Of a stretch of DNA of 64,000 bases, positions 1 through 64,000 are shown in pieces. Position 1 is the stretch's first letter. Each line of letters begins with the position of its first letter. The notes below the pieces were generated by a model that worked only from the letters and a program-made list of their open reading frames with translations, had not been told where the DNA came from and ran no database searches. The stretch lies in the NCBI GenBank assembly GCA_902781705.1, contig CACZKE010000004.1:1-64000 (forward strand), given 5' to 3'. The stretch is from an uncultured Bacteroidia bacterium. Lineage in GTDB: Bacteria > Bacteroidota > Bacteroidia > Bacteroidales > UBA932. The translations under genes were made by a program, and so were the position numbers.

Positions 1-79
1 ACACCTTCTCCGAACGTTGGACTAAGAGTTTCCTGATTTCGCAAAGCACTCATTCTTAGTTCGTTACAGTATTTTAATC

Positions 80-105
80 TTCCTATAATTGGCATTATAG
101 GAAGT
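80..105. other. Perfect stem-loop upstream of the fimbrial operon
   Basis: Bases 80-90 and 95-105 are exact inverted repeats of 11 bp with a 4-base loop (tggc). The stem is AT-rich and is followed by taatttg rather than a T-run. It could be the terminator of a gene to the left of the window or a leader structure. The rest of 1-154 is AT-rich and shows no gene. No convincing TAnnTTTG promoter was found, so the operon start is unresolved. Confidence 0.55.
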
Positions 106-154
106 AATTTGTAATTAACCTGATAATTATATAGTTACAAAAACATAATCGATT

Positions 155-340
155 ATGAAACGAAGGAAACAATTCGTGACCCCGAAGGTCGTCCAGGTGG
201 CGGAAGTCTGCCTGGAAAAGGACTTGCTCGGGACGTCGCTTGAGGACAAGAACGGCATCTCGTCCATGGGCCAGCCGCTCAATGAAATGAACTTCGCGGA
301 CGGTAATCCGGACGGTTACGAGGTCGACTGGAACGAATGA
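155..340 (+). CDS. Small hypothetical protein heading the fimbrial operon
   Basis: A 61-residue protein, basic at the N-terminus (MKRRKQF) and acidic at the C-terminus (ends in DWNE), with no signal peptide or membrane segment. It sits 16 bases before the next lipoprotein gene in the same direction and shares its GC-rich codon use, which supports it as a real gene. Short proteins of this general form (K/R-rich start, then a TPKVxxV-like segment) are common in Bacteroidales next to surface lipoprotein genes, but their function is unknown. I do not recognise a named family. Confidence 0.6.
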   Translation: MKRRKQFVTPKVVQVAEVCLEKDLLGTSLEDKNGISSMGQPLNEMNFADGNPDGYEVDWNE

Positions 341-342
341 TC

Positions 343-349
343 AAGGAGG
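343..349 (+). promoter_or_regulatory. Shine-Dalgarno-like site (AAGGAGG)
   Basis: An AAGGAGG stretch lies 7 bases before the ATG at 357. Most genes in this window lack such a site, as usual in Bacteroidota, so this one stands out. It supports 357 as the start of the fimbrillin-like lipoprotein. Confidence 0.5.
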
Positions 350-356
350 AAAAAGT

Positions 357-1997
357 ATGAGAAAAGTAATCGGAACTACCCTGCTCTGCGCGGGTGTCCT
401 CCTTTCCCTGGCGGGATGCCAGAAGGGGAGTGATGTCAAGACGGAAGGCCATGCCGTCCAGTTCGGTGTCGCTTCGGGCGCTGTCGCCACGCGTACTGCA
501 TATGGTGATGACGTCGAAGAAGGCGGCACGAAGTATCAGCGGATTGACTGGCAGTCTTCCGACCGCATCTTCATTTGGAGCAATTTGGCCGTGGTCCGTA
601 CGGAAGGTGACAATTCCGCCAATCATTCGGCTACTTATGGTGTGAGTGATTTCTCCCAGTCTGGCAGGAAGAGCAATGCCAGGCTCACGGACATCGACGG
701 CAAGGGTCTTGTCTATCAGGACGCGGCCGAATCCGGCTATAAGTTCTGGGGGATGTATCCGGCCGGTGCGCTGGATGCAGCAGCCAAGACTGCCCTTAAT
801 GCGACTCCGACGACTCCTGTCGCATTCGCGATTCCGGCGGAACAGACCCCGGCGGGCAGCACTGCTACGGACGGGAATACCGTTCAGAATCCCGACATGT
901 CCAAGGCAGTGATGTTTGCCCTTAGCCAGGAAGTGGCGAAGGATGCCATGGTGAACATGCTCTTCTATCCGGCATTCACTGCTTATGAATTCGAACTCAA
1001 GAACGGACAGGAAACGGGGAATATCGATCTGAAGGACATTACGCTCAGTTCTACTTCCAAGGTGCTGGCCGGCGATGTCGTCGCCACTTTGTCCACTCCG
1101 GATCAGCCCGCTGTCCTCGCTCTGAAAACGGCCGGTGAAGGAGAAGAGGTTGCCGCTTCCCATTCGGTGAAATATACCTTTAATAATGGTTCCAACGTCG
1201 CCATTGCCCCCGGCAAGAGCCTCCGTTTCACGGTCTTTACGACGGGTGTCGAAAACGTAAACGACCTTACCGCTACTTTTACTTACGGCAGTGGAATCGA
1301 ACGTACGGTCTCCTTCAAGAAGAATGGCACCCCCGTCACCTTCGATGCCTGCAAGAAACACCGTCTCCTTGGTATCGCGATGAGGGAAGATTGGTATTTC
1401 GCCGAACTCAACCTCGAGGGCGAGCCCATCAACTGGTTTGACAGTAATCCTGAGACGGACAATAAGGATTATCCCGAGGCCACTCAGTTCAATGTGACCG
1501 GTGCATACAATTATTATTGGGATCCTGATAATGAGGACTGGGCACAATATGAAAAATGGCGTCAGTACTGGCTCATGGGCCCCAATGATATTGCAACTGT
1601 CACGTTCAAGGTCCTTTCTCCCGTCGGTTATTACTGGCTGGTGGAAGTCGTCGACCCGGACAATGCATTCGTAGTCACTGGAAACGGTACTGCCGAAGAT
1701 GCCGTGAACGGCTTGAAAGGCCTTATCAATAATAAGAAGACCATCGGAGAAGGAGAAGATGCGGTCGAGATTTCCACAACGACCAACGTCGTCCTGACCA
1801 TCAAGGCTGCAGATTCCGAAGATACCGACGAGCATCAGCTTTATCTGAGGACCTATGCTGTCTCTGCCGATGGCAGCACGAAGTACAGCCTCGATTCCGA
1901 GACCCAGACCAACGACCTGGTGACGAACCCGGCGATCGGTCCCCGCGGCTACCACTATTTCATCCTGAATAACTCTACGATTGTGACTACCGACTAA
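357..1997 (+). CDS. Fimbrillin-family lipoprotein
   Basis: A 546-residue surface lipoprotein. Residues 1-21 are a lipoprotein signal peptide with lipobox LAGC and lipidated Cys21. After it comes the TRTAYG segment and the IDWQSSDRIFIW motif near residues 58-70, characteristic of Bacteroidales fimbrillin-like proteins (Mfa-like family). The remainder looks like beta-rich domains with no catalytic signature. Family knowledge places such proteins at the outer membrane as fimbrial subunits or adhesins. It follows the small protein at 155-340 and precedes two more large lipoproteins with gaps of about 16 bases, so all are probably one operon. Whether it is a shaft or accessory subunit cannot be decided. 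Confidence 0.75.
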   Translation: MRKVIGTTLLCAGVLLSLAGCQKGSDVKTEGHAVQFGVASGAVATRTAYGDDVEEGGTKYQRIDWQSSDRIFIWSNLAVVRTEGDNSANHSATYGVSDFSQSGRKSNARLTDIDGKGLVYQDAAESGYKFWGMYPAGALDAAAKTALNATPTTPVAFAIPAEQTPAGSTATDGNTVQNPDMSKAVMFALSQEVAKDAMVNMLFYPAFTAYEFELKNGQETGNIDLKDITLSSTSKVLAGDVVATLSTPDQPAVLALKTAGEGEEVAASHSVKYTFNNGSNVAIAPGKSLRFTVFTTGVENVNDLTATFTYGSGIERTVSFKKNGTPVTFDACKKHRLLGIAMREDWYFAELNLEGEPINWFDSNPETDNKDYPEATQFNVTGAYNYYWDPDNEDWAQYEKWRQYWLMGPNDIATVTFKVLSPVGYYWLVEVVDPDNAFVVTGNGTAEDAVNGLKGLINNKKTIGEGEDAVEISTTTNVVLTIKAADSEDTDEHQLYLRTYAVSADGSTKYSLDSETQTNDLVTNPAIGPRGYHYFILNNSTIVTTD

Positions 1998-2013
1998 TTA
2001 AGCTGGAGAAAAG

Positions 2014-4614
2014 ATGAAAAAGATACTTACTTATATTTCCGTACTTGGCATCTTCGCTGCATTCTCCTGCACGAAGACCGCCGAGTTCAATGACGGTGAT
2101 TACGCCCTTTCCTTCGAAGCCCTGACCTCCGAAATGGAAACCCGTGCCGGTGAAGGCGATAACGCCTATCACGAGAACGACATCAAGACGATGGACTGGT
2201 TCTTCTTCTCCGACGAAGAAGGAACGAATCTTCTCAAGGCGTACCATACGACTTCCAATACACTGAAGGTCACTCAAGCCGATGTCGAGGCATATAGATT
2301 GAAAGGCAAGAGTTACCTCTACGCCGTCGCCAACGCTCCGGAGGCTGTTCAGTCCAAGAAAACCCTCGCTGACATCAAGACGGTGCCGGTTACCACGAAC
2401 TTCACGAACGACGAAGGCAAACTCAACGTCGAAAACCTGAGTTTTGTCATGGACACCTATGACAAAACGACCGGGAAATACGTCATGGCGCTTTCCCCGA
2501 AACAGACGGCTGATGGTGTCGCCGGCTCCAAGCAGCCCAAGATTACCGTTCCCCTGTGCCGCCTTGCCGTGAAATTCACCACGACCGTCAAAGTCAAAGC
2601 CGAGGTCAAGGTGACCGACTCCTTCGGCCTGGAAGAGACCTGGACCCCAATCCTGAACGAGGATGACTTCGACGTCTATATGATGAACGCCCTCAAGGCC
2701 GGTTACCTGAACGGCGAACCCATCCGCAGGGTCGATGCCGCGTCTGACGACAACATCAAGAACGCGTACTTCGACTACGACCGCAATCTGGCCGAAGTCG
2801 CCGACATCTCCGAGTACGATGAGAGCACCGGCAAGCTCAAGGGCGACTATTTCGTCTGGCAGACGGTGGATCCCTTCTACACCTATCCGCAGAAGTGGAA
2901 CGACACCGATAACAGCGAACCCTACATCAAGATTATTTTCCCCTGGGTCAGCGACATCAAGGGTAACAGTGAGTTCCACTACAAGGTTGTCCTTCCGAAA
3001 CCTACGGACCATGTCTTCACCCTGGACCGCAACTGCTGGTACAACCTCACTGCCACCATCGCCGTCCTGGGCGGCACGGAGAACGACTACGTTCTTATCG
3101 AGGACGTGGAAGTGAGCGTTGCCAACTGGGCCGAGCCGAGTTGGGCCATGGGCAAGGGCCTCAACTCCGCGAGGTACTTCTACGTTCCCACTAAGGAGTT
3201 CGATGTATATAGTGATGAATCGTTTGACATTCCCATCAATACGAATTCCTCCGCCGTGGCGTATATTACGAAGATCGAGTTCAGTGACTATAGCAAGTCT
3301 CCTACCAATGATTTGGTTTATCAGAATAGAATCGGAACAAATCAAACGTCTGTATCGAGCTCAATTTTTACACGAGACGACTCGAGAAAAGAATATAGTG
3401 GTACTGAACACGACTATTCGGTCTCAGTAAATTCTTCTGATCGGTATAATAAATTTGTTACCTTCTCACATTCATTGGAGGATATCTATGTCAAAAGAGA
3501 TATCACCATCTATATCCAGCACTCAGAGAATTCCAATTGGCATGAGACGGTGATTATCCATCAGCATCCGGCCATTGAACTGAAGAAAGCTGTAGATAGT
3601 GATGGTAATTTAATTGCCGGTGATTTGTTTGTAAACGGCCGTTTTGCGTCGGTGAATAACGCTAAATTCGGTGAGCAGTATAATGGCTATTATCATTCAC
3701 GGAGTGGATGGACGGGATTTGCACGTACTGGTGGTGTATGGACCCCTACCTATAAGTATTATGGTATTCTGAGCGATGAAGTAAACCCTGATCTGACTAG
3801 TACGAGTATTTATGGCTGCCTTGTACATGAAGATTATGTTACTTGGGTAGATTCACCTTTCTTTATTACTGACATTACCGTGTCTGCGTTTAGCGAGAAC
3901 AATAATTTTTATAAAATGTCTGTGAACGGTGGTTCTGAACAAACGATTTATTATAAAATTGGTGATCCTCGTGTTAAAGTCAGTACTCTGTTTAGCTCTT
4001 CCGCTGCGGCTCCTTTTAATCAGACATGGAGTTTGGTTCCTTATCTCTCTGGTGAGAGAAGACAAGGTAACAGTTACGTTGACGTTACTTCAAACTGGAC
4101 GAATCCAGGCGATATCCTTGTTGCATCCAATGACGATAATACGCGAAACATGATTGCGCCTCATATCCTTGTTTCTTCCGGTTTGACTGAAGGTGTGCAA
4201 GGTTATTCTCCCGATGACTTCGTTTCATATTTCAAACGTGGTGCGACTTACCAGGAGGCGGGTTATCCTGCTGGTCGTTGGAGATTACCTACCGAGGCTG
4301 AAATTGCCTTTATTGCTTCTCGACAGTATGATGGTACTATCCCCAAAATCTTTAATGAGAGTGTCCCTTATTTCGCATCAAGTGGTCGTTTTGTCGTTAT
4401 CCCTAGAGATAGAACAAAACCGATGGAATACTATACCTATGATCAACTTGACACAGATTTTTACGTCGTCGATGAAGATGGTCAACAATATGGTCCTTAC
4501 CCTTATCGAGCTTTGATTGACGCTAAGTTCATCTATGATGCTTGGTATTGGGGGCTCGAACCTATGTCTGCTAATGAGTACCATGCTAATGGCCACATTG
4601 AGAATAACGAGTAA
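2014..4614 (+). CDS. Large fimbrial/adhesin-type lipoprotein
   Basis: An 866-residue lipoprotein with signal peptide and lipobox ending at Cys19 (AAFSC). The N-terminal half (to about residue 390) resembles fimbrial shaft or anchor proteins, with long beta-rich domains and a VWQTVDPFYTYPQKW segment. The C-terminal half contains WRLPTEAEIAFI near residues 750-760, a motif frequent at the end of large Bacteroidales fimbrial tip-like proteins (DUF4906-type). A tip or accessory adhesin role is inferred. Base use changes sharply near 3200: the 5' part uses C/G-ending codons, while the part encoding residues from about 400 onward is AT-rich. This suggests that the exposed half was exchanged separately. 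Confidence 0.7.
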   Translation: MKKILTYISVLGIFAAFSCTKTAEFNDGDYALSFEALTSEMETRAGEGDNAYHENDIKTMDWFFFSDEEGTNLLKAYHTTSNTLKVTQADVEAYRLKGKSYLYAVANAPEAVQSKKTLADIKTVPVTTNFTNDEGKLNVENLSFVMDTYDKTTGKYVMALSPKQTADGVAGSKQPKITVPLCRLAVKFTTTVKVKAEVKVTDSFGLEETWTPILNEDDFDVYMMNALKAGYLNGEPIRRVDAASDDNIKNAYFDYDRNLAEVADISEYDESTGKLKGDYFVWQTVDPFYTYPQKWNDTDNSEPYIKIIFPWVSDIKGNSEFHYKVVLPKPTDHVFTLDRNCWYNLTATIAVLGGTENDYVLIEDVEVSVANWAEPSWAMGKGLNSARYFYVPTKEFDVYSDESFDIPINTNSSAVAYITKIEFSDYSKSPTNDLVYQNRIGTNQTSVSSSIFTRDDSRKEYSGTEHDYSVSVNSSDRYNKFVTFSHSLEDIYVKRDITIYIQHSENSNWHETVIIHQHPAIELKKAVDSDGNLIAGDLFVNGRFASVNNAKFGEQYNGYYHSRSGWTGFARTGGVWTPTYKYYGILSDEVNPDLTSTSIYGCLVHEDYVTWVDSPFFITDITVSAFSENNNFYKMSVNGGSEQTIYYKIGDPRVKVSTLFSSSAAAPFNQTWSLVPYLSGERRQGNSYVDVTSNWTNPGDILVASNDDNTRNMIAPHILVSSGLTEGVQGYSPDDFVSYFKRGATYQEAGYPAGRWRLPTEAEIAFIASRQYDGTIPKIFNESVPYFASSGRFVVIPRDRTKPMEYYTYDQLDTDFYVVDEDGQQYGPYPYRALIDAKFIYDAWYWGLEPMSANEYHANGHIENNE

Positions 4615-4628
4615 AGAATATAAGAGAT

Positions 4629-6791
4629 ATGAAAAAGATATTCTATATCCTTGCAGGCGTGCTGCTTTGCGCGACGGCCTGCCAGCGGGAGGCCTTTGAC
4701 GAAGGCAATGGCCGTAGCACGACGGAGGCCCCGGGGCCTGGCGATGTGGCCTTGTTGGATTTCACCGTGGACTATCCGGAGGCCGGACTCGGTACGCGTG
4801 CCACGATGGGCGAGGCAAACCTTCCCTCTACACTGTATATCGCGGTGTTTTCCTATGAAGGGGGTTATCTCCAGAACTGGATTCCGGCTACGTTGGTCAA
4901 GCCTGCGAAAGATCCCGCCAACGATGGTATGAAGGTGACCTATGAATATCAGGCTTACCTTCCGATCAATACCAATGAAATCTTCCATTTTATCGGTGAT
5001 ACGCCCATCGAGAATCCGACTTTCGCCAACGAAGACGAGTTCATCAAATCCTTCGTGACGGAGAATAAAGAGGGTGCCTTCTGGCAGCGTGTAGTCGTTA
5101 AGGGCGGTATCGTTGCCAAGAAGAATGCGGACGGTTCCTTTGACCTTGACGACAATGGCAACTACAAGATTGACTTGAATGCCAATGGCTACAATGAGGA
5201 CAATCCGAACCCGCTCCGCCATGTGGTGATGGTCCGTAACTTTGCAAAGATTGAGGTTACTTCCGCTGACGCGCATTTTGACGTCGTCCAGTGGGCCCTG
5301 GTCAATGTCCCTAAATATGGGACCGTCGCTCCTTGGAGTGCCCGTGAATCCGGTGATGTGGTCGGCTTCCATGTAGCTTATGCCTCTATTAAGGATTATC
5401 TCCCGGAAGTTGAGGGAGGCACTGGCAAGAAAAAGCTGGGAACGTTCTATGATGATCTGACCCAAAAGGACGACAGTGGCTATAAGGGATACTATGGTAC
5501 TGTTCCTACTGTGGTCAATGGCGTCGAGGTGGCTCCTGCCGACCTGATCGACCAGACCGAACCAACGACTTTTGTCCAGTCTGGGTCCGACGATCCTGGT
5601 CTGTACATGTATGAGCGCCCGTTGCCCAACCTTGAGAGGAACCAGCCTCCGACCATGATCTTGATTCAAGTCAGGTGGAACTCGAAACCGGAAGGTTCGG
5701 ATATTCCTGACATCGGTGAAGGCGAAACGTTGGATTATTGGTATCTCATTGAACTACTTGACGATCAGGGAGAATACATGCCATTCCTCCGCAACATCAA
5801 GTACAAGTTCCATCTGAGCGGAATCGATGAGAAGGGTGAAGCCTCCGCTTCTGCTGCTTTTCGCGGTAAGGCTCTCGGTAATGTTTCCACTTCCCTGGAG
5901 ACATCGACTCTGAATGAACTGCTGGTTGGTAACCATAAGATTGTCGTTGCCAATATGGACTATGCCTTCTTCAATGAAGAGCAGGAATCAAGCAGTCTTG
6001 AGTTCCAGTATTTCCCCAACATTAGCGGTGACCCTGTTTTCAACAGCAGCGCTGATGGTGTCGATGAGACTGAGAAAGTCCATATCAACATCATGCTTAA
6101 GACGGTAGCCGGTTATGAACCTGCCATCCGCTCTCTTTCCACCATCGATCCAGATGAGGAAAATCCTGAGATTGTTACCAAACTCACGGGAGTTCCCGAC
6201 GAAGCAGTTTACGCTCATGACGACGGTAGCAACTGGGGCGCCATTCCCTATACCATGAACAGCTCTGGGACAGAGATGAAGAAGAGTATCATCCGCGTCC
6301 AGGGAAGTTATGGCACCGGCCTTCCGATTTTCCGTGACGTTGTGGTCACTGTCATGGCTAAGCCGGATTTTGATGAAAGCAAGACTTCTGTCTCTGAATT
6401 GACATCCGACTCCAGCGGTCAGCCGGTTACCGTCACCATCGGCCTGCCGAGCGGTTTGGGCTCGTCCCTGTTCCCGATCCAGGTTCGGATCGAAGCGGAG
6501 AACAACTGCCTCTCCACGACCAGTTCCATTCTCCCGGTGAAAGATGATATTTCGACTTTTGAATCCGGAGAAAGCTCTCAGGCGGGTAAACGTACCTTCT
6601 ATTATATCCGGACGATCAAGTACAGTGAGTACTACCATCCGACGGCTGATGAACCTTATACGTACGAATTCCCTTGCGTCTTCACCACGACGAAGACAAG
6701 CAGAAACGCCCCGACTAAGATTAAACTTTCCGATGGTAACGGTCGCTTCAATCCCGTTATTCTGGATCTGAAGGTCGGATCCGGATCCTAA
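4629..6791 (+). CDS. DUF4906-like fimbrial lipoprotein
   Basis: A 720-residue lipoprotein with lipobox CATAC (Cys18). It has a TRATMGEA segment at about residue 57, then an N-terminal domain with LRHVVMVRNFAKIEV near residues 196-210 and a DYWYLIELLDDQGEY segment near 367. This matches the DUF4906-type accessory fimbrial proteins of Bacteroidales. The C-terminus is beta-rich, without recognisable enzymes. The gene starts 14 bases after the preceding lipoprotein gene and is followed by a strong terminator, so it is the last gene of the fimbrial operon. An adhesin or stalk role at the cell surface is inferred from family and context. Confidence 0.7.
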   Translation: MKKIFYILAGVLLCATACQREAFDEGNGRSTTEAPGPGDVALLDFTVDYPEAGLGTRATMGEANLPSTLYIAVFSYEGGYLQNWIPATLVKPAKDPANDGMKVTYEYQAYLPINTNEIFHFIGDTPIENPTFANEDEFIKSFVTENKEGAFWQRVVVKGGIVAKKNADGSFDLDDNGNYKIDLNANGYNEDNPNPLRHVVMVRNFAKIEVTSADAHFDVVQWALVNVPKYGTVAPWSARESGDVVGFHVAYASIKDYLPEVEGGTGKKKLGTFYDDLTQKDDSGYKGYYGTVPTVVNGVEVAPADLIDQTEPTTFVQSGSDDPGLYMYERPLPNLERNQPPTMILIQVRWNSKPEGSDIPDIGEGETLDYWYLIELLDDQGEYMPFLRNIKYKFHLSGIDEKGEASASAAFRGKALGNVSTSLETSTLNELLVGNHKIVVANMDYAFFNEEQESSSLEFQYFPNISGDPVFNSSADGVDETEKVHINIMLKTVAGYEPAIRSLSTIDPDEENPEIVTKLTGVPDEAVYAHDDGSNWGAIPYTMNSSGTEMKKSIIRVQGSYGTGLPIFRDVVVTVMAKPDFDESKTSVSELTSDSSGQPVTVTIGLPSGLGSSLFPIQVRIEAENNCLSTTSSILPVKDDISTFESGESSQAGKRTFYYIRTIKYSEYYHPTADEPYTYEFPCVFTTTKTSRNAPTKIKLSDGNGRFNPVILDLKVGSGS

Positions 6792-6818
6792 ATCTGAAGG
6801 ATGTTCTTTCATCTCAAT

Positions 6819-6851
6819 AGCCACTGCTCCTCTCGTGGGGCAGTGGCTTTT
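6819..6851 (+). terminator. Rho-independent terminator of the fimbrial operon
   Basis: A 12-bp stem (6819-6830 with 6837-6848, one G-T pair), loop tctcgt, and a short T-run at 6848-6851. It lies 28 bases after the stop codon at 6791. Confidence 0.85.
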
Positions 6852-7045
6852 GCTTACGAGTTTGACCGTTGAAGTTTAGGCGCGGTGGAAAAGGTTGGTA
6901 GGAGAGGATGAGAAGGAAGGGAGGAGTGGAAGAAAAGGTGCCCCTCTTGCGCCTACGGCAGAGAGGAGTGGGAACGAAATAGGGGATTGTCGGGTGCAAA
7001 AAAAAAGCATGACGGAGGACAAAAGGCGGCTTTTTCTCAAAAAAA
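6852..7045. other. Intergenic stretch with no gene seen
   Basis: Purine-rich sequence between the terminator and the ompA promoter. A reading frame at 6895-7116 runs through it but shows no protein-like composition or family features. Nothing else was recognised. Confidence 0.5.
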
Positions 7046-7077
7046 TTTGTTTAAAAGAGAGAAGTAGTTTATATTTG
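7046..7077 (+). promoter_or_regulatory. Bacteroidota-type promoter of the OmpA gene
   Basis: TTTG at 7046-7049 and TATATTTG at 7070-7077, 20 bases apart, match the Bacteroidota -33/-7 consensus (TTTG and TAnnTTTG). The predicted start of transcription is near 7084, giving a leader of about 30 bases before the ATG at 7116. Confidence 0.75.
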
Positions 7078-7115
7078 CTCTCTGATAGAATAGGTTTTGG
7101 ATTAATCAATTTTTA

Positions 7116-8432
7116 ATGAATATGAAAAAATTATTTGTTCTGATCGCTGCGGCGGCGTTTGTCGTGCCGGCCAGCGTTTTCGCCCAGGAGCCTACCGTCA
7201 CTCGGACCGAGGACGAAAACACCATCACGATCGTGGAGGAGACTCCCACCGCGAACGGCAAGATCGTCACGACCACGACCATGGAGAAGAACTCCGTGTT
7301 CACGAACGGTTTCTGGCACAACTGGCAGCTCAGCGCCGGTCTGGGCACCCAGATGTACTATGGCGACAATGACTGGAAAGTCGCCAAGAAGGTCCCCGAG
7401 ATGTTCGCCTTCCCGGCCATCGACCTTTATCTTACCAAGTGGGCCTCCCCGAGCTTCGGCGTGGGTATCGGCGCCAACTGGAGCAAGTTCAAGGGTCTGT
7501 ATCAGAGCAACCCGGTATGGCAGAACCGTCCGCGTGACATCGTCGCGAATTTCATCCCCGACAAGATCGAGCGTTATGACAAGGCTGACAGCAAGTATGT
7601 TTCCGAGCAGCTTGCCTATCAGAAGGGCAGTTACCTGGATCTCTTTGCCCTGGCCCATGTGGATCTTTTCAACATGTTCGGCGGCTTCAAGCCCAACCGC
7701 GTGTTTGATATCGACGCCTATGCCGGTGGTGGTGTCATCTTCGGCTTCTGTGAGTCCGGCAACGTCCATGACGCTTCCTTCAATGCCGGTCTCATCAACA
7801 CACTTCGCCTGACCGACCAACTGCGCTTGATGCTCAACATCCGTGGCGCCCTCATCGGTGATGCTTTCGACGGTGAAGTCTATACGAACGAGCCCACCAA
7901 GGGTCACTGGCTCGCCAACCACAAGTTTGATGGTCAGTTCGGTGCTACCCTCGGCCTGGCCTGGAACATCGGCAAGGAGTACAGCAAGTGGCGTCTGGCC
8001 GAGCGCAGCAGCGTTTACCAGTACGACAAGGAGACTGTCGAGAAGATCGTCAAGGAAGTTGTGGACGGCGGTGAGAAGATCGTCTATGTCAACGAGAATC
8101 CGGAGGTCTGGTTCCACATCAACTTCGTTGTGGACAAGTGGGACATCTCCAAGAAGGAGCTCATCAACATCCACGCTGTGGCCGACCTCATCAACAGCAC
8201 CCCGAACACCAAGTACCTCGTTTGCGGTTATGCTGACAAGCAGACGGCTACTCCTGCCCACAACCTCATGCTCTCCGAGAACCGTGCCAAGGCCGTGTAC
8301 AACGCCCTCGTGAACGAGTTCGGTGTGAATCCCGACCAGCTGGTCATGGATTACAAGGGTGGTGTGGACTACATGTTCTACAACATGAAGGAACTCAGCC
8401 GCTGCACCATGATCACCTCCATCAAGGAATAA
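7116..8432 (+). CDS. OmpA-family outer-membrane protein
   Basis: A 438-residue protein with a signal peptide (cleavage after VFAQ, about residue 24). It has an N-terminal beta-barrel-like region with alternating aromatic residues (QMYYGDNDW, IGANWSKF) and a C-terminal OmpA-like peptidoglycan-binding domain from about residue 330. That domain shows the typical order INFxVDKWDI, a DLINSTPN helix, LVCGYADKQT and LSENRAKAVYNALV. It anchors the outer membrane to the cell wall. Its own promoter and a hairpin after the stop make it a single-gene unit. An MNMKK start at 7116 is used; the second ATG at 7122 is equally possible. No Shine-Dalgarno site is visible. Confidence 0.9.
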   Translation: MNMKKLFVLIAAAAFVVPASVFAQEPTVTRTEDENTITIVEETPTANGKIVTTTTMEKNSVFTNGFWHNWQLSAGLGTQMYYGDNDWKVAKKVPEMFAFPAIDLYLTKWASPSFGVGIGANWSKFKGLYQSNPVWQNRPRDIVANFIPDKIERYDKADSKYVSEQLAYQKGSYLDLFALAHVDLFNMFGGFKPNRVFDIDAYAGGGVIFGFCESGNVHDASFNAGLINTLRLTDQLRLMLNIRGALIGDAFDGEVYTNEPTKGHWLANHKFDGQFGATLGLAWNIGKEYSKWRLAERSSVYQYDKETVEKIVKEVVDGGEKIVYVNENPEVWFHINFVVDKWDISKKELINIHAVADLINSTPNTKYLVCGYADKQTATPAHNLMLSENRAKAVYNALVNEFGVNPDQLVMDYKGGVDYMFYNMKELSRCTMITSIKE

Positions 8433-8456
8433 TAAAAGCCGGAGGATTAACGTATT

Positions 8457-8487
8457 ACATAGCCGGGGTATTCCGCCCCGGCTATGT
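8457..8487 (+). terminator. GC-rich hairpin at the ompA/polysaccharide junction
   Basis: Perfect 12-bp stem (8457-8468 with 8476-8487) and a 7-base loop, 24 bases after the ompA stop. The bases after it are tcaaaaat, so there is no T-run, and it may be an incomplete terminator or an attenuator for readthrough into the polysaccharide genes. Its right arm covers the ATG at 8484, which argues that the next gene starts at 8502. Confidence 0.6.
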
Positions 8488-8501
8488 TCAAAAATAGACG
8501 T

Positions 8502-9068
8502 ATGGACGCAGCGCCCTTCATCCATGAGAGCAGTTATGTCGATGACGGTGTCCGGATCGGATCCGGCACGAAGGTCTGGCATTTCTGTCACATCCAGAAG
8601 GGGGCGGTGATCGGGGAACGTTGCTCCCTGGGGCAGAATGTCAATGTGGGAAACAATGTTCGCATCGGCAATGGGGTCCGTATCCAGAACAATGTGTCCA
8701 TTTATGAAGGCGTCGAACTGGAGGACAATGTTTTCTGCGGACCATCTTGCGTCTTTACGAATGTTACCACTCCACGTGCACATTTTCCCGTGCACGGAGT
8801 TTATATGCGTACGCGCGTGCGCGAGGGCGCATCGCTCGGCGCAAATTGCACGATCGTCTGCGGTCACACGGTAGGGAAGAGCGCGCTGATTGCCGCCGGT
8901 GCCGTCGTGACCAAGGATGTGAAAGATTACGCGCTCATGGCCGGCGTACCGGCCCGTCAGATCGGGTGGGTATGCGAGTGCGGACGGAAGTTGGATGACA
9001 GCCTTCGTTGCCCTTGCGGGCGTGGCTATCGGCTTGTCGGGGGGGACCTCGAACAGGTCGGCCAATAG
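8502..9068 (+). CDS. wbpD: WbpD/WlbB-like UDP-3-amino-sugar N-acetyltransferase
   Basis: A hexapeptide-repeat acyltransferase of 188 residues. It closely resembles WbpD/WlbB, which acetylates the 3-amino group of UDP-2-acetamido-3-amino-2,3-dideoxyglucuronate using acetyl-CoA. The left-handed beta-helix runs from about residue 5 to 155 (HESSYVDDGVRIGSGTKVWH, then IGxxC and VGNNVRIGNG turns). It ends with the usual AGVPARQIGWV followed by two Cys pairs (CECG and CPCG), a small zinc-ribbon-like tail also seen in WbpD homologues. The ATG at 8484 lies inside a hairpin and adds six unlikely residues, so 8502 is chosen. The WbpE-like partner follows at once, and the WbpB-like partner is at the far end of the locus. 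Confidence 0.85.
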   Translation: MDAAPFIHESSYVDDGVRIGSGTKVWHFCHIQKGAVIGERCSLGQNVNVGNNVRIGNGVRIQNNVSIYEGVELEDNVFCGPSCVFTNVTTPRAHFPVHGVYMRTRVREGASLGANCTIVCGHTVGKSALIAAGAVVTKDVKDYALMAGVPARQIGWVCECGRKLDDSLRCPCGRGYRLVGGDLEQVGQ

Positions 9069-9071
9069 AAA

Positions 9072-9194
9072 GTCATTCTGAGGGCGTCGTAAGACGTCCG
9101 AAGAATCTCGGAATCAATCACTTGCTTGCTTTTAACCTGGGCGAGCAAAGGCGAAGCCGTACATTTTGTCATTTCGAGCGAAGTCGAGAAATCT
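9072..9194 (+). repeat. Two dispersed palindromic repeat copies
   Basis: Copy 1 (9072-9111) begins gtcattctga and ends with the fragment gaatctcgg. Copy 2 (9165-9194) carries gtcatttcgagcgaagtcga followed by gaaatct. Both belong to a family of short imperfect palindromes that recurs at 9711, 10206 and 61770 in this window. They fill the whole gap between the wbpD-like and wbpE-like genes. Confidence 0.75.
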
Positions 9195-9200
9195 TATCAA

Positions 9201-10433
9201 ATGGAATTCAGAGACCTGAAACAACAATACCGAGTCCTCCGCGAGGACATGGACCGCGCCATCCTGGATGCCGTCGCCAGCGGAGCCTATATCATGGGTC
9301 CGCAAGTGAGGGAACTTGAGAACCAACTGGCGGAATATGTGGGAGTCAAGCATTGCCTCACTTGCGCCAATGGGACGGACGCCTTGACCTTGGCCCTGAA
9401 AGCGTGGGGAATCGGTCCCGAGGATGCGGTATTCGTGCCGGATTTCACGTTCTTCTCCTCAGCCGAGGTGGTTTCCCTGGAAGGGGCTACGCCGGTGTTT
9501 GTGGATGTCCATGAGGAAACCTTCAACATGGACGCTGAGGATCTGGATCGGGCCATCAAGCAGGTCCTTGCCGAAGGTCGGCTGCAGCCGCGGGCGATTG
9601 TCGCCGTTGACCTTTTCGGCCTTCCGGCGGACTACAAGGCCATCCGCGCCGTCGCCGACAAGTATGGCCTCTTGATCCTGGAAGACGGAGCCCAGGGCTT
9701 TGGGGGTTCTGTCATTCCGAGCGAAGCGAAGGAATCTCGTGCCTGCTCCTTCGGCGATATCTCCACCACCTCCTTCTTCCCCGCCAAGCCGGTTGGTTGC
9801 TACGGCGACGGCGGTGCGGTCTTTACAGACAATGACGAGTGGGCCTCGCTCATCGAGTCCTACCGGGTCCACGGGAAGGGACAGTTCAAGTATGACAACG
9901 TCCGTATCGGCCTGAATTCCCGGCTGGATACCGTCCAGGCCGCGGTCCTACAGGTAAAACTGAAGGCCTTTGCCGATTATGAACTGGATGCCGTGAATGC
10001 CGCGGCCGAAAGATATACAAGTCTCCTGGGTGACGTGGTGGCTACTCCGGTCATCCCGGACGGCTATCGTTCCAGTTGGGCGCAGTACACCATCCGTTTG
10101 AAGGACCGTACGCAGCGGGACGGGCTCCAGGCGCATCTGAAGTCCCTGGGCATCCCCTCCATGGTCTATTATCCGAAACCGATGCACCTCCAGACGGCGT
10201 TTGCAGATTTCTCCACGCGGCCTTCCGGCCTTGGTCGAAATGACAAGGAAGTGGATTGTCTTGGTCGAAATGACAGTGTTTCTTTGTCATTTCGAGCGAA
10301 GTCGAGAAATCTGGATCACTGCCCCGTGGCGACCAGCCTCTGCGACCGTGTCCTGTCCCTGCCCATGCACCCGTACCTGACGGAGGAGCAGATCCAAACC
10401 GTCTGTAACGCCATCATTGACTATCTCCGATGA
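9201..10433 (+). CDS. wbpE: WbpE/WlbC-like DegT-family aminotransferase with in-frame repeat insertions
   Basis: A 410-residue PLP-dependent aminotransferase resembling WbpE/WlbC, which converts the 3-keto sugar made by WbpB into UDP-2-acetamido-3-amino-glucuronate. Visible features are NGTDALTLAL (58-67), DFTFFSSAEV (81-90), EDGAQGFGGS (161-170) and the PLP lysine K196 in SFFPAKP. Start 9201 (MEFRDLKQQY) is chosen because the 25 residues before it come from a repeat. Two segments look inserted: residues about 171-179 (VIPSEAKES) and about 337-372. At the DNA level both are copies of the dispersed palindromic repeat, kept in frame. The core motifs are intact, so the enzyme may still be active. 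Confidence 0.85.
   Translation: MEFRDLKQQYRVLREDMDRAILDAVASGAYIMGPQVRELENQLAEYVGVKHCLTCANGTDALTLALKAWGIGPEDAVFVPDFTFFSSAEVVSLEGATPVFVDVHEETFNMDAEDLDRAIKQVLAEGRLQPRAIVAVDLFGLPADYKAIRAVADKYGLLILEDGAQGFGGSVIPSEAKESRACSFGDISTTSFFPAKPVGCYGDGGAVFTDNDEWASLIESYRVHGKGQFKYDNVRIGLNSRLDTVQAAVLQVKLKAFADYELDAVNAAAERYTSLLGDVVATPVIPDGYRSSWAQYTIRLKDRTQRDGLQAHLKSLGIPSMVYYPKPMHLQTAFADFSTRPSGLGRNDKEVDCLGRNDSVSLSFRAKSRNLDHCPVATSLCDRVLSLPMHPYLTEEQIQTVCNAIIDYLR
9711..9739 (+). repeat. Palindromic repeat copy inside the wbpE-like gene
   Basis: gtcattccgagcgaagcgaa, then ggaatct, matches the copy at 9165-9194 with few changes. It encodes VIPSEAKES between the GAQGFGG and CSFGDIS motifs, where related enzymes have a short loop. 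Confidence 0.8.
10206..10312 (+). repeat. Composite palindromic repeat inside the wbpE-like gene
   Basis: About 107 bases made of at least three half-copies: gatttct followed by ggtcgaaatgacaa, a second ggtcgaaatgaca, then tgtcatttcgagcgaagtcg and gaaatct. The segment at 10265-10297 contains exact inverted arms (tcgaaatgaca / tgtcatttcga). It encodes about 36 extra residues and keeps the reading frame. Confidence 0.8.
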
Positions 10434-11611
10434 GTCTTTTCAACCCGCGTAAGCCCTGGGTCGAGCTCCAGCATGAGGAAGAGTTCATTCCGAAGAACTA
10501 TTCCGAAACGGGCGTGGATACCGGGGCGAAACTGGAGGATGAGATGGTTGCCTATCGGGACCTGAACTGGATCCATTCTCGAACGAAGAGCATGGGTCTG
10601 AAGGATATCATGGACTGGCTGGACAAGCATCACGATGAATTCGAAGAGAGTACCTTCATTGTCAACACCGACGACGGCAATGCCCTGGATACCCTTAGAA
10701 ACCATCACCCGCGTTTGATAATCAACAAATTGGGCTTAACCCACATCCGTCATCTCAATACTTTCCTGAATAAGGCGAACGAGAATCTGGTAGATGGCGG
10801 TTATCTGTGGTGTCATTCGCGTACCTCGGGACTGAAAAAGGAGATCATTCTACGGTCGCATCCCGGGCTTGTCGGCAAGATGCTGTATCTGATGCATTAT
10901 GGCTGGCACCGGGTGTGTGCCCGGATGAAGATCACCCGTTGGTTCTATATGTGGGTTACCAAGGGAAAGAACCGGTGCTACAGCCGCGTGGAATTGTTGG
11001 GCCGGATGTACCGGGCCGGATTCGAAGTCGTGGACGAGCGCTTCCATCAGGGTGAGTATTTCATCCTCGGACAGAAGTTCCGGAAACCCATCTGGGACGA
11101 CGACCCTTCCTATGGCGCACTGGTCAAATTGAACCGGGTCGGATATCATGGGAATATGATCGGTGTTTACAAGTTCCGCACGATGTATCCCTATTCGGAG
11201 TATTTGCAGCCCTATATCCTGGAACACGAGGGATTGCAGAAAGGCGGGAAGTTCGCCCATGATTACCGGGTCAATTATTGGGGACGCAAACTGCGCAGCA
11301 GTTGGTTGGATGAGTTGCCCATGGGCATCAACATCCTCAAGGGTCAGATGAAACTTGTCGGGGTACGGCCGCTGAGCCGGCAGTATTTCGGCCTTTATAC
11401 GCCAGAGATGCAGAAGTTGCATGTGAGTGTCAAGCCAGGTCTGCTTCCTCCGTTCTATTACGATGAAAAGACACCCGAGACCCTGGAGGACGTCCAGGCC
11501 TCGGAAAAACGATATATTGAAGCCTATCACAAGCGTCCCTTCGCCACCGACTGGCGGTATTTCTGGGGGACAGTAGGTAACATTTTGTTCAAGCACAAAA
11601 GATCGCATTAG
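10430..11611 (+). CDS. Sugar transferase with an unusual methyltransferase-like N-terminus
   Basis: A 393-residue protein. Residues about 230-345 carry the hallmarks of bacterial polyprenyl-phosphate sugar-1-phosphate transferases: LNRVGYHGNMIGVYKFRTM (K248-M252), the DELP motif at 294-297, LKGQMKLVGVRPLS, and a late PGL motif. These enzymes start glycan synthesis on undecaprenyl phosphate. The usual N-terminal membrane domain and KRxxD entry helix are absent. Instead, residues about 75-225 resemble a degenerate class I methyltransferase (HLNTFLNKANENLVDGGYLW, then LLGRMYRAGFEVVDE). The start overlaps the preceding stop (ATGA). It is the likely initiating transferase of the locus, but the unusual N-terminus means the mode of membrane attachment is uncertain. 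Confidence 0.75.
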   Translation: MSLFNPRKPWVELQHEEEFIPKNYSETGVDTGAKLEDEMVAYRDLNWIHSRTKSMGLKDIMDWLDKHHDEFEESTFIVNTDDGNALDTLRNHHPRLIINKLGLTHIRHLNTFLNKANENLVDGGYLWCHSRTSGLKKEIILRSHPGLVGKMLYLMHYGWHRVCARMKITRWFYMWVTKGKNRCYSRVELLGRMYRAGFEVVDERFHQGEYFILGQKFRKPIWDDDPSYGALVKLNRVGYHGNMIGVYKFRTMYPYSEYLQPYILEHEGLQKGGKFAHDYRVNYWGRKLRSSWLDELPMGINILKGQMKLVGVRPLSRQYFGLYTPEMQKLHVSVKPGLLPPFYYDEKTPETLEDVQASEKRYIEAYHKRPFATDWRYFWGTVGNILFKHKRSH

Positions 11612-11615
11612 AGAT

Positions 11616-12509
11616 ATGGCAGAAGCGACAACCTCCCCGCAGGAGGAAAAATGGGACATCGTCATCAAACCGAAGGACAAGCTCTTCTCGGTGGATTTCA
11701 AGGAGTTATGGGACTACAGGGATCTATGTTCCTTGTTCGTCAAGCGCAATATCATCACCCAGTACAAGCAAACGATCCTGGGTCCGGCTTGGTTTGTTAT
11801 CCAGCCTGCTCTCACAGTCATTATGTACATGATTGTGTTTGGCGGAATCGCGGGAATTCCAACAGATGGAGTGCCCAGGCCTTTGTTTTATCTGGCAGGT
11901 ACGTGTATGTGGAACTACTTTGCCGAGTGTCTGACCAAAACTTCGAATACGTTTGTAGCCAATGCCGGTATCTTCGGAAAGGTCTTTTTCCCGCGGTTGG
12001 TCATGCCGATTGCAACGGTGACCAGCAACCTTTTGCGACTGGCAATCCAGTTCGGGTTCTTTGTCGTCGTGTACATTGTCTATACGTTCGTTGATCCGAC
12101 CTGCACGGCCCACCTCACCTGGTATGTGCTTCTGTTTCCGGTCTTGATTGTGCTCCTCGCCGGTCTCGCCCTGGGCTTCGGCACCATTTTCTCATCCCTG
12201 ACCACCAAATACCGTGACCTGCAGGTACTCCTTTCTTTCCTTGTCCAGTTGTGGATGTATGCGACTCCTATTGTATATCCTTTAAGCCAGACGGGAAGTA
12301 TGCGTTTCATGGGTGTCCCGGTTCATACTTTCATGTGCCTGAACCCTGTGACTCCTATCATCGAGACCTTCAAGTATGGATTCTTGGGGTGCGGTTCTTT
12401 TGTCGGCTGGCGGTGGCTGATTTATAGTTTTGTGTTTATGTGCCTGCTGCTGAGTGTTGGAATCGTGGTGTTCAACAAGGTGCAGAAGAGTTTTATGGAT
12501 ACGGTGTAA
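11616..12509 (+). CDS. wzm: ABC transporter permease for polysaccharide export (Wzm-like)
   Basis: A 297-residue integral membrane protein of the ABC-2 type. The N-terminal cytoplasmic segment ends in KELWDYRDLCSLFVKRNIITQYKQT (spanning about residues 28-52), the coupling region typical of Wzm/TagG, followed by PAWFVIQPALTVIMYM and about six membrane segments. It exports lipid-linked polysaccharide with the ATPase at 26726. The two halves are normally adjacent, but here they are separated by about 14 kb of transferase genes. A decayed second copy of its 3' end lies at 13492-13568, showing that this junction has been rearranged. Confidence 0.88.
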   Translation: MAEATTSPQEEKWDIVIKPKDKLFSVDFKELWDYRDLCSLFVKRNIITQYKQTILGPAWFVIQPALTVIMYMIVFGGIAGIPTDGVPRPLFYLAGTCMWNYFAECLTKTSNTFVANAGIFGKVFFPRLVMPIATVTSNLLRLAIQFGFFVVVYIVYTFVDPTCTAHLTWYVLLFPVLIVLLAGLALGFGTIFSSLTTKYRDLQVLLSFLVQLWMYATPIVYPLSQTGSMRFMGVPVHTFMCLNPVTPIIETFKYGFLGCGSFVGWRWLIYSFVFMCLLLSVGIVVFNKVQKSFMDTV

Positions 12510-12515
12510 AAGCGT

Positions 12516-13478
12516 ATGGGTGTATTAGCTGACATTAGAAGAAAACTGTTTTCGCAAAATTTCAATGATGAATTTGTATTAATTAGAAAAGAGTATTTTT
12601 TCCGTCTAAAAATAGAAACAGTCCCCGTCCTTGTTATCTCTAGTTTAGATAGCAGGACAGCGACTAGTGGTTTTGCGGATAGGCTGAGGGGAATAATTTC
12701 TTGTTACGCATATGCTAAGGCGATAGGTGTCCCATTCAGGATTGAGCATATCAGTCCTTTTGAATTGAATGATTATCTTGTCCCTAATTACTATGATTGG
12801 CGTTTGCAGGCCGGAGAGAAATCGATGAACTTGTTATATGCGAATCCTGTGTTCTTTTTATGCCATGAAATAGGATATCATAGTTTAAGGTTTCTTAGAA
12901 TTTGCAAAAGAAGGCAACATCATCTTTTCACTAATTCTGATTATATTAGGGATATCAATAACAAGTATCATCTGAGTTATCATTTTAATGAACTTTTTCA
13001 TGAACTCTTTAAACCCTCCCCTTCTTTAGATAAAGTCCTTGATACTCACAGAGCCAAACTGGGTACGGAGGGCTATATTTCTCTTTCTTTCCGATTTATG
13101 CAGTTAATGGGCGATTTTAAAGATTGCAAAGGGGATGTATTATCAGAAGAAGAAAAGAAGATGCTGCTGGATAAGACTTTGTCAGTTGTGCTCCAGTTGT
13201 ATCAAAAAGAGAAGAAGAAAATACTTGTAACATCTGATAGTCAGACTTTTATTGATAAAGTTATTCAATATCCTTTCGTATATGTTGCGCCTGGAAAGAT
13301 TGGCCATATCGGCTATTCTCAAGGAGCAGATGTATATGAGAAGATGTTTGTTGATTTCCTTTTGATTTCGCAGGCGGAGCATGTGTATATGGCTTTTTCA
13401 GGAAAGATGTATCGCAGTAATTTCGCAAAAACAGCCGCGTTGTCAATGGGGGCCCCGTATGATGAGATTCGATATTAG
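12516..13478 (+). CDS. Putative glycosyltransferase, weakly fucosyltransferase-like
   Basis: A 320-residue soluble protein in a distinctly AT-rich stretch. The segment GFADRLRGIISCYAYAKAIG followed by VPFRI (near residues 52-76) resembles the early nucleotide-sugar motif of several fucosyltransferase-like GT-B families. A later ILVTSDSQTFIDKV near residues 234-247 fits the second Rossmann domain. I do not recognise a precise family. It lies between the complete wzm and the decayed wzm tail, as if inserted there. A glycosyltransferase role fits the locus but rests on weak motifs. Confidence 0.5.
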   Translation: MGVLADIRRKLFSQNFNDEFVLIRKEYFFRLKIETVPVLVISSLDSRTATSGFADRLRGIISCYAYAKAIGVPFRIEHISPFELNDYLVPNYYDWRLQAGEKSMNLLYANPVFFLCHEIGYHSLRFLRICKRRQHHLFTNSDYIRDINNKYHLSYHFNELFHELFKPSPSLDKVLDTHRAKLGTEGYISLSFRFMQLMGDFKDCKGDVLSEEEKKMLLDKTLSVVLQLYQKEKKKILVTSDSQTFIDKVIQYPFVYVAPGKIGHIGYSQGADVYEKMFVDFLLISQAEHVYMAFSGKMYRSNFAKTAALSMGAPYDEIRY

Positions 13479-13491
13479 AATTGGTCCGCCC

Positions 13492-13568
13492 TTTGTGTGC
13501 CTGGTATTGGGTGTCGGAATCATGGTGTTCAATAAAGTGTACTAGCGTTTTGTGGATTCGGCGTTTAA
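13492..13568 (+). pseudogene. Decayed duplicate of the wzm 3' end
   Basis: Bases 13492-13563 align without gaps to 12435-12506 at the end of wzm, with 56 of 72 bases identical by hand count. The encoded peptide FVCLVLGVGIMVFNKVY, then a stop, then RFVDSA parallels the true end FMCLLLSVGIVVFNKVQ followed by KSFMDTV. It has an internal stop (tag) and no start. It occupies most of the gap between the genes at 12516 and 13575. Confidence 0.85.
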
Positions 13569-13574
13569 TTTGTT

Positions 13575-14603
13575 ATGACAATTCGAGCAAAGATCAATCC
13601 CTTTAACCATATTGCATATTCCAGTTTTTATATTTATGCATTGAGACGCGTTCTAGGGAGAGTCTCCGTCCAGTTTGATTGCCGCCCCTTTCAAGAACTG
13701 TCGATTGATTCTCAAAAAACCAGGGGATTGTTGTTCACGATTGAACAGCGAGGTTTTCCGGTGCGGAAGTATTTTATAAATGGGAATGACTCTTATCAAA
13801 TTAATGAGGAGATTTATGCATGGTGCGACGTGTATGCTTCCGTCAATGCCAATTTCAATAAGACCCCAGGAAGAGAGAAACTTGTATCACTAGTTCCTTC
13901 TTTCGGGGTAAGAGTTTGGGAGGCAGGAGGAACAGTATTAGCGGCTCTTTCTAATGCATTCTTTTATTCTCTGTATGTCCATGACCATAAGTTACGGACT
14001 TTTTTGGGTAATTATAAGAGGTTATTGAACCGTCCATCATATTCGGACTTGATTCCTGACTCCGGCAAATCGGATTATGTTTTCTTTTGCAGCACATTGT
14101 GGTACAATGATGAATACAATCAGAACGACCTTCTTGTGAATGGACGTCGGGCATCTTTTATCCGGGCATGCAAGGAGGTGGAAGGCCTTCGTTTTGAGGG
14201 TGGTTTTGTCCCTCAGAAAGGAAGATCTTCTATTGATCTTTTTGAAGATTGTATTTCGGGAACCAGCTATCCTTATAAAACGTGGTTGAAGAAAACGAAA
14301 CAATCGGCATTGGTTTTCAACACTCCAGCTTTTTGGGATTGCCATGGCTGGAAACTGGGAGAATATCTTGCGCTTGGTAAGGCGATTATCTCTACTCCTC
14401 TTTCTAATGACTTGCCCGCTCCGCTTATGCATGGGGTCAATATCCACTTTGTCGAAGATAATATAGAGAGCATGAAGGCTGCTATCACTTATATTTTGGA
14501 CAATCCAGACTATAGAAAGCAACTTGAACGAGGCGCCAGAGCATACTGGGAGTCGTATGGAACTCCGGAGAAGAGTCTCGAACTCATTGGCATCCACAGA
14601 TAA
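13575..14603 (+). CDS. Putative GT-B glycosyltransferase
   Basis: A 342-residue protein without signal peptide or membrane segments. The C-terminal half has the donor-site pattern of GT1/GT4-like enzymes: WKLGEYLALGKAIISTPL near residues 258-275, then a VEDNIESMKAAITYILDNP helix and the terminal YWESYGTPEKSLELI. The N-terminal half (NDSYQINEEIYAWCDVYASVN) is less typical. It probably adds one sugar of the repeat unit on the cytoplasmic side. The stop overlaps the next start (TAATG), so it is translated with the aminotransferase gene. Codon use is AT-rich. Confidence 0.65.
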   Translation: MTIRAKINPFNHIAYSSFYIYALRRVLGRVSVQFDCRPFQELSIDSQKTRGLLFTIEQRGFPVRKYFINGNDSYQINEEIYAWCDVYASVNANFNKTPGREKLVSLVPSFGVRVWEAGGTVLAALSNAFFYSLYVHDHKLRTFLGNYKRLLNRPSYSDLIPDSGKSDYVFFCSTLWYNDEYNQNDLLVNGRRASFIRACKEVEGLRFEGGFVPQKGRSSIDLFEDCISGTSYPYKTWLKKTKQSALVFNTPAFWDCHGWKLGEYLALGKAIISTPLSNDLPAPLMHGVNIHFVEDNIESMKAAITYILDNPDYRKQLERGARAYWESYGTPEKSLELIGIHR

Positions 14604-15706
14604 TGAATCATATCACGGTTACTTCGCCGCTTCTTCCCGCGTTGGAGGAGTTTAATAGAGTCCTACAGGAAATATGGGACAGCAAGTGGATTACCAATAA
14701 CGGATCCTTTCACAAGCGGTTGGAGGCTGCGTTGTGCGAGTATTTGAAGGTTCCGTATATCAGTTTATTCACGAACGGGACGCTTCCGTTGCTTACCGCT
14801 TTGCAGGCGCTTCGGATTACGGGTGAGGTGATTACGACGCCCTATAGTTTCGTGGCAACGACGCATTCCATCTGGTGGAACAATTGCAAGCCGGTGTTTG
14901 TCGATATCGATCCTGCTACGGGAAACATCGATCCTGACAAGATTGAAGCGGCCATTACACCGAAGACCAGTGCCATTATGCCGGTGCATGTGTATGGAAA
15001 ACCTTGCGATACGAAGCGGATACAGGAGATTGCCGACAAATATGGACTGAAGGTGATCTATGATGCGGCACACGCATTTGGGGTGGAAGTGAATGGGGAG
15101 AGTGTGTTGAATGCCGGCGATCTTTCTACGCTCAGTTTCCATGCTACGAAGGTGTTCAATACCATTGAAGGGGGAGCCATGGTTATGCATGATGCGGAAA
15201 CGAAGAAACGGATCGATTACCTGAAAAACTTCGGCTTTGCCGGGGAGACGGAGGTCGTCGGTCCTGGAATCAACAGCAAGATGGATGAGGTGCGTTCGGC
15301 CTATGGTCTGTTGAATCTCAAGCAGGTTGATGCGGCCATTGAGGCTCGCCATCAAGTGGCAATCAAGTATCGGGAAGCATTGCGGGATGTCCCTGGGATT
15401 ACGTTCTTCGATGACATGCCCGGTGTGCGGCACAACTACTCATATTTCCCGATTTTTGTCGATGCGGAAGTATATGGCATGACCCGGGATGAGTTATACT
15501 TCAAGATGAAGGAGAATGGTGTTCTCGGACGTCGGTATTTCTATCCATTGATTAGTTCCTTCAGCACTTATCGGGGTTTGCCCAGCGCTGCGCCGGAGAA
15601 TCTTCCGCAGGCGCATAAGATGGCGGATAGAGTAATTTGTCTGCCGATGCACCACACGTTAAGTGATGAAGATGTCAGTAGGGTTTTGGACTGTATTATA
15701 GGATAA
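14603..15706 (+). CDS. VioA-like sugar 4-aminotransferase (DegT family)
   Basis: A 367-residue PLP-dependent aminotransferase. Motifs are FTNGTLPLLTALQAL (56-70), TTPYSFVATTHSI (78-90), YDAAHAFG (153-160) and the PLP lysine K183 in SFHATKVF. This resembles VioA/FdtB-type enzymes that aminate dTDP-4-keto-6-deoxyhexoses. The expected product is a dTDP-4-amino-4,6-dideoxysugar, a suitable acceptor for acyl or aminoacyl groups. It is followed immediately by an ATP-grasp ligase (TAATG overlap), which suggests that the amino group is modified next. The exact sugar configuration cannot be read from the sequence. Confidence 0.75.
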   Translation: MNHITVTSPLLPALEEFNRVLQEIWDSKWITNNGSFHKRLEAALCEYLKVPYISLFTNGTLPLLTALQALRITGEVITTPYSFVATTHSIWWNNCKPVFVDIDPATGNIDPDKIEAAITPKTSAIMPVHVYGKPCDTKRIQEIADKYGLKVIYDAAHAFGVEVNGESVLNAGDLSTLSFHATKVFNTIEGGAMVMHDAETKKRIDYLKNFGFAGETEVVGPGINSKMDEVRSAYGLLNLKQVDAAIEARHQVAIKYREALRDVPGITFFDDMPGVRHNYSYFPIFVDAEVYGMTRDELYFKMKENGVLGRRYFYPLISSFSTYRGLPSAAPENLPQAHKMADRVICLPMHHTLSDEDVSRVLDCIIG

Positions 15707-16911
15707 TGCGACAGAAACGACTGATGCTCCTCGGGGGAATCCGATATTTGTTGCCGGTCATTGAGGCTGCGCATAAGGTGGGGTATTACGTGATAACGGC
15801 TGATTATCTTCCTGATAATATCGCTCATAAGTATTCTGATGAATACGTGAATGTAAGCATTGTTGATAAGGACGCAGTTCTCAAGGTTGCCCAGGAGATG
15901 CAGATCGATGGCATTATGTCTTTTGGGGTGGACCCAGGCGTGGTTTCAGCGGCTTATGTCCAGGAAAAGTTGGGACTGCCGTCATTTGGCCCTTTTGAAT
16001 CGGTCTGTATCCTTCAGAATAAGGACAGATTTCGGGCATTTCTTGCTGAAAACGGGTTCAATGTTCCAAAAGCAAAAGGTTTCTCGTCTGTCGCCGATGC
16101 GCTGAAGGGTATATCTGGGCTCAAGTATCCTGTGATAGTCAAACCCACAGATTCTGCAGGTTCGAAGGGTGTAACCCGTGTCGATCAGGAGGAACAACTG
16201 GAAGCGGCTTTGGAATACGCGATGCAACATTCTATTTCTAGTCATGTTATAGTCGAGGAGTTTATAGAGAAACAGGGTTGTTCTTCCGATACGGATTGTA
16301 TGTCCATTGATGGAAAGCTTGTTTTCGTGAGTTTCAATGCCCAGCGTTTTGATCAGGATGCGCCTAATCCATTTACACCCTCGGCATATACCTGGCCATC
16401 GACTTTTACAAAAGATCAAGAAGACTATTTGTCCAATGAGATTCAGCGTTTGATTACTTTGCTTGGTCTCAAGACAGTCGTATATAATGTAGAAACACGC
16501 ATTGGACTCGACGGACGGCCGTACATCATGGAATTGACACCTCGTGGGGGAGGAAATCGCTTATGTGAAATGCTCCGCTATGCTACGGGGGTGGATTTGA
16601 TCGCAGCGATTACTCGCGCCGTTGTAGGAGATCCGATAATACCGATCGACCAGAAACCCTATAAGGGGCACTGGGCAGAGGTTATTCTTCATACTGCTCA
16701 AGGTGGCATCTTTGATCGTTTGGAGATTAACAAAGATATCCATGCGGACATTATAGAAGAAGACCTTTGGGTTCAAAAAGGTAGTAAAGTGGAATCGTTT
16801 GAGGGGGCTAACAACGCCATTGGTTCGCTCGTCTTAAGATTCAGGACTTCGGAAGATATGGAATACGCCATTACCCATCAGAGAGAATGGCTTAACATTG
16901 TTGTGCAGTAG
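15706..16911 (+). CDS. ATP-grasp ligase 1
   Basis: A 401-residue ATP-grasp enzyme. The N-terminal pre-ATP-grasp domain begins with MLLGGIRYLLPVIEAAHKVGYYV. The ATP-binding core has YPVIVKPTDSAGSKGVTRV near 139-157, VEEFIEKQGCSSD near 182-194, and the metal-site strand YIMELTPRGGGNRL near 267-280. Such enzymes join a carboxylate to an amine through an acyl phosphate. Between two aminotransferase-like genes, amide linkage of an amino acid to an amino sugar is the most economical guess. It is one of three ATP-grasp genes in this locus; a carbamoyl-phosphate-synthase-type role is excluded by its size and context. Confidence 0.8.
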   Translation: MRQKRLMLLGGIRYLLPVIEAAHKVGYYVITADYLPDNIAHKYSDEYVNVSIVDKDAVLKVAQEMQIDGIMSFGVDPGVVSAAYVQEKLGLPSFGPFESVCILQNKDRFRAFLAENGFNVPKAKGFSSVADALKGISGLKYPVIVKPTDSAGSKGVTRVDQEEQLEAALEYAMQHSISSHVIVEEFIEKQGCSSDTDCMSIDGKLVFVSFNAQRFDQDAPNPFTPSAYTWPSTFTKDQEDYLSNEIQRLITLLGLKTVVYNVETRIGLDGRPYIMELTPRGGGNRLCEMLRYATGVDLIAAITRAVVGDPIIPIDQKPYKGHWAEVILHTAQGGIFDRLEINKDIHADIIEEDLWVQKGSKVESFEGANNAIGSLVLRFRTSEDMEYAITHQREWLNIVVQ

Positions 16912-17858
16912 TGCGGGCGATTGGAGGATATTTCGAACTTGAAGTACAAAAGGGTCGGCATTACCATGATCATGCTATCCGATTGAATACAGCACGTAAT
17001 TGCTTCGAGTATATACTTCGAGTAAGGAATTATCGAAAGGTATATGTTCCTTATTATACGTGTGAAGTAATATTGGAGCCAATTCGTAAGTTAGGTTTGG
17101 ATTATGAGTTTTACCGCATTGATAAACAGCTGGAGCCAGTAATTCTTCCAGATCTTAAACCTGACGAGGTTTTTTTGTACACGAACTACTTTGGCTTGAA
17201 ACAGGGATGTGCCAGGAGATTGTCCTCCTGTTATGGACAGCGGTTGATCGTAGATAATGCTCAAGCTTTTTACGATATGCCAATAGGGAATATAGATACG
17301 TTCTATTCGGCCAGGAAGTTTTTTGGCGTGGCAGATGGCGCATATCTTTATACAGATAAATCTTTGTCACAGTCATTTGATCGGGACTGCTCCTTCCAGA
17401 GAATGTCTCACTTGCTTAAACGTCTTGACCTCGGTGCGGAGAAAGGGTATCAGGATTTTCGTGATAATGACGATAGTCTTGTAGGGCAGGAGATTAAGCA
17501 GATGTCCACTGCGACAGATGTTCTTTTATCCGGAATTGATTATGAGGGTGGCAAGAGAAAAAGGAGAGCGAATTATCAGTATCTGGATTGCGTGCTGAAT
17601 GAATCCAACCGAATGCAATTAGTCCTGGACGACAATGCTGTTCCTATGGTGTATCCATATTTGACAGACGATTCTTCTCTGAAAAAGAAACTGATCGATA
17701 ATTGTATCTACGTTGCGACTTATTGGCCCAATGTGTTTGAATGGTGTCAGTATGGCGATTGGGAATATGAACTGGCGGATAAAACCGTGTTCCTTCCCAT
17801 TGATCAGCGATATGGATATAGTGACATGGATAGAATAATAGAAATGATTCACTCGTGA
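16911..17858 (+). CDS. Compact DegT-like PLP aminotransferase
   Basis: A 315-residue protein starting at GTG, whose G overlaps the TAG of the preceding gene. It is shorter than usual DegT enzymes (about 370) but keeps the order of motifs: RLNTARNCFEYIL (24-36), VYVPYYTCEVILEPI (44-58), IVDNAQAFY (113-121) and a candidate PLP lysine K136 in SARKFFGVADGAYL. It probably belongs to a divergent DegT/DnrJ subgroup found in polysaccharide loci. The substrate is unknown. It lies between two ATP-grasp genes, so it may supply the amine or the amino acid to be ligated. Confidence 0.65.
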   Translation: MRAIGGYFELEVQKGRHYHDHAIRLNTARNCFEYILRVRNYRKVYVPYYTCEVILEPIRKLGLDYEFYRIDKQLEPVILPDLKPDEVFLYTNYFGLKQGCARRLSSCYGQRLIVDNAQAFYDMPIGNIDTFYSARKFFGVADGAYLYTDKSLSQSFDRDCSFQRMSHLLKRLDLGAEKGYQDFRDNDDSLVGQEIKQMSTATDVLLSGIDYEGGKRKRRANYQYLDCVLNESNRMQLVLDDNAVPMVYPYLTDDSSLKKKLIDNCIYVATYWPNVFEWCQYGDWEYELADKTVFLPIDQRYGYSDMDRIIEMIHS

Positions 17859-17908
17859 TTTTTATGGAGTCGGTAATTCGGAAAATGAGTTGTTTAGAGA
17901 GTGCGATA

Positions 17909-19159
17909 ATGAAAAGAAAACTACTTGTTTTAGGAGCGTATTCCACTGAAATCGAGATTGTTGAAGAAGCTCGGAGAATGGGCCTTTATGTGATTGTCAC
18001 CGATAATCACGAGGATTGGACCGATGCTCCTGCAAAGTATGTGGCGGATGAGGCATGGGATATCAGCTGGTCGGACATTGAGGCACTGAAAACACAGTGC
18101 GAGAACTGTGGTGTGACCGGGGTAATGGCAGGATTCAGCGAACGAAGGATTCTCTGTGCACAGAAGCTTTGTGCCGCTTTGGGTAGACCTTTTTATGCGG
18201 AAGGGGCACAATTGAACCGTATTCTTGACAAAGTATTGTTCAAGCAAGCCTGCATAGATAGTGGTGTGACGGTCCCCAGAGCATATCGATATGGCGAAAA
18301 GATAGAGTTTCCGGTTATTGTCAAACCTGCTGATAATGGCGGTTCAAAAGGTATCACCGTCTGCCATTGTGAGGAAGAATTCGAGCCGGCTTATCAAAAA
18401 GCATTGGCGGCTTCGGATAACAAGACTGTCGTAATTGAGCAGTATATAGTCGCAGACGAAACGATGGTTTATTTCACGGTCCACAACGGCATTGCCGATG
18501 TGTCTGCCATGTGCGACCGGTACATGCATCATTTTGGAACCGATATCACTCAGTTGCCGATAGGTTATTTCTATCCTTCCAAGCACTTGGATGTTTTCCT
18601 GAAGTACAATCTGGATAAGTTCAGGCGACTCATCCAGAATCTGGGTATCAAGAATGGATTGATTGCTTTCCAATCTTTCGTTATCGGCAATGATGTAATA
18701 CCATTCGATCCAACCTACCGGTTAGACGGAACGATGACGTACCATATTTGTGAGGCGATAACTGAATCGAATGTCTTGAACATGCTGATTGGCTATTCCA
18801 TGACTGGGACGATGGGGGATGACGGTCTTATCACACGGATCGAGAATCCTCGTTTTAAAAAATTCGGCTTTGAATTACCGGTTCTTCTTAAGAACGGGAC
18901 CATAAAGACTGTCACTGGCTTGGATAAAATCAGATCTTTTGATCAGGTGATTCATATCCACCAGTTTCACTTTGAGGGTGACACATTGTCGAAAACGGCC
19001 GATTTTTCACAGATTCTTTGTCGAATCCACATGACCGCCGATTCCGTGCAGTCAATCAAAGACACCGTGCAAAGAGTATATGAGGTTTTGAGAGTCGTTG
19101 ACGATTATGGGGAGGACATGATTATTTGCAGAATTGATTTGGATCGAATCAGTTGTTGA
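17909..19159 (+). CDS. ATP-grasp ligase 2
   Basis: A 416-residue ATP-grasp protein. Start 17909 (MKRKLLVLGAYSTE) is favoured because the family begins directly with this strand; 17855 (GTG) and 17864 (ATG) are alternatives that would close the gap to the previous gene. The core shows FPVIVKPADNGGSKGITVC, then TVVIEQYIVADE for the ATP grip. The metal-site segment is unusual: VIPFDPTYRLDGTM appears where typical members have an N-E-N-R-like strand. Ligase 3 at 32267 shares this layout (YMYDPGLRFPGSDF), so the two form a subfamily distinct from ligase 1. The likely reaction is amide-bond formation; the substrate is unknown. Confidence 0.75.
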   Translation: MKRKLLVLGAYSTEIEIVEEARRMGLYVIVTDNHEDWTDAPAKYVADEAWDISWSDIEALKTQCENCGVTGVMAGFSERRILCAQKLCAALGRPFYAEGAQLNRILDKVLFKQACIDSGVTVPRAYRYGEKIEFPVIVKPADNGGSKGITVCHCEEEFEPAYQKALAASDNKTVVIEQYIVADETMVYFTVHNGIADVSAMCDRYMHHFGTDITQLPIGYFYPSKHLDVFLKYNLDKFRRLIQNLGIKNGLIAFQSFVIGNDVIPFDPTYRLDGTMTYHICEAITESNVLNMLIGYSMTGTMGDDGLITRIENPRFKKFGFELPVLLKNGTIKTVTGLDKIRSFDQVIHIHQFHFEGDTLSKTADFSQILCRIHMTADSVQSIKDTVQRVYEVLRVVDDYGEDMIICRIDLDRISC

Positions 19160-19168
19160 CCATTCTTA

Positions 19169-20194
19169 ATGGGAAAAACTTATAAATATACAGTTTGCAC
19201 ACAATGCTTCACCTATAATCAGGCATCTTACATTCTGGATACCTTGAATGGTTTTGTCGCGCAGCGAACAGATTTTCCTGTGATCTATACGATTGTTGAT
19301 GATGCTTCTACTGATAATGAACCTCAGATCCTTCAGGATTATCTCTGTGAGTTTTTTAGTATTGATGACTCTGCGGTTGCCTATCGAGAAGAAACGGACT
19401 ATGGGATTGTTTTGTATGCCCAGCACAAAGTTAATAAAAACTGTTATTTCGTTGTCACCCTGTTGAAGGAGAATCATTATAGCCAAGGAAAGAGCAAGTA
19501 TCCTTATATTTCTCGCTGGCGGGATAATGCTAAATATATCGCATTGTGTGAGGGGGATGATTATTGGACTGACCCATCGAAACTTCAAACCCAAGTCGAT
19601 TTTTTGGATGAACACAAAGACTACAGTTTGTGTTGCCATCGATATCGGATTTATAATCAAGAGTGTGATTCTTGGGAAGATGATTATGTTCATGCCTTGT
19701 TCGAGCGCCATCCCAATGGATTCGCATTTTCACGTTCGGATAACTTGAAAACGTGGATTACGAAGACTGTGACATTGATGTATAGGGCGGATTGGGATGT
19801 TATGGGAGAACTGCAAAGATATAAGTATAGATGTGATGAACACTTGAACTACTTATTGTTAAGCCACGGTCCAGGGTATTGTTTTCCTTTCATCGGTGCA
19901 GTTTATCGTAGGACAGATTCTGGGGTGTTTGCTCCTCTTTCAGCGAAAACTAAAAGGTTGAGAGGGGTCTTGATTAGGAGTGAGTTATTAGCCAACAATC
20001 TTGAAGATAATGATTTAAAAGAGGATGTCTATTTCCGGATAAAGGAGTGTTTACATGTAGATCATTCTCTGAATAGATTGATGAGACCAATTGGCATTTG
20101 CTTGAAATCGTATTATTTGACGGAAGGTCATAGAGGGGGCTTTCGCATCGCGAAAAAACTACTTGGGTCTTATTTGAAAGGAATAGTAAGATGA
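19169..20194 (+). CDS. Family 2 glycosyltransferase
   Basis: A 341-residue GT-A enzyme: YTIVDDASTDN (40-50) for nucleotide binding and the metal site LCEGDDYWTDP (127-137). The EGDDYW variant is common in a GT2 subgroup of capsule loci. It adds a sugar to the growing lipid-linked unit. It lies in the AT-rich core, 9 bases after the ATP-grasp gene. A gap of about 170 bases follows, holding a decayed gene tail. Confidence 0.8.
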   Translation: MGKTYKYTVCTQCFTYNQASYILDTLNGFVAQRTDFPVIYTIVDDASTDNEPQILQDYLCEFFSIDDSAVAYREETDYGIVLYAQHKVNKNCYFVVTLLKENHYSQGKSKYPYISRWRDNAKYIALCEGDDYWTDPSKLQTQVDFLDEHKDYSLCCHRYRIYNQECDSWEDDYVHALFERHPNGFAFSRSDNLKTWITKTVTLMYRADWDVMGELQRYKYRCDEHLNYLLLSHGPGYCFPFIGAVYRRTDSGVFAPLSAKTKRLRGVLIRSELLANNLEDNDLKEDVYFRIKECLHVDHSLNRLMRPIGICLKSYYLTEGHRGGFRIAKKLLGSYLKGIVR

Positions 20195-20241
20195 TGTATT
20201 TATTCGGATAATTGAGGCTATACTATAATCTCCTCAAGTAA

Positions 20242-20367
20242 TATGAGTTCTTTTTATTTTTCCGCAATAGTGTATCGCATGACTTCGAATATCTTTATTA
20301 TCAAGAGTCCAACCGTTGTGCGAAAGCATGGTATCAGTTGGCGAAAAAAGTGTTTGATTACAAATAA
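20242..20367 (+). pseudogene. Possible orphan C-terminal gene fragment
   Basis: A frame open from 20242 to the stop at 20365-20367 encodes a 41-residue tail ending YQLAKKVFDYK, with no start codon. Its stop overlaps the next ATG (TAATG), the same arrangement as intact gene pairs here. The peptide is aromatic and basic like the C-terminus of a transferase. No intact copy was recognised in the window. An alternative frame (20243, 41 codons from ATG) looks less protein-like. Confidence 0.35.
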
Positions 20368-21302
20368 TGCCTAGTTCTTTCTCTATAATAATACCTCATC
20401 GAGACTGTCCTGATTTACTCCGACGTTGTCTGAATTCTATCCCGAAACGAGCAGACACTCAAATAATCGTTGTAGATGATAACAGTAATCCGAAAATTGT
20501 TGATTTTGATCATTTCCCGGGGACCGATCGAAATGATGTGACGGTGGTTCTCACTAAAGAAGGGAAAGGGGCAGGTTATGCCAGAAATGTCGGATTGGAG
20601 CAAGCTGCGGGGAAATGGTTACTGTTTTTAGACTCTGATGATCTTCTCCTTCCTTCAATTACTGAGGTGTTTGATGAAGTAATCAACGCTTCTGAAGATA
20701 TCGTTTTTTATCGACCGAAGTTTGTTTTTAGTGAAGACCTTAATAGGACATCTACTCGAGGGGGAAGCATCTATAATCATTATATTGACGAATACTTCGA
20801 GACAGGAAACGAAATGGAGCTTCGAACACGGTGGCATTCGCCCTGGAGCAAAATAATAAAAAGATCTCTGGTAGTTGAGAAGAATATACGGTTCGAAGAA
20901 ACGAGGTATTCCAATGACGTATTGTTTTCAGCTTTAGTTGGATGCGAGGCAGATACAATAGCGGTAAGAGATAACTGTTTTTATGTGGTAACAGAACGAG
21001 AGGGATCATTGACATCCTCATTTTGCCAGAAAGAAGGAGAATTAGCAATACGGGCATCTGTTTTTTTTAGGTCACAAAGGATTATACAAAGTCATGGTTA
21101 CCCAATTGACGAGTCTTTAGCATATCGGTATATGCAACGCCTTCTCGTGACCGATCGTAATCTATTCAAAGAATACTTCTCAACTTTAATGGAATTGACC
21201 GGTTATTCACGGAGGAATTTGATAAGGAGATTATTCGAAACAAATAGTAGGATAAGTAAGATTAAGAGAAAAGTGTATGCTTATTATATCACTCTGATTT
21301 AA
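20367..21302 (+). CDS. Family 2 glycosyltransferase
   Basis: A 311-residue GT-A enzyme: FSIIIPHRDCPDLLRRCLNS (5-24), IIVVDDNS (33-40), ARNVGLEQA (72-80) and the DSDD metal motif (89-92). It acts on a nucleotide-sugar donor at the cytoplasmic membrane. The start overlaps the stop of a decayed frame upstream. The C-terminus is basic (KIKRKVYAYY), consistent with membrane contact. Codon use is AT-rich. Sugar specificity cannot be assigned. Confidence 0.85.
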   Translation: MPSSFSIIIPHRDCPDLLRRCLNSIPKRADTQIIVVDDNSNPKIVDFDHFPGTDRNDVTVVLTKEGKGAGYARNVGLEQAAGKWLLFLDSDDLLLPSITEVFDEVINASEDIVFYRPKFVFSEDLNRTSTRGGSIYNHYIDEYFETGNEMELRTRWHSPWSKIIKRSLVVEKNIRFEETRYSNDVLFSALVGCEADTIAVRDNCFYVVTEREGSLTSSFCQKEGELAIRASVFFRSQRIIQSHGYPIDESLAYRYMQRLLVTDRNLFKEYFSTLMELTGYSRRNLIRRLFETNSRISKIKRKVYAYYITLI

Positions 21303-21321
21303 TCTTTGAGAGGAGTTTTCG

Positions 21322-22299
21322 ATGAGTACTTTGATTTCCGTCATTATTCCAGTCTATAATACTGAACAATACATTTCATGCTGCATTGATAGTGTATTGA
21401 GTCAAAGTTTTACAAATTTTGAACTGATTTTGGTTGACGATGGAAGCAAAGATGGCAGTGGGACGATTTGTGATGAATATGCTAAGAAGGATAATCGAAT
21501 CAGGGTTTTCCATAAAGGAAATGGAGGAGTTAGTTCGGCTAGAAACTTAGGATTGGATAATGCCCGCGGAGAGTGGATCTATTTTGTCGATTCCGATGAC
21601 GAACTCCTTCCTGGAGGCCTACAGACTTTAGTTGATGGCATATGTGATGATGTGGATATTGTAGGAGGTGGATACGAACGGTTTGGATCAAAAGGTGAAC
21701 TGCTTGAGGCTGTAGATGAACGCGTAACGACCACATTGTCTAAAGAGGAAACGTTACTTATCGTGTCTAACGATCGTCCCAAATATTATTCTTATTTGGG
21801 GTACATGTGGATGTGGATGTTTCGTTCCAGTGTCATTCGGAGTCATCATCTTAGATTTGATACGTCTATAAAAATAAAGGAAGATACTCTTTTCCTCGTC
21901 CAATATGCATGTGCATCAAATGGTCGGACTCACTTCAATACTGCGCCAGTATATAAGTACAAGATGCGGGAAGAAAGCGCCATGGGGAATCTGCAGAAAC
22001 GGTATTGTCCTGCATATCAGACAAGTTTTGACGCGGTCATCAAAATTCACTCGGCCATTCATTCGCTGCCGACAGTTGGAAAGGAGTTATCTCAGGCATC
22101 GAAACAAGATGTTCTCAATCGGGTTTATATGATTTATGCCCACATGATAAGGTTTAATGCGGTTGATCCAGAGGCCCTTTCTGCAATGAAACGTCGAGCC
22201 ATGAAGGAGGTGGGACTTCCTTATTATCTTCAGTATCAATACCGACGCAATTGCCGAAGGGTAGGAAGATTGATAAAAAGGCTTTTCATAATACAGTAG
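21322..22299 (+). CDS. Family 2 glycosyltransferase
   Basis: A 325-residue GT-A enzyme with the classic order SVIIPVYNTEQYI (6-18), LILVDDGSKDGSG (35-47), SSARNLGLDNARGEW (71-85) and DSDD (90-93). A C-terminal basic helix (RRNCRRVGRLIKRL) suggests membrane association. It has a TagF/EpsH-like arrangement and follows another GT2 gene. It lies just before the cytidylyltransferase/dehydrogenase module. Donor and linkage are unknown. Confidence 0.87.
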   Translation: MSTLISVIIPVYNTEQYISCCIDSVLSQSFTNFELILVDDGSKDGSGTICDEYAKKDNRIRVFHKGNGGVSSARNLGLDNARGEWIYFVDSDDELLPGGLQTLVDGICDDVDIVGGGYERFGSKGELLEAVDERVTTTLSKEETLLIVSNDRPKYYSYLGYMWMWMFRSSVIRSHHLRFDTSIKIKEDTLFLVQYACASNGRTHFNTAPVYKYKMREESAMGNLQKRYCPAYQTSFDAVIKIHSAIHSLPTVGKELSQASKQDVLNRVYMIYAHMIRFNAVDPEALSAMKRRAMKEVGLPYYLQYQYRRNCRRVGRLIKRLFIIQ

Positions 22300-22304
22300 A
22301 AGTC

Positions 22305-22760
22305 ATGTACAATAATAGAGTTGTGGTATATACCTCCGGAACCTTCGACATGTTCCACTCCAATCATCTCAAGATGATTGAGTACGCCCGTGGACTGGGT
22401 GACACGCTGATCGTCGGGGTGAGCACCGATGAGTTGGTCGCCAGTTATAAGAATCCGCCCATCATTCCGTTCGAGGAGCGGATTGCCATCATCAAGGCGC
22501 TCAAGTATCCGGATATCGTGATCCCGCAGAAGTCATTGGACCATACCGAGATTGTCAAGAAGCTTAATATCGACGTGTTCGTCGTCGGCGATGATTGGGT
22601 GGGGAAGTATGACTACCTGAAAGAGATGGGGGTTTCCGTCTTCTACTTCCCTCGTGGGGAAGGAGCATCAACGACCGAGATCAAGAAGACGGTTCTCGAG
22701 CGGTATCATGTTACGATGAGTCAGATCGACCATCAGCCTAATCCGGATGTCGTAAAATGA
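22305..22760 (+). CDS. TagD-like cytidylyltransferase
   Basis: A 151-residue nucleotidyltransferase closely resembling glycerol-3-phosphate cytidylyltransferase (TagD), which makes CDP-glycerol from CTP and glycerol 3-phosphate. Visible: YTSGTFDMFHSNHLKMIEYA (9-28), STDE (40-43), FVVGDDWVGKYDYL (92-105) and RGEGASTT (117-124), corresponding to RTEGISTT in TagD. The first signature is HSNH (18-21) instead of HxGH, so the Gly that contacts the nucleotide is replaced by Asn. Start 22305 follows the previous stop by five bases; an upstream ATG at 22251 lies inside the previous gene. The stop overlaps the SDR start (ATGA). The product may be CDP-glycerol or another CDP-alditol. Confidence 0.8.
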   Translation: MYNNRVVVYTSGTFDMFHSNHLKMIEYARGLGDTLIVGVSTDELVASYKNPPIIPFEERIAIIKALKYPDIVIPQKSLDHTEIVKKLNIDVFVVGDDWVGKYDYLKEMGVSVFYFPRGEGASTTEIKKTVLERYHVTMSQIDHQPNPDVVK

Positions 22761-23476
22761 AGAATGCAATTGTGACGGGCGCGACCCGTGGAATTGGTCT
22801 TGCAACGGCGGAGATGCTGCTGCAGGAGGGCTACCATGTGACGGTTACTTATGCTTATGACGAGGAGTCCGTCCAGCCTTGCAAAGAACGGTTGAGTAAG
22901 GTCAGCGATGCTTTCGAGATTCTGTGGGTGGATCAGACCAGCAAGCAGGAAATGCATGATTTTGCCTTGAAGATGCGGGAGAATGAGCATATTGACTGCA
23001 TTGTCTGCAATGCCGGCATGACCCTGAGGAAAGGTCTGAAAGAGATTGAGGAAGATGATTGGGAACGGGTGATGCAGATGAACGTCAACAGCAATGTATA
23101 TCTGATCAGGGACTTGTATGATTATATCCCTTATGGCTCCAGGATTGTGTTCACAGGATCGCTGATGGGAATTCTGCCCCACAGTGTCTCTCTTTCCTAT
23201 GGTGTGACGAAGGCAGCTGTTCTGGCGTTGGCCAAGAATCTGGTGAAGTTCTTTGAGGATACGGGGACGACCGTCAATGCCATTGCCCCTGGCTTCGTAG
23301 AAACGGAATGGCAGAAGAACAAGCCGCAGGAAATCCGGAATAATATTTACAACAAAACGGCCATCAAGCGTTTTGCGGATCCGAAGGAGATTGCGGATGC
23401 CGTGCGGTTCTGCATCAATAATGCGTTTGTGAATGGAAGTATTATTGAGGTGAGTGGGGGGTATTGTTTCAAATAG
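22757..23476 (+). CDS. Short-chain dehydrogenase/reductase (FabG-like)
   Basis: A 239-residue SDR: VTGATRGIG (6-14) for NAD(P), CNAGMT for the nucleotide-side loop, the catalytic Ser in FTGSLMG and the YGVTK pair (Tyr/Lys) near residues 154-158, and an APGFVETEW segment. FabG-type 3-oxoacyl reductases have this layout. Coupled to the TagD-like gene, however, it more likely makes an alditol or hydroxy precursor for CDP activation, or reduces an acyl chain for the carrier-protein module. The function is inferred from position only. Confidence 0.75.
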   Translation: MKNAIVTGATRGIGLATAEMLLQEGYHVTVTYAYDEESVQPCKERLSKVSDAFEILWVDQTSKQEMHDFALKMRENEHIDCIVCNAGMTLRKGLKEIEEDDWERVMQMNVNSNVYLIRDLYDYIPYGSRIVFTGSLMGILPHSVSLSYGVTKAAVLALAKNLVKFFEDTGTTVNAIAPGFVETEWQKNKPQEIRNNIYNKTAIKRFADPKEIADAVRFCINNAFVNGSIIEVSGGYCFK

Positions 23477-23488
23477 CGTCATTGGTTC

Positions 23489-24538
23489 GTGTTTTTATTT
23501 CATCTGATCATTTGTTTATTGTGCCTTGCTGGGATTAGAATTAACAGGAAGGGGCTCAATCTTGATTATTTGGAAAAAAAACAGACGGATTCGATTAAGG
23601 GTATTTTCATCCTTTTGGTGTTTTTGCGCCACAGCATCGATGAAGTGTTGCTTGCAGGTTTTCACCCTGAAGGCCTTTGGGATATCGTTGGCCTTAGGGT
23701 CGATATGGAATTAGGACAATTAATCGTTGTTATGTTCTTGTTTTACTCTGGATACGGTGTAATGGAGTCATTCAAGAATAAAGGGGAAACATATACACGG
23801 GATTTCCCTCGACGAAGAATTCTGACCACCTTGTTGAATTTTGATGTTGCCGTCTTGTCTTTCATATGTCTGAACCTTATCTTGGGAATTAGAATGAATC
23901 CCCGGCAGATTGGCTTATCTTTCATCGGGTGGGACTCCATTGGGAATAGTAACTGGTATATTTTCGTCATTCTATATTGTTATCTCTGCTCATGGATTGG
24001 CCGAATAACATTCTCCTCCGATGAGACACTATTTGTTTTGTTCACGACGCTGTTGGTTTTCGTTGGCTATGTTTCGTTAGCCTTTGTCAGACATGAGGAA
24101 GGGCACTGGTACACAACTATTATGTGCTACCCTGTCGGCATGTTATATTCCTTCTTCATGAAAAAGAAGCATATTGCTTTAAGTAAAGACAATTATTTTC
24201 TTATTCTGGCGCTGCTCCTTGCCCTTGTTCTCTTCCTGCATTTTCAGCGGTGGATACCAGGTTTTCACGGTGCCACATTTAATATCAAGAGTATTTTTTT
24301 CTCTCTGTTGGTTGTCCATATTACGCTTAAACTATCCATTGGTAATCAATTCCTCCGATGGGCGGGAAGGTGTTTGTTCCCTATTTATATTTATCAACGT
24401 TTGCCGATGATTTCTATTCGGAAATTGGCTGGTGTAGACTGGATTTGCTCGAACCCTTACCTGTTCATTGTCGTTTGTGCCGTAATTACAGGGTGTATTG
24501 CATTCTTTTATAAGAAGTGGCAAATCAGTTTGAAATGA
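23489..24538 (+). CDS. Acyltransferase 3 family membrane O-acyltransferase
   Basis: A 349-residue multi-membrane protein starting at GTG. It carries the family-3 signature SIKGIFILLVFLRHSIDE (35-52, with the conserved His in LRH), then LFYSGYGVMESF, an RRR segment and about ten membrane helices. Related enzymes transfer acetyl or other acyl groups to sugars during polysaccharide synthesis. It lies between the SDR and the TagB-like phosphotransferase; its stop overlaps the next start (ATGA). The acyl donor is unknown. Confidence 0.8.
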   Translation: MFLFHLIICLLCLAGIRINRKGLNLDYLEKKQTDSIKGIFILLVFLRHSIDEVLLAGFHPEGLWDIVGLRVDMELGQLIVVMFLFYSGYGVMESFKNKGETYTRDFPRRRILTTLLNFDVAVLSFICLNLILGIRMNPRQIGLSFIGWDSIGNSNWYIFVILYCYLCSWIGRITFSSDETLFVLFTTLLVFVGYVSLAFVRHEEGHWYTTIMCYPVGMLYSFFMKKKHIALSKDNYFLILALLLALVLFLHFQRWIPGFHGATFNIKSIFFSLLVVHITLKLSIGNQFLRWAGRCLFPIYIYQRLPMISIRKLAGVDWICSNPYLFIVVCAVITGCIAFFYKKWQISLK

Positions 24539-25737
24539 ATTCTTCTTTCCAGGTCATAAAGTGGTTGGGTTATCATCTTTGGCTGAATGTGAAGATGATT
24601 CGTATTCGTAGACGAGAAAAGATTCGTTTTCTATTTGTTTTGCAGGAGATGTCCCAATGGAAGACCGAGATGCTTTACAAGGCGATGTCGAGTCATCCTC
24701 GTTTTGAGCCAATTCTGGGTATTGTTCCATGTATGGAGATCCCTGGATCAGAACAAAAGGTGGCTGAGTATTGCAAGGAACACAACTATAGTTTTGTTTT
24801 TCTTTCTCCTGAGAAAACCATTACCCAGCAGTTGGATATTGATATAATAGCCCATCAGAAACCATATTCCGACAGTATCTATCCATTGCATCAAATTAAT
24901 GCTAATATAAAGACACCTACTATATATATCCCGTATTTTTTAAGTACGATTACAGAGGGGTGGCTTGTCAATCCAAGAGTCTGTTTATTGGCATGGCGTC
25001 AATTCATTGATACGGAATCTTGTCGAAAGGAGTGGGCAAAAGTGAATCGATTGCACGGAATTAATTATTCGGTGACAGGTTTGCCGTTTATGGATGAACT
25101 GATGCTCCCTAAATCGGAATGGAGGGATGCTTGGCCTAATATGGACAACCGAAAGAGGATTATTTACGCTCCTCATCATACAATCGGAGATATTCATATG
25201 GAGGGGATTGGTTATTCGACATTCCTGGATTATCACGAATTCATGCTAAGGCTTCGAGATGCGTATAAAGATCGAGTGTATTTTGTCTTCAAGCCCCACC
25301 CTCGTCTATATCCGAATTTACTAACTCTTTGGGGAAAACAGAAAACGGAAGAGTATTACCGTGCATGGGATTTGCCGGGTTATAGCCATATCGAAAAGGG
25401 CCAGGACTACCTTGCGCTGTTCAAGTATTCCGATGCAATGATTCATGATTGTGGGTCTTTTACCATCGAGTATCTGTATATGGATAAGCCTGTAATGTAT
25501 GTAACACGCGACAATCACCATGCGGATAATTTGAATGAAGTTGCCAAAAAAGCTTTCGACCTTCATTATAAAGGGAAGTCATGTGCAGATATTGAAGCAT
25601 TCGTTAAATCCGTTATCGAAGGAATTGATCCATTGGAGAAAGAGAGATTATCGTTCAAGGAGCAATTTCTAACAGCGCCGAATGGGAAAAGTGCATGTGA
25701 GAATATAATAGATGTCATTTTGGGCGGAAAACATTGA
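24535..25737 (+). CDS. TagB/TagF-like CDP-alditol phosphotransferase
   Basis: A 400-residue protein of the CDP-glycerol glycerophosphotransferase type. The C-terminal half shows RIIYAPHHTIGDIH, FVFKPHPRLYPNL and YLALFKYSDAMIHDCGSFTIEYLYMDKPVMYV (fragments spanning about residues 298-330), which parallels the LxxxSDILITDYSS...D segment of TagB/TagF. These enzymes transfer glycerol (or ribitol) phosphate from the CDP form. With the TagD-like gene 2 kb upstream it makes an alditol-phosphate module, rare in a Gram-negative glycan locus. The start at 24535 (ATGA overlap) is preferred to 24517. Confidence 0.72.
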   Translation: MNSSFQVIKWLGYHLWLNVKMIRIRRREKIRFLFVLQEMSQWKTEMLYKAMSSHPRFEPILGIVPCMEIPGSEQKVAEYCKEHNYSFVFLSPEKTITQQLDIDIIAHQKPYSDSIYPLHQINANIKTPTIYIPYFLSTITEGWLVNPRVCLLAWRQFIDTESCRKEWAKVNRLHGINYSVTGLPFMDELMLPKSEWRDAWPNMDNRKRIIYAPHHTIGDIHMEGIGYSTFLDYHEFMLRLRDAYKDRVYFVFKPHPRLYPNLLTLWGKQKTEEYYRAWDLPGYSHIEKGQDYLALFKYSDAMIHDCGSFTIEYLYMDKPVMYVTRDNHHADNLNEVAKKAFDLHYKGKSCADIEAFVKSVIEGIDPLEKERLSFKEQFLTAPNGKSACENIIDVILGGKH

Positions 25738-26675
25738 TGTCGGTTATGGATACTTGTGTTTTACCTCCTTTCTTCTCAATCATCGTCCCCGTTTTTAATG
25801 CATCACAGACATTGAAGAGATGTTTGGAGTCTGTTTTAAAACAGGATTATCATGATTTTGAAGTGATTTGTGTGGACGACGGCTCAAGTGATTCAAGTTG
25901 GACGATACTTGGAGAGTATTCTTCAAGGGATTCACGTATTCGGCGTTTCAGCCAGTTGAATTCAGGCCCTTCCGTCGCTCGGAATAAAGGGTTAGATGAA
26001 GCTTCTGGTAGTTATGTACTGTTTGTTGACTCGGACGATTTCTTTTTTGTTGACGATGCGCTCTCGGTTTTGAATGAAAGGATTACTGCTAATGCCAGAT
26101 GTGAGTTGGTGTATTTCGCGGGAGCAACCGTTTCTTCGGAAGGTGCATTTCCAGATACCTCGAAGCGTTTTCATGTCTATAGACATGGATACCAGTGCAT
26201 GGAAGCTAATTGTTTGAATCCCGACGGCATTGTATTTGGCTCTGTATATGTTCAATGTGTTAAAAGATCATTAATAGAGGATAATCATATTCGTTTTGAC
26301 GAACATTTATTATATGGTGAAGACAGATTGTTCGTATGCTCCTTGTTCCATTTTGCGGGAGAGACAGTAGAAATCCCGAATGTTTTGTACTGTTATGTGA
26401 CGAATAATGATTCGTCTTTAATGAATAGGAGTAAAGAAGCAGAGAATAGGTTCAAATCGGACAATCGCTGGCTTGCGCATCAATTGGATAGAATGTTGTC
26501 TGAGAAACGGTATCAACAACCTAACTTGAGAAAATATTTACATGGACTCTATGTTCAAAATATTGATGTATTATCAAGATCGGAAATTGATTGGGCGATT
26601 ATTTTTAGAAATGCAAGTACTACAAAATTATTAATCAAAGATATTTTATTGTTTTTGGGGTTATTCCACTATTGA
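25737..26675 (+). CDS. Family 2 glycosyltransferase
   Basis: A 312-residue GT-A enzyme: SIIVPVFNASQTLKRCLES (14-32), VICVDDGSSDSSW (43-55), ARNKGLDEASGSY (81-93) and DSDD (98-101). The start ATG at 25737 overlaps the preceding stop (TGATG); a TTG one codon earlier is less likely. The C-terminus ends in a hydrophobic helix (LLIKDILLFLGLF). Last gene of the strongly AT-rich block before wzt. Specificity unknown. Confidence 0.85.
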   Translation: MSVMDTCVLPPFFSIIVPVFNASQTLKRCLESVLKQDYHDFEVICVDDGSSDSSWTILGEYSSRDSRIRRFSQLNSGPSVARNKGLDEASGSYVLFVDSDDFFFVDDALSVLNERITANARCELVYFAGATVSSEGAFPDTSKRFHVYRHGYQCMEANCLNPDGIVFGSVYVQCVKRSLIEDNHIRFDEHLLYGEDRLFVCSLFHFAGETVEIPNVLYCYVTNNDSSLMNRSKEAENRFKSDNRWLAHQLDRMLSEKRYQQPNLRKYLHGLYVQNIDVLSRSEIDWAIIFRNASTTKLLIKDILLFLGLFHY

Positions 26676-26725
26676 GATGCTCGTCTCAAGTTTTGTTGAG
26701 TTGAATAGAAATCACTTTATTAATT

Positions 26726-28009
26726 ATGTCAGCAGCAATTGAGTTCAACCACGTCGGTAAACAATATAGGTTAGGGCTTGTTTCCACTAGAACACTCTCA
26801 CATGATTTAAATCGTTGGTGGCAGACAGCAGTTTTGAAGAAAGAAGATCCTTACCTGAAGATCGGAGAGGTTAACGATCGGTCTTTGCTGGGATCAAGTG
26901 AATACGTTTGGGCTTTGAGGGATATCGATTTTAAGGTTGAACAAGGAGATGTTGTCGGCATCATCGGGAAAAACGGGGCAGGGAAGAGTACGCTCCTTAA
27001 GCTTTTGTCGAGAGTCACAGGGCCAACGGTGGGAACGATATGTGCCAAAGGAAGGATTGGATCTCTGCTTGAAGTGGGGACAGGTTTTCATCCTGAGATG
27101 ACAGGTCGGGAAAACATATTCATGAATGGCGCTATTATGGGAATGACGAAGCACGATGTGGCTAACAAGTTAGATGAAATCGTTGCTTTCTCCGGCTGTG
27201 AACGTTATATAGATACTCCGGTTAAGCGATACTCGTCAGGTATGACAGTTCGTCTTGGTTTCGCAGTTGCCGCTCATTTGGAACCGGAGATTCTGGTCGT
27301 TGACGAAGTCCTGGCCGTGGGTGATGCCGAGTTTCAGAAGAAAGCGATTGGCAAGATGCAGGATGTCAGCCGGGGAGAAGGCCGGACAGTGCTTTTCGTG
27401 AGCCATAACATGACGTCGATTAGAAGCCTGTGCAATACGGGAATCTTTCTCGAAAACGGAATGGTCCGTGAGCAGGGCGACATCAACACGATTGTTTCCC
27501 ATTATTTGGCTGGGGATAACGTTCTATTGAACCACAAGTCCTTTGATAAAGACAAGGAATTGACGGGGAACGGTTTTGAGATGATAGAGATGGGAATCCG
27601 CAAGCGGGGTGCATCATATGACGAGGTGATGTCAATGACGGATGAATTAGAACTTGTGATTCGTTATCGCTTGGATAATCCCATTGAGCAATTGCACCTT
27701 ACGTTGTATTTGAAAAATGAACAAGGGAATAGGGTTTTTTCCTTTAGTGGTGCTGGACGTTGCTATGATTATTATCATGATAAGGGTGAATATGTCCAGA
27801 CTTGCATAATACCGGCGAATTTTTTGAATTGGGGTAATTATGCGTTGGACATTTTTGTTGTGGAAAATAGGACACGTTCTTTCCTTCGTGCAATGGATGT
27901 TCTTACTTTTACATTAAGTAACAAGGCTTATGCGATTGGGTCGTACATGGGTAAAGAGCCAGGAGATATTACGCCCAAGTTTGCTTTCACCGAGGAGAAG
28001 ATAAGATAA
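26726..28009 (+). CDS. wzt: ABC transporter ATPase for polysaccharide export (Wzt-like, long form)
   Basis: A 427-residue ATPase. Residues 1-250 form the nucleotide-binding domain: Walker A GKNGAGKST (81-89), signature YSSGM (169-173), Walker B ILVVDEVLAVGD (189-200) and the switch His in FVSHNM. Residues about 265-427 form a beta-rich C-terminal domain of the Wzt type that in known systems recognises the modified end of the polymer before export. It pairs with the permease at 11616. The C-terminal domain is AT-richer than the ATPase domain, as expected where recognition has co-evolved with the glycan. Confidence 0.88.
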   Translation: MSAAIEFNHVGKQYRLGLVSTRTLSHDLNRWWQTAVLKKEDPYLKIGEVNDRSLLGSSEYVWALRDIDFKVEQGDVVGIIGKNGAGKSTLLKLLSRVTGPTVGTICAKGRIGSLLEVGTGFHPEMTGRENIFMNGAIMGMTKHDVANKLDEIVAFSGCERYIDTPVKRYSSGMTVRLGFAVAAHLEPEILVVDEVLAVGDAEFQKKAIGKMQDVSRGEGRTVLFVSHNMTSIRSLCNTGIFLENGMVREQGDINTIVSHYLAGDNVLLNHKSFDKDKELTGNGFEMIEMGIRKRGASYDEVMSMTDELELVIRYRLDNPIEQLHLTLYLKNEQGNRVFSFSGAGRCYDYYHDKGEYVQTCIIPANFLNWGNYALDIFVVENRTRSFLRAMDVLTFTLSNKAYAIGSYMGKEPGDITPKFAFTEEKIR

Positions 28010-28013
28010 TTCC

Positions 28014-28991
28014 ATGCAACAACGCGACGCAACCTTTGACATCATGAAAGGCATCGGCATTTTGCTGGTGATGACTGGGCATTTCTTTGGATGGAATCAT
28101 CCTTGGTTGTCGCAGTTCATTTTGTCATTTCATATGCCTTTGTTCTTTATAGTCGCGGGTTATTTCTCCAAGGCTTATGTGGACGGGTCGACTTCGTTGA
28201 ACCACGTTAAGCACTTCTCCAGGCGCTTGATTCCACCTTTCGTCTTTACTCAGTTCGCTATAGTCGCATGGGCCGTGTTGATGGTGTTCGCCAAGCATGA
28301 AGGCTGGAATCCTGTAATTCGGGAGTCATTGTCTTTATTCTGGGCGGATGTAGATGGCCCTGTGACTCCCTGGGGGAAATTGACGATAGGCGTGATCTGG
28401 TTCCTGTTGGCTTTATTCGTGGCGAAATCTTTGCTGATTCCTTTGTCGCGATTGAACCGATGGGCCATCCCGGTATCATTGATTCTCGCGTTTGGGACCA
28501 TCATGTTGCATAAGGTTTTCCCTTATTCTATTTGGTGCATTGCCCTGGGCTTGACAGCCTTGCCGTTCGTGACCATTGGCTGGTGGGTCAAGGAGCATCC
28601 CTTCCCGTTGTGGCTGAATCTTCTATGCATAGGATGCTGGATTGCTGCCATGTTGATTTCCAGGCTGGAGATGTACACTTTTACCTGGAAGTGCTATCCG
28701 CTGGATGTGCTGGGAGCTTATGGCGGTACTTATTGTATCTACTGGATATCCAAGTGGGTGGACAAGTACCTCAGGCCGGTCTCAATAGTGTTTGCATATC
28801 TGGGCCTGATTTCACTGGCAATTATGTGCGTCCACTGTTTCGAGATAGCTTCTCACCTCGGCAATCGCGTTATGGTTGCGGTTGGGTTTGACTGGCAGGA
28901 TTGGGCATTGTCCATCTGGAGATATGTGTTGACAGTCGGCCTTGCCATCGCTGTGGTACATGTTCCTGGAGTGAAACGATTGTTTGTTTGA
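28014..28991 (+). CDS. Acyltransferase 3 family membrane O-acyltransferase
   Basis: A 325-residue integral membrane protein. The N-terminus FDIMKGIGILLVMTGHFF (8-25) has the conserved His, followed by SFHMPLFFIVAGYFSKAY and about ten membrane helices. It is full length for the family and probably O-acetylates a sugar of the glycan. It starts 4 bases after wzt and is followed by a soluble acetyltransferase, so this stretch holds two acylation genes in a row. Confidence 0.82.
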   Translation: MQQRDATFDIMKGIGILLVMTGHFFGWNHPWLSQFILSFHMPLFFIVAGYFSKAYVDGSTSLNHVKHFSRRLIPPFVFTQFAIVAWAVLMVFAKHEGWNPVIRESLSLFWADVDGPVTPWGKLTIGVIWFLLALFVAKSLLIPLSRLNRWAIPVSLILAFGTIMLHKVFPYSIWCIALGLTALPFVTIGWWVKEHPFPLWLNLLCIGCWIAAMLISRLEMYTFTWKCYPLDVLGAYGGTYCIYWISKWVDKYLRPVSIVFAYLGLISLAIMCVHCFEIASHLGNRVMVAVGFDWQDWALSIWRYVLTVGLAIAVVHVPGVKRLFV

Positions 28992-28993
28992 TT

Positions 28994-29626
28994 ATGGGTG
29001 GATTATTAGATAGGATTATACGCGGACTCTATACAATTCCGTTTACGAAGAGTAAACTGACTGTGTTTAAACCGTGCATGTATTACATCCATCCTCATGC
29101 TCGTGTTTCAATAGGGAAATATTTCCATTTCAATCGATCTTGGGATAAAGACCGAATGGTATTGAACAAACAGGCCGGTTCGTTGTTTGTTGCGGAGAAT
29201 GCCTCCTTGGAGGTGGGTTCTTTTGATGCATATTCCGGCTGCCGGATCAATGTGAATTCAGGAGCCAAATTGACGCTGGGAAGCGGATATATGAACCATG
29301 ACAGTGTGATAGATTGTTTTGAATCCATCTCTGTCGGGGAGCATGTGGTTATTTCGGAGAGAGTGGTAATGAGGGATTCTGATAACCATGGGGTTTGTTC
29401 ATTGAAAGATAATTGCGAGATTACGGGGAAGCCGTCTTTTTCCGCCCCTATTGTTATTGAAGACCATGTTTGGGTTGGCATGAATGTGATTATTCTGAAA
29501 GGAGTGACAATCGGTGAGGGCTCGATTATCGCTGCCGGGAGTGTCGTTACTCGCGATGTCCCAGCCCATTGCCTGGCGGCGGGTGTTCCGGCTAAAGTAA
29601 TTAAAACCGAAGTAGCATGGTATTGA
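28994..29626 (+). CDS. Hexapeptide-repeat O-acetyltransferase
   Basis: A 210-residue left-handed beta-helix acyltransferase of the maltose/galactoside O-acetyltransferase type. It has VIEDHVWVGMNVIILKGVTI, then IGEGSIIAAGSVVTRDVPAH and the closing AAGVPAKVIK. The catalytic His is likely in SDNHGVC. Start 28994 (MGGLLDRII) follows the previous stop by two bases; the ORF's upstream ATG at 28901 lies within the preceding gene and is rejected. Its acceptor is probably a sugar of the repeat unit. Confidence 0.82.
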   Translation: MGGLLDRIIRGLYTIPFTKSKLTVFKPCMYYIHPHARVSIGKYFHFNRSWDKDRMVLNKQAGSLFVAENASLEVGSFDAYSGCRINVNSGAKLTLGSGYMNHDSVIDCFESISVGEHVVISERVVMRDSDNHGVCSLKDNCEITGKPSFSAPIVIEDHVWVGMNVIILKGVTIGEGSIIAAGSVVTRDVPAHCLAAGVPAKVIKTEVAWY

Positions 29627-31293
29627 AGAAACTTCTGAACCAGGCAATGAAGTATGGCGCTGTCGCGTGGATGGCTGTCATACTCGTATGGTATCTTATC
29701 TTGAGTACACTGCAGAATGGAATCTCCTGTGACGAAGGATACTATTTACTGGGTTATCTTCGTAATCAGAGTATTGAAGGGATTGGGACGGATTTCCATG
29801 CCATTGTACGTGCAATTTCCTACCCTTTCCCGGATGATAATATCATGGTGTTTCGTTATATCCGTGTGATATTGAATGTGATCGCCATCGTATTGTTTGC
29901 GGTTACATCTTATGAATGGCTTTCCAGAAAGAAGAACTTGTCGGTTTCACGATGGTCATTTTATCCAATGGTCATACTGGCAGGAGCCATGTCCTTTACC
30001 TTTGCCACGCCGACTGTTTCTTACGATAGTCTTGAACTGATTATCGCTCTTTCCGCAGCATCGTTCCTATTTGTTTTGTTCGCATCCGGGAAGAAGGCGG
30101 TAAAAAGTATCTGTGCTTTCGTCGTGGGATTTCTGTTATGGTTTGCTTGTACGAATTATCCACCCGCCGGTGTATGCATTGTAATCCTCTTCATGATTGC
30201 ATACTTTCTTGAAGTCGAGGATAAGGAGTGGATGCATTTTCTGGCTGCCATTCTCGGTGGATTGACGGCCATTGTCATCAGCCATCTCTTCATTCATGAC
30301 ATGAAGGTCTGGTTCTCCGAGATAAGCAAAGTGTTTGTCGCTACGATTACTCAAGAATCCATGTCCAATCACGATGCCGGAAGCCTTGTTTCAGTTATAC
30401 TGATAACTGTAGCCCAAGTATTTCTTGTGCTGGTCCCGGTCGTTGGGTTATTCACTTTGCTTTTTAAAAGAGTCCATGTGTCTGATACGATCCAATGGAT
30501 CGTTGTGTTGCTTGTTTGTGCTGTCCTGCTCGTTGTCAGAAAAGTCTATGAGCTTCGAGGTTTTTTGTACTTGATACCTGTAGCCATCGTTTTGGCAAAG
30601 GTCTTTGCTCAGTCCGGATTCAGCTTGAAGCAGTTTTTTCTTTCAAAGGAAACCTATCTTGTTTTGGTTTTGATCGCCATCCCGTTCGCCGGCGTTTTTG
30701 GCACGAACCAACCCATTCTGAATAAGGCTATCATTTTCGTTCCTTTCTGGCTGATGGCTTTTGTCTGTCTGTCTGCGTTGTTAAGTAGTGGGATGGATGA
30801 GCGGTTGAACTTGCTGTTTGTTGTACTGCTGATGGCTGGATACGTTTGGCTGGGTAATTTCCAACGTTATCATTATTACTATACTCCTCGTTCTGCAAAA
30901 TATGGAATTGTGGGCACATCCCGTCCTCAGAAAGTGCTCATCAGCCAGTATCAACAAGAGTATTATCGTGACTTGTTGGATACGTTGAAAGCGTCGGGCT
31001 GCAAACCTGGCGACAAGTACATGGCCTTTGGTGAAAATCAGATGGCTGTTTTTCTGGCTGGCGGCTTTATCGACGGCAGGCTTCCTTACCATTGGTGGCA
31101 ATACCGGGTTTTCGAAAAAGAAGCACCTCAGGCTTTCGTTTTTTTCAAGAACGAAGAGGATGGGGTGATCGGACATTTCCGGAATGCGGGATGGGGATTC
31201 CCTGAGGAGTACGGGAGGAAGGAGATGCGGCAGATGTCCCAGAATATGGGAGATGATCTTAGAACCGTGGTGTATGTCAAAAAGAATGATTAG
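29617..31293 (+). CDS. GT-C type membrane glycosyltransferase (family 39-like)
   Basis: A 558-residue membrane protein with about 11-12 hydrophobic segments. Its first periplasmic loop holds SCDEGYYLLGYL (near residues 36-47), the acidic motif of ArnT/PMT-like GT-C enzymes that use polyprenyl-phosphate sugars. A C-terminal soluble domain (about 450-558) follows. It is directly upstream of a GtrB/ArnC-like transferase that would make its polyprenyl-phosphate donor. It probably adds a side sugar to the glycan on the periplasmic side. The start overlaps the previous stop region. Confidence 0.72.
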   Translation: MVLKKLLNQAMKYGAVAWMAVILVWYLILSTLQNGISCDEGYYLLGYLRNQSIEGIGTDFHAIVRAISYPFPDDNIMVFRYIRVILNVIAIVLFAVTSYEWLSRKKNLSVSRWSFYPMVILAGAMSFTFATPTVSYDSLELIIALSAASFLFVLFASGKKAVKSICAFVVGFLLWFACTNYPPAGVCIVILFMIAYFLEVEDKEWMHFLAAILGGLTAIVISHLFIHDMKVWFSEISKVFVATITQESMSNHDAGSLVSVILITVAQVFLVLVPVVGLFTLLFKRVHVSDTIQWIVVLLVCAVLLVVRKVYELRGFLYLIPVAIVLAKVFAQSGFSLKQFFLSKETYLVLVLIAIPFAGVFGTNQPILNKAIIFVPFWLMAFVCLSALLSSGMDERLNLLFVVLLMAGYVWLGNFQRYHYYYTPRSAKYGIVGTSRPQKVLISQYQQEYYRDLLDTLKASGCKPGDKYMAFGENQMAVFLAGGFIDGRLPYHWWQYRVFEKEAPQAFVFFKNEEDGVIGHFRNAGWGFPEEYGRKEMRQMSQNMGDDLRTVVYVKKND

Positions 31294-31296
31294 TCT

Positions 31297-32229
31297 ATGC
31301 AAATCAATCCTCATATCTCGATAGTTTCTCCGGTTTATCATGGCGAGAAGATGGTCGCCGAGTTGGTTCGCCGGATTGTTGGGAGTGTTTGCCCCATCAC
31401 GGACAATTACGAAATCATTCTGGTGAATGATGCATCTCCGGACAATTCCTGGGCGGAGATCTTGAAGCAGTGCTCTGCCAATCCCAAGGTAAAAGGGATT
31501 GATCTCTCCAGAAACTTCGGTCAGCATTATGCCATTACTGCCGGATTGCATTATGCGACGGGGGAATGGGTGGTTGTAATGGATTGCGATTTGCAGGACC
31601 GCCCCGAAGAGATTCCGAATCTTTACAATAAGGCAGCCGAAGGGTTCGACATCGTTTACGCACGGCGTGTGGCTCGTAAAGATGGTTTCTTTAAAAGATT
31701 GTCTTCTACTTTGTTCCATTGGGTGTACAATTGGTTGAGTGGTCTGAATGCAGATAAAACCATCGCCAATTTTGGAATATACAAGCGATGTGTCATTGAG
31801 GAGTTCAATTCTATGCCTGAGCGTGCGCGCTCATTCCCTTCTTTGGTAAAGTATCTGGGGTTCCGGGATACGGCTATCGATGTCGAACATGCAGAACGTG
31901 CCGAAGGGAAGAGTTCATACAACTTATACAAATTGCTCAAACTCAGTTTTGACGTAATCGTGTCCAACAGCAATAAGCCTTTGCGAATGGCTGTCGGTAT
32001 CGGTTTCGGCATTTCCGCCGTCTCTTTTTTATTGGCGATTTACAATTTGATTGCGAAATGGGCCGGTATCATCAGGGTGCCGGGTTTTACGACGATGGTT
32101 TTCTCCATATGGTTTGTAGGAGGATTGCTGCTTTTCGTCATGGGTATCCAGGGGTTGTACATTGGAAAGATTTTCGACCAGGTGAAGGGACGGCAACTTT
32201 TTGTCGTCAGAGAAAAGATCAATCTATAG
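31297..32229 (+). CDS. Polyprenyl-phosphate glycosyltransferase (GtrB/ArnC-like)
   Basis: A 310-residue GT2 enzyme of the DPM1/GtrB class: ISIVSPVYHGEKM (7-19), ILVNDASPDNSW (41-52), NFGQHYAITAG (73-83), the metal motif DCDLQDRPE (96-104) and EGKSSYNLYKLLKLS before two C-terminal membrane helices (about 230-300). It loads a sugar onto undecaprenyl phosphate at the cytoplasmic face. Together with the GT-C gene upstream and the flippase-like pair at 34804-35474 it forms an Arn-like side-branch module. Confidence 0.88.
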   Translation: MQINPHISIVSPVYHGEKMVAELVRRIVGSVCPITDNYEIILVNDASPDNSWAEILKQCSANPKVKGIDLSRNFGQHYAITAGLHYATGEWVVVMDCDLQDRPEEIPNLYNKAAEGFDIVYARRVARKDGFFKRLSSTLFHWVYNWLSGLNADKTIANFGIYKRCVIEEFNSMPERARSFPSLVKYLGFRDTAIDVEHAERAEGKSSYNLYKLLKLSFDVIVSNSNKPLRMAVGIGFGISAVSFLLAIYNLIAKWAGIIRVPGFTTMVFSIWFVGGLLLFVMGIQGLYIGKIFDQVKGRQLFVVREKINL

Positions 32230-32266
32230 GAAACGGTTTTTCGATTTTAGTCAGTCGAGCGATAAA

Positions 32267-33544
32267 ATGAATAGTTTACAAGGGAAGAAACTGCTTGTAT
32301 TGGCAGGGAACAGTGTCCATGAAAAGATTGTCCGGGCTGCGAAGGATTTAGGTGTGTATACTATTGTAACCGACTATCTTCCAGTGGAACAATCCCCTGC
32401 GAAACTCATCGCGGATGAGTACTGGATGCTGAGTACGGGAGATATTGATGCCGTGGTTGAGAAGTGCCGGCAGGAGAAAGTCGATGGAGTCTTGACGTTC
32501 TGCATAGATACTGTGCAGTTCCATTATTTGGAAATATGCACAAAACTAGGCGTCCCTTGTTATGGAACTCGTCGGCAGTTTGAAATCATGACCAACAAGC
32601 GATTGTTTAAAGACTATTGCAAGGCGCATGGAGTAGGAACGATTCCTGAGTACACTTTGGATGATATAGACAATATTAGGGCGGATTTCCCTGTCTTGGT
32701 CAAACCTTCCGATAGCAGAGGATCCAGAGGACAAACTGTTTGCCATGACAAGGATGAAGTACCTGCAGCCATCGCATTCGCGAAGAGTGAATCGAAAGAC
32801 GGAGGGTATTTGATTGAGCGTTATATGCAAGGTGCTCAGGATATGTCATTTGCGTACATCGTAATAGGAGGGGTACCTTATTTGATCAAAATCGGAGACA
32901 GATATCTTGGGAAACAGGATGACAATCTGGACAAACAGCAAATGGCGACTCTATTGCCTTCCCGTTTTGCTGAAGACTACCGGAAACAAGCCGAGAAGAA
33001 GGTCATTGAAATGATCAGGTCTTTAGGGATGTCTTTCGGCCCTGTTTTTATGCAGGGGTTTTATGACAACGGGGAGGTCTATATGTATGATCCCGGATTA
33101 CGCTTCCCTGGAAGTGACTTCGATATCGTTTTGAAAGCGGCAACGGGTTTTGACAGTATGAAATCCTTCGTGAAATTTGCCTTGACCGGCGCGTCTGACA
33201 GTCGCGAGGGGAATCCATCCGGAGTGTATGATTATGGTGGAAAGTATTGTCTGCTCTTGTCTGTCTCTGCCAGACCGGGGAAAATTGGAAAGTTAGAAGG
33301 AATGGAAAAGATTAAATCTCTACCGAGTGTTTTTTCCGCCTTTTATTACCATCATGTGGGTGATGTGATTCCGGCTTCGGGAGATATAAGGCAGCGGGTG
33401 GCTGAGTTCTGTTGTTTGCTTCCGGACATAGATTCGGTTTCCCACTTTGTTTCGTTGGTGTATGAGACGCTCAGTATCGAGGATGAGCAAGGAAATGACA
33501 TGATCGTATCCAAGGTCGAAACACTTTGTCAACCAATAAAATAA
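32267..33544 (+). CDS. ATP-grasp ligase 3
   Basis: A 425-residue ATP-grasp enzyme starting MNSLQGKKLLVLAG; the upstream ATG at 32201 lies inside the previous gene. The ATP core has FPVLVKPSDSRGSRGQTVC and GGYLIERYMQGAQD, followed by an unusual metal-site segment VYMYDPGLRFPGSDFD. It is related in layout to ligase 2 at 17909. Its stop overlaps the start of an opine-type dehydrogenase (TAATG), and an amino-sugar transaminase follows 2 kb later. This suggests that it attaches an amino acid or opine to an amino sugar. Confidence 0.77.
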   Translation: MNSLQGKKLLVLAGNSVHEKIVRAAKDLGVYTIVTDYLPVEQSPAKLIADEYWMLSTGDIDAVVEKCRQEKVDGVLTFCIDTVQFHYLEICTKLGVPCYGTRRQFEIMTNKRLFKDYCKAHGVGTIPEYTLDDIDNIRADFPVLVKPSDSRGSRGQTVCHDKDEVPAAIAFAKSESKDGGYLIERYMQGAQDMSFAYIVIGGVPYLIKIGDRYLGKQDDNLDKQQMATLLPSRFAEDYRKQAEKKVIEMIRSLGMSFGPVFMQGFYDNGEVYMYDPGLRFPGSDFDIVLKAATGFDSMKSFVKFALTGASDSREGNPSGVYDYGGKYCLLLSVSARPGKIGKLEGMEKIKSLPSVFSAFYYHHVGDVIPASGDIRQRVAEFCCLLPDIDSVSHFVSLVYETLSIEDEQGNDMIVSKVETLCQPIK

Positions 33545-34779
33545 TGGATGGTATGAGAGATCTGGGCTATTTGAAGGATTGCCCCATCGCTGTCCTCGGA
33601 GGCGGGGCTGTAGGAAAAACGGTGGCTGCGGATTGTAAGTTGGCCGGTCGTGAGGTCAGGCTTTATTCCCGAAGCGAGAAATCGCTTTCCCATTTGGAAA
33701 AGACAGGAATTCTGTTGGATGGGATTCAGCGGAACCTGTACGGATTCGAACGTTCCGGCAGGGCTTTTCTTGACGTGGTCAGCACGGATATGGCAAAAGT
33801 TGTCAAGGATGCCAAACTGATTGTTCTGGCAGTCCCGGCATTGTCACACGAATACTACCTCCGTTCTTTAGTCCCACTGTTGGAAGATGGGATGGTCGTT
33901 CATACTTTTACTGACAATTACGCCAGTCTTTTACTGCGCAGGTTCATGCGAGAGGCGGATTGTCGGAAGGATGTGATAGTCGGGGGATGGAGTTCGGCTC
34001 CATATGGTACGAGGGTCGAAAAAGTGTCCGGCTTCTGGACCAACCATGTCGGTGTGAAATATAGGGCGATTTCATTGAGGGGCGCTTGCCTGCCCATGAC
34101 AGATATGGACGATTTCATGGAATCTGTGAAGTATCTGCCCTGTATGGATTCGGTCACGCAGGGAGACGGTCCTGTGAAAGGGGATACAATGCTTGACATC
34201 GGTTTCTCCAATGTCAATCCTGTCATTCATGTTCCGGCATCCCTGCTGGGGGTGTCCAGCATGGAGAACTGGTCTTTGGTTTACGGTAATGAACCGGATT
34301 CTTATTCAATGTACTCCCATGGATTGTGTCCGTCCATCTGCAAAATTCAATACCTGTTCTATCAGGAAGAATGCAATTTGGCGAAGGCGATCGGAATCGA
34401 TTATCCCAAATATGCGTACGAGATGTTTTTCTCCCGCAGGAGCATTTTGACTCAGGAATATATGGGATTGGATGCTGATGGAAAGGATAATGTCGTATTT
34501 CCGCTTGACAAGCCCTGCAATGAGGGGAATGTCGGTCCGAACTCGATCGATCATCGCTATTTTACGGAAGATATTCCCGTCGGATGCAAATTGTATCATG
34601 ACTTTGGACTGAAATTTGGCGTCGACACACCTGTTATAGATTCCATGATTGTCCTTGGAGGAGGAATGCACGGAAAGAACTACTATGAGGAATCACATTA
34701 CAGTCTCGACTATCTTGGAATAGGGCATATGACCAGGGAAGAACTGCTCGATTATATGTATAACGGTAATTATGTTTAA
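33544..34779 (+). CDS. NAD(P)-dependent opine-type dehydrogenase
   Basis: A 411-residue protein of the octopine/nopaline dehydrogenase family. The N-terminal Rossmann motif is IAVLGGGAVGKTVAADC (15-31). It is followed by a VVSTDMAKVVKDAKLIVLAVPA segment (78-99 overall). The all-helical C-terminal domain begins with SNVNPVIHVPASLLG (222-236), where H229 is the conserved family histidine. Known members reductively couple an amino acid amino group with a 2-keto acid, or carry out the reverse. The ATG at 33544 overlaps the preceding stop; a TTG at 33526 is less likely. Beside an ATP-grasp ligase and a transaminase, it may make an N-(1-carboxyalkyl) amino acid for attachment to the glycan. Confidence 0.78.
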   Translation: MDGMRDLGYLKDCPIAVLGGGAVGKTVAADCKLAGREVRLYSRSEKSLSHLEKTGILLDGIQRNLYGFERSGRAFLDVVSTDMAKVVKDAKLIVLAVPALSHEYYLRSLVPLLEDGMVVHTFTDNYASLLLRRFMREADCRKDVIVGGWSSAPYGTRVEKVSGFWTNHVGVKYRAISLRGACLPMTDMDDFMESVKYLPCMDSVTQGDGPVKGDTMLDIGFSNVNPVIHVPASLLGVSSMENWSLVYGNEPDSYSMYSHGLCPSICKIQYLFYQEECNLAKAIGIDYPKYAYEMFFSRRSILTQEYMGLDADGKDNVVFPLDKPCNEGNVGPNSIDHRYFTEDIPVGCKLYHDFGLKFGVDTPVIDSMIVLGGGMHGKNYYEESHYSLDYLGIGHMTREELLDYMYNGNYV

Positions 34780-34803
34780 TTGTCACTGTCGATCGGTCAA
34801 TCG

Positions 34804-35142
34804 ATGACGAAGATCCCTTTTACATATCTTTCTCTTGTAGGAATCAATTTCATTTACGCCTGCACATCCATTTGTACCAAAATGGCGTCTAAACAGGCGG
34901 CAATGTCATGGCCCTATGTCCTTTGGGTCATAGGTGCCATCGCTGTATTGGGTGTTTATGCATTGCTTTGGCAGCAGGTGATAAAAAGGATGCCGATATC
35001 TTCTGCATATATGTTCAAGGGAACGAGTCTCGTTTTCATCCTATTAATCTCTGCTCTTTTGTTCGGTGAATCGATTACCTGGGCGAATGTCATCGGCTCG
35101 TTCATTATCATTTCGGGAATTGTCTTGTTTGCTAAAGCATGA
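34804..35142 (+). CDS. Small multidrug-resistance-like membrane protein A (ArnE/F type)
   Basis: A 112-residue protein with four membrane helices (start 34804, MTKIPFTYL; a TTG at 34780 is disfavoured). It shows FIYACTSICTKMAS early and ISSAYMFKGTSLVFILLISALLFGE in the third and fourth helices (fragments of about residues 67-91), the EamA/SMR pattern with a Glu after the third helix. It overlaps the next gene by four bases (ATGA). Such pairs (ArnE/ArnF) are proposed to flip undecaprenyl-phosphate sugars. Here it would serve the GtrB/GT-C module 2.5 kb upstream. Confidence 0.72.
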   Translation: MTKIPFTYLSLVGINFIYACTSICTKMASKQAAMSWPYVLWVIGAIAVLGVYALLWQQVIKRMPISSAYMFKGTSLVFILLISALLFGESITWANVIGSFIIISGIVLFAKA

Positions 35143-35474
35143 TTTATTATTTGCTGGTTGTCTTTTCTGTCTTTTGTGCCGCAGGAGCGCAGATGCTGCT
35201 CAAGCAAGGTGCGAAGAAAGAGTATCCCTCTTTTTGGCGGCAGTATCTCAATCCGTGGGTGGTTGGTGGCTATGGCATCATGGGGGCGTCTCTATTGCTT
35301 AATATCTTTTGTTTGAGCAGAGGTGTGCAGGTCAAGGAAGTGAGCATTATCGAGTCCTTGAGTTATTTGTTTGTCCCCTCCTTGGCCTGGTTTTTTTTCA
35401 AAGAAAGGATTTCCTGGAAAAAGGCAGGTGCCATCGTTGTAATCATGATAGGCGTTGTTGTGTTTTTTATTTGA
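35139..35474 (+). CDS. Small multidrug-resistance-like membrane protein B (ArnE/F type)
   Basis: A 111-residue, four-helix protein: LLVVFSVFCAAGAQMLLKQGAK at the N-terminus (5-26), a LSRGVQVKEVSIIESLSYLF segment and WFFFKERISWKKAGAIVVIMIG at the end. It resembles the second subunit of ArnE/ArnF pairs. The helix-one Gln/Lys pattern (AQMLLKQG) is typical of EamA/SMR half-proteins. Co-translation with the preceding gene suggests a heterodimeric flippase for a polyprenyl-phosphate sugar. Confidence 0.74.
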   Translation: MIYYLLVVFSVFCAAGAQMLLKQGAKKEYPSFWRQYLNPWVVGGYGIMGASLLLNIFCLSRGVQVKEVSIIESLSYLFVPSLAWFFFKERISWKKAGAIVVIMIGVVVFFI

Positions 35475-35487
35475 GAATCATTTAGTT

Positions 35488-36600
35488 ATGCGTATCCCTT
35501 TCAATAAACCGCATCTTACCGGCAAGGAATCCCACTATATGTATCAGGCCGTATATGACGGAAAACTGAGCGGCAATGGCGAGTTTACCAAGCGCTGCCA
35601 GCGGTTCTTCGAAGAAAAGTACGGCTTCAAGAAGTGTCTGCTGACGACAAGTTGTACTGATGCACTTGAGATGGCCGCCATCTTGTGCGATATTCAACCG
35701 GGAGACGAGGTCATCGTGCCCAGTTATACTTTCGTCTCCTCCGCACTGGCGTTTGTCCGCCAGGGAGCGAAGATCGTCTTTGCCGATAGCATGGAATGCA
35801 ATCCGAATATCGATGCAGAGAAGATCGAAGATTTGATAACACCTCGGACAAAGGTGATCGTTCCTGTCCATTATGCCGGCGTGGCATGTGATATGGACCG
35901 CATCATGGAGATTGCGGAAAGACATAATCTCCTTGTCGTTGAGGATGCTGCACAAGCGATCGACTCCTATTATAAGGGAAGACCTTTGGGGACAATCGGT
36001 CATCTCTCCGCTTTCTCGTTCCACGAAACGAAGAATATCATCTCGGGCGAAGGCGGCATGCTGGGTATCAACGACGCCCGTTTCATCCGCCGTGCCGAAA
36101 TCATCTGGGAGAAAGGTACCAACCGGGCCGAATTCTTCCGTGGCGAAGTGAACAAGTATGGCTGGTGCGACATTGGTTCGTCGTTCCTGCCGAGTGAGGT
36201 GATCGCCGCTTTTCTTTGGGCGCAACTGGAGTCTTTGGACGAGATCCAGGCAAAACGCAAGCAGTTGTGGAATAAGTACTATGAACTGTTGAAACCATTG
36301 GCAGAGCAAGGGAGATTCCGTCTGCCCGATATCCCGGATTATGCGACCAATAACGCCCATATGTTCTATCTGGTCTGCAATAGCCTGGAGGAGCGTACGG
36401 CTTTGATCAAGAAATTGAAAGAGAACGATATCCTTGCCGTATTCCATTATCTGAGTTTACATAGTAGCGATTATTACAAGGACAAGCACGATGGTCGCCA
36501 GTTACCCGAATGCGACCGTTATGCGGATTGTCTGGTGAGACTGCCGATGTACTATGATTTGTCGGAGAGTGACGTGGAGAGGATTTGTGGGATTATTTGA
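35488..36600 (+). CDS. wecE: dTDP-4-amino-4,6-dideoxygalactose transaminase
   Basis: A 370-residue PLP enzyme very similar throughout to E. coli WecE: MRIPFNKPHLTG at the start, LTTSCTDALEMAA (52-64), PSYTFVSSALAF (78-89), VVEDAAQAIDSYYKG (150-164), the PLP lysine K182 in FHETKN, GTNRAEFFRG and FHYLSLHSS. WecE makes dTDP-4-amino-4,6-dideoxygalactose (Fuc4N) from the 4-keto intermediate and glutamate. The first residues (start at 35488) fit the family; the longer ORF from 35455 overlaps the previous gene. RmlA/RmlB, which make the keto sugar, are not in the window. Neither is the usual N-acetyltransferase WecD, so the amine could be acylated by another enzyme here. Confidence 0.9.
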   Translation: MRIPFNKPHLTGKESHYMYQAVYDGKLSGNGEFTKRCQRFFEEKYGFKKCLLTTSCTDALEMAAILCDIQPGDEVIVPSYTFVSSALAFVRQGAKIVFADSMECNPNIDAEKIEDLITPRTKVIVPVHYAGVACDMDRIMEIAERHNLLVVEDAAQAIDSYYKGRPLGTIGHLSAFSFHETKNIISGEGGMLGINDARFIRRAEIIWEKGTNRAEFFRGEVNKYGWCDIGSSFLPSEVIAAFLWAQLESLDEIQAKRKQLWNKYYELLKPLAEQGRFRLPDIPDYATNNAHMFYLVCNSLEERTALIKKLKENDILAVFHYLSLHSSDYYKDKHDGRQLPECDRYADCLVRLPMYYDLSESDVERICGII

Positions 36601-37403
36601 TGGAACTGAGTAAATCCGATACGACAGGAGTCAAGGGAATAGCCATCCTATTCATGCTTTGGCATCATTTATTCCTGCACTCAACGGAGTATGGGAGCCT
36701 TACGCAGTCATTGGCCATTGTTTTCAAGGTGTGCGTGGCGTTGTTCCTTTTTGTCAGTGGCTATGGCTTGACAAAGCAGTATGGAAGTTTGGTGAATCGA
36801 AACATACAGACTACGATCCGTTTTTTCCCCATCCTGTATATGATTCTGAGCAACAGATTTACCGCTATTGCTGGCTTAATTGCGATTGTCCTTGTCCAAT
36901 TATATGCCAAAAGCATTCCGGGGAACGTGTTCTTTATCGTGGAAGGAAGATTGCCGGCTTTTTATGTGGGGATGTTGGCTTCTAGGTTGCGAGTCGGTCA
37001 GGAGCCGGAAGTACGGTCGCAAAAGACGGTTTTAGGTGTCGTTGCAGTCCTGGTGGGAATGTGTTTGTCCCTATTGCTGCTCAAAGTAGTTAGGGATCCC
37101 TATGTGGCCGTTTTGATCCGAGCCTTTTTAGCATTGAGCATTGTTGTCGTTTATAAGTCTTTTTCGAGAGACGACATGCGCATCCTGAACTTCGTCGGGA
37201 AGTATTCTGCCTTCATGTATCTGACCCATGTGCTGCTTATTGTCCTGTTGCCCAAGGTCGTTTATTTCTCTCACGTCTCCGTGCTTGTCTTTGTCTTCTT
37301 CTCCCTTTCCAGCCTGCTTGTTGCCATGGTAATTGATTGGTTGCAGAAGATTTCACGTTATGACAAATTACGTATGGCATTGTTATCTATCGTAAATCAA
37401 TGA
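36600..37403 (+). CDS. Acyltransferase 3-like protein, internally shortened
   Basis: A 267-residue membrane protein. The N-terminal signature TTGVKGIAILFMLWHHLF (8-25) has the conserved His, and LFLFVSGYGLTKQYG follows. It is then only about 50 residues to the late VEGRLPAFYVGML segment, where full-length relatives in this window have well over 100. The central membrane helices appear to be missing in frame. It may be a remnant or a diverged enzyme, and activity is doubtful. The ATG overlaps the wecE stop (TGATG). Confidence 0.6.
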   Translation: MELSKSDTTGVKGIAILFMLWHHLFLHSTEYGSLTQSLAIVFKVCVALFLFVSGYGLTKQYGSLVNRNIQTTIRFFPILYMILSNRFTAIAGLIAIVLVQLYAKSIPGNVFFIVEGRLPAFYVGMLASRLRVGQEPEVRSQKTVLGVVAVLVGMCLSLLLLKVVRDPYVAVLIRAFLALSIVVVYKSFSRDDMRILNFVGKYSAFMYLTHVLLIVLLPKVVYFSHVSVLVFVFFSLSSLLVAMVIDWLQKISRYDKLRMALLSIVNQ

Positions 37404-38233
37404 TGGCGTCCCCGGTTGTTTCCATATTGATGCCTGTCTATAAGACGGCGCCTTATCTTCGGGAAGCTATGGACAGCATCCTGTCCCAAACGTTTTCCGA
37501 TTTCGAACTGATTGTTTTGAATGATTGCTCTCCTGATAATTCGGAAGAGATTCTGGATACATATGAGGATCCTCGAATTGTTAGGTACAAAGGAGAGAGG
37601 AACGTTGGTTTGTCCAACATTCTGAATGTGGGTCTCGGAATGGCGCGCGGGAAGTACATCGCCCGGATGGACAGCGACGATCTTTCCTTGCCGGACAGGC
37701 TTCGGGTTCAGGTGGACTATCTGGAAACTCATCCTGAGATTGACCTGGTATCGGTCGGGATGCAGCTGTTTGGTGCGAAAGAGGAAGTGTGGGTTCGGGA
37801 GGAGAATCCCGAGAAGGTAAAAATCATTGCTTTATACCATTCTCCCATCCTGCATGCATCCAGCATGTGGCGAAGAGTGCGTTTTGAGGAGTATGGTTTA
37901 CGTTTTCGGCAGGAGATGGTCCCTTCCGAAGATTATGATTTATGGACGAGGGCTTTGGTAAAAGGGTTGAAACTCGTGAACCTTCGTAAAGTCTTGTACA
38001 AATACAGGATCCATCCGGCCCAGGCCACGACCCGAACTGATTTGACGGCAGAGAAAGACCGGATCGTCCAGCTGGATTACATGCGAGCGACCCTCCCTTC
38101 TTTGTCCGAGAGGAACAGAGAGGCGTTCCCGAATAAAGTCTGGCCGGTTTTCCTTGCCAATATGAAATCGGGCTTTTTTGACAGTAAACTGCTTGCCCAA
38201 AGACTTTATAAGATGCGGAGAGCGAAAAAGTAA
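37400..38233 (+). CDS. Family 2 glycosyltransferase
   Basis: A 277-residue GT-A enzyme: SILMPVYKTAPYLREAMDS (8-26), LIVLNDCSPDNSEE (37-50), MARGKYIARMDSDD (81-94, metal motif DSDD) and an SEDYDLW segment that marks the acceptor side. It is short for GT2. It lies 3 bases before another GT2 gene in a series of four. Specificity unknown. Confidence 0.85.
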   Translation: MMASPVVSILMPVYKTAPYLREAMDSILSQTFSDFELIVLNDCSPDNSEEILDTYEDPRIVRYKGERNVGLSNILNVGLGMARGKYIARMDSDDLSLPDRLRVQVDYLETHPEIDLVSVGMQLFGAKEEVWVREENPEKVKIIALYHSPILHASSMWRRVRFEEYGLRFRQEMVPSEDYDLWTRALVKGLKLVNLRKVLYKYRIHPAQATTRTDLTAEKDRIVQLDYMRATLPSLSERNREAFPNKVWPVFLANMKSGFFDSKLLAQRLYKMRRAKK

Positions 38234-38236
38234 TAC

Positions 38237-39151
38237 ATGCTTATGCTTTTCTCAGTAATCATACCCGTTTATAATGTCGAGAGATATCTCCGGGCATGCT
38301 TGGACAGCCTGCTGGTTCAGTCTTTCCCGGATTGGGAAACGATTTGCGTGAATGACGGCTCGACCGATGGCTCACTTGCAGTTTTGGAAGAGTACGCTGC
38401 CAGGGATAATCGGATAAAGGTCATTTCCCAATCGAATGCCGGGACGGCAACGGCTCGCAATACCGGGCTTCGTGCCGCTCAGGGTGATTACATCTTTTTC
38501 CTGGACAGCGATGACTGGATCGAACCGGATTCTTTACAAATCATTGCAAATCGGTTGCATGGTGAAGACATCCTTTGTTTCAGTGGAAAACGTTATATCG
38601 AAACCACCGGAGAATACCTTCCGGCTGATTTTTTGCCGGAGAAAACGTATGCAAGGGGGATGGACTACTATAACGAAAACGCCTTGCTGCCTCGTGATTT
38701 CGCTTTTGTCTGTGTCGTGTTGAGAGTGTATAATAGGGCGTTTCTCTTGCAAAACGGACTTTTTTTCGATGATGACATTTCGTACGAAGACAATCTCTGG
38801 GTCCCGAAAGTACTCTATTATGCACGGACGGTTTCGGTGATTCCGGATGTGCTCTATTTATATCGGATTCGGGAAGGAAGCAAGATGCAGGAAGTCTCAT
38901 TGAAGCGCAAGAAGGATATGCTGAATGTGGCCAATCGCTTGGCAGCTTTTTTCATCCCCAAAACAGGATTTGAGAAAACGGTCGTATATCGTGCGATAAC
39001 ACATCATTTTCAAGCAGTTTTCAGACGCAGTTCATCCAAAGACATAAAAGAACTGGCACGGTTGTGTAATTGGAAAGATTATTGGACGGTATGCCGAACC
39101 AAACCAAGGCATTTTGTGAGTTTCTTGTTTAACCGAATTAAAACCCTATGA
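38237..39151 (+). CDS. Family 2 glycosyltransferase
   Basis: A 304-residue GT-A enzyme: FSVIIPVYNVERYLRACLDS (5-24), TICVNDGSTDGSLAVLEEYA (35-54), ATARNTGLRAAQGDY (71-85) and DSDD (90-93), then the YEDNLW acceptor-site segment. The stop overlaps the next start (ATGA). Second of four consecutive GT2 genes. Specificity unknown. Confidence 0.86.
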   Translation: MLMLFSVIIPVYNVERYLRACLDSLLVQSFPDWETICVNDGSTDGSLAVLEEYAARDNRIKVISQSNAGTATARNTGLRAAQGDYIFFLDSDDWIEPDSLQIIANRLHGEDILCFSGKRYIETTGEYLPADFLPEKTYARGMDYYNENALLPRDFAFVCVVLRVYNRAFLLQNGLFFDDDISYEDNLWVPKVLYYARTVSVIPDVLYLYRIREGSKMQEVSLKRKKDMLNVANRLAAFFIPKTGFEKTVVYRAITHHFQAVFRRSSSKDIKELARLCNWKDYWTVCRTKPRHFVSFLFNRIKTL

Positions 39152-40158
39152 ACCATCGGCCGACCATTGTTGTTGTTACCCCCGTCCGTAATGAAGCGTG
39201 GGTGCTTGACGCTTATTTGACATGTACAAGTTCTTGGGCGGACTATATCATTTTAGCAGATCAGCATAGTGATGACGGAACGCGGGAGATTGCGTCCAAA
39301 TATGAAAAGGTAATACTTATTGACAATCCGACAGAAGAATGGTATGAGTATATTTGTCGGACACGTTTGCTGGAAGAAGCGGCTAAAATCCCCGGAGAGA
39401 AGATTATCTTTGGACTGGATGCTGATGAGTTTTTGTCCGAGGGGTTTGAGAATACACAAAGCTGGCAGCGAATACTTGCTTCGAGTCAGAATGAGATTTT
39501 TTGCTTTAACTGGTTGAATTTATATGATAACTTCTGTACGGCAGAATACACGGATATACATTTTGAATGGGCAGCGCACTTCGATGCCTCTGTCGATATA
39601 GTAGAAGAGTATAAGAAAAGAGAGAAGCATGCTGTCCATTGTTCCAGAATTCCTTGTTTGGAGACCGATAGATGCCAGTATATCCCGGTTGATGATTTCT
39701 GGGTGGTGCATTTGGCTAAATTGAACCATGAAAGAATCCGCCAGAAGTTTGATTTTTATCAAGTTACGTGGGTGGATAAGAATAAGGAGAGAGCGAATCC
39801 CATCAATATGTATCGGGGGTATAACAAGTATTATCCTGATAACCTTGTTCATTTAGATACTCCGATAGAATTATGCCGAAAAGGGGATCATACGGATTAT
39901 TCGTATTTGGTAAAGACATCCGATTATGGAAGGCATTATGTAAAAGAAATGTTGGATGTTTTTAAGAGGGAAGGAACGGAAAAGTTCTTGAAGCTTTGTA
40001 TTTGGGATAATCCTTATTTGATCGAATCCGGAGTAAGACCGGAAATCCCTTTAATATACAGGATACTTCATTCCTATCTTCGCAAGTCGCAGTCACGGTC
40101 TGGATCGAGAGTCGTAAAGTTAATGGATAAAGCCCTGAAACGGTTGTATCGATTCTAA
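39148..40158 (+). CDS. Family 2-type glycosyltransferase
   Basis: A 336-residue enzyme with a divergent GT2 pattern: TIVVVTPVRNEAWVLDAYL (6-24), IILADQHSDDGTREIA (34-49) and IIFGLDADEF (86-95, metal motif DADE). The WAAHFDASVDIVEEY region differs from the other GT2 genes here. It probably transfers a sugar at the membrane. It overlaps its upstream neighbour by four bases and is AT-rich in the second half. Confidence 0.8.
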   Translation: MNHRPTIVVVTPVRNEAWVLDAYLTCTSSWADYIILADQHSDDGTREIASKYEKVILIDNPTEEWYEYICRTRLLEEAAKIPGEKIIFGLDADEFLSEGFENTQSWQRILASSQNEIFCFNWLNLYDNFCTAEYTDIHFEWAAHFDASVDIVEEYKKREKHAVHCSRIPCLETDRCQYIPVDDFWVVHLAKLNHERIRQKFDFYQVTWVDKNKERANPINMYRGYNKYYPDNLVHLDTPIELCRKGDHTDYSYLVKTSDYGRHYVKEMLDVFKREGTEKFLKLCIWDNPYLIESGVRPEIPLIYRILHSYLRKSQSRSGSRVVKLMDKALKRLYRF

Positions 40159-40161
40159 CAA

Positions 40162-41121
40162 ATGCGTTTTTCCGTTATCATACCGCTGTACAACAAGTCG
40201 CCCTATGTGGCTAAAGCCATTGAAAGCGTTTTGGCGCAGACATGTACTGACTATGAACTGATTATAATGGATGATGGCAGTACAGACAATTCGTTTGAAA
40301 TAGCATCCAAGGCTATTGGGGGAAGAGGAAACTGTCAGATTTATCGTCAGCAGAATGCCGGGGTCAGTATGGCACGGAACAATGCTGTGAAAAGATCGCA
40401 TGGAGAATACATTTGTTTTCTTGATGCGGATGATTGGTGGAATCCAGCATTTCTGATTAATGTTTCGAAATTGATGGATACTTATCCGGATGCCGGTATT
40501 TACGGAACTGGTTATACGATTGTGAATGAGACAAAGAAGAAAACTCGAGTGGCGACCATGGGACTTGAACCCGGATTTGATATGGGGTACATCAATTACT
40601 GCCGAGTGTATGCAGAAGGTATGTATATGCCCCTATGGACAGGGTCTGTATGTATTCCAAGATGGGTGTATGATGAAATGGGGGGCTTCAAGAGTCATTT
40701 AAAATTAGGGGAGGATTTCGATCTGTGGATTAGAATTGCCAGGAAGTACAAAGTCGCTTTTTTGAATAAGCCTTTGTCTTATTACAATCAGGATTCTGAT
40801 CCTCAGTGGAGGGGAACTGGCCAGTTGCGTGATCCCAAAACCCATATGCTGTGGAACTTGGGGTATTTGGAAGAGGATGAAAAAACAAATCCGGACTATA
40901 AGCAGTTAATTGATAATCTTCGGACATATAGTCTATTCCCGTATTATCTGTCAAGACAGTATAGGGACGCTGCTCGACAAGAACTCAATAAAGTGAACTG
41001 GTCTAATCAGCCATCTGCAGTAAGACGATTATATAGAAAACCTGTATACTATCTATGTTTTCGCCAATGGCTTCTCGGGATTGCGTCGGCTACCAAGAGA
41101 TTAATTTATAAGTGTTTATGA
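40162..41121 (+). CDS. Family 2 glycosyltransferase
   Basis: A 319-residue GT-A enzyme: FSVIIPLYNKSPYVAKAIES (3-22), LIIMDDGSTDNSFEIA (33-48), ARNNAVKRSHGEYICFLDADDWW (spanning 71-93, metal motif DADD) and a GEDFDLWIRIA acceptor segment. Fourth GT2 in this run. The stop overlaps the start of the GT32-like gene. Specificity unknown. Confidence 0.87.
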   Translation: MRFSVIIPLYNKSPYVAKAIESVLAQTCTDYELIIMDDGSTDNSFEIASKAIGGRGNCQIYRQQNAGVSMARNNAVKRSHGEYICFLDADDWWNPAFLINVSKLMDTYPDAGIYGTGYTIVNETKKKTRVATMGLEPGFDMGYINYCRVYAEGMYMPLWTGSVCIPRWVYDEMGGFKSHLKLGEDFDLWIRIARKYKVAFLNKPLSYYNQDSDPQWRGTGQLRDPKTHMLWNLGYLEEDEKTNPDYKQLIDNLRTYSLFPYYLSRQYRDAARQELNKVNWSNQPSAVRRLYRKPVYYLCFRQWLLGIASATKRLIYKCL

Positions 41122-41831
41122 TACCTAAAATTATACATTATTGTTGGTTTGGGCGAGGCGAGATGCCGGAATTGGCAGTAAAGTGTATTGCTTCATGGCA
41201 TAAGTTAATGCCAGATTATCAATACAAGTTGTGGAATGAAGATACTTTCGATGTTGAGAGCGTTCCGTATGTGAAAGAAGCCTATGAGTGCAGAAAGTTT
41301 GCTTTTGTTACAGACTATGTCCGTTTGTACGCACTCTATACAGAAGGGGGAATCTATATGGATACGGATGTTGAGGCCCTGAAACCCTATGATGACCTCC
41401 TTTCCCTGTCTGCTTTTACCGGTTATGAAGGGAGTAAGTATCTCCCGCCTGTGACAGGGACGATGGCTAGTGTGGCAGGAGGAGAATGGGTTAAGGAACA
41501 ACTTGAGGCATACGACGGACTTCATTTCTTGCTGGAAAATGGAGAGATGGATTTGACAACGAATACGACCCGGATATCCTCCATCATGAGACAGGGGGGC
41601 TTTGTGCAGGATGGAAAGATGCAGGTTTATAAGGATATGCATATTTTCCCTGTAGATTATTTCTGCCCCAGACAGACAACGGGGGAAGTCTTGATGACCG
41701 GAAACACATACTGTGACCATCATTTCATGGGCTCCTGGAATGATTCAAAGAAGACGAGTATCATTGCCAAGATTGTCGGGCATGATAATTTAGTTCGTTT
41801 AATTAAACTCAAGCGTAAAATTTGGGGATAG
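41118..41831 (+). CDS. GT32-like glycosyltransferase (DXD motif)
   Basis: A 237-residue enzyme of the Gly_transf_sug type: IPKIIHYCWFGRGEMPE (2-18), YKLWNEDTFDV (36-46), FVTDYVRLYALYTEGGIYMDTD (63-84, DXD at 82-84) and a CDHHFMGSW segment near the end. Such enzymes in capsule loci transfer hexoses. The ATG at 41118 overlaps the previous stop; a GTG at 41112 is disfavoured. It starts in the direction of a GT-C gene immediately downstream. Confidence 0.82.
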   Translation: MIPKIIHYCWFGRGEMPELAVKCIASWHKLMPDYQYKLWNEDTFDVESVPYVKEAYECRKFAFVTDYVRLYALYTEGGIYMDTDVEALKPYDDLLSLSAFTGYEGSKYLPPVTGTMASVAGGEWVKEQLEAYDGLHFLLENGEMDLTTNTTRISSIMRQGGFVQDGKMQVYKDMHIFPVDYFCPRQTTGEVLMTGNTYCDHHFMGSWNDSKKTSIIAKIVGHDNLVRLIKLKRKIWG

Positions 41832-43232
41832 ATGATACCTTTTTTTCCTAAACAAATTGCCCAGAGGGCTATCTTGGTTTATGTCATGGCATTGACGGCG
41901 GTGAGTCTTTTTTTTATGACCCACGCCATGGGTATCGGTTATATAGCGTTGGGCTGCTTATGGGTTGTCGGATTCTTTTCTTTGCTGGTATATTGTTGCA
42001 AAAAATGGTTAAAACTCTCCGATAAACAGGTCCTGTCAAACGTTTTCTTGGTTGCATTAGCCTTGAGAATCTTGTGGGTTGTCGTCTCTTATTTCTATTA
42101 CGATTCTGTTACCGGTCAACCTTTTGAGTTTCAGGCAAGAGACTCTTATGGCTATCACGCAGATGCCGAATGGTTGGCAAGTGAGCCTTGGTCTACGACC
42201 TGGTCTTTTTTATTTGGAAGTGTTATGTATGCCGATAGCGGATTCCCATTATATTTGACGGTCATATATAAGCTCTTTGGTCCGGTCATTATCATCCCCC
42301 GACTCATCAATGCTTTCCTTAGTGCATGGACCTGTGTTCTGGTATATAAGATGGCTTCCCGCACTTTCAGCGAAGAAGTAGGACGGATGGCCGGTATCAT
42401 GATGGTCTTTATGCCTAACTTGATTATTTACTGTGGTTATCACCTGAAGGAAACGTTGATGTTATTCCTGATGGTGGCTTGCTTGGAGAGAATCGATGCT
42501 TTAATTCGTAGCAAACAGATGACATTTTTAGGAATTGTGGTTCCATCTCTTTTGGCTGCGAGCCTATTCTTCTTCCGAACGGCCATGGGGATGGCTGCTT
42601 TGTTTGCTTTTGCATCGACCATTTTAGTTTCGTCTGTCCCTAGCATGAAGCGGACGGGGAAACGTGTTGCCTTAATTGGTTGGGGTGTGCTTGCTCTTGT
42701 CGTATTCGCCGGGGGATCCATTGCTTCAGAAGTCGAGAGTCTATGGGAAGGTCGAGGTGAGAATCAGGCGGGCAAGCGCATGGAACAAACTTTGCGAGGC
42801 AACAAATGGGCTAAATATGCTACCGGAACGGTGATGGCTCCGATGATTGTGGCGCTTCCGTTTGCGACCATGGTGGATGTTGACGAACAATATGGCCAGC
42901 AAGCCAAGTCTGGCGGTAACTATATCCGCAATTTTATGGCCTTTTTCGCGATTTTGGCTATATATGAAGCGTTTCGGCGAAAGAAATGGAGAGAATTTGT
43001 AACCATAGGAGCATTTGTCATAGCGTATTTAGGCGTTGTCGCATCAAGTGGTTTCAACAACTCGGAGCGATTCCTTCTGCCAGGTCTTCCATGCCTGATC
43101 ATGATGTGGTCCTATGGTGTGTCCACGTTGCGGGAGAAAACCTATAAGTTGTTGACACCGTGGTGTATCGTTGTATTTGTCATGGAATTCGCGTGGGCGT
43201 ATTTCAAATTGGGCAGCCGAGGAATCATTTAG
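41832..43232 (+). CDS. GT-C/family 39-like membrane protein
   Basis: A 466-residue protein with about 10-11 membrane helices. Its first periplasmic loop holds an acidic motif in ARDSYGYHADAEWLASEPW, as in GT-C enzymes. HLKETLMLFLMVACLERIDA and RLINAFLSAWTCVLVYKMAS follow. It may transfer a polyprenyl-phosphate-linked sugar or act as a polymerase; the sequence alone does not decide. It starts directly at the end of the GT32-like gene. With the protein at 29617 it is one of two GT-C candidates, although only one clear GtrB-like donor enzyme is seen. Confidence 0.62.
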   Translation: MIPFFPKQIAQRAILVYVMALTAVSLFFMTHAMGIGYIALGCLWVVGFFSLLVYCCKKWLKLSDKQVLSNVFLVALALRILWVVVSYFYYDSVTGQPFEFQARDSYGYHADAEWLASEPWSTTWSFLFGSVMYADSGFPLYLTVIYKLFGPVIIIPRLINAFLSAWTCVLVYKMASRTFSEEVGRMAGIMMVFMPNLIIYCGYHLKETLMLFLMVACLERIDALIRSKQMTFLGIVVPSLLAASLFFFRTAMGMAALFAFASTILVSSVPSMKRTGKRVALIGWGVLALVVFAGGSIASEVESLWEGRGENQAGKRMEQTLRGNKWAKYATGTVMAPMIVALPFATMVDVDEQYGQQAKSGGNYIRNFMAFFAILAIYEAFRRKKWREFVTIGAFVIAYLGVVASSGFNNSERFLLPGLPCLIMMWSYGVSTLREKTYKLLTPWCIVVFVMEFAWAYFKLGSRGII

Positions 43233-43235
43233 TCG

Positions 43236-45098
43236 ATGATTAGTATCAATACCATCAAACTGATTGTCTGGGACCTGGATGAAACGTTCTGGTCCGGTAC
43301 CTTGTCGGAAGGCGGAGCCTTGATTCCTGAGGAGCATATCCGCTTGATCAAAGACCTGACCGATTGTGGTATCATCAACTCCATCTGCTCGAAAAACGAG
43401 TTCGACCCAACGAAGACGGCCCTTCAGGATGCGGGAGTCTGGGACTTGTTTGTCTTCCCGTCCATCAACTGGGATAGCAAAGGTCCTCAGCTCAAAGACA
43501 AGTTGGACAAGATGGCCTTACGTCCCGTGAATGTTCTCTTCCTGGATGACAACCTCTCAAATCTGGGTGAAGCAAAGCATTATCTGCCGGAGATCCAAAC
43601 GGGAGGACCGGAACTGATTCCGGAGCTGATCAGGCAGGTAGGAGCGCTGGAGAAAAAGGACCTTAAACACAAGCGTCTGGCACAGTATAAGATTCTGGAA
43701 ACCAAGGATCAGGTTTCGAAATCTTTTTCCAGCAGCGATGATTTCCTCTACGACAGCCATATCCAGGTCAAGGTCCATACGGATTGCACGAATCAAATCG
43801 GGCGGATCCATGAGTTGCTGCTCAGAAGCAACCAGTTGAATTATACGAAGAAAAGGACCAGCATCGAAGAACTGGAGGCCATTCTTGCGGATCCGACATA
43901 CAATTGCGGCTATGTAACGGTCAAAGACCGGTATGGTGATTATGGCATTGTCGGTTTTTACGCGGTAAAGGATAACCGTTTGGAGCACTTCCTGTTCTCT
44001 TGCCGGACGATGGGCCAGAAGATTGAGCAATGGGTCTATGCCCAGTTGGGCTTTCCGGAACTGAAGGTCGTCGGTGATGTCAGGACCCTGCTGAACCGGA
44101 CGGAGTGTCCGGGCTGGTTCAATCAGCCGGAGCCGTCGGTTACGGACAGCGCCCAAACGGACGGAAAGGCGCTTTCTTGCCGTATCCTGATGAAGGGTCC
44201 ATGCGACCTGTCCCATTCCTTGGTCTATATCAAAGGTTCCGATCAGATTGACACCGAGTTTACCTATGTCAGTAATGCCGAAGGGCAGATTATCGATGCC
44301 CACAACCACTCTGTCCACATAGAAGGCCTTCATACATACACCGAACAGGACAAAGAAGAAATTGTCCGTGATTGTATGTTTGTCGATCCTAATATGCTGT
44401 CCGGTTCTTTCTTTACGAAGAAGTATGACCTGATCGTCCTCAGTACCCTGATTGAATCGACTTATCAGATATATCGGAAAAAAGGGACTGACTTGCGAGT
44501 GGTCTTCGGTGGCCTTGATTTGACGGACCCCGAACAGTGGGATGCGTATCTCGAAGGCCGGACCTATACTGGCGGGAACAGGTTCACGAAAGAGTTTCTC
44601 CGTTCATTTTCAGAGAAATACGAATGTCTGGGCCTTACGACTCCCGAGATGTACGTATCTTTCCTTCAAAAGTGCTTGGACTGGCTTCCGGAGGAGACGT
44701 CCCTTTGCTTGATTCTCGGTGCGACCAGACTGTTCGACGGGCAGGAGGACGTCAAGGAAAGACATCGTCTTCTCAATACGGCTGTCAAGGCATTTGCGCA
44801 GGATCATCCGCGGATCAAGTTTGTCGAGATCGATGACTGCATAAGCGACCCTTCCGATTTCGCTGGGGAAATCAATCATTATTCCTCCAAGGTCTATTTC
44901 GAGATAGCCCAAAGAATCATCGGGGTAATCCAGTCCGTTACCGGAACGAAACTGGAATCTTATTCCTCGAAGATGGTGGTGGTGGACAACTTGACATTGA
45001 AGATCCGGAAGATGCTGAAGAAAATGGTATCCCAAGATTCCGTCATCTATCGGAAACTCAAGGACGTGTATAACAGGATTTACAAGAACCGCGGTTGA
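43236..45098 (+). CDS. FkbH-like HAD protein with C-terminal SGNH-like domain
   Basis: A 620-residue, two-part enzyme. Residues 1 to about 290 are FkbH-like: the HAD motif VWDLDETFWSGTL (D13, D15), NVLFLDDNLSN near 104 and a GNAT-like part with KDRYGDYGIVGFYAV. Characterised FkbH proteins take 1,3-bisphosphoglycerate and load a glyceryl group onto an acyl carrier protein. Residues about 310-600 resemble SGNH-type hydrolase domains, with a closing NHYSSKVYFEIAQRI segment. A carrier protein and a ketosynthase III are encoded 2.5 kb downstream, supporting a joint role in making an acyl group for the glycan. Confidence 0.78.
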   Translation: MISINTIKLIVWDLDETFWSGTLSEGGALIPEEHIRLIKDLTDCGIINSICSKNEFDPTKTALQDAGVWDLFVFPSINWDSKGPQLKDKLDKMALRPVNVLFLDDNLSNLGEAKHYLPEIQTGGPELIPELIRQVGALEKKDLKHKRLAQYKILETKDQVSKSFSSSDDFLYDSHIQVKVHTDCTNQIGRIHELLLRSNQLNYTKKRTSIEELEAILADPTYNCGYVTVKDRYGDYGIVGFYAVKDNRLEHFLFSCRTMGQKIEQWVYAQLGFPELKVVGDVRTLLNRTECPGWFNQPEPSVTDSAQTDGKALSCRILMKGPCDLSHSLVYIKGSDQIDTEFTYVSNAEGQIIDAHNHSVHIEGLHTYTEQDKEEIVRDCMFVDPNMLSGSFFTKKYDLIVLSTLIESTYQIYRKKGTDLRVVFGGLDLTDPEQWDAYLEGRTYTGGNRFTKEFLRSFSEKYECLGLTTPEMYVSFLQKCLDWLPEETSLCLILGATRLFDGQEDVKERHRLLNTAVKAFAQDHPRIKFVEIDDCISDPSDFAGEINHYSSKVYFEIAQRIIGVIQSVTGTKLESYSSKMVVVDNLTLKIRKMLKKMVSQDSVIYRKLKDVYNRIYKNRG

Positions 45099-45102
45099 AC
45101 AG

Positions 45103-46017
45103 ATGCGCGTTTTAATTGTCGCCCGTTGCAAGCATGGCCGTTATGCTCCGTTCATCACGGAGCAGGTTGAGGCAATTGAAAAACAGGGCGTCGAATGTCA
45201 GTTTTTCGGGGTTGACGGGAAAGGGATAGCCGGTTATCTCCGGCAGCTTCCGAGGCTCCGGAAAGCCATCCGGGAGTTCCGGCCCGACATCATACACGCC
45301 CATTATGGCTTGTGCGGGTTACTGGCCAATTATCAGCGGAGGATTCCCGTTGTGACCACATACCACGGCAGCGACATCAATGCCCCCCGGGTGCTCCGGC
45401 TTTCAAAACGGAGTATCCGCCGTTCGCGGTTCAACATTTTCGTCTCGCAGAAGAACGTGGACATCGCCCGGCCCCGGAAAGACTATGCCCTGATCCCTTG
45501 TGGCATCAGTCTGGAGGATTATCCGGTCATCGACAAAGCGGAAGCCCGTCGGCTGATGGGGCTGGATCCATCCGGGAAATATGTCCTTTTTGCCGGTGCC
45601 TTCGACAATCCCGTCAAGAATGCATCGCTGGCAAAAGCGGCCATGGAATGTGTCCCCGAAGCGGAACTGCTGGAATTGAAAGGTTATACGCGCACTCAAG
45701 TGGCCACTTTGATGCAGGCAGTCGATGCTTTCCTGATGACGTCTTTCACGGAAGGTTCTCCTCAAGTGATCAAGGAAGCGATGGCTTGTGGATGCCCTAT
45801 CGTGAGTGTGGATGTAGGGGATGTCAGGGAACGGATCGAAGGAATTGACGGTTGCTTTCTGTCTGAAAGGGAACCTGATGCACTTGCCCGGACCATAAAG
45901 AACTCCTTGGCCCATGGTGATAGGACCCAGGGAAGGGCAACCATTGAAAAGAACGGGCTGTCCAACGATATCATCGCCGCCCGCATCATCTCCGTTTACG
46001 AGCGTTTATTGTCATGA
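45103..46017 (+). CDS. Family 4 glycosyltransferase
   Basis: A 304-residue GT-B enzyme: a donor-side segment FTEGSPQVIKEAMACGCPIVSVDVGD (fragments near 210-236) has the E-x7-E signature of GT4. HAHYGLCGLLA and TTYHGSDIN lie in the N-terminal domain. It starts 4 bases after the FkbH-like gene and overlaps the next gene by four bases (ATGA). It is GC-rich compared with the core. Sugar unknown. Confidence 0.87.
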   Translation: MRVLIVARCKHGRYAPFITEQVEAIEKQGVECQFFGVDGKGIAGYLRQLPRLRKAIREFRPDIIHAHYGLCGLLANYQRRIPVVTTYHGSDINAPRVLRLSKRSIRRSRFNIFVSQKNVDIARPRKDYALIPCGISLEDYPVIDKAEARRLMGLDPSGKYVLFAGAFDNPVKNASLAKAAMECVPEAELLELKGYTRTQVATLMQAVDAFLMTSFTEGSPQVIKEAMACGCPIVSVDVGDVRERIEGIDGCFLSEREPDALARTIKNSLAHGDRTQGRATIEKNGLSNDIIAARIISVYERLLS

Positions 46018-47072
46018 GAATCCTTGTCTATCTCGGCCATCCGGCCCATTTCCATAATTACAAGAACACCATTGCCGCACTCAAGGCCCATGGCCATGAG
46101 GTGGAGGTGCTCATCAAGAAAAAGGATATCCTGGAGGACCTGCTCAAGAATGCCGGGATTCCGTATCATAACATCTTGGAGGAGGGACGGAAGGATTCCA
46201 AGGCGAGTATTTTCATGGGAATTGTCAAGCGGGCATGGCGGCTGAACAAGTTTTGCGGCCAGTTCCATCCCGACATCCTGACAGGCTCTAGCGTAGAGAA
46301 TTCGTGGATCGGTCCGCTCCGACATATCCCTGTCATCAATATCGGAGAGGATGATGCCGATGTCGTGCCGAATTATGCGAAGCTGACTTATCCAGGTGCC
46401 AGCGTCATCCTGTGCCCGGAGTCCTGTGATTGTGGTAAATGGGAAGGAAAAGCCGTCAAGTATCCCGGCTATCAGGAGTTGGGCTATCTTCATCCCGAGA
46501 ACTTTACGCCCGATCGAAGTATCGTTGAAAAGTACTTTGACGCGGAGACACCATATTTCCTGATGCGTTTCTCCGGATTGAATGCCCACCATGACGTAGG
46601 AATCCGTGGAATCAACAATAACATTGCGTCCCGACTCATAGAACTCCTTGAACCGCACGGAAGGATTTTCATTACATCCGAGCGTCCTCTTACCCAGCAG
46701 TTTGAAAAGTATCGGATTGCCATCAACCCTTTGGACATCCATCATGTGATGGCGTTTGCCGACCTGTATCTGGGAGATAGCCAGACGATGGCGGCAGAGG
46801 CCGGAGTACTGGGTGTGCCATTTGTCCGGTTCAATGACTTTGTGGGGAAAATCGGGTATTTGAATGAACTGGAGAACAAGTATCAGCTGGGGTTCGGAAT
46901 AACGCCGGATTACGAGGATGCATTGTATGAAACCGTGGAGGGACTGCTTGCAATGCCTGATCGGAAAGCTATCTTCCAGCAGCGTCGGCGGCGCATGCTG
47001 GATGCATCCATCAACTTTGCACAATTCCTGACCAATTATCTGGAGAACTATCCTGTCAAGAAACGTTCATGA
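46014..47072 (+). CDS. DUF354-type putative glycosyltransferase
   Basis: A 352-residue protein with an ILVYLGHPAHFHNYKNTI start (3-20) and GDSQTMAAEAGVLGVPFVRFN near residues 260-280, characteristic of the DUF354 family, a GT-B-fold group related to WecB/MurG-like proteins. It is often found in polysaccharide loci, but its reaction is not established. It overlaps neighbours at both ends by four bases. Confidence 0.75.
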   Translation: MRILVYLGHPAHFHNYKNTIAALKAHGHEVEVLIKKKDILEDLLKNAGIPYHNILEEGRKDSKASIFMGIVKRAWRLNKFCGQFHPDILTGSSVENSWIGPLRHIPVINIGEDDADVVPNYAKLTYPGASVILCPESCDCGKWEGKAVKYPGYQELGYLHPENFTPDRSIVEKYFDAETPYFLMRFSGLNAHHDVGIRGINNNIASRLIELLEPHGRIFITSERPLTQQFEKYRIAINPLDIHHVMAFADLYLGDSQTMAAEAGVLGVPFVRFNDFVGKIGYLNELENKYQLGFGITPDYEDALYETVEGLLAMPDRKAIFQQRRRRMLDASINFAQFLTNYLENYPVKKRS

Positions 47073-47692
47073 AAGACAATCTTCCACTCGAATGGCAAGA
47101 CCTGCCCCGTTATGAGGCTGCCTCCCTATGGGATTCGATGCGGCATTCCGCCCGTGAGCACGGGTATAAATCTTTTCTATGGTTCGGCCTCATCCGGCTC
47201 AAAGACCACTGGTTCAATAATTGGTCCATGCATGCGCCGTGGGGGGGCGTGCGGAAATGGTTGCAGCGGAAACGAGGGGTGAAGATTGGAAAGAACGTGC
47301 ATTGGGGAACGCATGTGGTCGTGGATTATCCGTATCCGAATTTCGTCGTTGTCGAGGATGGGGCTTCAATTTCCGGGAACGATTATTTGTTGGCACATTG
47401 CAAGCCTCTACCTTATCATGAGGCGTGTTCGGAATCTTATGTCGCTCCGGTTATTGTCCATAAGAATGCCTGGATTGCCGTCAATGTGACCATCCTTCCC
47501 GGGGTTGAGATTGGAGAAGGGGCGATCGTTTCGGCGGGAAGTGTCGTGAGCAAGGACATTCCCCCTTTTACCGTTGCGAATGGAAATCCTGCCAAGGTAG
47601 TGGCAGACATCGCCGAAATGGTCCGGAAGAATTATACGCCGGATGAATTTGAACGATTATTGCAAGAGAGAAAAAAGAAATATAAGATTTAA
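47069..47692 (+). CDS. Hexapeptide-repeat acyltransferase
   Basis: A 207-residue left-handed beta-helix acyltransferase. VKIGKNVHWGTHVVVDYPYPN starts the helix after about 65 N-terminal residues. VIVHKNAWIAVNVTILPGVEI and IVSAGSVVSKDIPPFTVANG close it. It lies just before the acyl carrier protein and ketosynthase genes, so the acyl group it transfers may come from that carrier rather than from acetyl-CoA; that is inference. The ORF overlaps the previous gene by four bases. Confidence 0.8.
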   Translation: MKDNLPLEWQDLPRYEAASLWDSMRHSAREHGYKSFLWFGLIRLKDHWFNNWSMHAPWGGVRKWLQRKRGVKIGKNVHWGTHVVVDYPYPNFVVVEDGASISGNDYLLAHCKPLPYHEACSESYVAPVIVHKNAWIAVNVTILPGVEIGEGAIVSAGSVVSKDIPPFTVANGNPAKVVADIAEMVRKNYTPDEFERLLQERKKKYKI

Positions 47693-47697
47693 TCATT

Positions 47698-47925
47698 ATG
47701 GAACTGGAAAAATTTGTCAAGGATTTTGCCGCCCAACTGGATGAAACCGATCCGGAAACGATTACGGCGGAGACGGAGTATAAGAATTTGGATGAATGGA
47801 GCTCGCTGATTGCCTTTGCGGTCATCGCAATGGTGAAAGTGGAGTATGACAAGACCGTTACGGGTGCAGAAATCCGTCACTGCAATACGGTTGGGGATCT
47901 TTTCAATTTGGTGGCAGCCAAATAG
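47698..47925 (+). CDS. Acyl carrier protein
   Basis: A 75-residue acidic protein with the fold and length of an acyl carrier protein. The likely phosphopantetheine serine is S36 in EWSSLIAF (33-40), where standard carriers have DSL. The Asp before the serine is replaced. The C-terminal helix ends in TVGDLFNLVA. It lies directly before a ketosynthase III with no spacing and after a hexapeptide acyltransferase. It is probably a dedicated carrier for glycan acylation and not the fatty-acid AcpP. Confidence 0.82.
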   Translation: MELEKFVKDFAAQLDETDPETITAETEYKNLDEWSSLIAFAVIAMVKVEYDKTVTGAEIRHCNTVGDLFNLVAAK

Positions 47926-48930
47926 ATGGGTGCTTTTCTGAAAGCCATATCCTATTATCTTCCCGAGGATACGCTGACCAACGAAATGCTGGCTGTCGAA
48001 TTCCCCGAGTGGGATGTGGATAAAGTGTATAATAAGGTCGGTGTCCGGAAACGGCATTTGGCTCGTCCTTCCGTGACTGCTGGTGATTTGGCAGAGAAGG
48101 CCGCCAGGAAACTCTTCGATGAGAAAGGTGTAGGTCCTAGCGACATTGACTTTATCATTCTTTGCACACAAAGCCCGGACTTTTTTCTCCCTTCTACGGC
48201 CTGTGTCCTGCAGGACCGCCTGGGCATTCCCACTTCGGCCGGAGCTTTCGATTACAATCTGGGTTGTTCGGGCTGTATTTATGGAATGGCAATGGCCAAA
48301 GGGCTCATTGCTGCGGGTTTGGCTTCCAATGTCCTTTTGCTTACGGCAGAGACTTACACGAAGTACTTGCATCCTTTGGACAAGAGTAACCGTACTATCT
48401 TCGGTGATGCTGCCGCTGCTTGCTTGATTTCCGGGGTCGAAGGCTTTGCCGAGATTGGTGATTTTGTCTTGGGGACGGACGGCTCCGGTGCCTCCAACCT
48501 GATGGTCCGAAGCGGAGCTGCACGGCAGCCGGAAAAGACTGCCCGGGAGTCTGTGGACGATGACGGCCATGTGAACCGGGAGGATTACCTGTATATGAAC
48601 GGGAGTGCCATCTTCAACTTTACGCTGGAAACGGTTCCCCCCTTGATGAAATCGCTTCTCGATAAAAGCGGAATTGAGAAGGCTGATGTGGACTATTATG
48701 TGTTCCATCAGGCCAATAAGTATATGTTGAACACGATTCGGAAAGTTTGCGGAATCCCTGCCGACCGGTTCTATATGGACCTGGAAGATACCGGGAATAC
48801 GGTTTCTTCTACCATCCTGATCGGTTTGAAAGAATGTTTAAGGGCCGGAAAGATTCTTCCTGGGATGGAGGTGATGGCCTGTGGTTTCGGTGTCGGACTT
48901 TCCTATGGAGCTTGCATGTTGCATTTTTGA
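47926..48930 (+). CDS. Ketosynthase III (FabH-like)
   Basis: A 334-residue thiolase-fold enzyme. The catalytic triad is readable: C114 in LGCSGCIYGM, H261 in VFHQANKYM and N291 in EDTGNTVSS. It starts the base after the ACP stop. KASIII enzymes extend an acyl-CoA with malonyl-ACP or transfer acyl groups. With the FkbH-like protein and the dedicated ACP it probably makes a short, unusual acyl chain for an acyltransferase. The substrate is unknown. Confidence 0.83.
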   Translation: MGAFLKAISYYLPEDTLTNEMLAVEFPEWDVDKVYNKVGVRKRHLARPSVTAGDLAEKAARKLFDEKGVGPSDIDFIILCTQSPDFFLPSTACVLQDRLGIPTSAGAFDYNLGCSGCIYGMAMAKGLIAAGLASNVLLLTAETYTKYLHPLDKSNRTIFGDAAAACLISGVEGFAEIGDFVLGTDGSGASNLMVRSGAARQPEKTARESVDDDGHVNREDYLYMNGSAIFNFTLETVPPLMKSLLDKSGIEKADVDYYVFHQANKYMLNTIRKVCGIPADRFYMDLEDTGNTVSSTILIGLKECLRAGKILPGMEVMACGFGVGLSYGACMLHF

Positions 48931-49664
48931 TGATGGACTTTACGCTGGAAAAATACGCCGATCTTCTGGATGCCCTGAAAGCCTACGATTTCGATTCGTT
49001 AGTTCTGCGACATGACGTGGACCTTTTGCCCGGGAACTCCCTCCGGACAGCCCGCATGGAGGCAGAGAAGGGGATGTACGGCATCTTTTTTTTCCGGGCA
49101 GTCCCGGAAAGTTGGGACGAGGGGATCATCTGCGAAATCGCTTCCTTGGGCCACGAAGTCGGGTATCACTATGAATCCCTGACAACCTGCGACGGTGATA
49201 TCGACAAGGCCTATGCGGACTTCTGCAAGAACCTGGAGGCTCTTCGCCAGTTGGTCCCGGTCCGGAGTATCTGCATGCACGGAAGCCCCCGGTCTCCTTA
49301 TGACAGCAAGGATATCTGGAAGAAGTACGATTACAAGGCTCTCGGAATTGATAATGAGCCGTATCTGGACACGGATTTCTCGAAGGTCTTTTACTTAACC
49401 GACACCGGTCGCCGTTGGGATGGTTACAAGGTTAGCGTGCGTGACAAGATCCCTCAGTATCAGGATGAATGGACGGCCAAGGGGTTGACTTTTCATTCGA
49501 CAGACGATGTCATAGACGGACTCCGGCGTGGTGTAATCCCCAAAAGCCTGATGGTAACGGTCCATCCTCAGCGCTGGAACCCTTTCGGGCTTGTGTGGTG
49601 CAAGGAGATGCTGCTGCAAAATGCAAAGAATATAGTTAAAAGAGTAATTGTCAAGAATAAATGA
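48930..49664 (+). CDS. Polysaccharide deacetylase-like protein (NodB-type fold)
   Basis: A 244-residue protein (start 48930 overlapping the previous stop, TGATG; the ORF's upstream ATG at 48747 lies in the ketosynthase gene). It shows VLRHDVDLLPGN (25-36) and GHEVGYHYES (74-83), which correspond to the first metal motif and the His-rich motif of NodB-type deacetylases. A late VTVHPQRWN segment is seen. The usual TFDDG is RHDVD here. It may deacetylate an N-acetyl sugar or be a structural relative with another role. It precedes wecC by a small gap. Confidence 0.68.
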   Translation: MMDFTLEKYADLLDALKAYDFDSLVLRHDVDLLPGNSLRTARMEAEKGMYGIFFFRAVPESWDEGIICEIASLGHEVGYHYESLTTCDGDIDKAYADFCKNLEALRQLVPVRSICMHGSPRSPYDSKDIWKKYDYKALGIDNEPYLDTDFSKVFYLTDTGRRWDGYKVSVRDKIPQYQDEWTAKGLTFHSTDDVIDGLRRGVIPKSLMVTVHPQRWNPFGLVWCKEMLLQNAKNIVKRVIVKNK

Positions 49665-50869
49665 TCAACGTTATCGGCCTCGGCTATATCGGCCTTCCTA
49701 CGGCCCTCATGCTGGCTTCCCATGGGGTGGAAGTCATTGGGACGGATTATAATAAAGAACTTGTCGCCACGCTGAATGCGGGGAAGACGACCTTCAAGGA
49801 AGATGGTCTGGACGAACTGTTTGCCGCTGCTGTCAAGGGCGGGATCAAGTTCACGACCGAGTACCAGAAGACGGATATGTACATCGTTTCCGTCCCCACA
49901 CCGTATGACAAGTTCTCCAAGAAGGTGGATCCTTGCTATGTGGTCGCCGCGGTGACGCAGGTGCTGGCGGCCTGCCCGGACGGGGCTACGGTAGTGATCG
50001 AGAGTACCATCTCTCCGGGGACTATTGATAAGTCCGTCCGTCCGGTGATCGCCGAGAGCGGCAAGCAAGTGAATCTGGTCCACGCTCCCGAGCGCATCAT
50101 CCCGGGCAACATGGTCTATGAGCTTCTGCACAACAACCGCACGATCGGTGCCGATGACAAGGCGGTGGGGGAGAAGGTAAAGGCATGCTATGCCAGCTTC
50201 TGCCAGGGTGAAATCGTGGTCACTGATATACGGACGGCCGAAATGACCAAGGTCGTGGAGAACACGTTCCGGGCCGTGAACATCGCCTTTGCCAATGAAC
50301 TCGCCCGCATCTGCCGGCACGACAATATGGACGTGTACGAGATCATCCGCATCTGTAACATGCACCCGCGGGTGAACATCCTGCAGCCTGGTCCCGGCGT
50401 GGGTGGCCACTGCATCAGCGTGGACCCGTGGTTCCTGGTGGGCGACTATCCCAGCCTTGCCAAGGTTATCGACGAGTCCATGAAGACCAACGACGGCCAG
50501 CCCGCCTTCGTCCTGAACCGCATCTACGAGATTATGAAGGAGAACGGTATCACGGACACCCGCCGCGTCGGTCTCTATGGCCTGACGTATAAGGAGAATG
50601 TAGATGACGTTCGCGAAAGCCCGACCCTGCAGCTGCTTGAGTGCCAGGAAAAGCATCTGGCTGAGCCGTTGAAAGTGTACGATCCTTTGATTGAAAAGGA
50701 CATCGTAAAGAACCAGTATCACGACCTCGATGTATTCCTTGCCGATCTGGACATGGTCGTTGTGATGGTGAAGCACGACCAGATCAAGGGCTGCTGGGAC
50801 AAGTTGAAAGACAAAGTTATTCTGGATTGCCATAACATCTGCCCACTGGAAGGTGTGTATCATATTTAG
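49661..50869 (+). CDS. wecC: UDP-N-acetyl-D-mannosamine dehydrogenase (WecC-like)
   Basis: A 402-residue nucleotide-sugar 6-dehydrogenase. It has VIGLGYIGLPTALMLA (4-19) for NAD, a VVIESTISPGT segment, and TAEMTKVVENTFRAVNIAFANEL with PRVNILQPGPGVGGHCISVDP (fragments spanning about residues 188-260), where the Cys is catalytic. These features match WecC, which makes UDP-ManNAcA, and distinguish it from UDP-glucose dehydrogenases. A WbpA-like role (oxidising UDP-GlcNAc) is possible, since WbpA is otherwise missing for the WbpB/E/D route. The codons are GC-rich. Confidence 0.85.
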   Translation: MINVIGLGYIGLPTALMLASHGVEVIGTDYNKELVATLNAGKTTFKEDGLDELFAAAVKGGIKFTTEYQKTDMYIVSVPTPYDKFSKKVDPCYVVAAVTQVLAACPDGATVVIESTISPGTIDKSVRPVIAESGKQVNLVHAPERIIPGNMVYELLHNNRTIGADDKAVGEKVKACYASFCQGEIVVTDIRTAEMTKVVENTFRAVNIAFANELARICRHDNMDVYEIIRICNMHPRVNILQPGPGVGGHCISVDPWFLVGDYPSLAKVIDESMKTNDGQPAFVLNRIYEIMKENGITDTRRVGLYGLTYKENVDDVRESPTLQLLECQEKHLAEPLKVYDPLIEKDIVKNQYHDLDVFLADLDMVVVMVKHDQIKGCWDKLKDKVILDCHNICPLEGVYHI

Positions 50870-50882
50870 AGTGGAAGCATAA

Positions 50883-52322
50883 ATGCTCTTCAACTCCATA
50901 GAATTCGCCATCTTCCTGCCGATAGTGTTTCTGCTCTATTGGTTCGTGTTTAACAAGAACCTGAAGTTGCAGAACCTGTTCGTCGTAGTGGTGTCCTACA
51001 TCTTTTATGGGTGGTGGGACTGGCGGTTCCTGTTTTTGATCGCATTTACCTCTGCATGCAGTTTTGCTGCGGGCCTCCTGATTGACAGATACCGGGAGAC
51101 GCCTGGGAAAGCGAGAACGGTCAATCTCCTCAACATTGTCATCAATCTGCTTATTCTGGGCGTTTTCAAGTATTACGATTTCTTCGTCACTTCTTTTGCA
51201 GATCTGTTTCTTGGCGGGAATACGGACGGATTACTCCTGAAGGTGATTCTCCCGGTGGGCATCAGTTTCTATACGTTTCAGGCGCTCAGTTATTCCATTG
51301 ACGTGTATCGCGGTAAGTTGGAACCGACCCGCGATATTGTTCAGTTTTTCGCTTTCGTCAGTTTCTTTCCGCAACTCGTTGCCGGTCCTATCGAACGGGC
51401 GACTAACTTGTTACCGCAGTTTGCGACAGCCCGTACGTTCAAGTATGAAGATGGAGTGGACGGTCTTCGGCAGATCCTATGGGGGCTGTTCAAGAAAATG
51501 GTGGTGGCTGATAACTGCGCCATCTATGTGGACCAGGTTTTCTCTACCTACCAGAATCACAGCGGGAGTACGCTTCTGCTGGCCGCCGTTTTCTTCGCTT
51601 TCCAGATTTACGGGGATTTCTCCGGCTATTCCGACATAGCCATCGGAACGTCCAAACTCTTTGGAATTAAGCTGATGCGGAATTTCAATGTTCCGTATTT
51701 CAGTCGGGATATCGCTGAATTCTGGCGTCGTTGGCACATTTCCCTGACCACTTGGTTCCGGGATTATGTCTATATCCCCCTGGGTGGCAGCCGTTGCTCC
51801 AAGGCGAAGATTGTCCGCAATACCTTTGTCATATTCCTCCTCAGTGGTTTCTGGCATGGGGCGAACTGGACATTCATCGTATGGGGTGCCTATCATGCTT
51901 TGCTTTTCCTGCCGCTGATTCTGCTGGGCAAGAACCGCAAGTATCGGAATACCGTTGCCGAGGGACGCCTCTATCCTTCGTTGAAAGAGACCGGTCAAAT
52001 GCTATTGACCTTCTTTTTAGTCACCATTGGATGGATTATCTTCCGGGCTGAAAGTATCGAACAATCGTTAGCTATTTTCTCCAGGATAGTTCATGGCCCT
52101 TTCTTCACGGTCCCCTGGATTGACAGCCCGACTTTTATGCTGAAATTGGTCATTGCTTTGCCGGTTTTGCTTGTTTTGGAGTGGAGCGGACGCAATAAGG
52201 AGTGCCCCATCAAATTCGTGCATACAGGAAAGATATACCGTTGGGTCATTTATTCAGCGTTGTCTGTCGCCATTTTCGCTTTCGGAACTACTTCAGAGAG
52301 TTTCATCTATTTTCAGTTTTAA
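50883..52322 (+). CDS. MBOAT-family membrane O-acyltransferase
   Basis: A 479-residue multi-membrane protein of the AlgI/DltB family. It has FFPQLVAGPIERA, QIYGDFSGYSDIAIG, the conserved His H285 in FWRRWHISLTTWFRDYVYIPLGG (fragments spanning about 279-302) and the catalytic His H325 in SGFWHGANW. It moves acyl groups across the membrane onto the exported glycan. The next gene encodes an SGNH-type partner and starts in its stop codon, as in AlgI/AlgJ and DltB/DltD pairs. Confidence 0.9.
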   Translation: MLFNSIEFAIFLPIVFLLYWFVFNKNLKLQNLFVVVVSYIFYGWWDWRFLFLIAFTSACSFAAGLLIDRYRETPGKARTVNLLNIVINLLILGVFKYYDFFVTSFADLFLGGNTDGLLLKVILPVGISFYTFQALSYSIDVYRGKLEPTRDIVQFFAFVSFFPQLVAGPIERATNLLPQFATARTFKYEDGVDGLRQILWGLFKKMVVADNCAIYVDQVFSTYQNHSGSTLLLAAVFFAFQIYGDFSGYSDIAIGTSKLFGIKLMRNFNVPYFSRDIAEFWRRWHISLTTWFRDYVYIPLGGSRCSKAKIVRNTFVIFLLSGFWHGANWTFIVWGAYHALLFLPLILLGKNRKYRNTVAEGRLYPSLKETGQMLLTFFLVTIGWIIFRAESIEQSLAIFSRIVHGPFFTVPWIDSPTFMLKLVIALPVLLVLEWSGRNKECPIKFVHTGKIYRWVIYSALSVAIFAFGTTSESFIYFQF

Positions 52323-53269
52323 TGAGTGCGTTTTTAAAAAGGGTTCTTGCGTTCTTTTTGCTGATGGCATTTCTGGCTGTTTTGGCTGATATTTGTGTCA
52401 GCCATGGGTTAAGAAGAACAGAAAGGGGCCATTTTTATACCATGAATGCGTTGATGAATCAGAAAATGGATGCAGATATTGTCGTTTTGGGAAATAGCCG
52501 GGCATCTGGTTCCTATCATCCATTGGTTTTGGATACAGTTCTGCATGTCAATTCCAGAAATTTAGGGGTGTCTGGACAACCATTTGGGGTCAGTTGGCTT
52601 CGTTGGGAACTGTATAGAAGGAATAACACACCTCCCAGGCTTCTGATTATCAATATTGATTACAATGAATTAGGAATGATATCGAACGGATTCGAAAGGG
52701 AACAGTATTATCCTTATATGTCCGATACTTTAGTAGAGCCGTATCTAAATCTGTACGGTTTTTCCTGGGCTGACAGACACGTCCCGATGTACCGTTATCG
52801 CGGCGATTATAAGCTTATCAGCATTGGTTTAGGAGAGTTCCTCAGGATTCGGCACGATACAAAAGGGAATTACATTAAGGGCTATTCTAATCCGGATGAA
52901 AAATGGAACGGTAAGAATCTTGAAGACAAGTTGAAACAAGGAGATATTAAAGGGAACTGTGATCTCCAAGCTGCCTTCCTTCTGGAAAAGTTGTTGAAAC
53001 AATCGAAAGAGGATGGATTTCAGGTATTGTTTGTCTATGCGCCATTGTTTGAACGGTTGAAAAAGCATTTGGATGAAGCAGATGCTCTTCAAGTTTATCA
53101 AGATTTAGCCAATCGGTATAATGTCCCTATCCTAGATTTGTCTCAAATGTATTTTTGTTCGGATTCAAGTTTTTTTAGGGATGCGAATCATTTAAATAGA
53201 GAGGGGGCTCGCCTGTTTACTCTAAACCTTGCCCATGCTATTGATTCTTTGGAACTCTTAAAAGAATAA
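52322..53269 (+). CDS. SGNH/GDSL-like partner of the MBOAT acyltransferase
   Basis: A 315-residue membrane-anchored protein. The N-terminal hydrophobic helix ([20 protein letters not shown]) leads to an SGNH-like domain outside the membrane, with the Ser nucleophile S59 in [11 protein letters not shown] and the D287/H290 pair in DANHLN. Start 52322 overlaps the MBOAT stop (TAATG). By analogy with AlgJ, AlgX and DltD it would transfer acyl groups to the polymer. It is AT-richer than its neighbour. Confidence 0.78.
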
Positions 53270-53271
53270 TT

Positions 53272-54453
53272 ATGAAAAGAGTATTGTTGGTTTTCGGAAC
53301 CCGGCCAGAGGCCATCAAGATGTGCCCGCTTGTCAAGGAGTTCCAGAAATATCCGCAGGATTTTGAAACGGTTGTGTGTGTGACGGGGCAGCATCGGGAG
53401 ATGCTGGACCAGGTGCTGGACATCTTTGGCGTGAAGCCGGATTACGACCTGAATATCATGAAGCAGGGGCAGGACCTGTATGACGTCACGGCACGGGTGC
53501 TGACCGGGATGCGGGATGTCCTGGACGCCGTGAAACCGGATGTGGTGCTGGTCCATGGGGACACGACTACTTCGATGGCAGCAGCGATTGCGGCATTCTA
53601 TCGGCAGATTCCGGTGGGGCATGTCGAAGCAGGTCTTCGGACGCATAACCTGTACAGTCCCTGGCCGGAGGAGATGAATCGGCAGGTGACGGGACGGATT
53701 GCAGAGTATGACTTCGCGCCGACTCCGCTCAGCCGGCAGAATCTATTGGATGAGGGCGTTCCTGAGGAAAGGATAACGGTGACAGGGAATACGGTGATCG
53801 ATGCGCTGCATTGGGTGGTGGAGAATGTGCTTGCCATGGGTTATGTTCCGAAAGATCCTTCAGTCGCCGCGCTCCTTCAGGATGACAGACGCAAGGTTCT
53901 CATTACCGGTCACCGGCGCGAGAATTTCGGCGAAGGGTTCATCAGCATGTGTACGGCAATCCGGGACCTGGCCTGGAAATATCCCGAGGTGGATTTCGTG
54001 TATCCGATGCATTTGAATCCGAATGTGCGGAAAGCGGTCAAGGAGGTTTTCGGAGAGATGGCCGATCAGGTCGGCCATGACGGAGATGGGAGCAGCCATG
54101 ACAGGAACGTCATTCCCGGATCGACCGGGAATCTGCATTTCATCGAGCCATTGGATTATTTGGATTTCGTGTATCTGATGTCGCGAAGTTATATTGTTTT
54201 GACTGATTCTGGCGGTATCCAGGAGGAGGCGCCGGGACTGGGAAAGCCGGTGCTGGTGATGCGGGATACGACGGAGCGTCCGGAGGCATTGGAGGCCGGA
54301 ACGGTGAAACTGGTAGGAACGGATTATGGCCGGATTTTCATGGAGGTGTCCCGGCTTTTGGATGATTCGGACGCTTATGATGCCATGAGTCACGCGGTAA
54401 ATCCTTATGGGGATGGAAAGGCGTGCCCCAGAATAGTAGAAAAGTTGAAATAA
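53272..54453 (+). CDS. wecB: UDP-N-acetylglucosamine 2-epimerase (WecB-like)
   Basis: A 393-residue GT-B-fold epimerase. It has [15 protein letters not shown] (6-20), [54 protein letters not shown] and [10 protein letters not shown], all family signatures. It interconverts UDP-GlcNAc and UDP-ManNAc and feeds WecC for ManNAcA. A WbpI-like role on diacetamido-uronate is an alternative. It is strongly GC-rich. A -7 promoter-like site directly follows its stop. Confidence 0.9.
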
Positions 54454-54459
54454 TTTGTG

Positions 54460-54467
54460 TATATTTG
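54460..54467 (+). promoter_or_regulatory. Bacteroidota-type -7 element before wza
   Basis: TATATTTG seven bases after the wecB stop and about 25 bases before the wza start. No good TTTG is seen at the expected -33 position, so the promoter is probable, not certain. It would give wza/wzc an internal start. Confidence 0.5.
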
Positions 54468-54491
54468 CAAGATTGTAAAAACATGATAGTT

Positions 54492-55280
54492 ATGAAGACC
54501 CAATTCCGCACGATTATCATCCTTGCCCTGGCGGCCCTTTCCGCTGTTTCCTGCGTGACGAACAGGAAAATCGCCTATCTCCAGGACATGAAGCATGGGA
54601 GCCAGATTGAACTGGAAGACAAGTTCGAAGCGGTTATTGCTCCCTATGATGAATTGGATGTCATTATTACTAGCTTTGATTCTGAGCTAGCACGGCCGTT
54701 TAATCTCCGGGGAGCAAATAGTGCCAATTATAGTACAAATTCCGGGGTCGCTTATCTCGTGGATCAGTATGGTAATATCGAACTACCCGTCCTCGGAACT
54801 GTTCATGCCGAGGGGCTTACCCGCCTAAAGTTACAGGAAAGGGTCAAACAAATGCTCATTGATGGTGGATACATCAGTGATCCGTATGTCCTTGTCCGTT
54901 TCCGTAATTTCAAGGTCTTTTTCCTGGGAGCGAATGGTGGCAAGGCCATCACTGTTCAGAACGAGCGGTGTACCTTCCTGGAGGCACTTGCCCTTTCCGG
55001 TGATATGAACATCTATACGAACCGGGACAAGATCATGGTCATGCGCGAAGTGGATGGTAAAATGGTCTCCCGGTATCTGGACCCTCGTTCTTCGAAGGTT
55101 TTCGATGATCCGTTCTTCATGCTTCAGCAGAATGATTTCATCATTACGCAGAATACGGGCTACCGGAACTTCCAGCAATCCTTTAGTCAATTTGCTACAA
55201 TTTTTTCTGCTATTTCCACAATTACCGGACTGGTTTCTACTTATTTTATCATTAAGTATTACAATAGTTCTGCCAAGTAA
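54492..55280 (+). CDS. wza: Polysaccharide export outer-membrane lipoprotein (Wza-like)
   Basis: A 262-residue lipoprotein with signal peptide and lipobox SAVSC (Cys21). It has APYDELDVIITSFDSELARP and VDQYGNIELPVLGTVHAEG, typical of the polysaccharide export (Poly_export and SLBB-like) domains. DIMVMREV-type strands and a C-terminal hydrophobic helix follow. It forms the outer-membrane channel or gate for the glycan. It precedes wzc by 8 bases. 54492 is chosen as start because the signal peptide begins there; 54483 is an in-frame alternative. Confidence 0.87.
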   Translation: MKTQFRTIIILALAALSAVSCVTNRKIAYLQDMKHGSQIELEDKFEAVIAPYDELDVIITSFDSELARPFNLRGANSANYSTNSGVAYLVDQYGNIELPVLGTVHAEGLTRLKLQERVKQMLIDGGYISDPYVLVRFRNFKVFFLGANGGKAITVQNERCTFLEALALSGDMNIYTNRDKIMVMREVDGKMVSRYLDPRSSKVFDDPFFMLQQNDFIITQNTGYRNFQQSFSQFATIFSAISTITGLVSTYFIIKYYNSSAK

Positions 55281-55288
55281 ATTAAGTT

Positions 55289-57781
55289 ATGACCAATATT
55301 AGCCAGGAGAACAACGACCTCTCCTTCCTCGAAAAAAAAGATGCCAATACCCTTTCGGGGAAAGACATCTTTTTCACCATTCTTCGAAACCTGCATTGGC
55401 TGATTCTCTGTGCCCTTGCAGGTGCTGCTATCGCTTATTATAGGAGTGACCGTCAGGATCGCATCTATGAGAGTCATGCGAAGATCCGCTTGAATTCCGT
55501 TACTCGAAATCGGCTGGAGAACGGTGCCTCCATGTTGGAAAATATCACCAACCGGCGGGTGGCCATCACGATGAATGCCATCAATGACGAGATTACGGTC
55601 CTTCGTTCGGAAACGCCCATGCTGGAGGTAGCAAAACGGCTGAATCTTGGGATGTCCTACTCCTATCAGACCAAGTTGGTCAAGCGGATGCGTGACCTGT
55701 ACAAGGAGTCTCCGGTGGATGTTAAGATGCTGGATATCAATGAGAATGATAATGCAACGGCGATTATAACGATCAGTAGAGATTCTACCTTCGTCTTTCA
55801 GATTGGAGAGTTTGAGCCGGTCAAAGGTCGGTTGGGTGATACGATTTCCACCAGTCTGGGACGAGTCTCCGTCATGCCAACCTGGGCTCTGCGGGAACTC
55901 TTTTACGGGAATCCCATTACGGTCCGGCACCAGAGCATTCGAAGCGTAGCTGAAAAGTACCGCAGCAAGGTGGTTGTCAGTCGTAACAGTACATCGGATG
56001 GCATTATTAACTTCTCCCTCCACGACACCTCTCCCCAGCGGGCGGCGGATGTCTTGAATGAAGTGATTACTGTCTATAACGAGAATACCATCGAGGAAAA
56101 GAAGGAGATTATCCGTCAGACGTCGGAGTATATCAATGGACGTATCTCCCAACTGGATTCTGAACTGGGTGTCCAGGAATCGCAGATTGCCAGCTTTAAG
56201 AGACAGAATCAGATTCTGAATCTGAACGATTATGGGAAATCCTATTTGAACCAAAGCATTGAGACACAGGAACAGATGGAACGCATCAATGCCCAGATTT
56301 CCCATGCTCAGTACTTGTTGGAGTTGACTGCTTCCAATACGGAAAACAAACTTTTCCCGGTGACGGTGGATATTAACGACGACCATATCAAAAGTACGAT
56401 CCGCCACTTCAATGAGCTTGTGCTCAAACTGGATAAGTACAAGGAGTCTGGTACGACCAATAATCCCGTTGTACGGGATATGAATCTGGAACTAAGTACT
56501 TTGAAAAGTAACTTGACGCAACTCCTTACCGCTTACATCGGATCCATGCAGCAGCGTATTGGTGGGGTCCAGGCTCTCAGTCAGATAGCAGCAGATAAGA
56601 TCAGTCAGGTCCCTGGTGGTCAAGTGTATATTGATAACATTTCCCGTGTTCAGAGCATCAAGGAACAGCTCTATCTGACGCTCCTGAGCCGTCGCGAGGA
56701 AATGCTCATCAGCCAGCCTTCCCTGACTGGTAATGCGAAGATCATTGACAAAGCACGGGTCAATACTGTTCCGATTTCCCCGAATACCAGGAGAAACGTC
56801 CTTCTGGGACTTCTTATCGGCCTTCTTATTCCCGTTGCCGTATTCTTTATGCGTCGTCTTCTGGACACCAAGGTCCGTTTCCGCAAGGACGTGGAGGGCT
56901 ATACGAACATCCCGATCCTGGGTGAGATCCCTTCCCGCGACAAGAAGGACAAGCGCGAGATTGTCGTGACGGACAAGGGACGTGATACCATGACAGAGGC
57001 CTTCCGTATCCTCCGAAGCAATATAGAGTTTACGCGCATTCCTGACCAGAAAGCGACCAGTTATCTGTTCCTGTCCTTGATGGAAGGTTCCGGTAAGACG
57101 TTCCTCACCACGAATCTGGCGGCCAGTTTGGCCCAGGTGGAGAAGAAAGTTGTTCTGCTGGACCTTGACCTCCGTAAGGGTACCCTCACGCACAATATCG
57201 CTTCCCGGAAAAAGCCCGGTATCTCGAATTACCTTTCCGGAAAGACGAACGATATCGACGAGATTATTACGCATGATGTCTTTGCCCCTGGTGTGGATAC
57301 GCTTCTTTCCGGACCGCTTCCGCCGAATCCGGCTGAGTTGTTGGCCAGCAAGCGGATGGACGACGTGATGAATCAGCTCCGGGAAAGGTATGATATCATC
57401 ATTATTGATGCCGTTCCTGCCGGTATTGTGGCCGATGCGACTATCCTCCGTCGTTTCGCAGACGTGAGTGTCTTCATCCTTCGTTCTGGCCTCGTGGACA
57501 AGCGGATGCTGCCTGACCTGCAGGAACTTAAGGACAAGGATGCTTTCCCGAACATGATGATCGTCCTGAATGACATCCAGTTCAAGAAGCATCGTGGCTA
57601 TGGTGGCTATGGCTACGGCTATGGCTCCGGTTACGGCTACGGCTATGGTTATGGTTATGGCTATGGTTACGGCTACGGTTATGGCTATGGCTACGGTAAC
57701 GATGAAGATGGCAAAAAGAAAAAGCACCATCGCCACAGGAAATCCAAGGACGAGGAGTCTGAAGAAAAAGACGAAGCATAG
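55289..57781 (+). CDS. wzc: Polysaccharide copolymerase with tyrosine autokinase domain (Wzc-like)
   Basis: An 830-residue inner-membrane protein. The first membrane helix is at about 36-51, followed by the Wzz-type periplasmic domain with long coiled segments (QTSEYINGRISQLDSELGVQ near 270-290), and the second helix is at about 501-522. The cytoplasmic BY-kinase has Walker A GSGKT (600-604), Walker A' VVLLDLDLR (621-629) and a later DAVPAGIVADA segment. The C-terminus ends in a Gly-Tyr tract (770-803) with 15 tyrosines, in place of the normal short tyrosine cluster, followed by a basic-acidic tail. It controls chain length and export with Wza, and is likely regulated by autophosphorylation of the tail. 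Confidence 0.9.
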   Translation: MTNISQENNDLSFLEKKDANTLSGKDIFFTILRNLHWLILCALAGAAIAYYRSDRQDRIYESHAKIRLNSVTRNRLENGASMLENITNRRVAITMNAINDEITVLRSETPMLEVAKRLNLGMSYSYQTKLVKRMRDLYKESPVDVKMLDINENDNATAIITISRDSTFVFQIGEFEPVKGRLGDTISTSLGRVSVMPTWALRELFYGNPITVRHQSIRSVAEKYRSKVVVSRNSTSDGIINFSLHDTSPQRAADVLNEVITVYNENTIEEKKEIIRQTSEYINGRISQLDSELGVQESQIASFKRQNQILNLNDYGKSYLNQSIETQEQMERINAQISHAQYLLELTASNTENKLFPVTVDINDDHIKSTIRHFNELVLKLDKYKESGTTNNPVVRDMNLELSTLKSNLTQLLTAYIGSMQQRIGGVQALSQIAADKISQVPGGQVYIDNISRVQSIKEQLYLTLLSRREEMLISQPSLTGNAKIIDKARVNTVPISPNTRRNVLLGLLIGLLIPVAVFFMRRLLDTKVRFRKDVEGYTNIPILGEIPSRDKKDKREIVVTDKGRDTMTEAFRILRSNIEFTRIPDQKATSYLFLSLMEGSGKTFLTTNLAASLAQVEKKVVLLDLDLRKGTLTHNIASRKKPGISNYLSGKTNDIDEIITHDVFAPGVDTLLSGPLPPNPAELLASKRMDDVMNQLRERYDIIIIDAVPAGIVADATILRRFADVSVFILRSGLVDKRMLPDLQELKDKDAFPNMMIVLNDIQFKKHRGYGGYGYGYGSGYGYGYGYGYGYGYGYGYGYGYGNDEDGKKKKHHRHRKSKDEESEEKDEA
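57596..57697 (+). repeat. Hexanucleotide (GGY TAY) repeat tract in wzc
   Basis: 34 codons alternating Gly (ggc/ggt) and Tyr (tac/tat), with one GG and one Ser interruption. The period is 6 bases, so changes in copy number keep the frame and alter only the number of tyrosines (15 here). Confidence 0.85.
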
Positions 57782-57787
57782 CACTTT

Positions 57788-58765
57788 ATGGCTAATTTTG
57801 CATTGATTGGGGCGGCGGGTTACATCGCCCCCCGTCATATTAAGGCGATCAAGGATACCGGCAACAACCTGCTGGCGGCTTATGACAAGTTCGACAGTGT
57901 CGGACGGTTGGACAGTTTCTTCCCGGATTGCTCCTTTTTCACGGAGCATGAACTTTTCGACCGCTACTGCTCCAAGCAGAAGCAGACGGATGAGCCGCTG
58001 AACTGGATGAGCATCTGCACGCCCAACTACACCCACGACGCGTTCATCCGCTACGGGCTCCGGCTGGGCTGTGATGTCATCTGCGAGAAACCGGTGGTGC
58101 TGAATCCCTACAACATCGACGCCCTCCAGAAGGTGGAGGAGGAAACGGGCCATAAGGCCTACAACATCCTCCAGCTCCGTCTGCACGACGCCATCGTCGC
58201 CCTCAAGAAGAAGGTGGACGAAGGGCCGGCCGACAAGGTATATGACGTGGACCTGACTTACATCACCTCCCGTGGCAAGTGGTATTACACTTCCTGGAAA
58301 GGAGATGTCCACAAGAGTGGCGGTATCGCCACCAACATCGGCGTCCATTTCTACGATATGCTGCAGTGGATTTTCGGCCCGGTACAGGAGAATATCGTCC
58401 ATGTGATGAGTTTCGACCGCGTGGCCGGTTATCTGGGCCTTAAGAAAGCCCGGGTCCGTTACTTCCTGAGCATCAATGCGGACTGCCTTCCTCCGAATGC
58501 AGTGGAGGGGGAGAAACGCACCTATCGGACATTGTCCATCGATGGCAGCGAATTCGAATTCTCGCAAGGCTTCACGGAACTCCATACGGAGAGTTATCGC
58601 CAGATCCTCGCGGGCAACGGTTTCCGGATCGGCGAAGCGCGTCCCTGCATCGAAATTGTAAGCCAGATCCGTAACGCTACGCCTGTGGGCCTGGTTGGAG
58701 ATTATCATCCGCTCGCAAAACTTCCTCTGTCCCACCATCCTTTTGGCTGGGACGACCGACGGTAA
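57788..58765 (+). CDS. wbpB: WbpB/WlbA-like UDP-GlcNAcA 3-dehydrogenase
   Basis: A 325-residue Gfo/Idh/MocA oxidoreductase nearly matching WlbA/WbpB in signature: FALIGAAGYIAPRHIKAIK (4-22), ICTPNYTHDAFIRYGL, CEKPVVLNPYNIDAL, YNILQLRLHDAIVALK and GIATNIGVHFYDML. It oxidises the 3-hydroxyl of UDP-GlcNAcA, the step before WbpE and WbpD. The three genes of this route are usually clustered, but here wbpB is at the right end and wbpD/wbpE are at the left end of the locus. Start at 57788 (MANFALIG) is 6 bases after wzc. Confidence 0.9.
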   Translation: MANFALIGAAGYIAPRHIKAIKDTGNNLLAAYDKFDSVGRLDSFFPDCSFFTEHELFDRYCSKQKQTDEPLNWMSICTPNYTHDAFIRYGLRLGCDVICEKPVVLNPYNIDALQKVEEETGHKAYNILQLRLHDAIVALKKKVDEGPADKVYDVDLTYITSRGKWYYTSWKGDVHKSGGIATNIGVHFYDMLQWIFGPVQENIVHVMSFDRVAGYLGLKKARVRYFLSINADCLPPNAVEGEKRTYRTLSIDGSEFEFSQGFTELHTESYRQILAGNGFRIGEARPCIEIVSQIRNATPVGLVGDYHPLAKLPLSHHPFGWDDRR

Positions 58766-58766
58766 C

Positions 58767-59822
58767 ATGCATCCTTTCCGCGAACTCCTTTGGATTACCC
58801 TTGGACGGGCCGATTCTTTTCAGAAGGATCCGGATCCGAAGGCTTGGCGGATGGTGTATCGCATGGCCCACCAGCAGGCGATGGTCGGCATCCTGAACGG
58901 GGGTGTCCACCGGTTGCCTGCTCATCAGTTGCCACCGGAGGATCTCCTGAAGGAATGGGATGAAAAGACAGCGAAGATCGGTCGGATCTATCACACGCAT
59001 GAGAAGCATGTCACGGAGTTGGAGGCGCTGCTTACGCGTCTGGGTTTGCATGGCTGCATCCTGAAGGGGACGGGACTGGCCCATCTGTATCCTGTGCCGG
59101 AACGGCGGATGTGCGGGGATATCGATCTTTGGATCAAAGGAACCCACGACTCTATTCTTAAGGCCTTTGAGGATGCAGAGATCCCGATGTACGACATCAT
59201 CTACCAAGAGTGCAAGGCGGGGGTATTCCTGGATACGGAGGTGGAAGTCCATTTCCACCCCAGCAAGATGTACAATCCTTTCTCTAATGCCCGCCTGCAG
59301 CGCTATTTCGAGAAGAATTCTCCTATCCGGGACGATGTGCCTATCACCTATCCCGACGCCCGTTTCAACGCCGTTTTCTGCATGGCCCACATGTCCCGCC
59401 ACTATCTGGAAGGCGGCATCGGCATGCGTCAGATGCTGGACTATTACTATATCCTCCGGGCTCTGGATCCGACCGACCGCGTACCTGTCATGGCCGAACT
59501 GAAGCGTCTCGGGATGGGCCGCTTTACTGCCAGCGTGATGGCTTCCATGCAGTTCAACTTTGGATTGGAAGACGATTATTTCCTCTGTACTCCCGACAAG
59601 GTTCTGGGCAAAAAACTCGTCCAGGATGTCATCACCATGGGTAACTTTGGCGTGATGGATAAGCGGAATTACACCCATGACGGAGAAACCAAGTGGGCCC
59701 GTTTCATGCGCAAGAACCGCCGCGTCTTCTCCAACCTCCGCTACTACCCCCGCGAAGTCGTCTGGTCCCCCTTCGCCCGCCTGAGTCAGTACGTCTGGCG
59801 CGCGGTCAAGGGGTATCTATGA
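58767..59822 (+). CDS. Nucleotidyltransferase-fold protein (NTP_transf_5-like)
   Basis: A 351-residue protein. RRMCGDIDLWIKG (near residues 113-125) holds the GDID metal motif of the family, preceded by LHGCILKGTGLAHLYP. Such proteins are frequent at the ends of Bacteroidales capsule loci; their exact reaction is unknown. Start 58767 (MHPFRELL) is one base after the wbpB stop. An upstream ATG at 58695 lies in that gene. It is the last plus-strand gene of the locus and overlaps the convergent lipoprotein gene by 17 bases. Confidence 0.75.
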   Translation: MHPFRELLWITLGRADSFQKDPDPKAWRMVYRMAHQQAMVGILNGGVHRLPAHQLPPEDLLKEWDEKTAKIGRIYHTHEKHVTELEALLTRLGLHGCILKGTGLAHLYPVPERRMCGDIDLWIKGTHDSILKAFEDAEIPMYDIIYQECKAGVFLDTEVEVHFHPSKMYNPFSNARLQRYFEKNSPIRDDVPITYPDARFNAVFCMAHMSRHYLEGGIGMRQMLDYYYILRALDPTDRVPVMAELKRLGMGRFTASVMASMQFNFGLEDDYFLCTPDKVLGKKLVQDVITMGNFGVMDKRNYTHDGETKWARFMRKNRRVFSNLRYYPREVVWSPFARLSQYVWRAVKGYL

Positions 59823-60750
59823 AGTTGACCAGTTTAACGATTTTATCAACGAAGGCGACGTAAAGGTCTCCTTGCCAGACGAACAAGCTCTCGGACTCGT
59901 TCTTGAGCCCGAGTTTTTTGAAATCGATAATCGTTTCGCGTTCTATCTTCTCCAGGTTCAAGGCAACGAATGCACTGACTTCGCCGTTCTGGGGTACGCC
60001 TGTGATATAAAGAATCTTCCCTTTGTAATACAATCGATCCTGGTTCTTGGAAGTTGACATCCAGTCCGGTTGTGGCGTGAACTGGAATGTCTCTAAGGCA
60101 TCTTCGGGGCTGATGACTATGTCCCCATCCTTCAGTTTAGGCATAGCGACTCTATAAATCACTCTTTGAGACGTATAGCACAGATAGGCAAATCCGTTTT
60201 CCCCGGGAACGAATTCTGTCCATGAGGACTTGCCAACAGGAAACCTTATGGTCTGGACCAGCGTAATGAAGAAGATTCCGTTATGCTGGGTAATCCGGTA
60301 AACGAGGGCTCCTGTATATCCTCCAGAAGCATATCCGGTCGAGACATAAATCAGCGGGAACGTGTCCTCGACATTGTAATATTCGGTTCCGAAGCACACC
60401 GTGTTGCAATGGCAGTTGGAAACGAATCCTCTCTGGGAATTGCCGATCGTCACGGTCTGTACCAAGGTTTTGGTGGAGAGGTCGTAAACCCGCACGACGG
60501 AATTGTTGTTGACGAACTGAAAAAAATAGTCGCTCCAGCAGTCACCGCCCTGTTGATAGTATCCGTTGACAGGCATGAGTTCCTCATAGGAAGGAATCAT
60601 CTCCTGCTCCTTTTCCTTTTCCTTCTCTTTCAGCGCCGTCGTATCTTGGGCCCATTGGTCGATGGATACCGTCCATTCCAGTTTCTCCTGGCAGGCACCC
60701 AGAATGATGGAGCAGACGGATGCGATCAGCAAGAATGTCAGTCGTTTCAT
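59806..60750 (-). CDS. Hypothetical lipoprotein
   Basis: A 314-residue lipoprotein with a signal peptide ending at Cys20 (LGAC). A charged KEKEKEKEQE segment at 41-50 precedes a beta-rich region with repeated YxxxxxVF and aromatic strands (YDLSTKTLVQTVTIG, LYYKGKILYITGVP), suggestive of a beta-propeller. I do not recognise a family. It follows the antiterminator gene with a four-base overlap (ATGA), so the two are co-transcribed, and it faces the polysaccharide locus convergently. Confidence 0.6.
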   Translation of the reverse strand: MKRLTFLLIASVCSIILGACQEKLEWTVSIDQWAQDTTALKEKEKEKEQEMIPSYEELMPVNGYYQQGGDCWSDYFFQFVNNNSVVRVYDLSTKTLVQTVTIGNSQRGFVSNCHCNTVCFGTEYYNVEDTFPLIYVSTGYASGGYTGALVYRITQHNGIFFITLVQTIRFPVGKSSWTEFVPGENGFAYLCYTSQRVIYRVAMPKLKDGDIVISPEDALETFQFTPQPDWMSTSKNQDRLYYKGKILYITGVPQNGEVSAFVALNLEKIERETIIDFKKLGLKNESESLFVWQGDLYVAFVDKIVKLVNFIDTP

Positions 60751-61247
60751 AGGGCGGAAGTCTTGGTTTCTGGTTTATTCTCCACCGCCACCACATCCGC
60801 CCTCGTGATGGTGATCCGGGTACAGATGAGCGATTGGATGGCGACAATCAGGGAAACGCCGTTCGGGGTTTCCTCCACTTCTCCTTCGATCCCTTTGAGC
60901 GGTCCGCGGACCACTCTGACCTTCGTCCCCTTGCTGATGGGGACGTCGGAGGATATGGGCGTGTCGGGATACTCCGTCAGGACGCGGATGAAGGCGTCCA
61001 TCTGTTTGTCGGGGACTTCCAGGAGCGTCCTTGTGCCATGGTCCACGATGAACCGGCCACGGATCTCGCCGGCATTGACCAGGTTCAGTGCCCGTTCTTT
61101 CTCGGTGCGGAGGAAAAGGAGGGTGTTGTAGGTCTTGGGGATGAAAAACCGGATTTTCAGGGCGCTGAGGCGTTCCGATATCTTTTTCCACTGCCCCCAT
61201 CTCGTGATGACGACGAACCAGCTGATATGAAGGGCGGCAGCAGGCAT
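60747..61247 (-). CDS. UpxY-like NusG-family antiterminator
   Basis: A 166-residue NusG paralogue. The N-terminal NGN domain begins ALHISWFVVITRWGQWKKIS (5-24) and includes FIPKTYNTLLFLRTEKER (35-52). A KOW segment follows in KGTKVRVVRGPLKGIEGEVEET (106-127). Specialised NusG proteins (UpxY in Bacteroides) promote readthrough of capsule operons. Canonical upxY is the first gene of its operon; this gene sits beyond the right end on the opposite strand. 61247 is chosen because it gives the NGN start; the ORF from 61517 runs through an unlikely extension that covers the opposite gene's promoter. Confidence 0.8.
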   Translation of the reverse strand: MPAAALHISWFVVITRWGQWKKISERLSALKIRFFIPKTYNTLLFLRTEKERALNLVNAGEIRGRFIVDHGTRTLLEVPDKQMDAFIRVLTEYPDTPISSDVPISKGTKVRVVRGPLKGIEGEVEETPNGVSLIVAIQSLICTRITITRADVVAVENKPETKTSAL

Positions 61248-61256
61248 GATTCGAAC

Positions 61257-61286
61257 ACAAAGATAGGAAAAAAATGTTATCTTTGT
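61257..61286. promoter_or_regulatory. Divergent palindromic promoter pair
   Basis: Bases 61257-61265 and 61278-61286 are exact inverted repeats (acaaagata / tatctttgt). Each arm supplies a TATCTTTG -7 element, one for the plus-strand gene at 61297 (61278-61285) and one for the antiterminator at 61247 (61258-61265, minus strand). Predicted starts lie about 5 bases before each ATG, so both transcripts would be nearly leaderless. No -33 TTTG is evident. Confidence 0.55.
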
Positions 61287-61296
61287 AAGTTGTAAG

Positions 61297-61770
61297 ATGA
61301 GAGCATTCCGTTCCATAAAGGTCCTTTTTCTTCTCGTGGCGGCCGCCCTGGCCGTCTCCGGTTGCTCCGTGGCCAAGATCAAGGATCTGAAGGTCACCTC
61401 GGTCGGGGTGAAGTACCTGGTCCCTACATCGTCCAGGTCCATGGATGCGGTGCTGCTCCTGGGCCTGGACAATCCGTCCATCACCTTTACGGTGGATGAC
61501 ATCCGGGGCGTGGTCAAGTACTACGACCGGGAGATGGTCCAGTTCACCGCCGGGGAGCTTCCGGTCCAGGGCAAGAGCGTGCAGGTGTACGAACTGCCCT
61601 GCACGGCCGTGCTGGCCGATAAGGTCTCCCTCCTGGACCTTCTGGCCATCGCGGCGAAGCGCTCCATGGACGGGATGACGGCCGATGTCAAAATGCATGT
61701 GAAACTCAGGAACGGAGCGGGGACGACGTTGTCTTTCAACGATTTGGACCTTTCTTCGTTCGGCCAATAG
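61297..61770 (+). CDS. LEA14-like lipoprotein
   Basis: A 157-residue lipoprotein with signal peptide and Cys23 (SGC). The mature part is about 130 residues with a single beta-rich domain (DAVLLLGLDNPSITFTVDDIRG followed by LPVQGKSVQVYELP) reminiscent of LEA14/WHy proteins, found as lipoproteins in Bacteroidales. Function unknown. It is expressed from the divergent promoter, and its stop abuts a palindromic repeat. Confidence 0.65.
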   Translation: MRAFRSIKVLFLLVAAALAVSGCSVAKIKDLKVTSVGVKYLVPTSSRSMDAVLLLGLDNPSITFTVDDIRGVVKYYDREMVQFTAGELPVQGKSVQVYELPCTAVLADKVSLLDLLAIAAKRSMDGMTADVKMHVKLRNGAGTTLSFNDLDLSSFGQ

Positions 61771-61820
61771 ATTTCTCGACAAGCTCGAAATGACAAAGGG
61801 TACAAGTTCGAAATGACAAA
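61770..61820 (+). repeat. Palindromic repeat copy between two genes
   Basis: gatttctcgacaagctcgaa followed by atgacaaa (61770-61797), then a half-copy acaagttcgaaatgacaaa (61802-61820), is the same repeat family as at 9165, in reverse orientation. The stop codon of the preceding gene ends at its first base. Confidence 0.75.
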
Positions 61821-61824
61821 TAGC

Positions 61825-62295
61825 ATGAAAAAGATATTCCTATCGATCCTGCTGGTCCTGCTGTCCGTTGCCATGGGCAGCGCGCAGGAATTCCGGGTGG
61901 ATACCATGCGGGTTTCCCGGGTGGATTCCACGCTGTTGGGACGCAATGTCCTGTCGGTGCTGGGCTCCGGCGTCTCCGTAAACCAGACGCCCGCGATGCG
62001 TTCCGCCCTGGACCGTTATGTGCAGAACAACGCCTCCAAGAAACTCACCGGCTACCGGATCCGTGTCTATTTCGAGAACGGACAGAACGCCCGGGCCCGC
62101 TCCGAGGCCATCGCCCGGTCCGTGTCCAACGCCTATCCCGGCATCGGCGTATACCGGACCTTCGAGAGTCCGAATTTCAAGGTGATGGTGGGAGACTTCC
62201 GCACGAAGGACGAGGCCCTCAAAGTTTATCAGTCCCTCAAGGCCAGTTATCCTACTGCGCTCCTCCTGAAGGATACGATCAATTATCCGCGGTAA
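61825..62295 (+). CDS. SPOR-domain secreted protein
   Basis: A 156-residue protein with a signal peptide (MKKIFLSILLVLLSVAMGSA, cleavage after AQ). The C-terminal SPOR-like domain (about 75-150) shows YRIRVYFENGQNARARSEA, YRTFESPNFKVMVGDFRTKDEA and YPTALLLKD. SPOR domains bind peptidoglycan, often at division sites. 61825 is preferred over 61813 because the latter lies in the repeat and would extend the signal peptide unnaturally. Confidence 0.82.
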   Translation: MKKIFLSILLVLLSVAMGSAQEFRVDTMRVSRVDSTLLGRNVLSVLGSGVSVNQTPAMRSALDRYVQNNASKKLTGYRIRVYFENGQNARARSEAIARSVSNAYPGIGVYRTFESPNFKVMVGDFRTKDEALKVYQSLKASYPTALLLKDTINYPR

Positions 62296-62299
62296 TCCT

Positions 62300-63763
62300 A
62301 TGGCGCAGATCAAACAGGGACTCGAACAGAAACTGCAGCAGAAACTCTCGCCGCTCCAGATCCAGACCATCAAACTGATCGAGATGCCGGTGCAGGCTCT
62401 GGAGCAGCATGTCCGCGAGGTTCTGAATGACAATCCGGTGATTGACGATACGCCTGCCGGAGGTGGTGAATCGGACGAGCCCCGTGACATGTCCATTTCC
62501 GAAATGGAAGACCGCGAGAACAGCGGCGGCTCCCTGGAGGACAATTACACCTCCTATACCGACGACGATCCTACCCCGTATTACAACCGTTCCGTCAAGA
62601 ACTGGGGCCCCGACGAACGTCCCGAATACAATACCTTCTCCGTCAAGCAGAGTTTCACGCAGAGTCTGATGGAACAACTCGGCTACCGGAATCTCACGGA
62701 TCATGAGCGTTCCGTCGCCACTTTCATCATCGGCAGCCTGGACGACGACGGCTACCTGCGTCGCGACATTGAATCCCTGGTGGACGACCTGGCCTTCCGG
62801 GCCGGCATCGAGACTACGGCGGAGGAAGTGGAGCGCATGCTCAAGGTCGTTCAGGAGTTCGAGCCTTCGGGCGTGGGTGCACGGGATCTGCGGGAGTGCC
62901 TCCTTCTGCAACTGGAGGACAAGAAGCAGACGGATACCGTCCGGAATGCCATCCGGGTGCTCCGCGACGGCTTCGACGAGTTCAAGGGCCGCCATTTCCA
63001 ACGGCTGATGACGCGGCTCCACCTGGATGCCGACGAACTCAAAGCCGTGATGGAAGAGATCCGCAAACTCAACCCCGCCCCCGGCGGACAGATCGACGAC
63101 AGTTATGACGACCAGGCCGCCCAGATCGTACCGGACTTCCGCCTCGATTACGAGAACGGGGAACTGATCCTCACGATGCCGCGTTTCTCCATCCCGGAAC
63201 TGCGTGTGAACCGCAAGTATGCGGAAATCCTGGAGACGGGCCGATACGCTACGGACCGCTCCCAGAAGGACGCCGCCCTGTTCGTGAAGCAGAAACTGGA
63301 CTCCGCCAAGTGGTTCGTGGAAGCCCTGCGCCAGCGCCAGAACACGCTGGAGAGCACGATGCGGGCCATCATCGAGTACCAACACGACTATTTCATCGAC
63401 GGGGACGAATCCTCCTTAAAGCCGATGGTGCTCAAGGACATCGCCGAGCGTACGGGCTTCGACATCTCCACCATCTCCCGCGTGGTGAACAGCAAGTGGA
63501 TCGAGACGCACTTCGGCATCTTCCCGCTCAAGTACTTCTTCTCCGAAGGTCTGGAAAACAGTGACGGCGAAGAAGTCTCCACCCGCGAAATCAAGAAGGT
63601 CCTCCGCGAACTGGTCGATGGCGAGGACAAGCGCAACCCGCTCACCGACGACGAACTCGTCGAGGCGCTTACCGCCAAGGGCTACAAAGTCGCCCGCCGG
63701 ACCATCGCCAAATACCGCGACCAGTTGGACATTCCCAAGGCCCGGCTGCGTCGCGAACTGTAG
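62300..63763 (+). CDS. rpoN: RNA polymerase sigma-54 factor
   Basis: A 487-residue sigma-54. The N-terminal activator-interacting region is rich in Gln/Leu (QKLSPLQIQTIKLIEMPVQAL near residues 15-35). The core-binding region is central, with a DNA-binding helix-turn-helix, MVLKDIAERTGFDISTISRVVNSK (near 376-400). The RpoN box ARRTIAKYRDQLDIP is near residue 465-480, before the end at RREL. It directs enhancer-dependent transcription. It starts 4 bases after the SPOR gene stop, which suggests co-transcription. Confidence 0.95.
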   Translation: MAQIKQGLEQKLQQKLSPLQIQTIKLIEMPVQALEQHVREVLNDNPVIDDTPAGGGESDEPRDMSISEMEDRENSGGSLEDNYTSYTDDDPTPYYNRSVKNWGPDERPEYNTFSVKQSFTQSLMEQLGYRNLTDHERSVATFIIGSLDDDGYLRRDIESLVDDLAFRAGIETTAEEVERMLKVVQEFEPSGVGARDLRECLLLQLEDKKQTDTVRNAIRVLRDGFDEFKGRHFQRLMTRLHLDADELKAVMEEIRKLNPAPGGQIDDSYDDQAAQIVPDFRLDYENGELILTMPRFSIPELRVNRKYAEILETGRYATDRSQKDAALFVKQKLDSAKWFVEALRQRQNTLESTMRAIIEYQHDYFIDGDESSLKPMVLKDIAERTGFDISTISRVVNSKWIETHFGIFPLKYFFSEGLENSDGEEVSTREIKKVLRELVDGEDKRNPLTDDELVEALTAKGYKVARRTIAKYRDQLDIPKARLRREL

Positions 63764-64000
63764 GCTATCTTCCCGATTAATTGTGTATAGCCCTCCATTC
63801 TGCACAGAATTGGACGTTTTCCGCCGATAATTGTGCATTTTACTTGTTCTGACACATATATTGGGTAAAGTTGCCAATTATTGTGTGTTGAGGTTGTTTT
63901 GACACAGTTTTCGGTTCGATGAACCTGTGTTGCGGGCAAGAAAAGCGTAAAGAATCAACGGAAACATAAAAATCGAACTGAAACAACGGCTCCGGCATTT
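63764..64000. other. Intergenic stretch after rpoN
   Basis: AT-rich sequence with short near-repeats (taattgtg at 63780 and 63829; ctgacaca and ttgacaca near 63850-63905). No gene or clear terminator hairpin was found. It may be a promoter or regulatory region for a gene beyond the window. Confidence 0.4.

Follow-up and report, generated by a model that had tools for sequence, protein, structure and literature searches.

PMC10609480 lists many glycans in which amino acids are amide-linked to amino sugars; its table includes D-aspartyl on Fuc4N in Treponema medium and, in the O-antigen of Providencia alcalifaciens O35, alanopine (N-(1-carboxyethyl)alanyl) on Qui4N. The latter entry is of the kind named in an earlier note on the DNA described here, according to which some bacterial O-antigens carry amide-linked N-(1-carboxyethyl) amino acids. 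The closest described enzymes and pathways are N-(1-D-carboxyethyl)-L-norvaline dehydrogenase of Arthrobacter (1bg6), the L-amino acid ligases BL00235, RizA and BacD, the ATP-grasp aminoacyl ligases around CA_C2195 (PMC4000134), the Arn pathway (ArnB, ArnC, ArnE/F, ArnT) and the wecB/wecC/wecE genes of enterobacterial common antigen. Here we describe a Bacteroidales locus that resembles each of these in part. Among the literature matches listed, with most subscription journals outside their coverage, we found no description of a module of opine dehydrogenase, ATP-grasp ligase and transaminase, and nothing in them contradicts the earlier remark that such a pathway was not known from Bacteroidales. 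PMC5322557, in the part available, mentions an opine dehydrogenase only within a siderophore cluster; PMC9491580 does not mention O35; PMC7824862 has 'amidoligase' in one place and neither opine nor DUF488; and PMC7438024 mentions neither ATP-grasp nor polysaccharide. The predicted type of product, by contrast, is already known from the Providencia O-antigen.

The gene set and its Arn-like surroundings

The stretch of DNA analysed (hereafter, the window) comprises 64,000 nucleotides, positions 1-64,000 of contig CACZKE010000004.1 (assembly GCA_902781705.1), from an uncultured Bacteroidia bacterium (Bacteroidales; UBA932). Profile searches placed an ATP-grasp ligase, an enzyme of the opine-dehydrogenase family (ODH), a pair of small proteins resembling ArnE/F and a WecE transaminase at 32267-36600, within a large surface-glycan gene cluster, confirming that the gene set is real. 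The set exceeds these positions, as an ArnC/PgfS-like GT2 and a polytopic protein lie directly upstream (Table 1). The TAATG overlap between the ligase and ODH genes, reported from the letters, is indeed present. An alternative ODH start is the ATG at 33553, since the first residue of most close relatives falls near the position of M4 in the alignment; the two genes would then lie 8 bases apart.

Table 1. Genes in and around the ligase-dehydrogenase pair of the window.
Feature	Position	Strand	Evidence
Polytopic membrane protein, 558 aa	29617..31293	+	12 hydrophobic segments by simple hydropathy scan
GT2, ArnC/PgfS-like polyprenyl-phosphate sugar transferase	31297..32229	+	PgfS 196.6 bits (NCBIfam cut-off 500) and ArnC 188.5 bits (cut-off 529), both below cut-off
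ATP-grasp carboxylate-amine ligase, L-amino-acid-ligase-like, 425 aa	32267..33544	+	CPSase_L_D2 28.7 bits (cut-off 19.8); Foldseek
ODH, 411 aa, NADP(H)-type cofactor site	33544..34779 (start possibly 33553)	+	PF02317, 1bg6 profile, Foldseek
EamA-type small protein, ArnE-like flippase subunit	34804..35142	+	EamA 34 bits (cut-off 28.2); ArnE 35.2 bits (cut-off 92)
EamA-type small protein, partner of 34804..35142	35139..35474	+	EamA 35 bits; ArnE 20 bits (cut-off 92), ArnF 19.8 bits (cut-off 99)
WecE, C4 transaminase predicted to give dTDP-Fuc4N	35488..36600	+	NF008687 575.5 bits (cut-off 375); TIGR02379 527.4 bits (cut-off 434.85)
Acyltransferase-3 family membrane protein	36600..37403	+	PF01757 61.3 bits

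The transaminase exceeds both WecE cut-offs and no WecD was found in the examined genome (TIGR02382), in agreement with the earlier description of a WecE without its usual WecD. RmlB is present in that genome, and no protein there scores above the RmlA model cut-off. Like the enterobacterial common antigen locus, the window has WecE, an Epimerase_2 protein and a UDP-sugar dehydrogenase; it differs in the missing WecD, in the ABC-2 exporter genes of the locus and in the added ATP-grasp and ODH genes.

Both small proteins following the ODH, which the note had called a flippase-like pair, score above the EamA cut-off, and the GT2 has two C-terminal hydrophobic segments. Judged from matches below the curated ArnC, ArnE and ArnF cut-offs, the GT2 and the small-protein pair may work like these three proteins. 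A C4 transaminase, a polyprenyl-phosphate GT2 and a two-piece small flippase are clustered in the window as in the Arn pathway, from which it differs by these lower scores, by the added ligase and ODH and by having no recognisable ArnT. An ArnT identity could not be shown for the polytopic protein, for which Pfam gave no match at E-values up to 1; its position and topology tentatively suggest a GT-C-like transferase with a lipid-linked sugar as donor.

The dehydrogenase and the ligase

Clustering of the dehydrogenase with a family of different activity would, according to the note, have spoken against its proposal; the outcome favours the proposal, as the nearest solved relatives by sequence and by fold are opine dehydrogenases. 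The protein carries a C-terminal Octopine_DH domain (PF02317; 3.8e-29, 102.1 bits, Pfam cut-off 30) and a Rossmann GxGxxG motif reading GGGAVG, in which G19, G21 and G24 are kept in at least 90% of 34 alignment rows. It matches 1bg6 by profile (2e-29), and a Foldseek search with its model returned 1bg6 first (2.4e-22), with opine dehydrogenases (1bg6, octopine, pseudopaline and staphylopine) filling ranks 1-7 and 9-11. H229 and D343, invariant in the 34 rows, align with H202 and D297 of 1bg6, which we take to be its catalytic His-Asp pair. Domain order, fold and this pair are common to the two proteins, which are 22% identical over the Foldseek alignment; the window ODH differs in its NADP(H)-type cofactor site (motif LYSR-S) and in having no Trp aligned with one candidate Trp of 1bg6, at a place where the alignment is gapped. 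A Trp is stated to be conserved in the active site of opine dehydrogenases (PMC10787698), which may or may not be this candidate. The alignment is likewise gapped at position 124, an Asp where 1bg6 has A111, given as a specificity position in the same paper, and the active-site region of the model is weak. Sequence and model together place the product of 33544-34779 in the opine-dehydrogenase family, with reductive condensation of an amino acid and a 2-keto acid as its predicted reaction.

For the ATP-grasp protein (model pLDDT 91.2), Foldseek returned 4dim first and the L-amino acid ligase 3vot second. CPSase_L_D2 was found in all 14 ligases scanned (E up to 0.01), with the window's above cut-off, and LAL_C2 in six of them. 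BL00235, RizA and BacD have the same fold; the window ligase differs from them in its predicted acceptor, an amino sugar, and in its metal-site residues. These are Q263/D275/G277, a departure from the usual acidic/Asn residues; the window ATP-grasp at 15706 has E/E/T there. Read by eye in other loci, the residues are Q/D/G in L060, L072, L057, L059 and L068, Q/D/A in L063 and D/E/N in L054, L062 and L064; the ligases of the last three loci and of L058 are only 13-16% identical to the window's. The CA_C2195 ligases are likewise ATP-grasp proteins predicted to act in the synthesis of modified surface carbohydrates, but for their glycan operons the available main text of PMC4000134 mentions no dehydrogenase, unlike the window set. 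The window carries two other ATP-grasp genes, neither with an adjoining ODH.

Recurrence in other loci

The gene-neighbourhood survey that the note had proposed finds ODH, amide ligase and sugar transaminase recurring together, which supports their being a functional unit. It covered 83 ODHs: the best 80 of 98 relatives, with L061 (same locus as L054) counted once, plus those of the window, L053, L054 and L136; L053 and L134 represent the same species in two records. Organism names are bin names, since metagenome bins are the source of most of the loci. The flanks covered vary between 2 bases and 10 kb, distant members may have escaped the custom profiles (ATP-grasp, DegT, MmgE and others), and trees were quick, with SH-aLRT as the only support.

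In the clade of the window ODH, 12 of 20 ODHs directly adjoin an ATP-grasp gene. Without L136, such adjacency occurs in 12 of 19 permuted loci against 2.8 expected, a count reached in 0 of 20,000 permutations in which related loci were treated as independent. In L071 and L073, same-strand ATP-grasps lie 1.4-4.4 kb upstream of the ODH; no ligase was found in the flanks covered of L066, L067, L069 and L070 (Blautia, Eisenbergiella twice, Fusicatenibacter). L136 has one weak ATP-grasp profile match (20.2 bits), 384 bases upstream of its ODH. A same-strand DegT transaminase is present in nine of the 12 adjacent loci, while outside the clade a DegT profile match lies within 9 kb of only one of 63 ODHs (L097, 26 bits). 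Among eight transaminases scanned, WecE exceeded its cut-off in the window and L072; the best model was DesI-like in L057 and L068, ArnB-like in L063 and LegC-like in L065, with weak, mixed results in L054 and L062. We take WecE and the DesI-, ArnB- and LegC-like transaminases to be C4 enzymes.

L072, another Bacteroidales locus, has an ODH, ligase, WecE, flippase pair and ArnC-like GT2 in a different order; its flippase pair is related to the window's, with the second member below the EamA cut-off. Relatives of the window GT2 stand upstream of the ATP-grasp-ODH pair in both L060 and L072. A second ODH lineage, two tested members of which match 1bg6 at 1.3e-74 and 2.5e-73, lies beside ATP-grasps in six glycan loci, and a third lineage does so in one. 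Relatives of the ODH also adjoin transporter- and racemase-like genes. Against viral_contigs, the single-protein search gave no match and the alignment search one contig.

An NADP(H)-type cofactor site is found in all 20 clade ODHs and in 0 of 62 readable others (82 readable in total, L131 being too short at this site), although the tree places the change of cofactor type in a single event, and 20 versus 62 therefore does not amount to 82 independent observations. All 62 readable relatives outside the clade have an NAD(H)-type site, in apparently catabolic settings, which suggests that the family is mainly catabolic. It is conceivable, though we lean slightly against it, that opine ligation to 4-amino sugars is widespread and repeatedly assembled: at least three ODH lineages and several very different ATP-grasps would have been recruited beside sugar transaminases in Bacteroidota, Spirochaetota and Bacillota (by bin names), the window clade would have passed from NAD(H)-type catabolic to NADP(H)-type biosynthetic use, and Arn-like delivery would operate in the window and L072.

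A probable opine amide on a 4-amino sugar, and other readings

We consider it probable that the window genes make an opine, couple it to dTDP-Fuc4N and display it as a surface-glycan side group, and we infer each reaction, the substrates, the step order and the acceptor as follows. The ODH would reductively join an amino acid and a 2-keto acid, probably with NADPH, into a free opine (an N-(1-carboxyalkyl) amino acid). The ATP-grasp ligase would convert an opine carboxylate to an acyl phosphate and couple it to the 4-amino group of WecE-made dTDP-Fuc4N, in place of N-acetylation by WecD. Loading of the sugar on undecaprenyl phosphate, flipping and transfer would then fall to the ArnC-like GT2 and the ArnE/F-like pair, perhaps together with the polytopic protein, leaving the opine-sugar as an acidic side group on the surface glycan. 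The predicted chemistry is that of P. alcalifaciens O35, where an opine is amide-linked to a 4-amino-4,6-dideoxy sugar (PMC10609480), although that sugar is Qui4N rather than Fuc4N and the phylum is another.

This reading is favoured by the Octopine_DH domain, the nearness to 1bg6 and the His-Asp pair of the dehydrogenase; by the ATP-grasp linkage, the convergent ODH lineages and the C4-type transaminases nearby; by the repetition of the set in L072 with WecE, flippase pair and ArnC-like GT2; by the confinement of the NADP(H)-type site to the clade; by the alanopine-Qui4N and D-aspartyl-Fuc4N precedents; and by the presence of RmlB with no WecD found. It is weakened by the four clade members with no ligase in the flanks covered, the missing Trp at the aligned position and weak ODH model near the active site, the unusual ATP-grasp metal-site residues, the lack of an RmlA above cut-off, and the NAD(H)-type relatives (62/82) that suggest a mainly catabolic family. 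The earlier proposal of an opine amide is thus partly supported: the ODH family, the recurring unit and the O35 structural precedent stand, while the chemistry itself is predicted.

The same product would result in reversed order if the ATP-grasp ligase acted first, putting an amino acid on the 4-amino sugar nucleotide, and the free alpha-amine of this aminoacyl sugar were next alkylated reductively by the ODH with a 2-keto acid. The amino acids listed on amino sugars in many glycans, including D-aspartyl-Fuc4N (PMC10609480), the two window ATP-grasp genes that stand without an ODH, and the gene order, with the ODH downstream in 11 of 12 adjacent loci, all fit this order, but the use of free amino acids in the opine dehydrogenase assays of PMC10787698 and the transporter- and racemase-like neighbours of ODH relatives argue against it; we regard it as unlikely. 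Transaminase, ODH and ligase would also be explained if the ODH joined a 2-keto acid to the sugar 4-amino group itself and the ligase then amidated the carboxylate of the resulting N-(1-carboxyalkyl)amino sugar. We hold this to be improbable, since no such sugar appears in the available part of PMC10609480 and the near-absence of DegT matches outside the clade shows the family occurring away from sugar transaminases as well. If the enzyme were instead a reductase of 2-keto acids, of the PanE/D-mandelate dehydrogenase type, feeding a hydroxy acid to the ligase, it would share the fold and the missing Trp would be accounted for, and PanE-type entries do appear in the Foldseek list at rank 8 and from rank 12, the first of them with an E-value little different from those of opine dehydrogenases other than 1bg6; 1bg6, however, leads this first entry by ten orders of magnitude in E, and the Octopine_DH domain and His-Asp pair make this reading very improbable. 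A soluble opine-like metabolite, such as a metallophore or signal, as the product of a pair that lies in a glycan locus by coincidence is most improbable, despite the staphylopine and pseudopaline dehydrogenases in the Foldseek list, as the pair is repeatedly accompanied by sugar transaminases and glycan genes across loci and ODH lineages.

If opine coupling to a 4-amino sugar is correct, a C4 transaminase with an ATP-grasp ligase and an ODH would be a gene signature for acidic amide decoration, predicted in rumen and gut commensals and listed for very few O-antigens in PMC10609480. Such groups alter surface charge and could affect recognition by phages, antibodies and peptides. Two carriers are named as isolates rather than bins: Xylanibacter ruminicola Ga6B6, whose locus L059 has its ODH at 9995-11233, and Parabacteroides sp. 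ZJ-118.

Recurrent pairing with ATP-grasp ligases

A scan of genome contigs yielded 98 relatives of the window's opine-dehydrogenase-family protein (ODH), of which the best 80 were used. In a quick tree of 83 ODHs, the window's protein falls within a 20-member clade (SH-aLRT 100). Twelve loci carry a same-strand ATP-grasp gene within 100 bases of the ODH gene, and every one lies inside this clade: the window, L054, L057, L058, L059, L060, L062, L063, L064, L065 (where the ATP-grasp is downstream), L068 and L072. In two further members, L071 and L073, ATP-grasp genes of the same strand lie 1.4-4.4 kb upstream and an MmgE/PrpD-like gene intervenes; the L056 contig, where MmgE/PrpD is also present, ends 2.3 kb upstream of its ODH, and L066, L067, L069 and L070 have no ATP-grasp in the available flanks. 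The last member, L136, is a phage-like contig. Outside the clade are 63 ODHs; within 10 kb of available flank, none of them has an ATP-grasp on its own strand, and four (L093, L097, L114 and L135) have one on the opposite strand 3-9 kb away. When gene order was permuted in 19 clade loci, 2.8 adjacencies were expected compared to the 12 observed, and 12 or more occurred in 0 of 20,000 permutations.

A same-strand DegT transaminase is present in nine of the 12 loci (window, L054, L057, L059, L062, L063, L065, L068 and L072). In a scan that covered all of these but L059, the best NCBIfam model is WecE, above its cut-off, for L072; below cut-off, it is DesI-like for L057 and L068, ArnB-like for L063, LegC-like for L065, and weak and mixed for L054 and L062. 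With E values up to 0.01 accepted, CPSase_L_D2 was matched by all 14 ATP-grasp proteins scanned, comprising the 12 adjoining clade ODHs and two others of the window, and six match the L-amino-acid-ligase C-terminal domain. For the model of the window's ligase (pLDDT 91.2) the nearest structure is 4dim, with the L-amino acid ligase 3vot second. This ligase has atypical metal-site residues, yet the six ligases most similar to it have them too, apart from one that differs at the third residue.

An ODH match is present in 16 of 393 genomes of the order (the window's own included, the rest at 21-31% identity), 6 of 149 of the family (own included; best other 78%) and 9 of 395 in the phylum draw, including the window's own and one from the order draw. 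With an ODH profile, 6 of 139 family genomes matched at 1e-50 or better and three more at 1e-21 to 1e-24; in five of the six strong-match genomes an ATP-grasp lies directly upstream of the ODH, while the sixth (G838, locus L157) has its ODH in a phage-like stretch adjoining a gene that is amidoligase-like by eye.

A second ODH lineage from other Bacteroidales, separate from the window clade in a tree of 38, has the ODH directly after an ATP-grasp in L151, L152, L153, L154, L155 and L156; five of the six stretches also match the DegT profile, and the match in L153 is partial. Two of its eight rows are without the pair: L153b, with a sulfotransferase-like gene upstream, and L012, at a contig end. 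The two members tested matched the Arthrobacter opine dehydrogenase 1bg6 at 1.3e-74 and 2.5e-73. In a third lineage the pair occurs in one locus, L158, and is absent from the short stretch available for its sister, L016.

The earlier note had proposed that the ODH makes an opine-like compound, which the ATP-grasp ligase joins by an amide bond to a 4-amino sugar. This predicted chemistry is plausible, and gains support because the linkage recurs, distinct ODH lineages have been recruited and a product of the same type is known; the support does not extend to its substrates, the order of its steps or its acceptor. According to PMC10609480, Qui4N of P. alcalifaciens O35 bears N-(1-carboxyethyl)alanyl, P. 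rustigianii O14 contains N-epsilon-(1-carboxyethyl)lysine, and Fuc4N of Treponema medium bears D-aspartyl; PMC4000134 predicts ATP-grasp aminoacyl ligases, without a dehydrogenase, in surface-carbohydrate operons. Among the matches listed from open-licence literature, we recognised no treatment of an opine dehydrogenase with an ATP-grasp in polysaccharide loci, which is weak evidence of absence; the most direct query gave no paper, and the one listed for another query concerned a siderophore cluster.

A conserved protein of about 620 residues lies directly 3' of the second-lineage ODH; it has a DxHxxG sequence reminiscent, by eye, of B12-binding domains, and two full-length copies scanned gave no Pfam match. 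Separately, an opine-type enzyme with an amide ligase was seen again in a phage setting: phage-like regions in L136, L157 and L015 contain an ODH-family gene next to DUF488-like and amidoligase-like genes (the latter two named by eye in L157 and L015). The L136 contig encodes an Amidoligase_2 protein about 2 kb upstream of its ODH, with phage DAM-like, GNAT-like and DUF488 matches as well.

Fold and cofactor site of the dehydrogenase

The window's ODH matched Octopine_DH at 3.8e-29 and 1bg6 at 5.1e-15 with phmmer, or 2e-29 with a 34-row profile. Its model has a pLDDT of 83 and is weak around the active site (221-228, 320-332 and 339-341). In Foldseek the model retrieved 1bg6 first, followed by octopine and pseudopaline dehydrogenases through rank 7. 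Rank 8 is a PanE-type reductase, ranks 9-11 are staphylopine and pseudopaline dehydrogenases, and D-mandelate dehydrogenase and ketopantoate reductases come next. H229 and D343 align with H202 and D297 of 1bg6 and are invariant across the 34 rows. A Trp is called conserved among opine dehydrogenases in PMC10787698, and the ODH has no Trp at the alignment position taken as its counterpart.

The second strand ends in LYSR (aligned as LYSR---S) in all 20 clade members, and in Asp or Glu in all 62 readable non-clade ODHs, nearly all of which have about three additional residues at this site. In Rossmann folds, an LYSR-type end favours NADP(H) and an Asp/Glu-type end NAD(H). Neighbours of the NAD(H)-type ODHs are racemase-like, MetQ-like, MttB-like, TRAP-like or MmgE/PrpD genes (MetQ, MttB and TRAP named by eye; the L053 racemase, at 30.2 bits, is just below the cut-off of 31), and these settings look catabolic. 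The MmgE/PrpD family includes iminodisuccinate epimerase, a type that would fit iminodiacid substrates. The split in cofactor site and the catabolic-looking neighbours suggest a single change from a catabolic to a biosynthetic role, made by the ODH clade that entered glycan loci.

Enterococcus, Streptococcus, Lachnospiraceae and sulfate reducers carry the NAD(H)-type ODHs of L081-L135, many of which have racemase-like genes and either amino-acid-type ABC or MttB-like genes as neighbours; these gene sets are probably an opine-catabolic operon.

The window locus and its closest relatives

The whole window appears to be a single large surface-polysaccharide locus. It encodes an ABC-2 exporter, an Epimerase_2 protein, a UDP-sugar dehydrogenase and numerous glycosyltransferase-like proteins, the majority of them assigned by eye.

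Positions of features in the window and in related loci
Feature	Sequence	Position
ABC-2 exporter	window	11616-12509
ATPase of the exporter	window	26726-28009
DesI-like transaminase	window	14603-15706
ATP-grasp	window	15706-16911
Protein without assignment	window	16911-17858
Another ATP-grasp	window	17906-19159
ATP-grasp ligase paired with ODH	window	32267-33544
ODH	window	33544-34779
FkbH-like protein	window	43236-45098
Ketoacyl-ACP-synthase-III-like protein	window	47926-48930
UDP-sugar dehydrogenase	window	49661-50869
Epimerase_2 protein	window	53272-54453
Protein of about 620 residues	L151	7627-9489
Protein of about 620 residues	L152	3692-5551
Protein of about 620 residues	L154	9725-11584
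Protein of about 620 residues	L155	4410-6272
Protein of about 620 residues	L156	6777-8627
Phage-like region	L136	9998-11221, 5985-8039
Phage-like region	L157	7525-8655
Phage-like region	L015	

Within 29617-36600 the order is a polytopic protein, an ArnC/PgfS-like GT2, the ATP-grasp, the ODH, two EamA/ArnE-F-like proteins and WecE, which exceeds both curated cut-offs; the Arn-like genes are below their own. The letters of the TAATG overlap described in the earlier note are present between ATP-grasp and ODH, although comparison with relatives favours the following in-frame ATG as the ODH start. In the window's genome (given as 98.97% complete), RmlB exceeds its cut-off and adjoins RmlC- and RmlD-like frames (by eye), no RmlA is above cut-off, a PF00483 search found four other nucleotidyltransferase matches, and a profile search found no WecD.

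The closest match to this locus is L072, from a Bacteroidales bin of horse faeces, with the order GT2, EamA, EamA (the second below Pfam's cut-off), ATP-grasp, ODH and WecE, ending with a polytopic protein of 659 aa. This protein and the window's polytopic protein fell into different clusters, so correspondence is shown only for the remaining genes. The L060 ODH is 92% identical to the window's over 358 columns and follows GT2 and ATP-grasp at the contig end.

A second set in the window, at 14603-19159, is without an ODH and suggests a second amino-acylated sugar; the set in a similar place in L057 and L059 includes an ODH. The glycan locus also encodes a ketoacyl-ACP-synthase-III-like protein and an FkbH-like protein (132.8 bits; cut-off 146.65).
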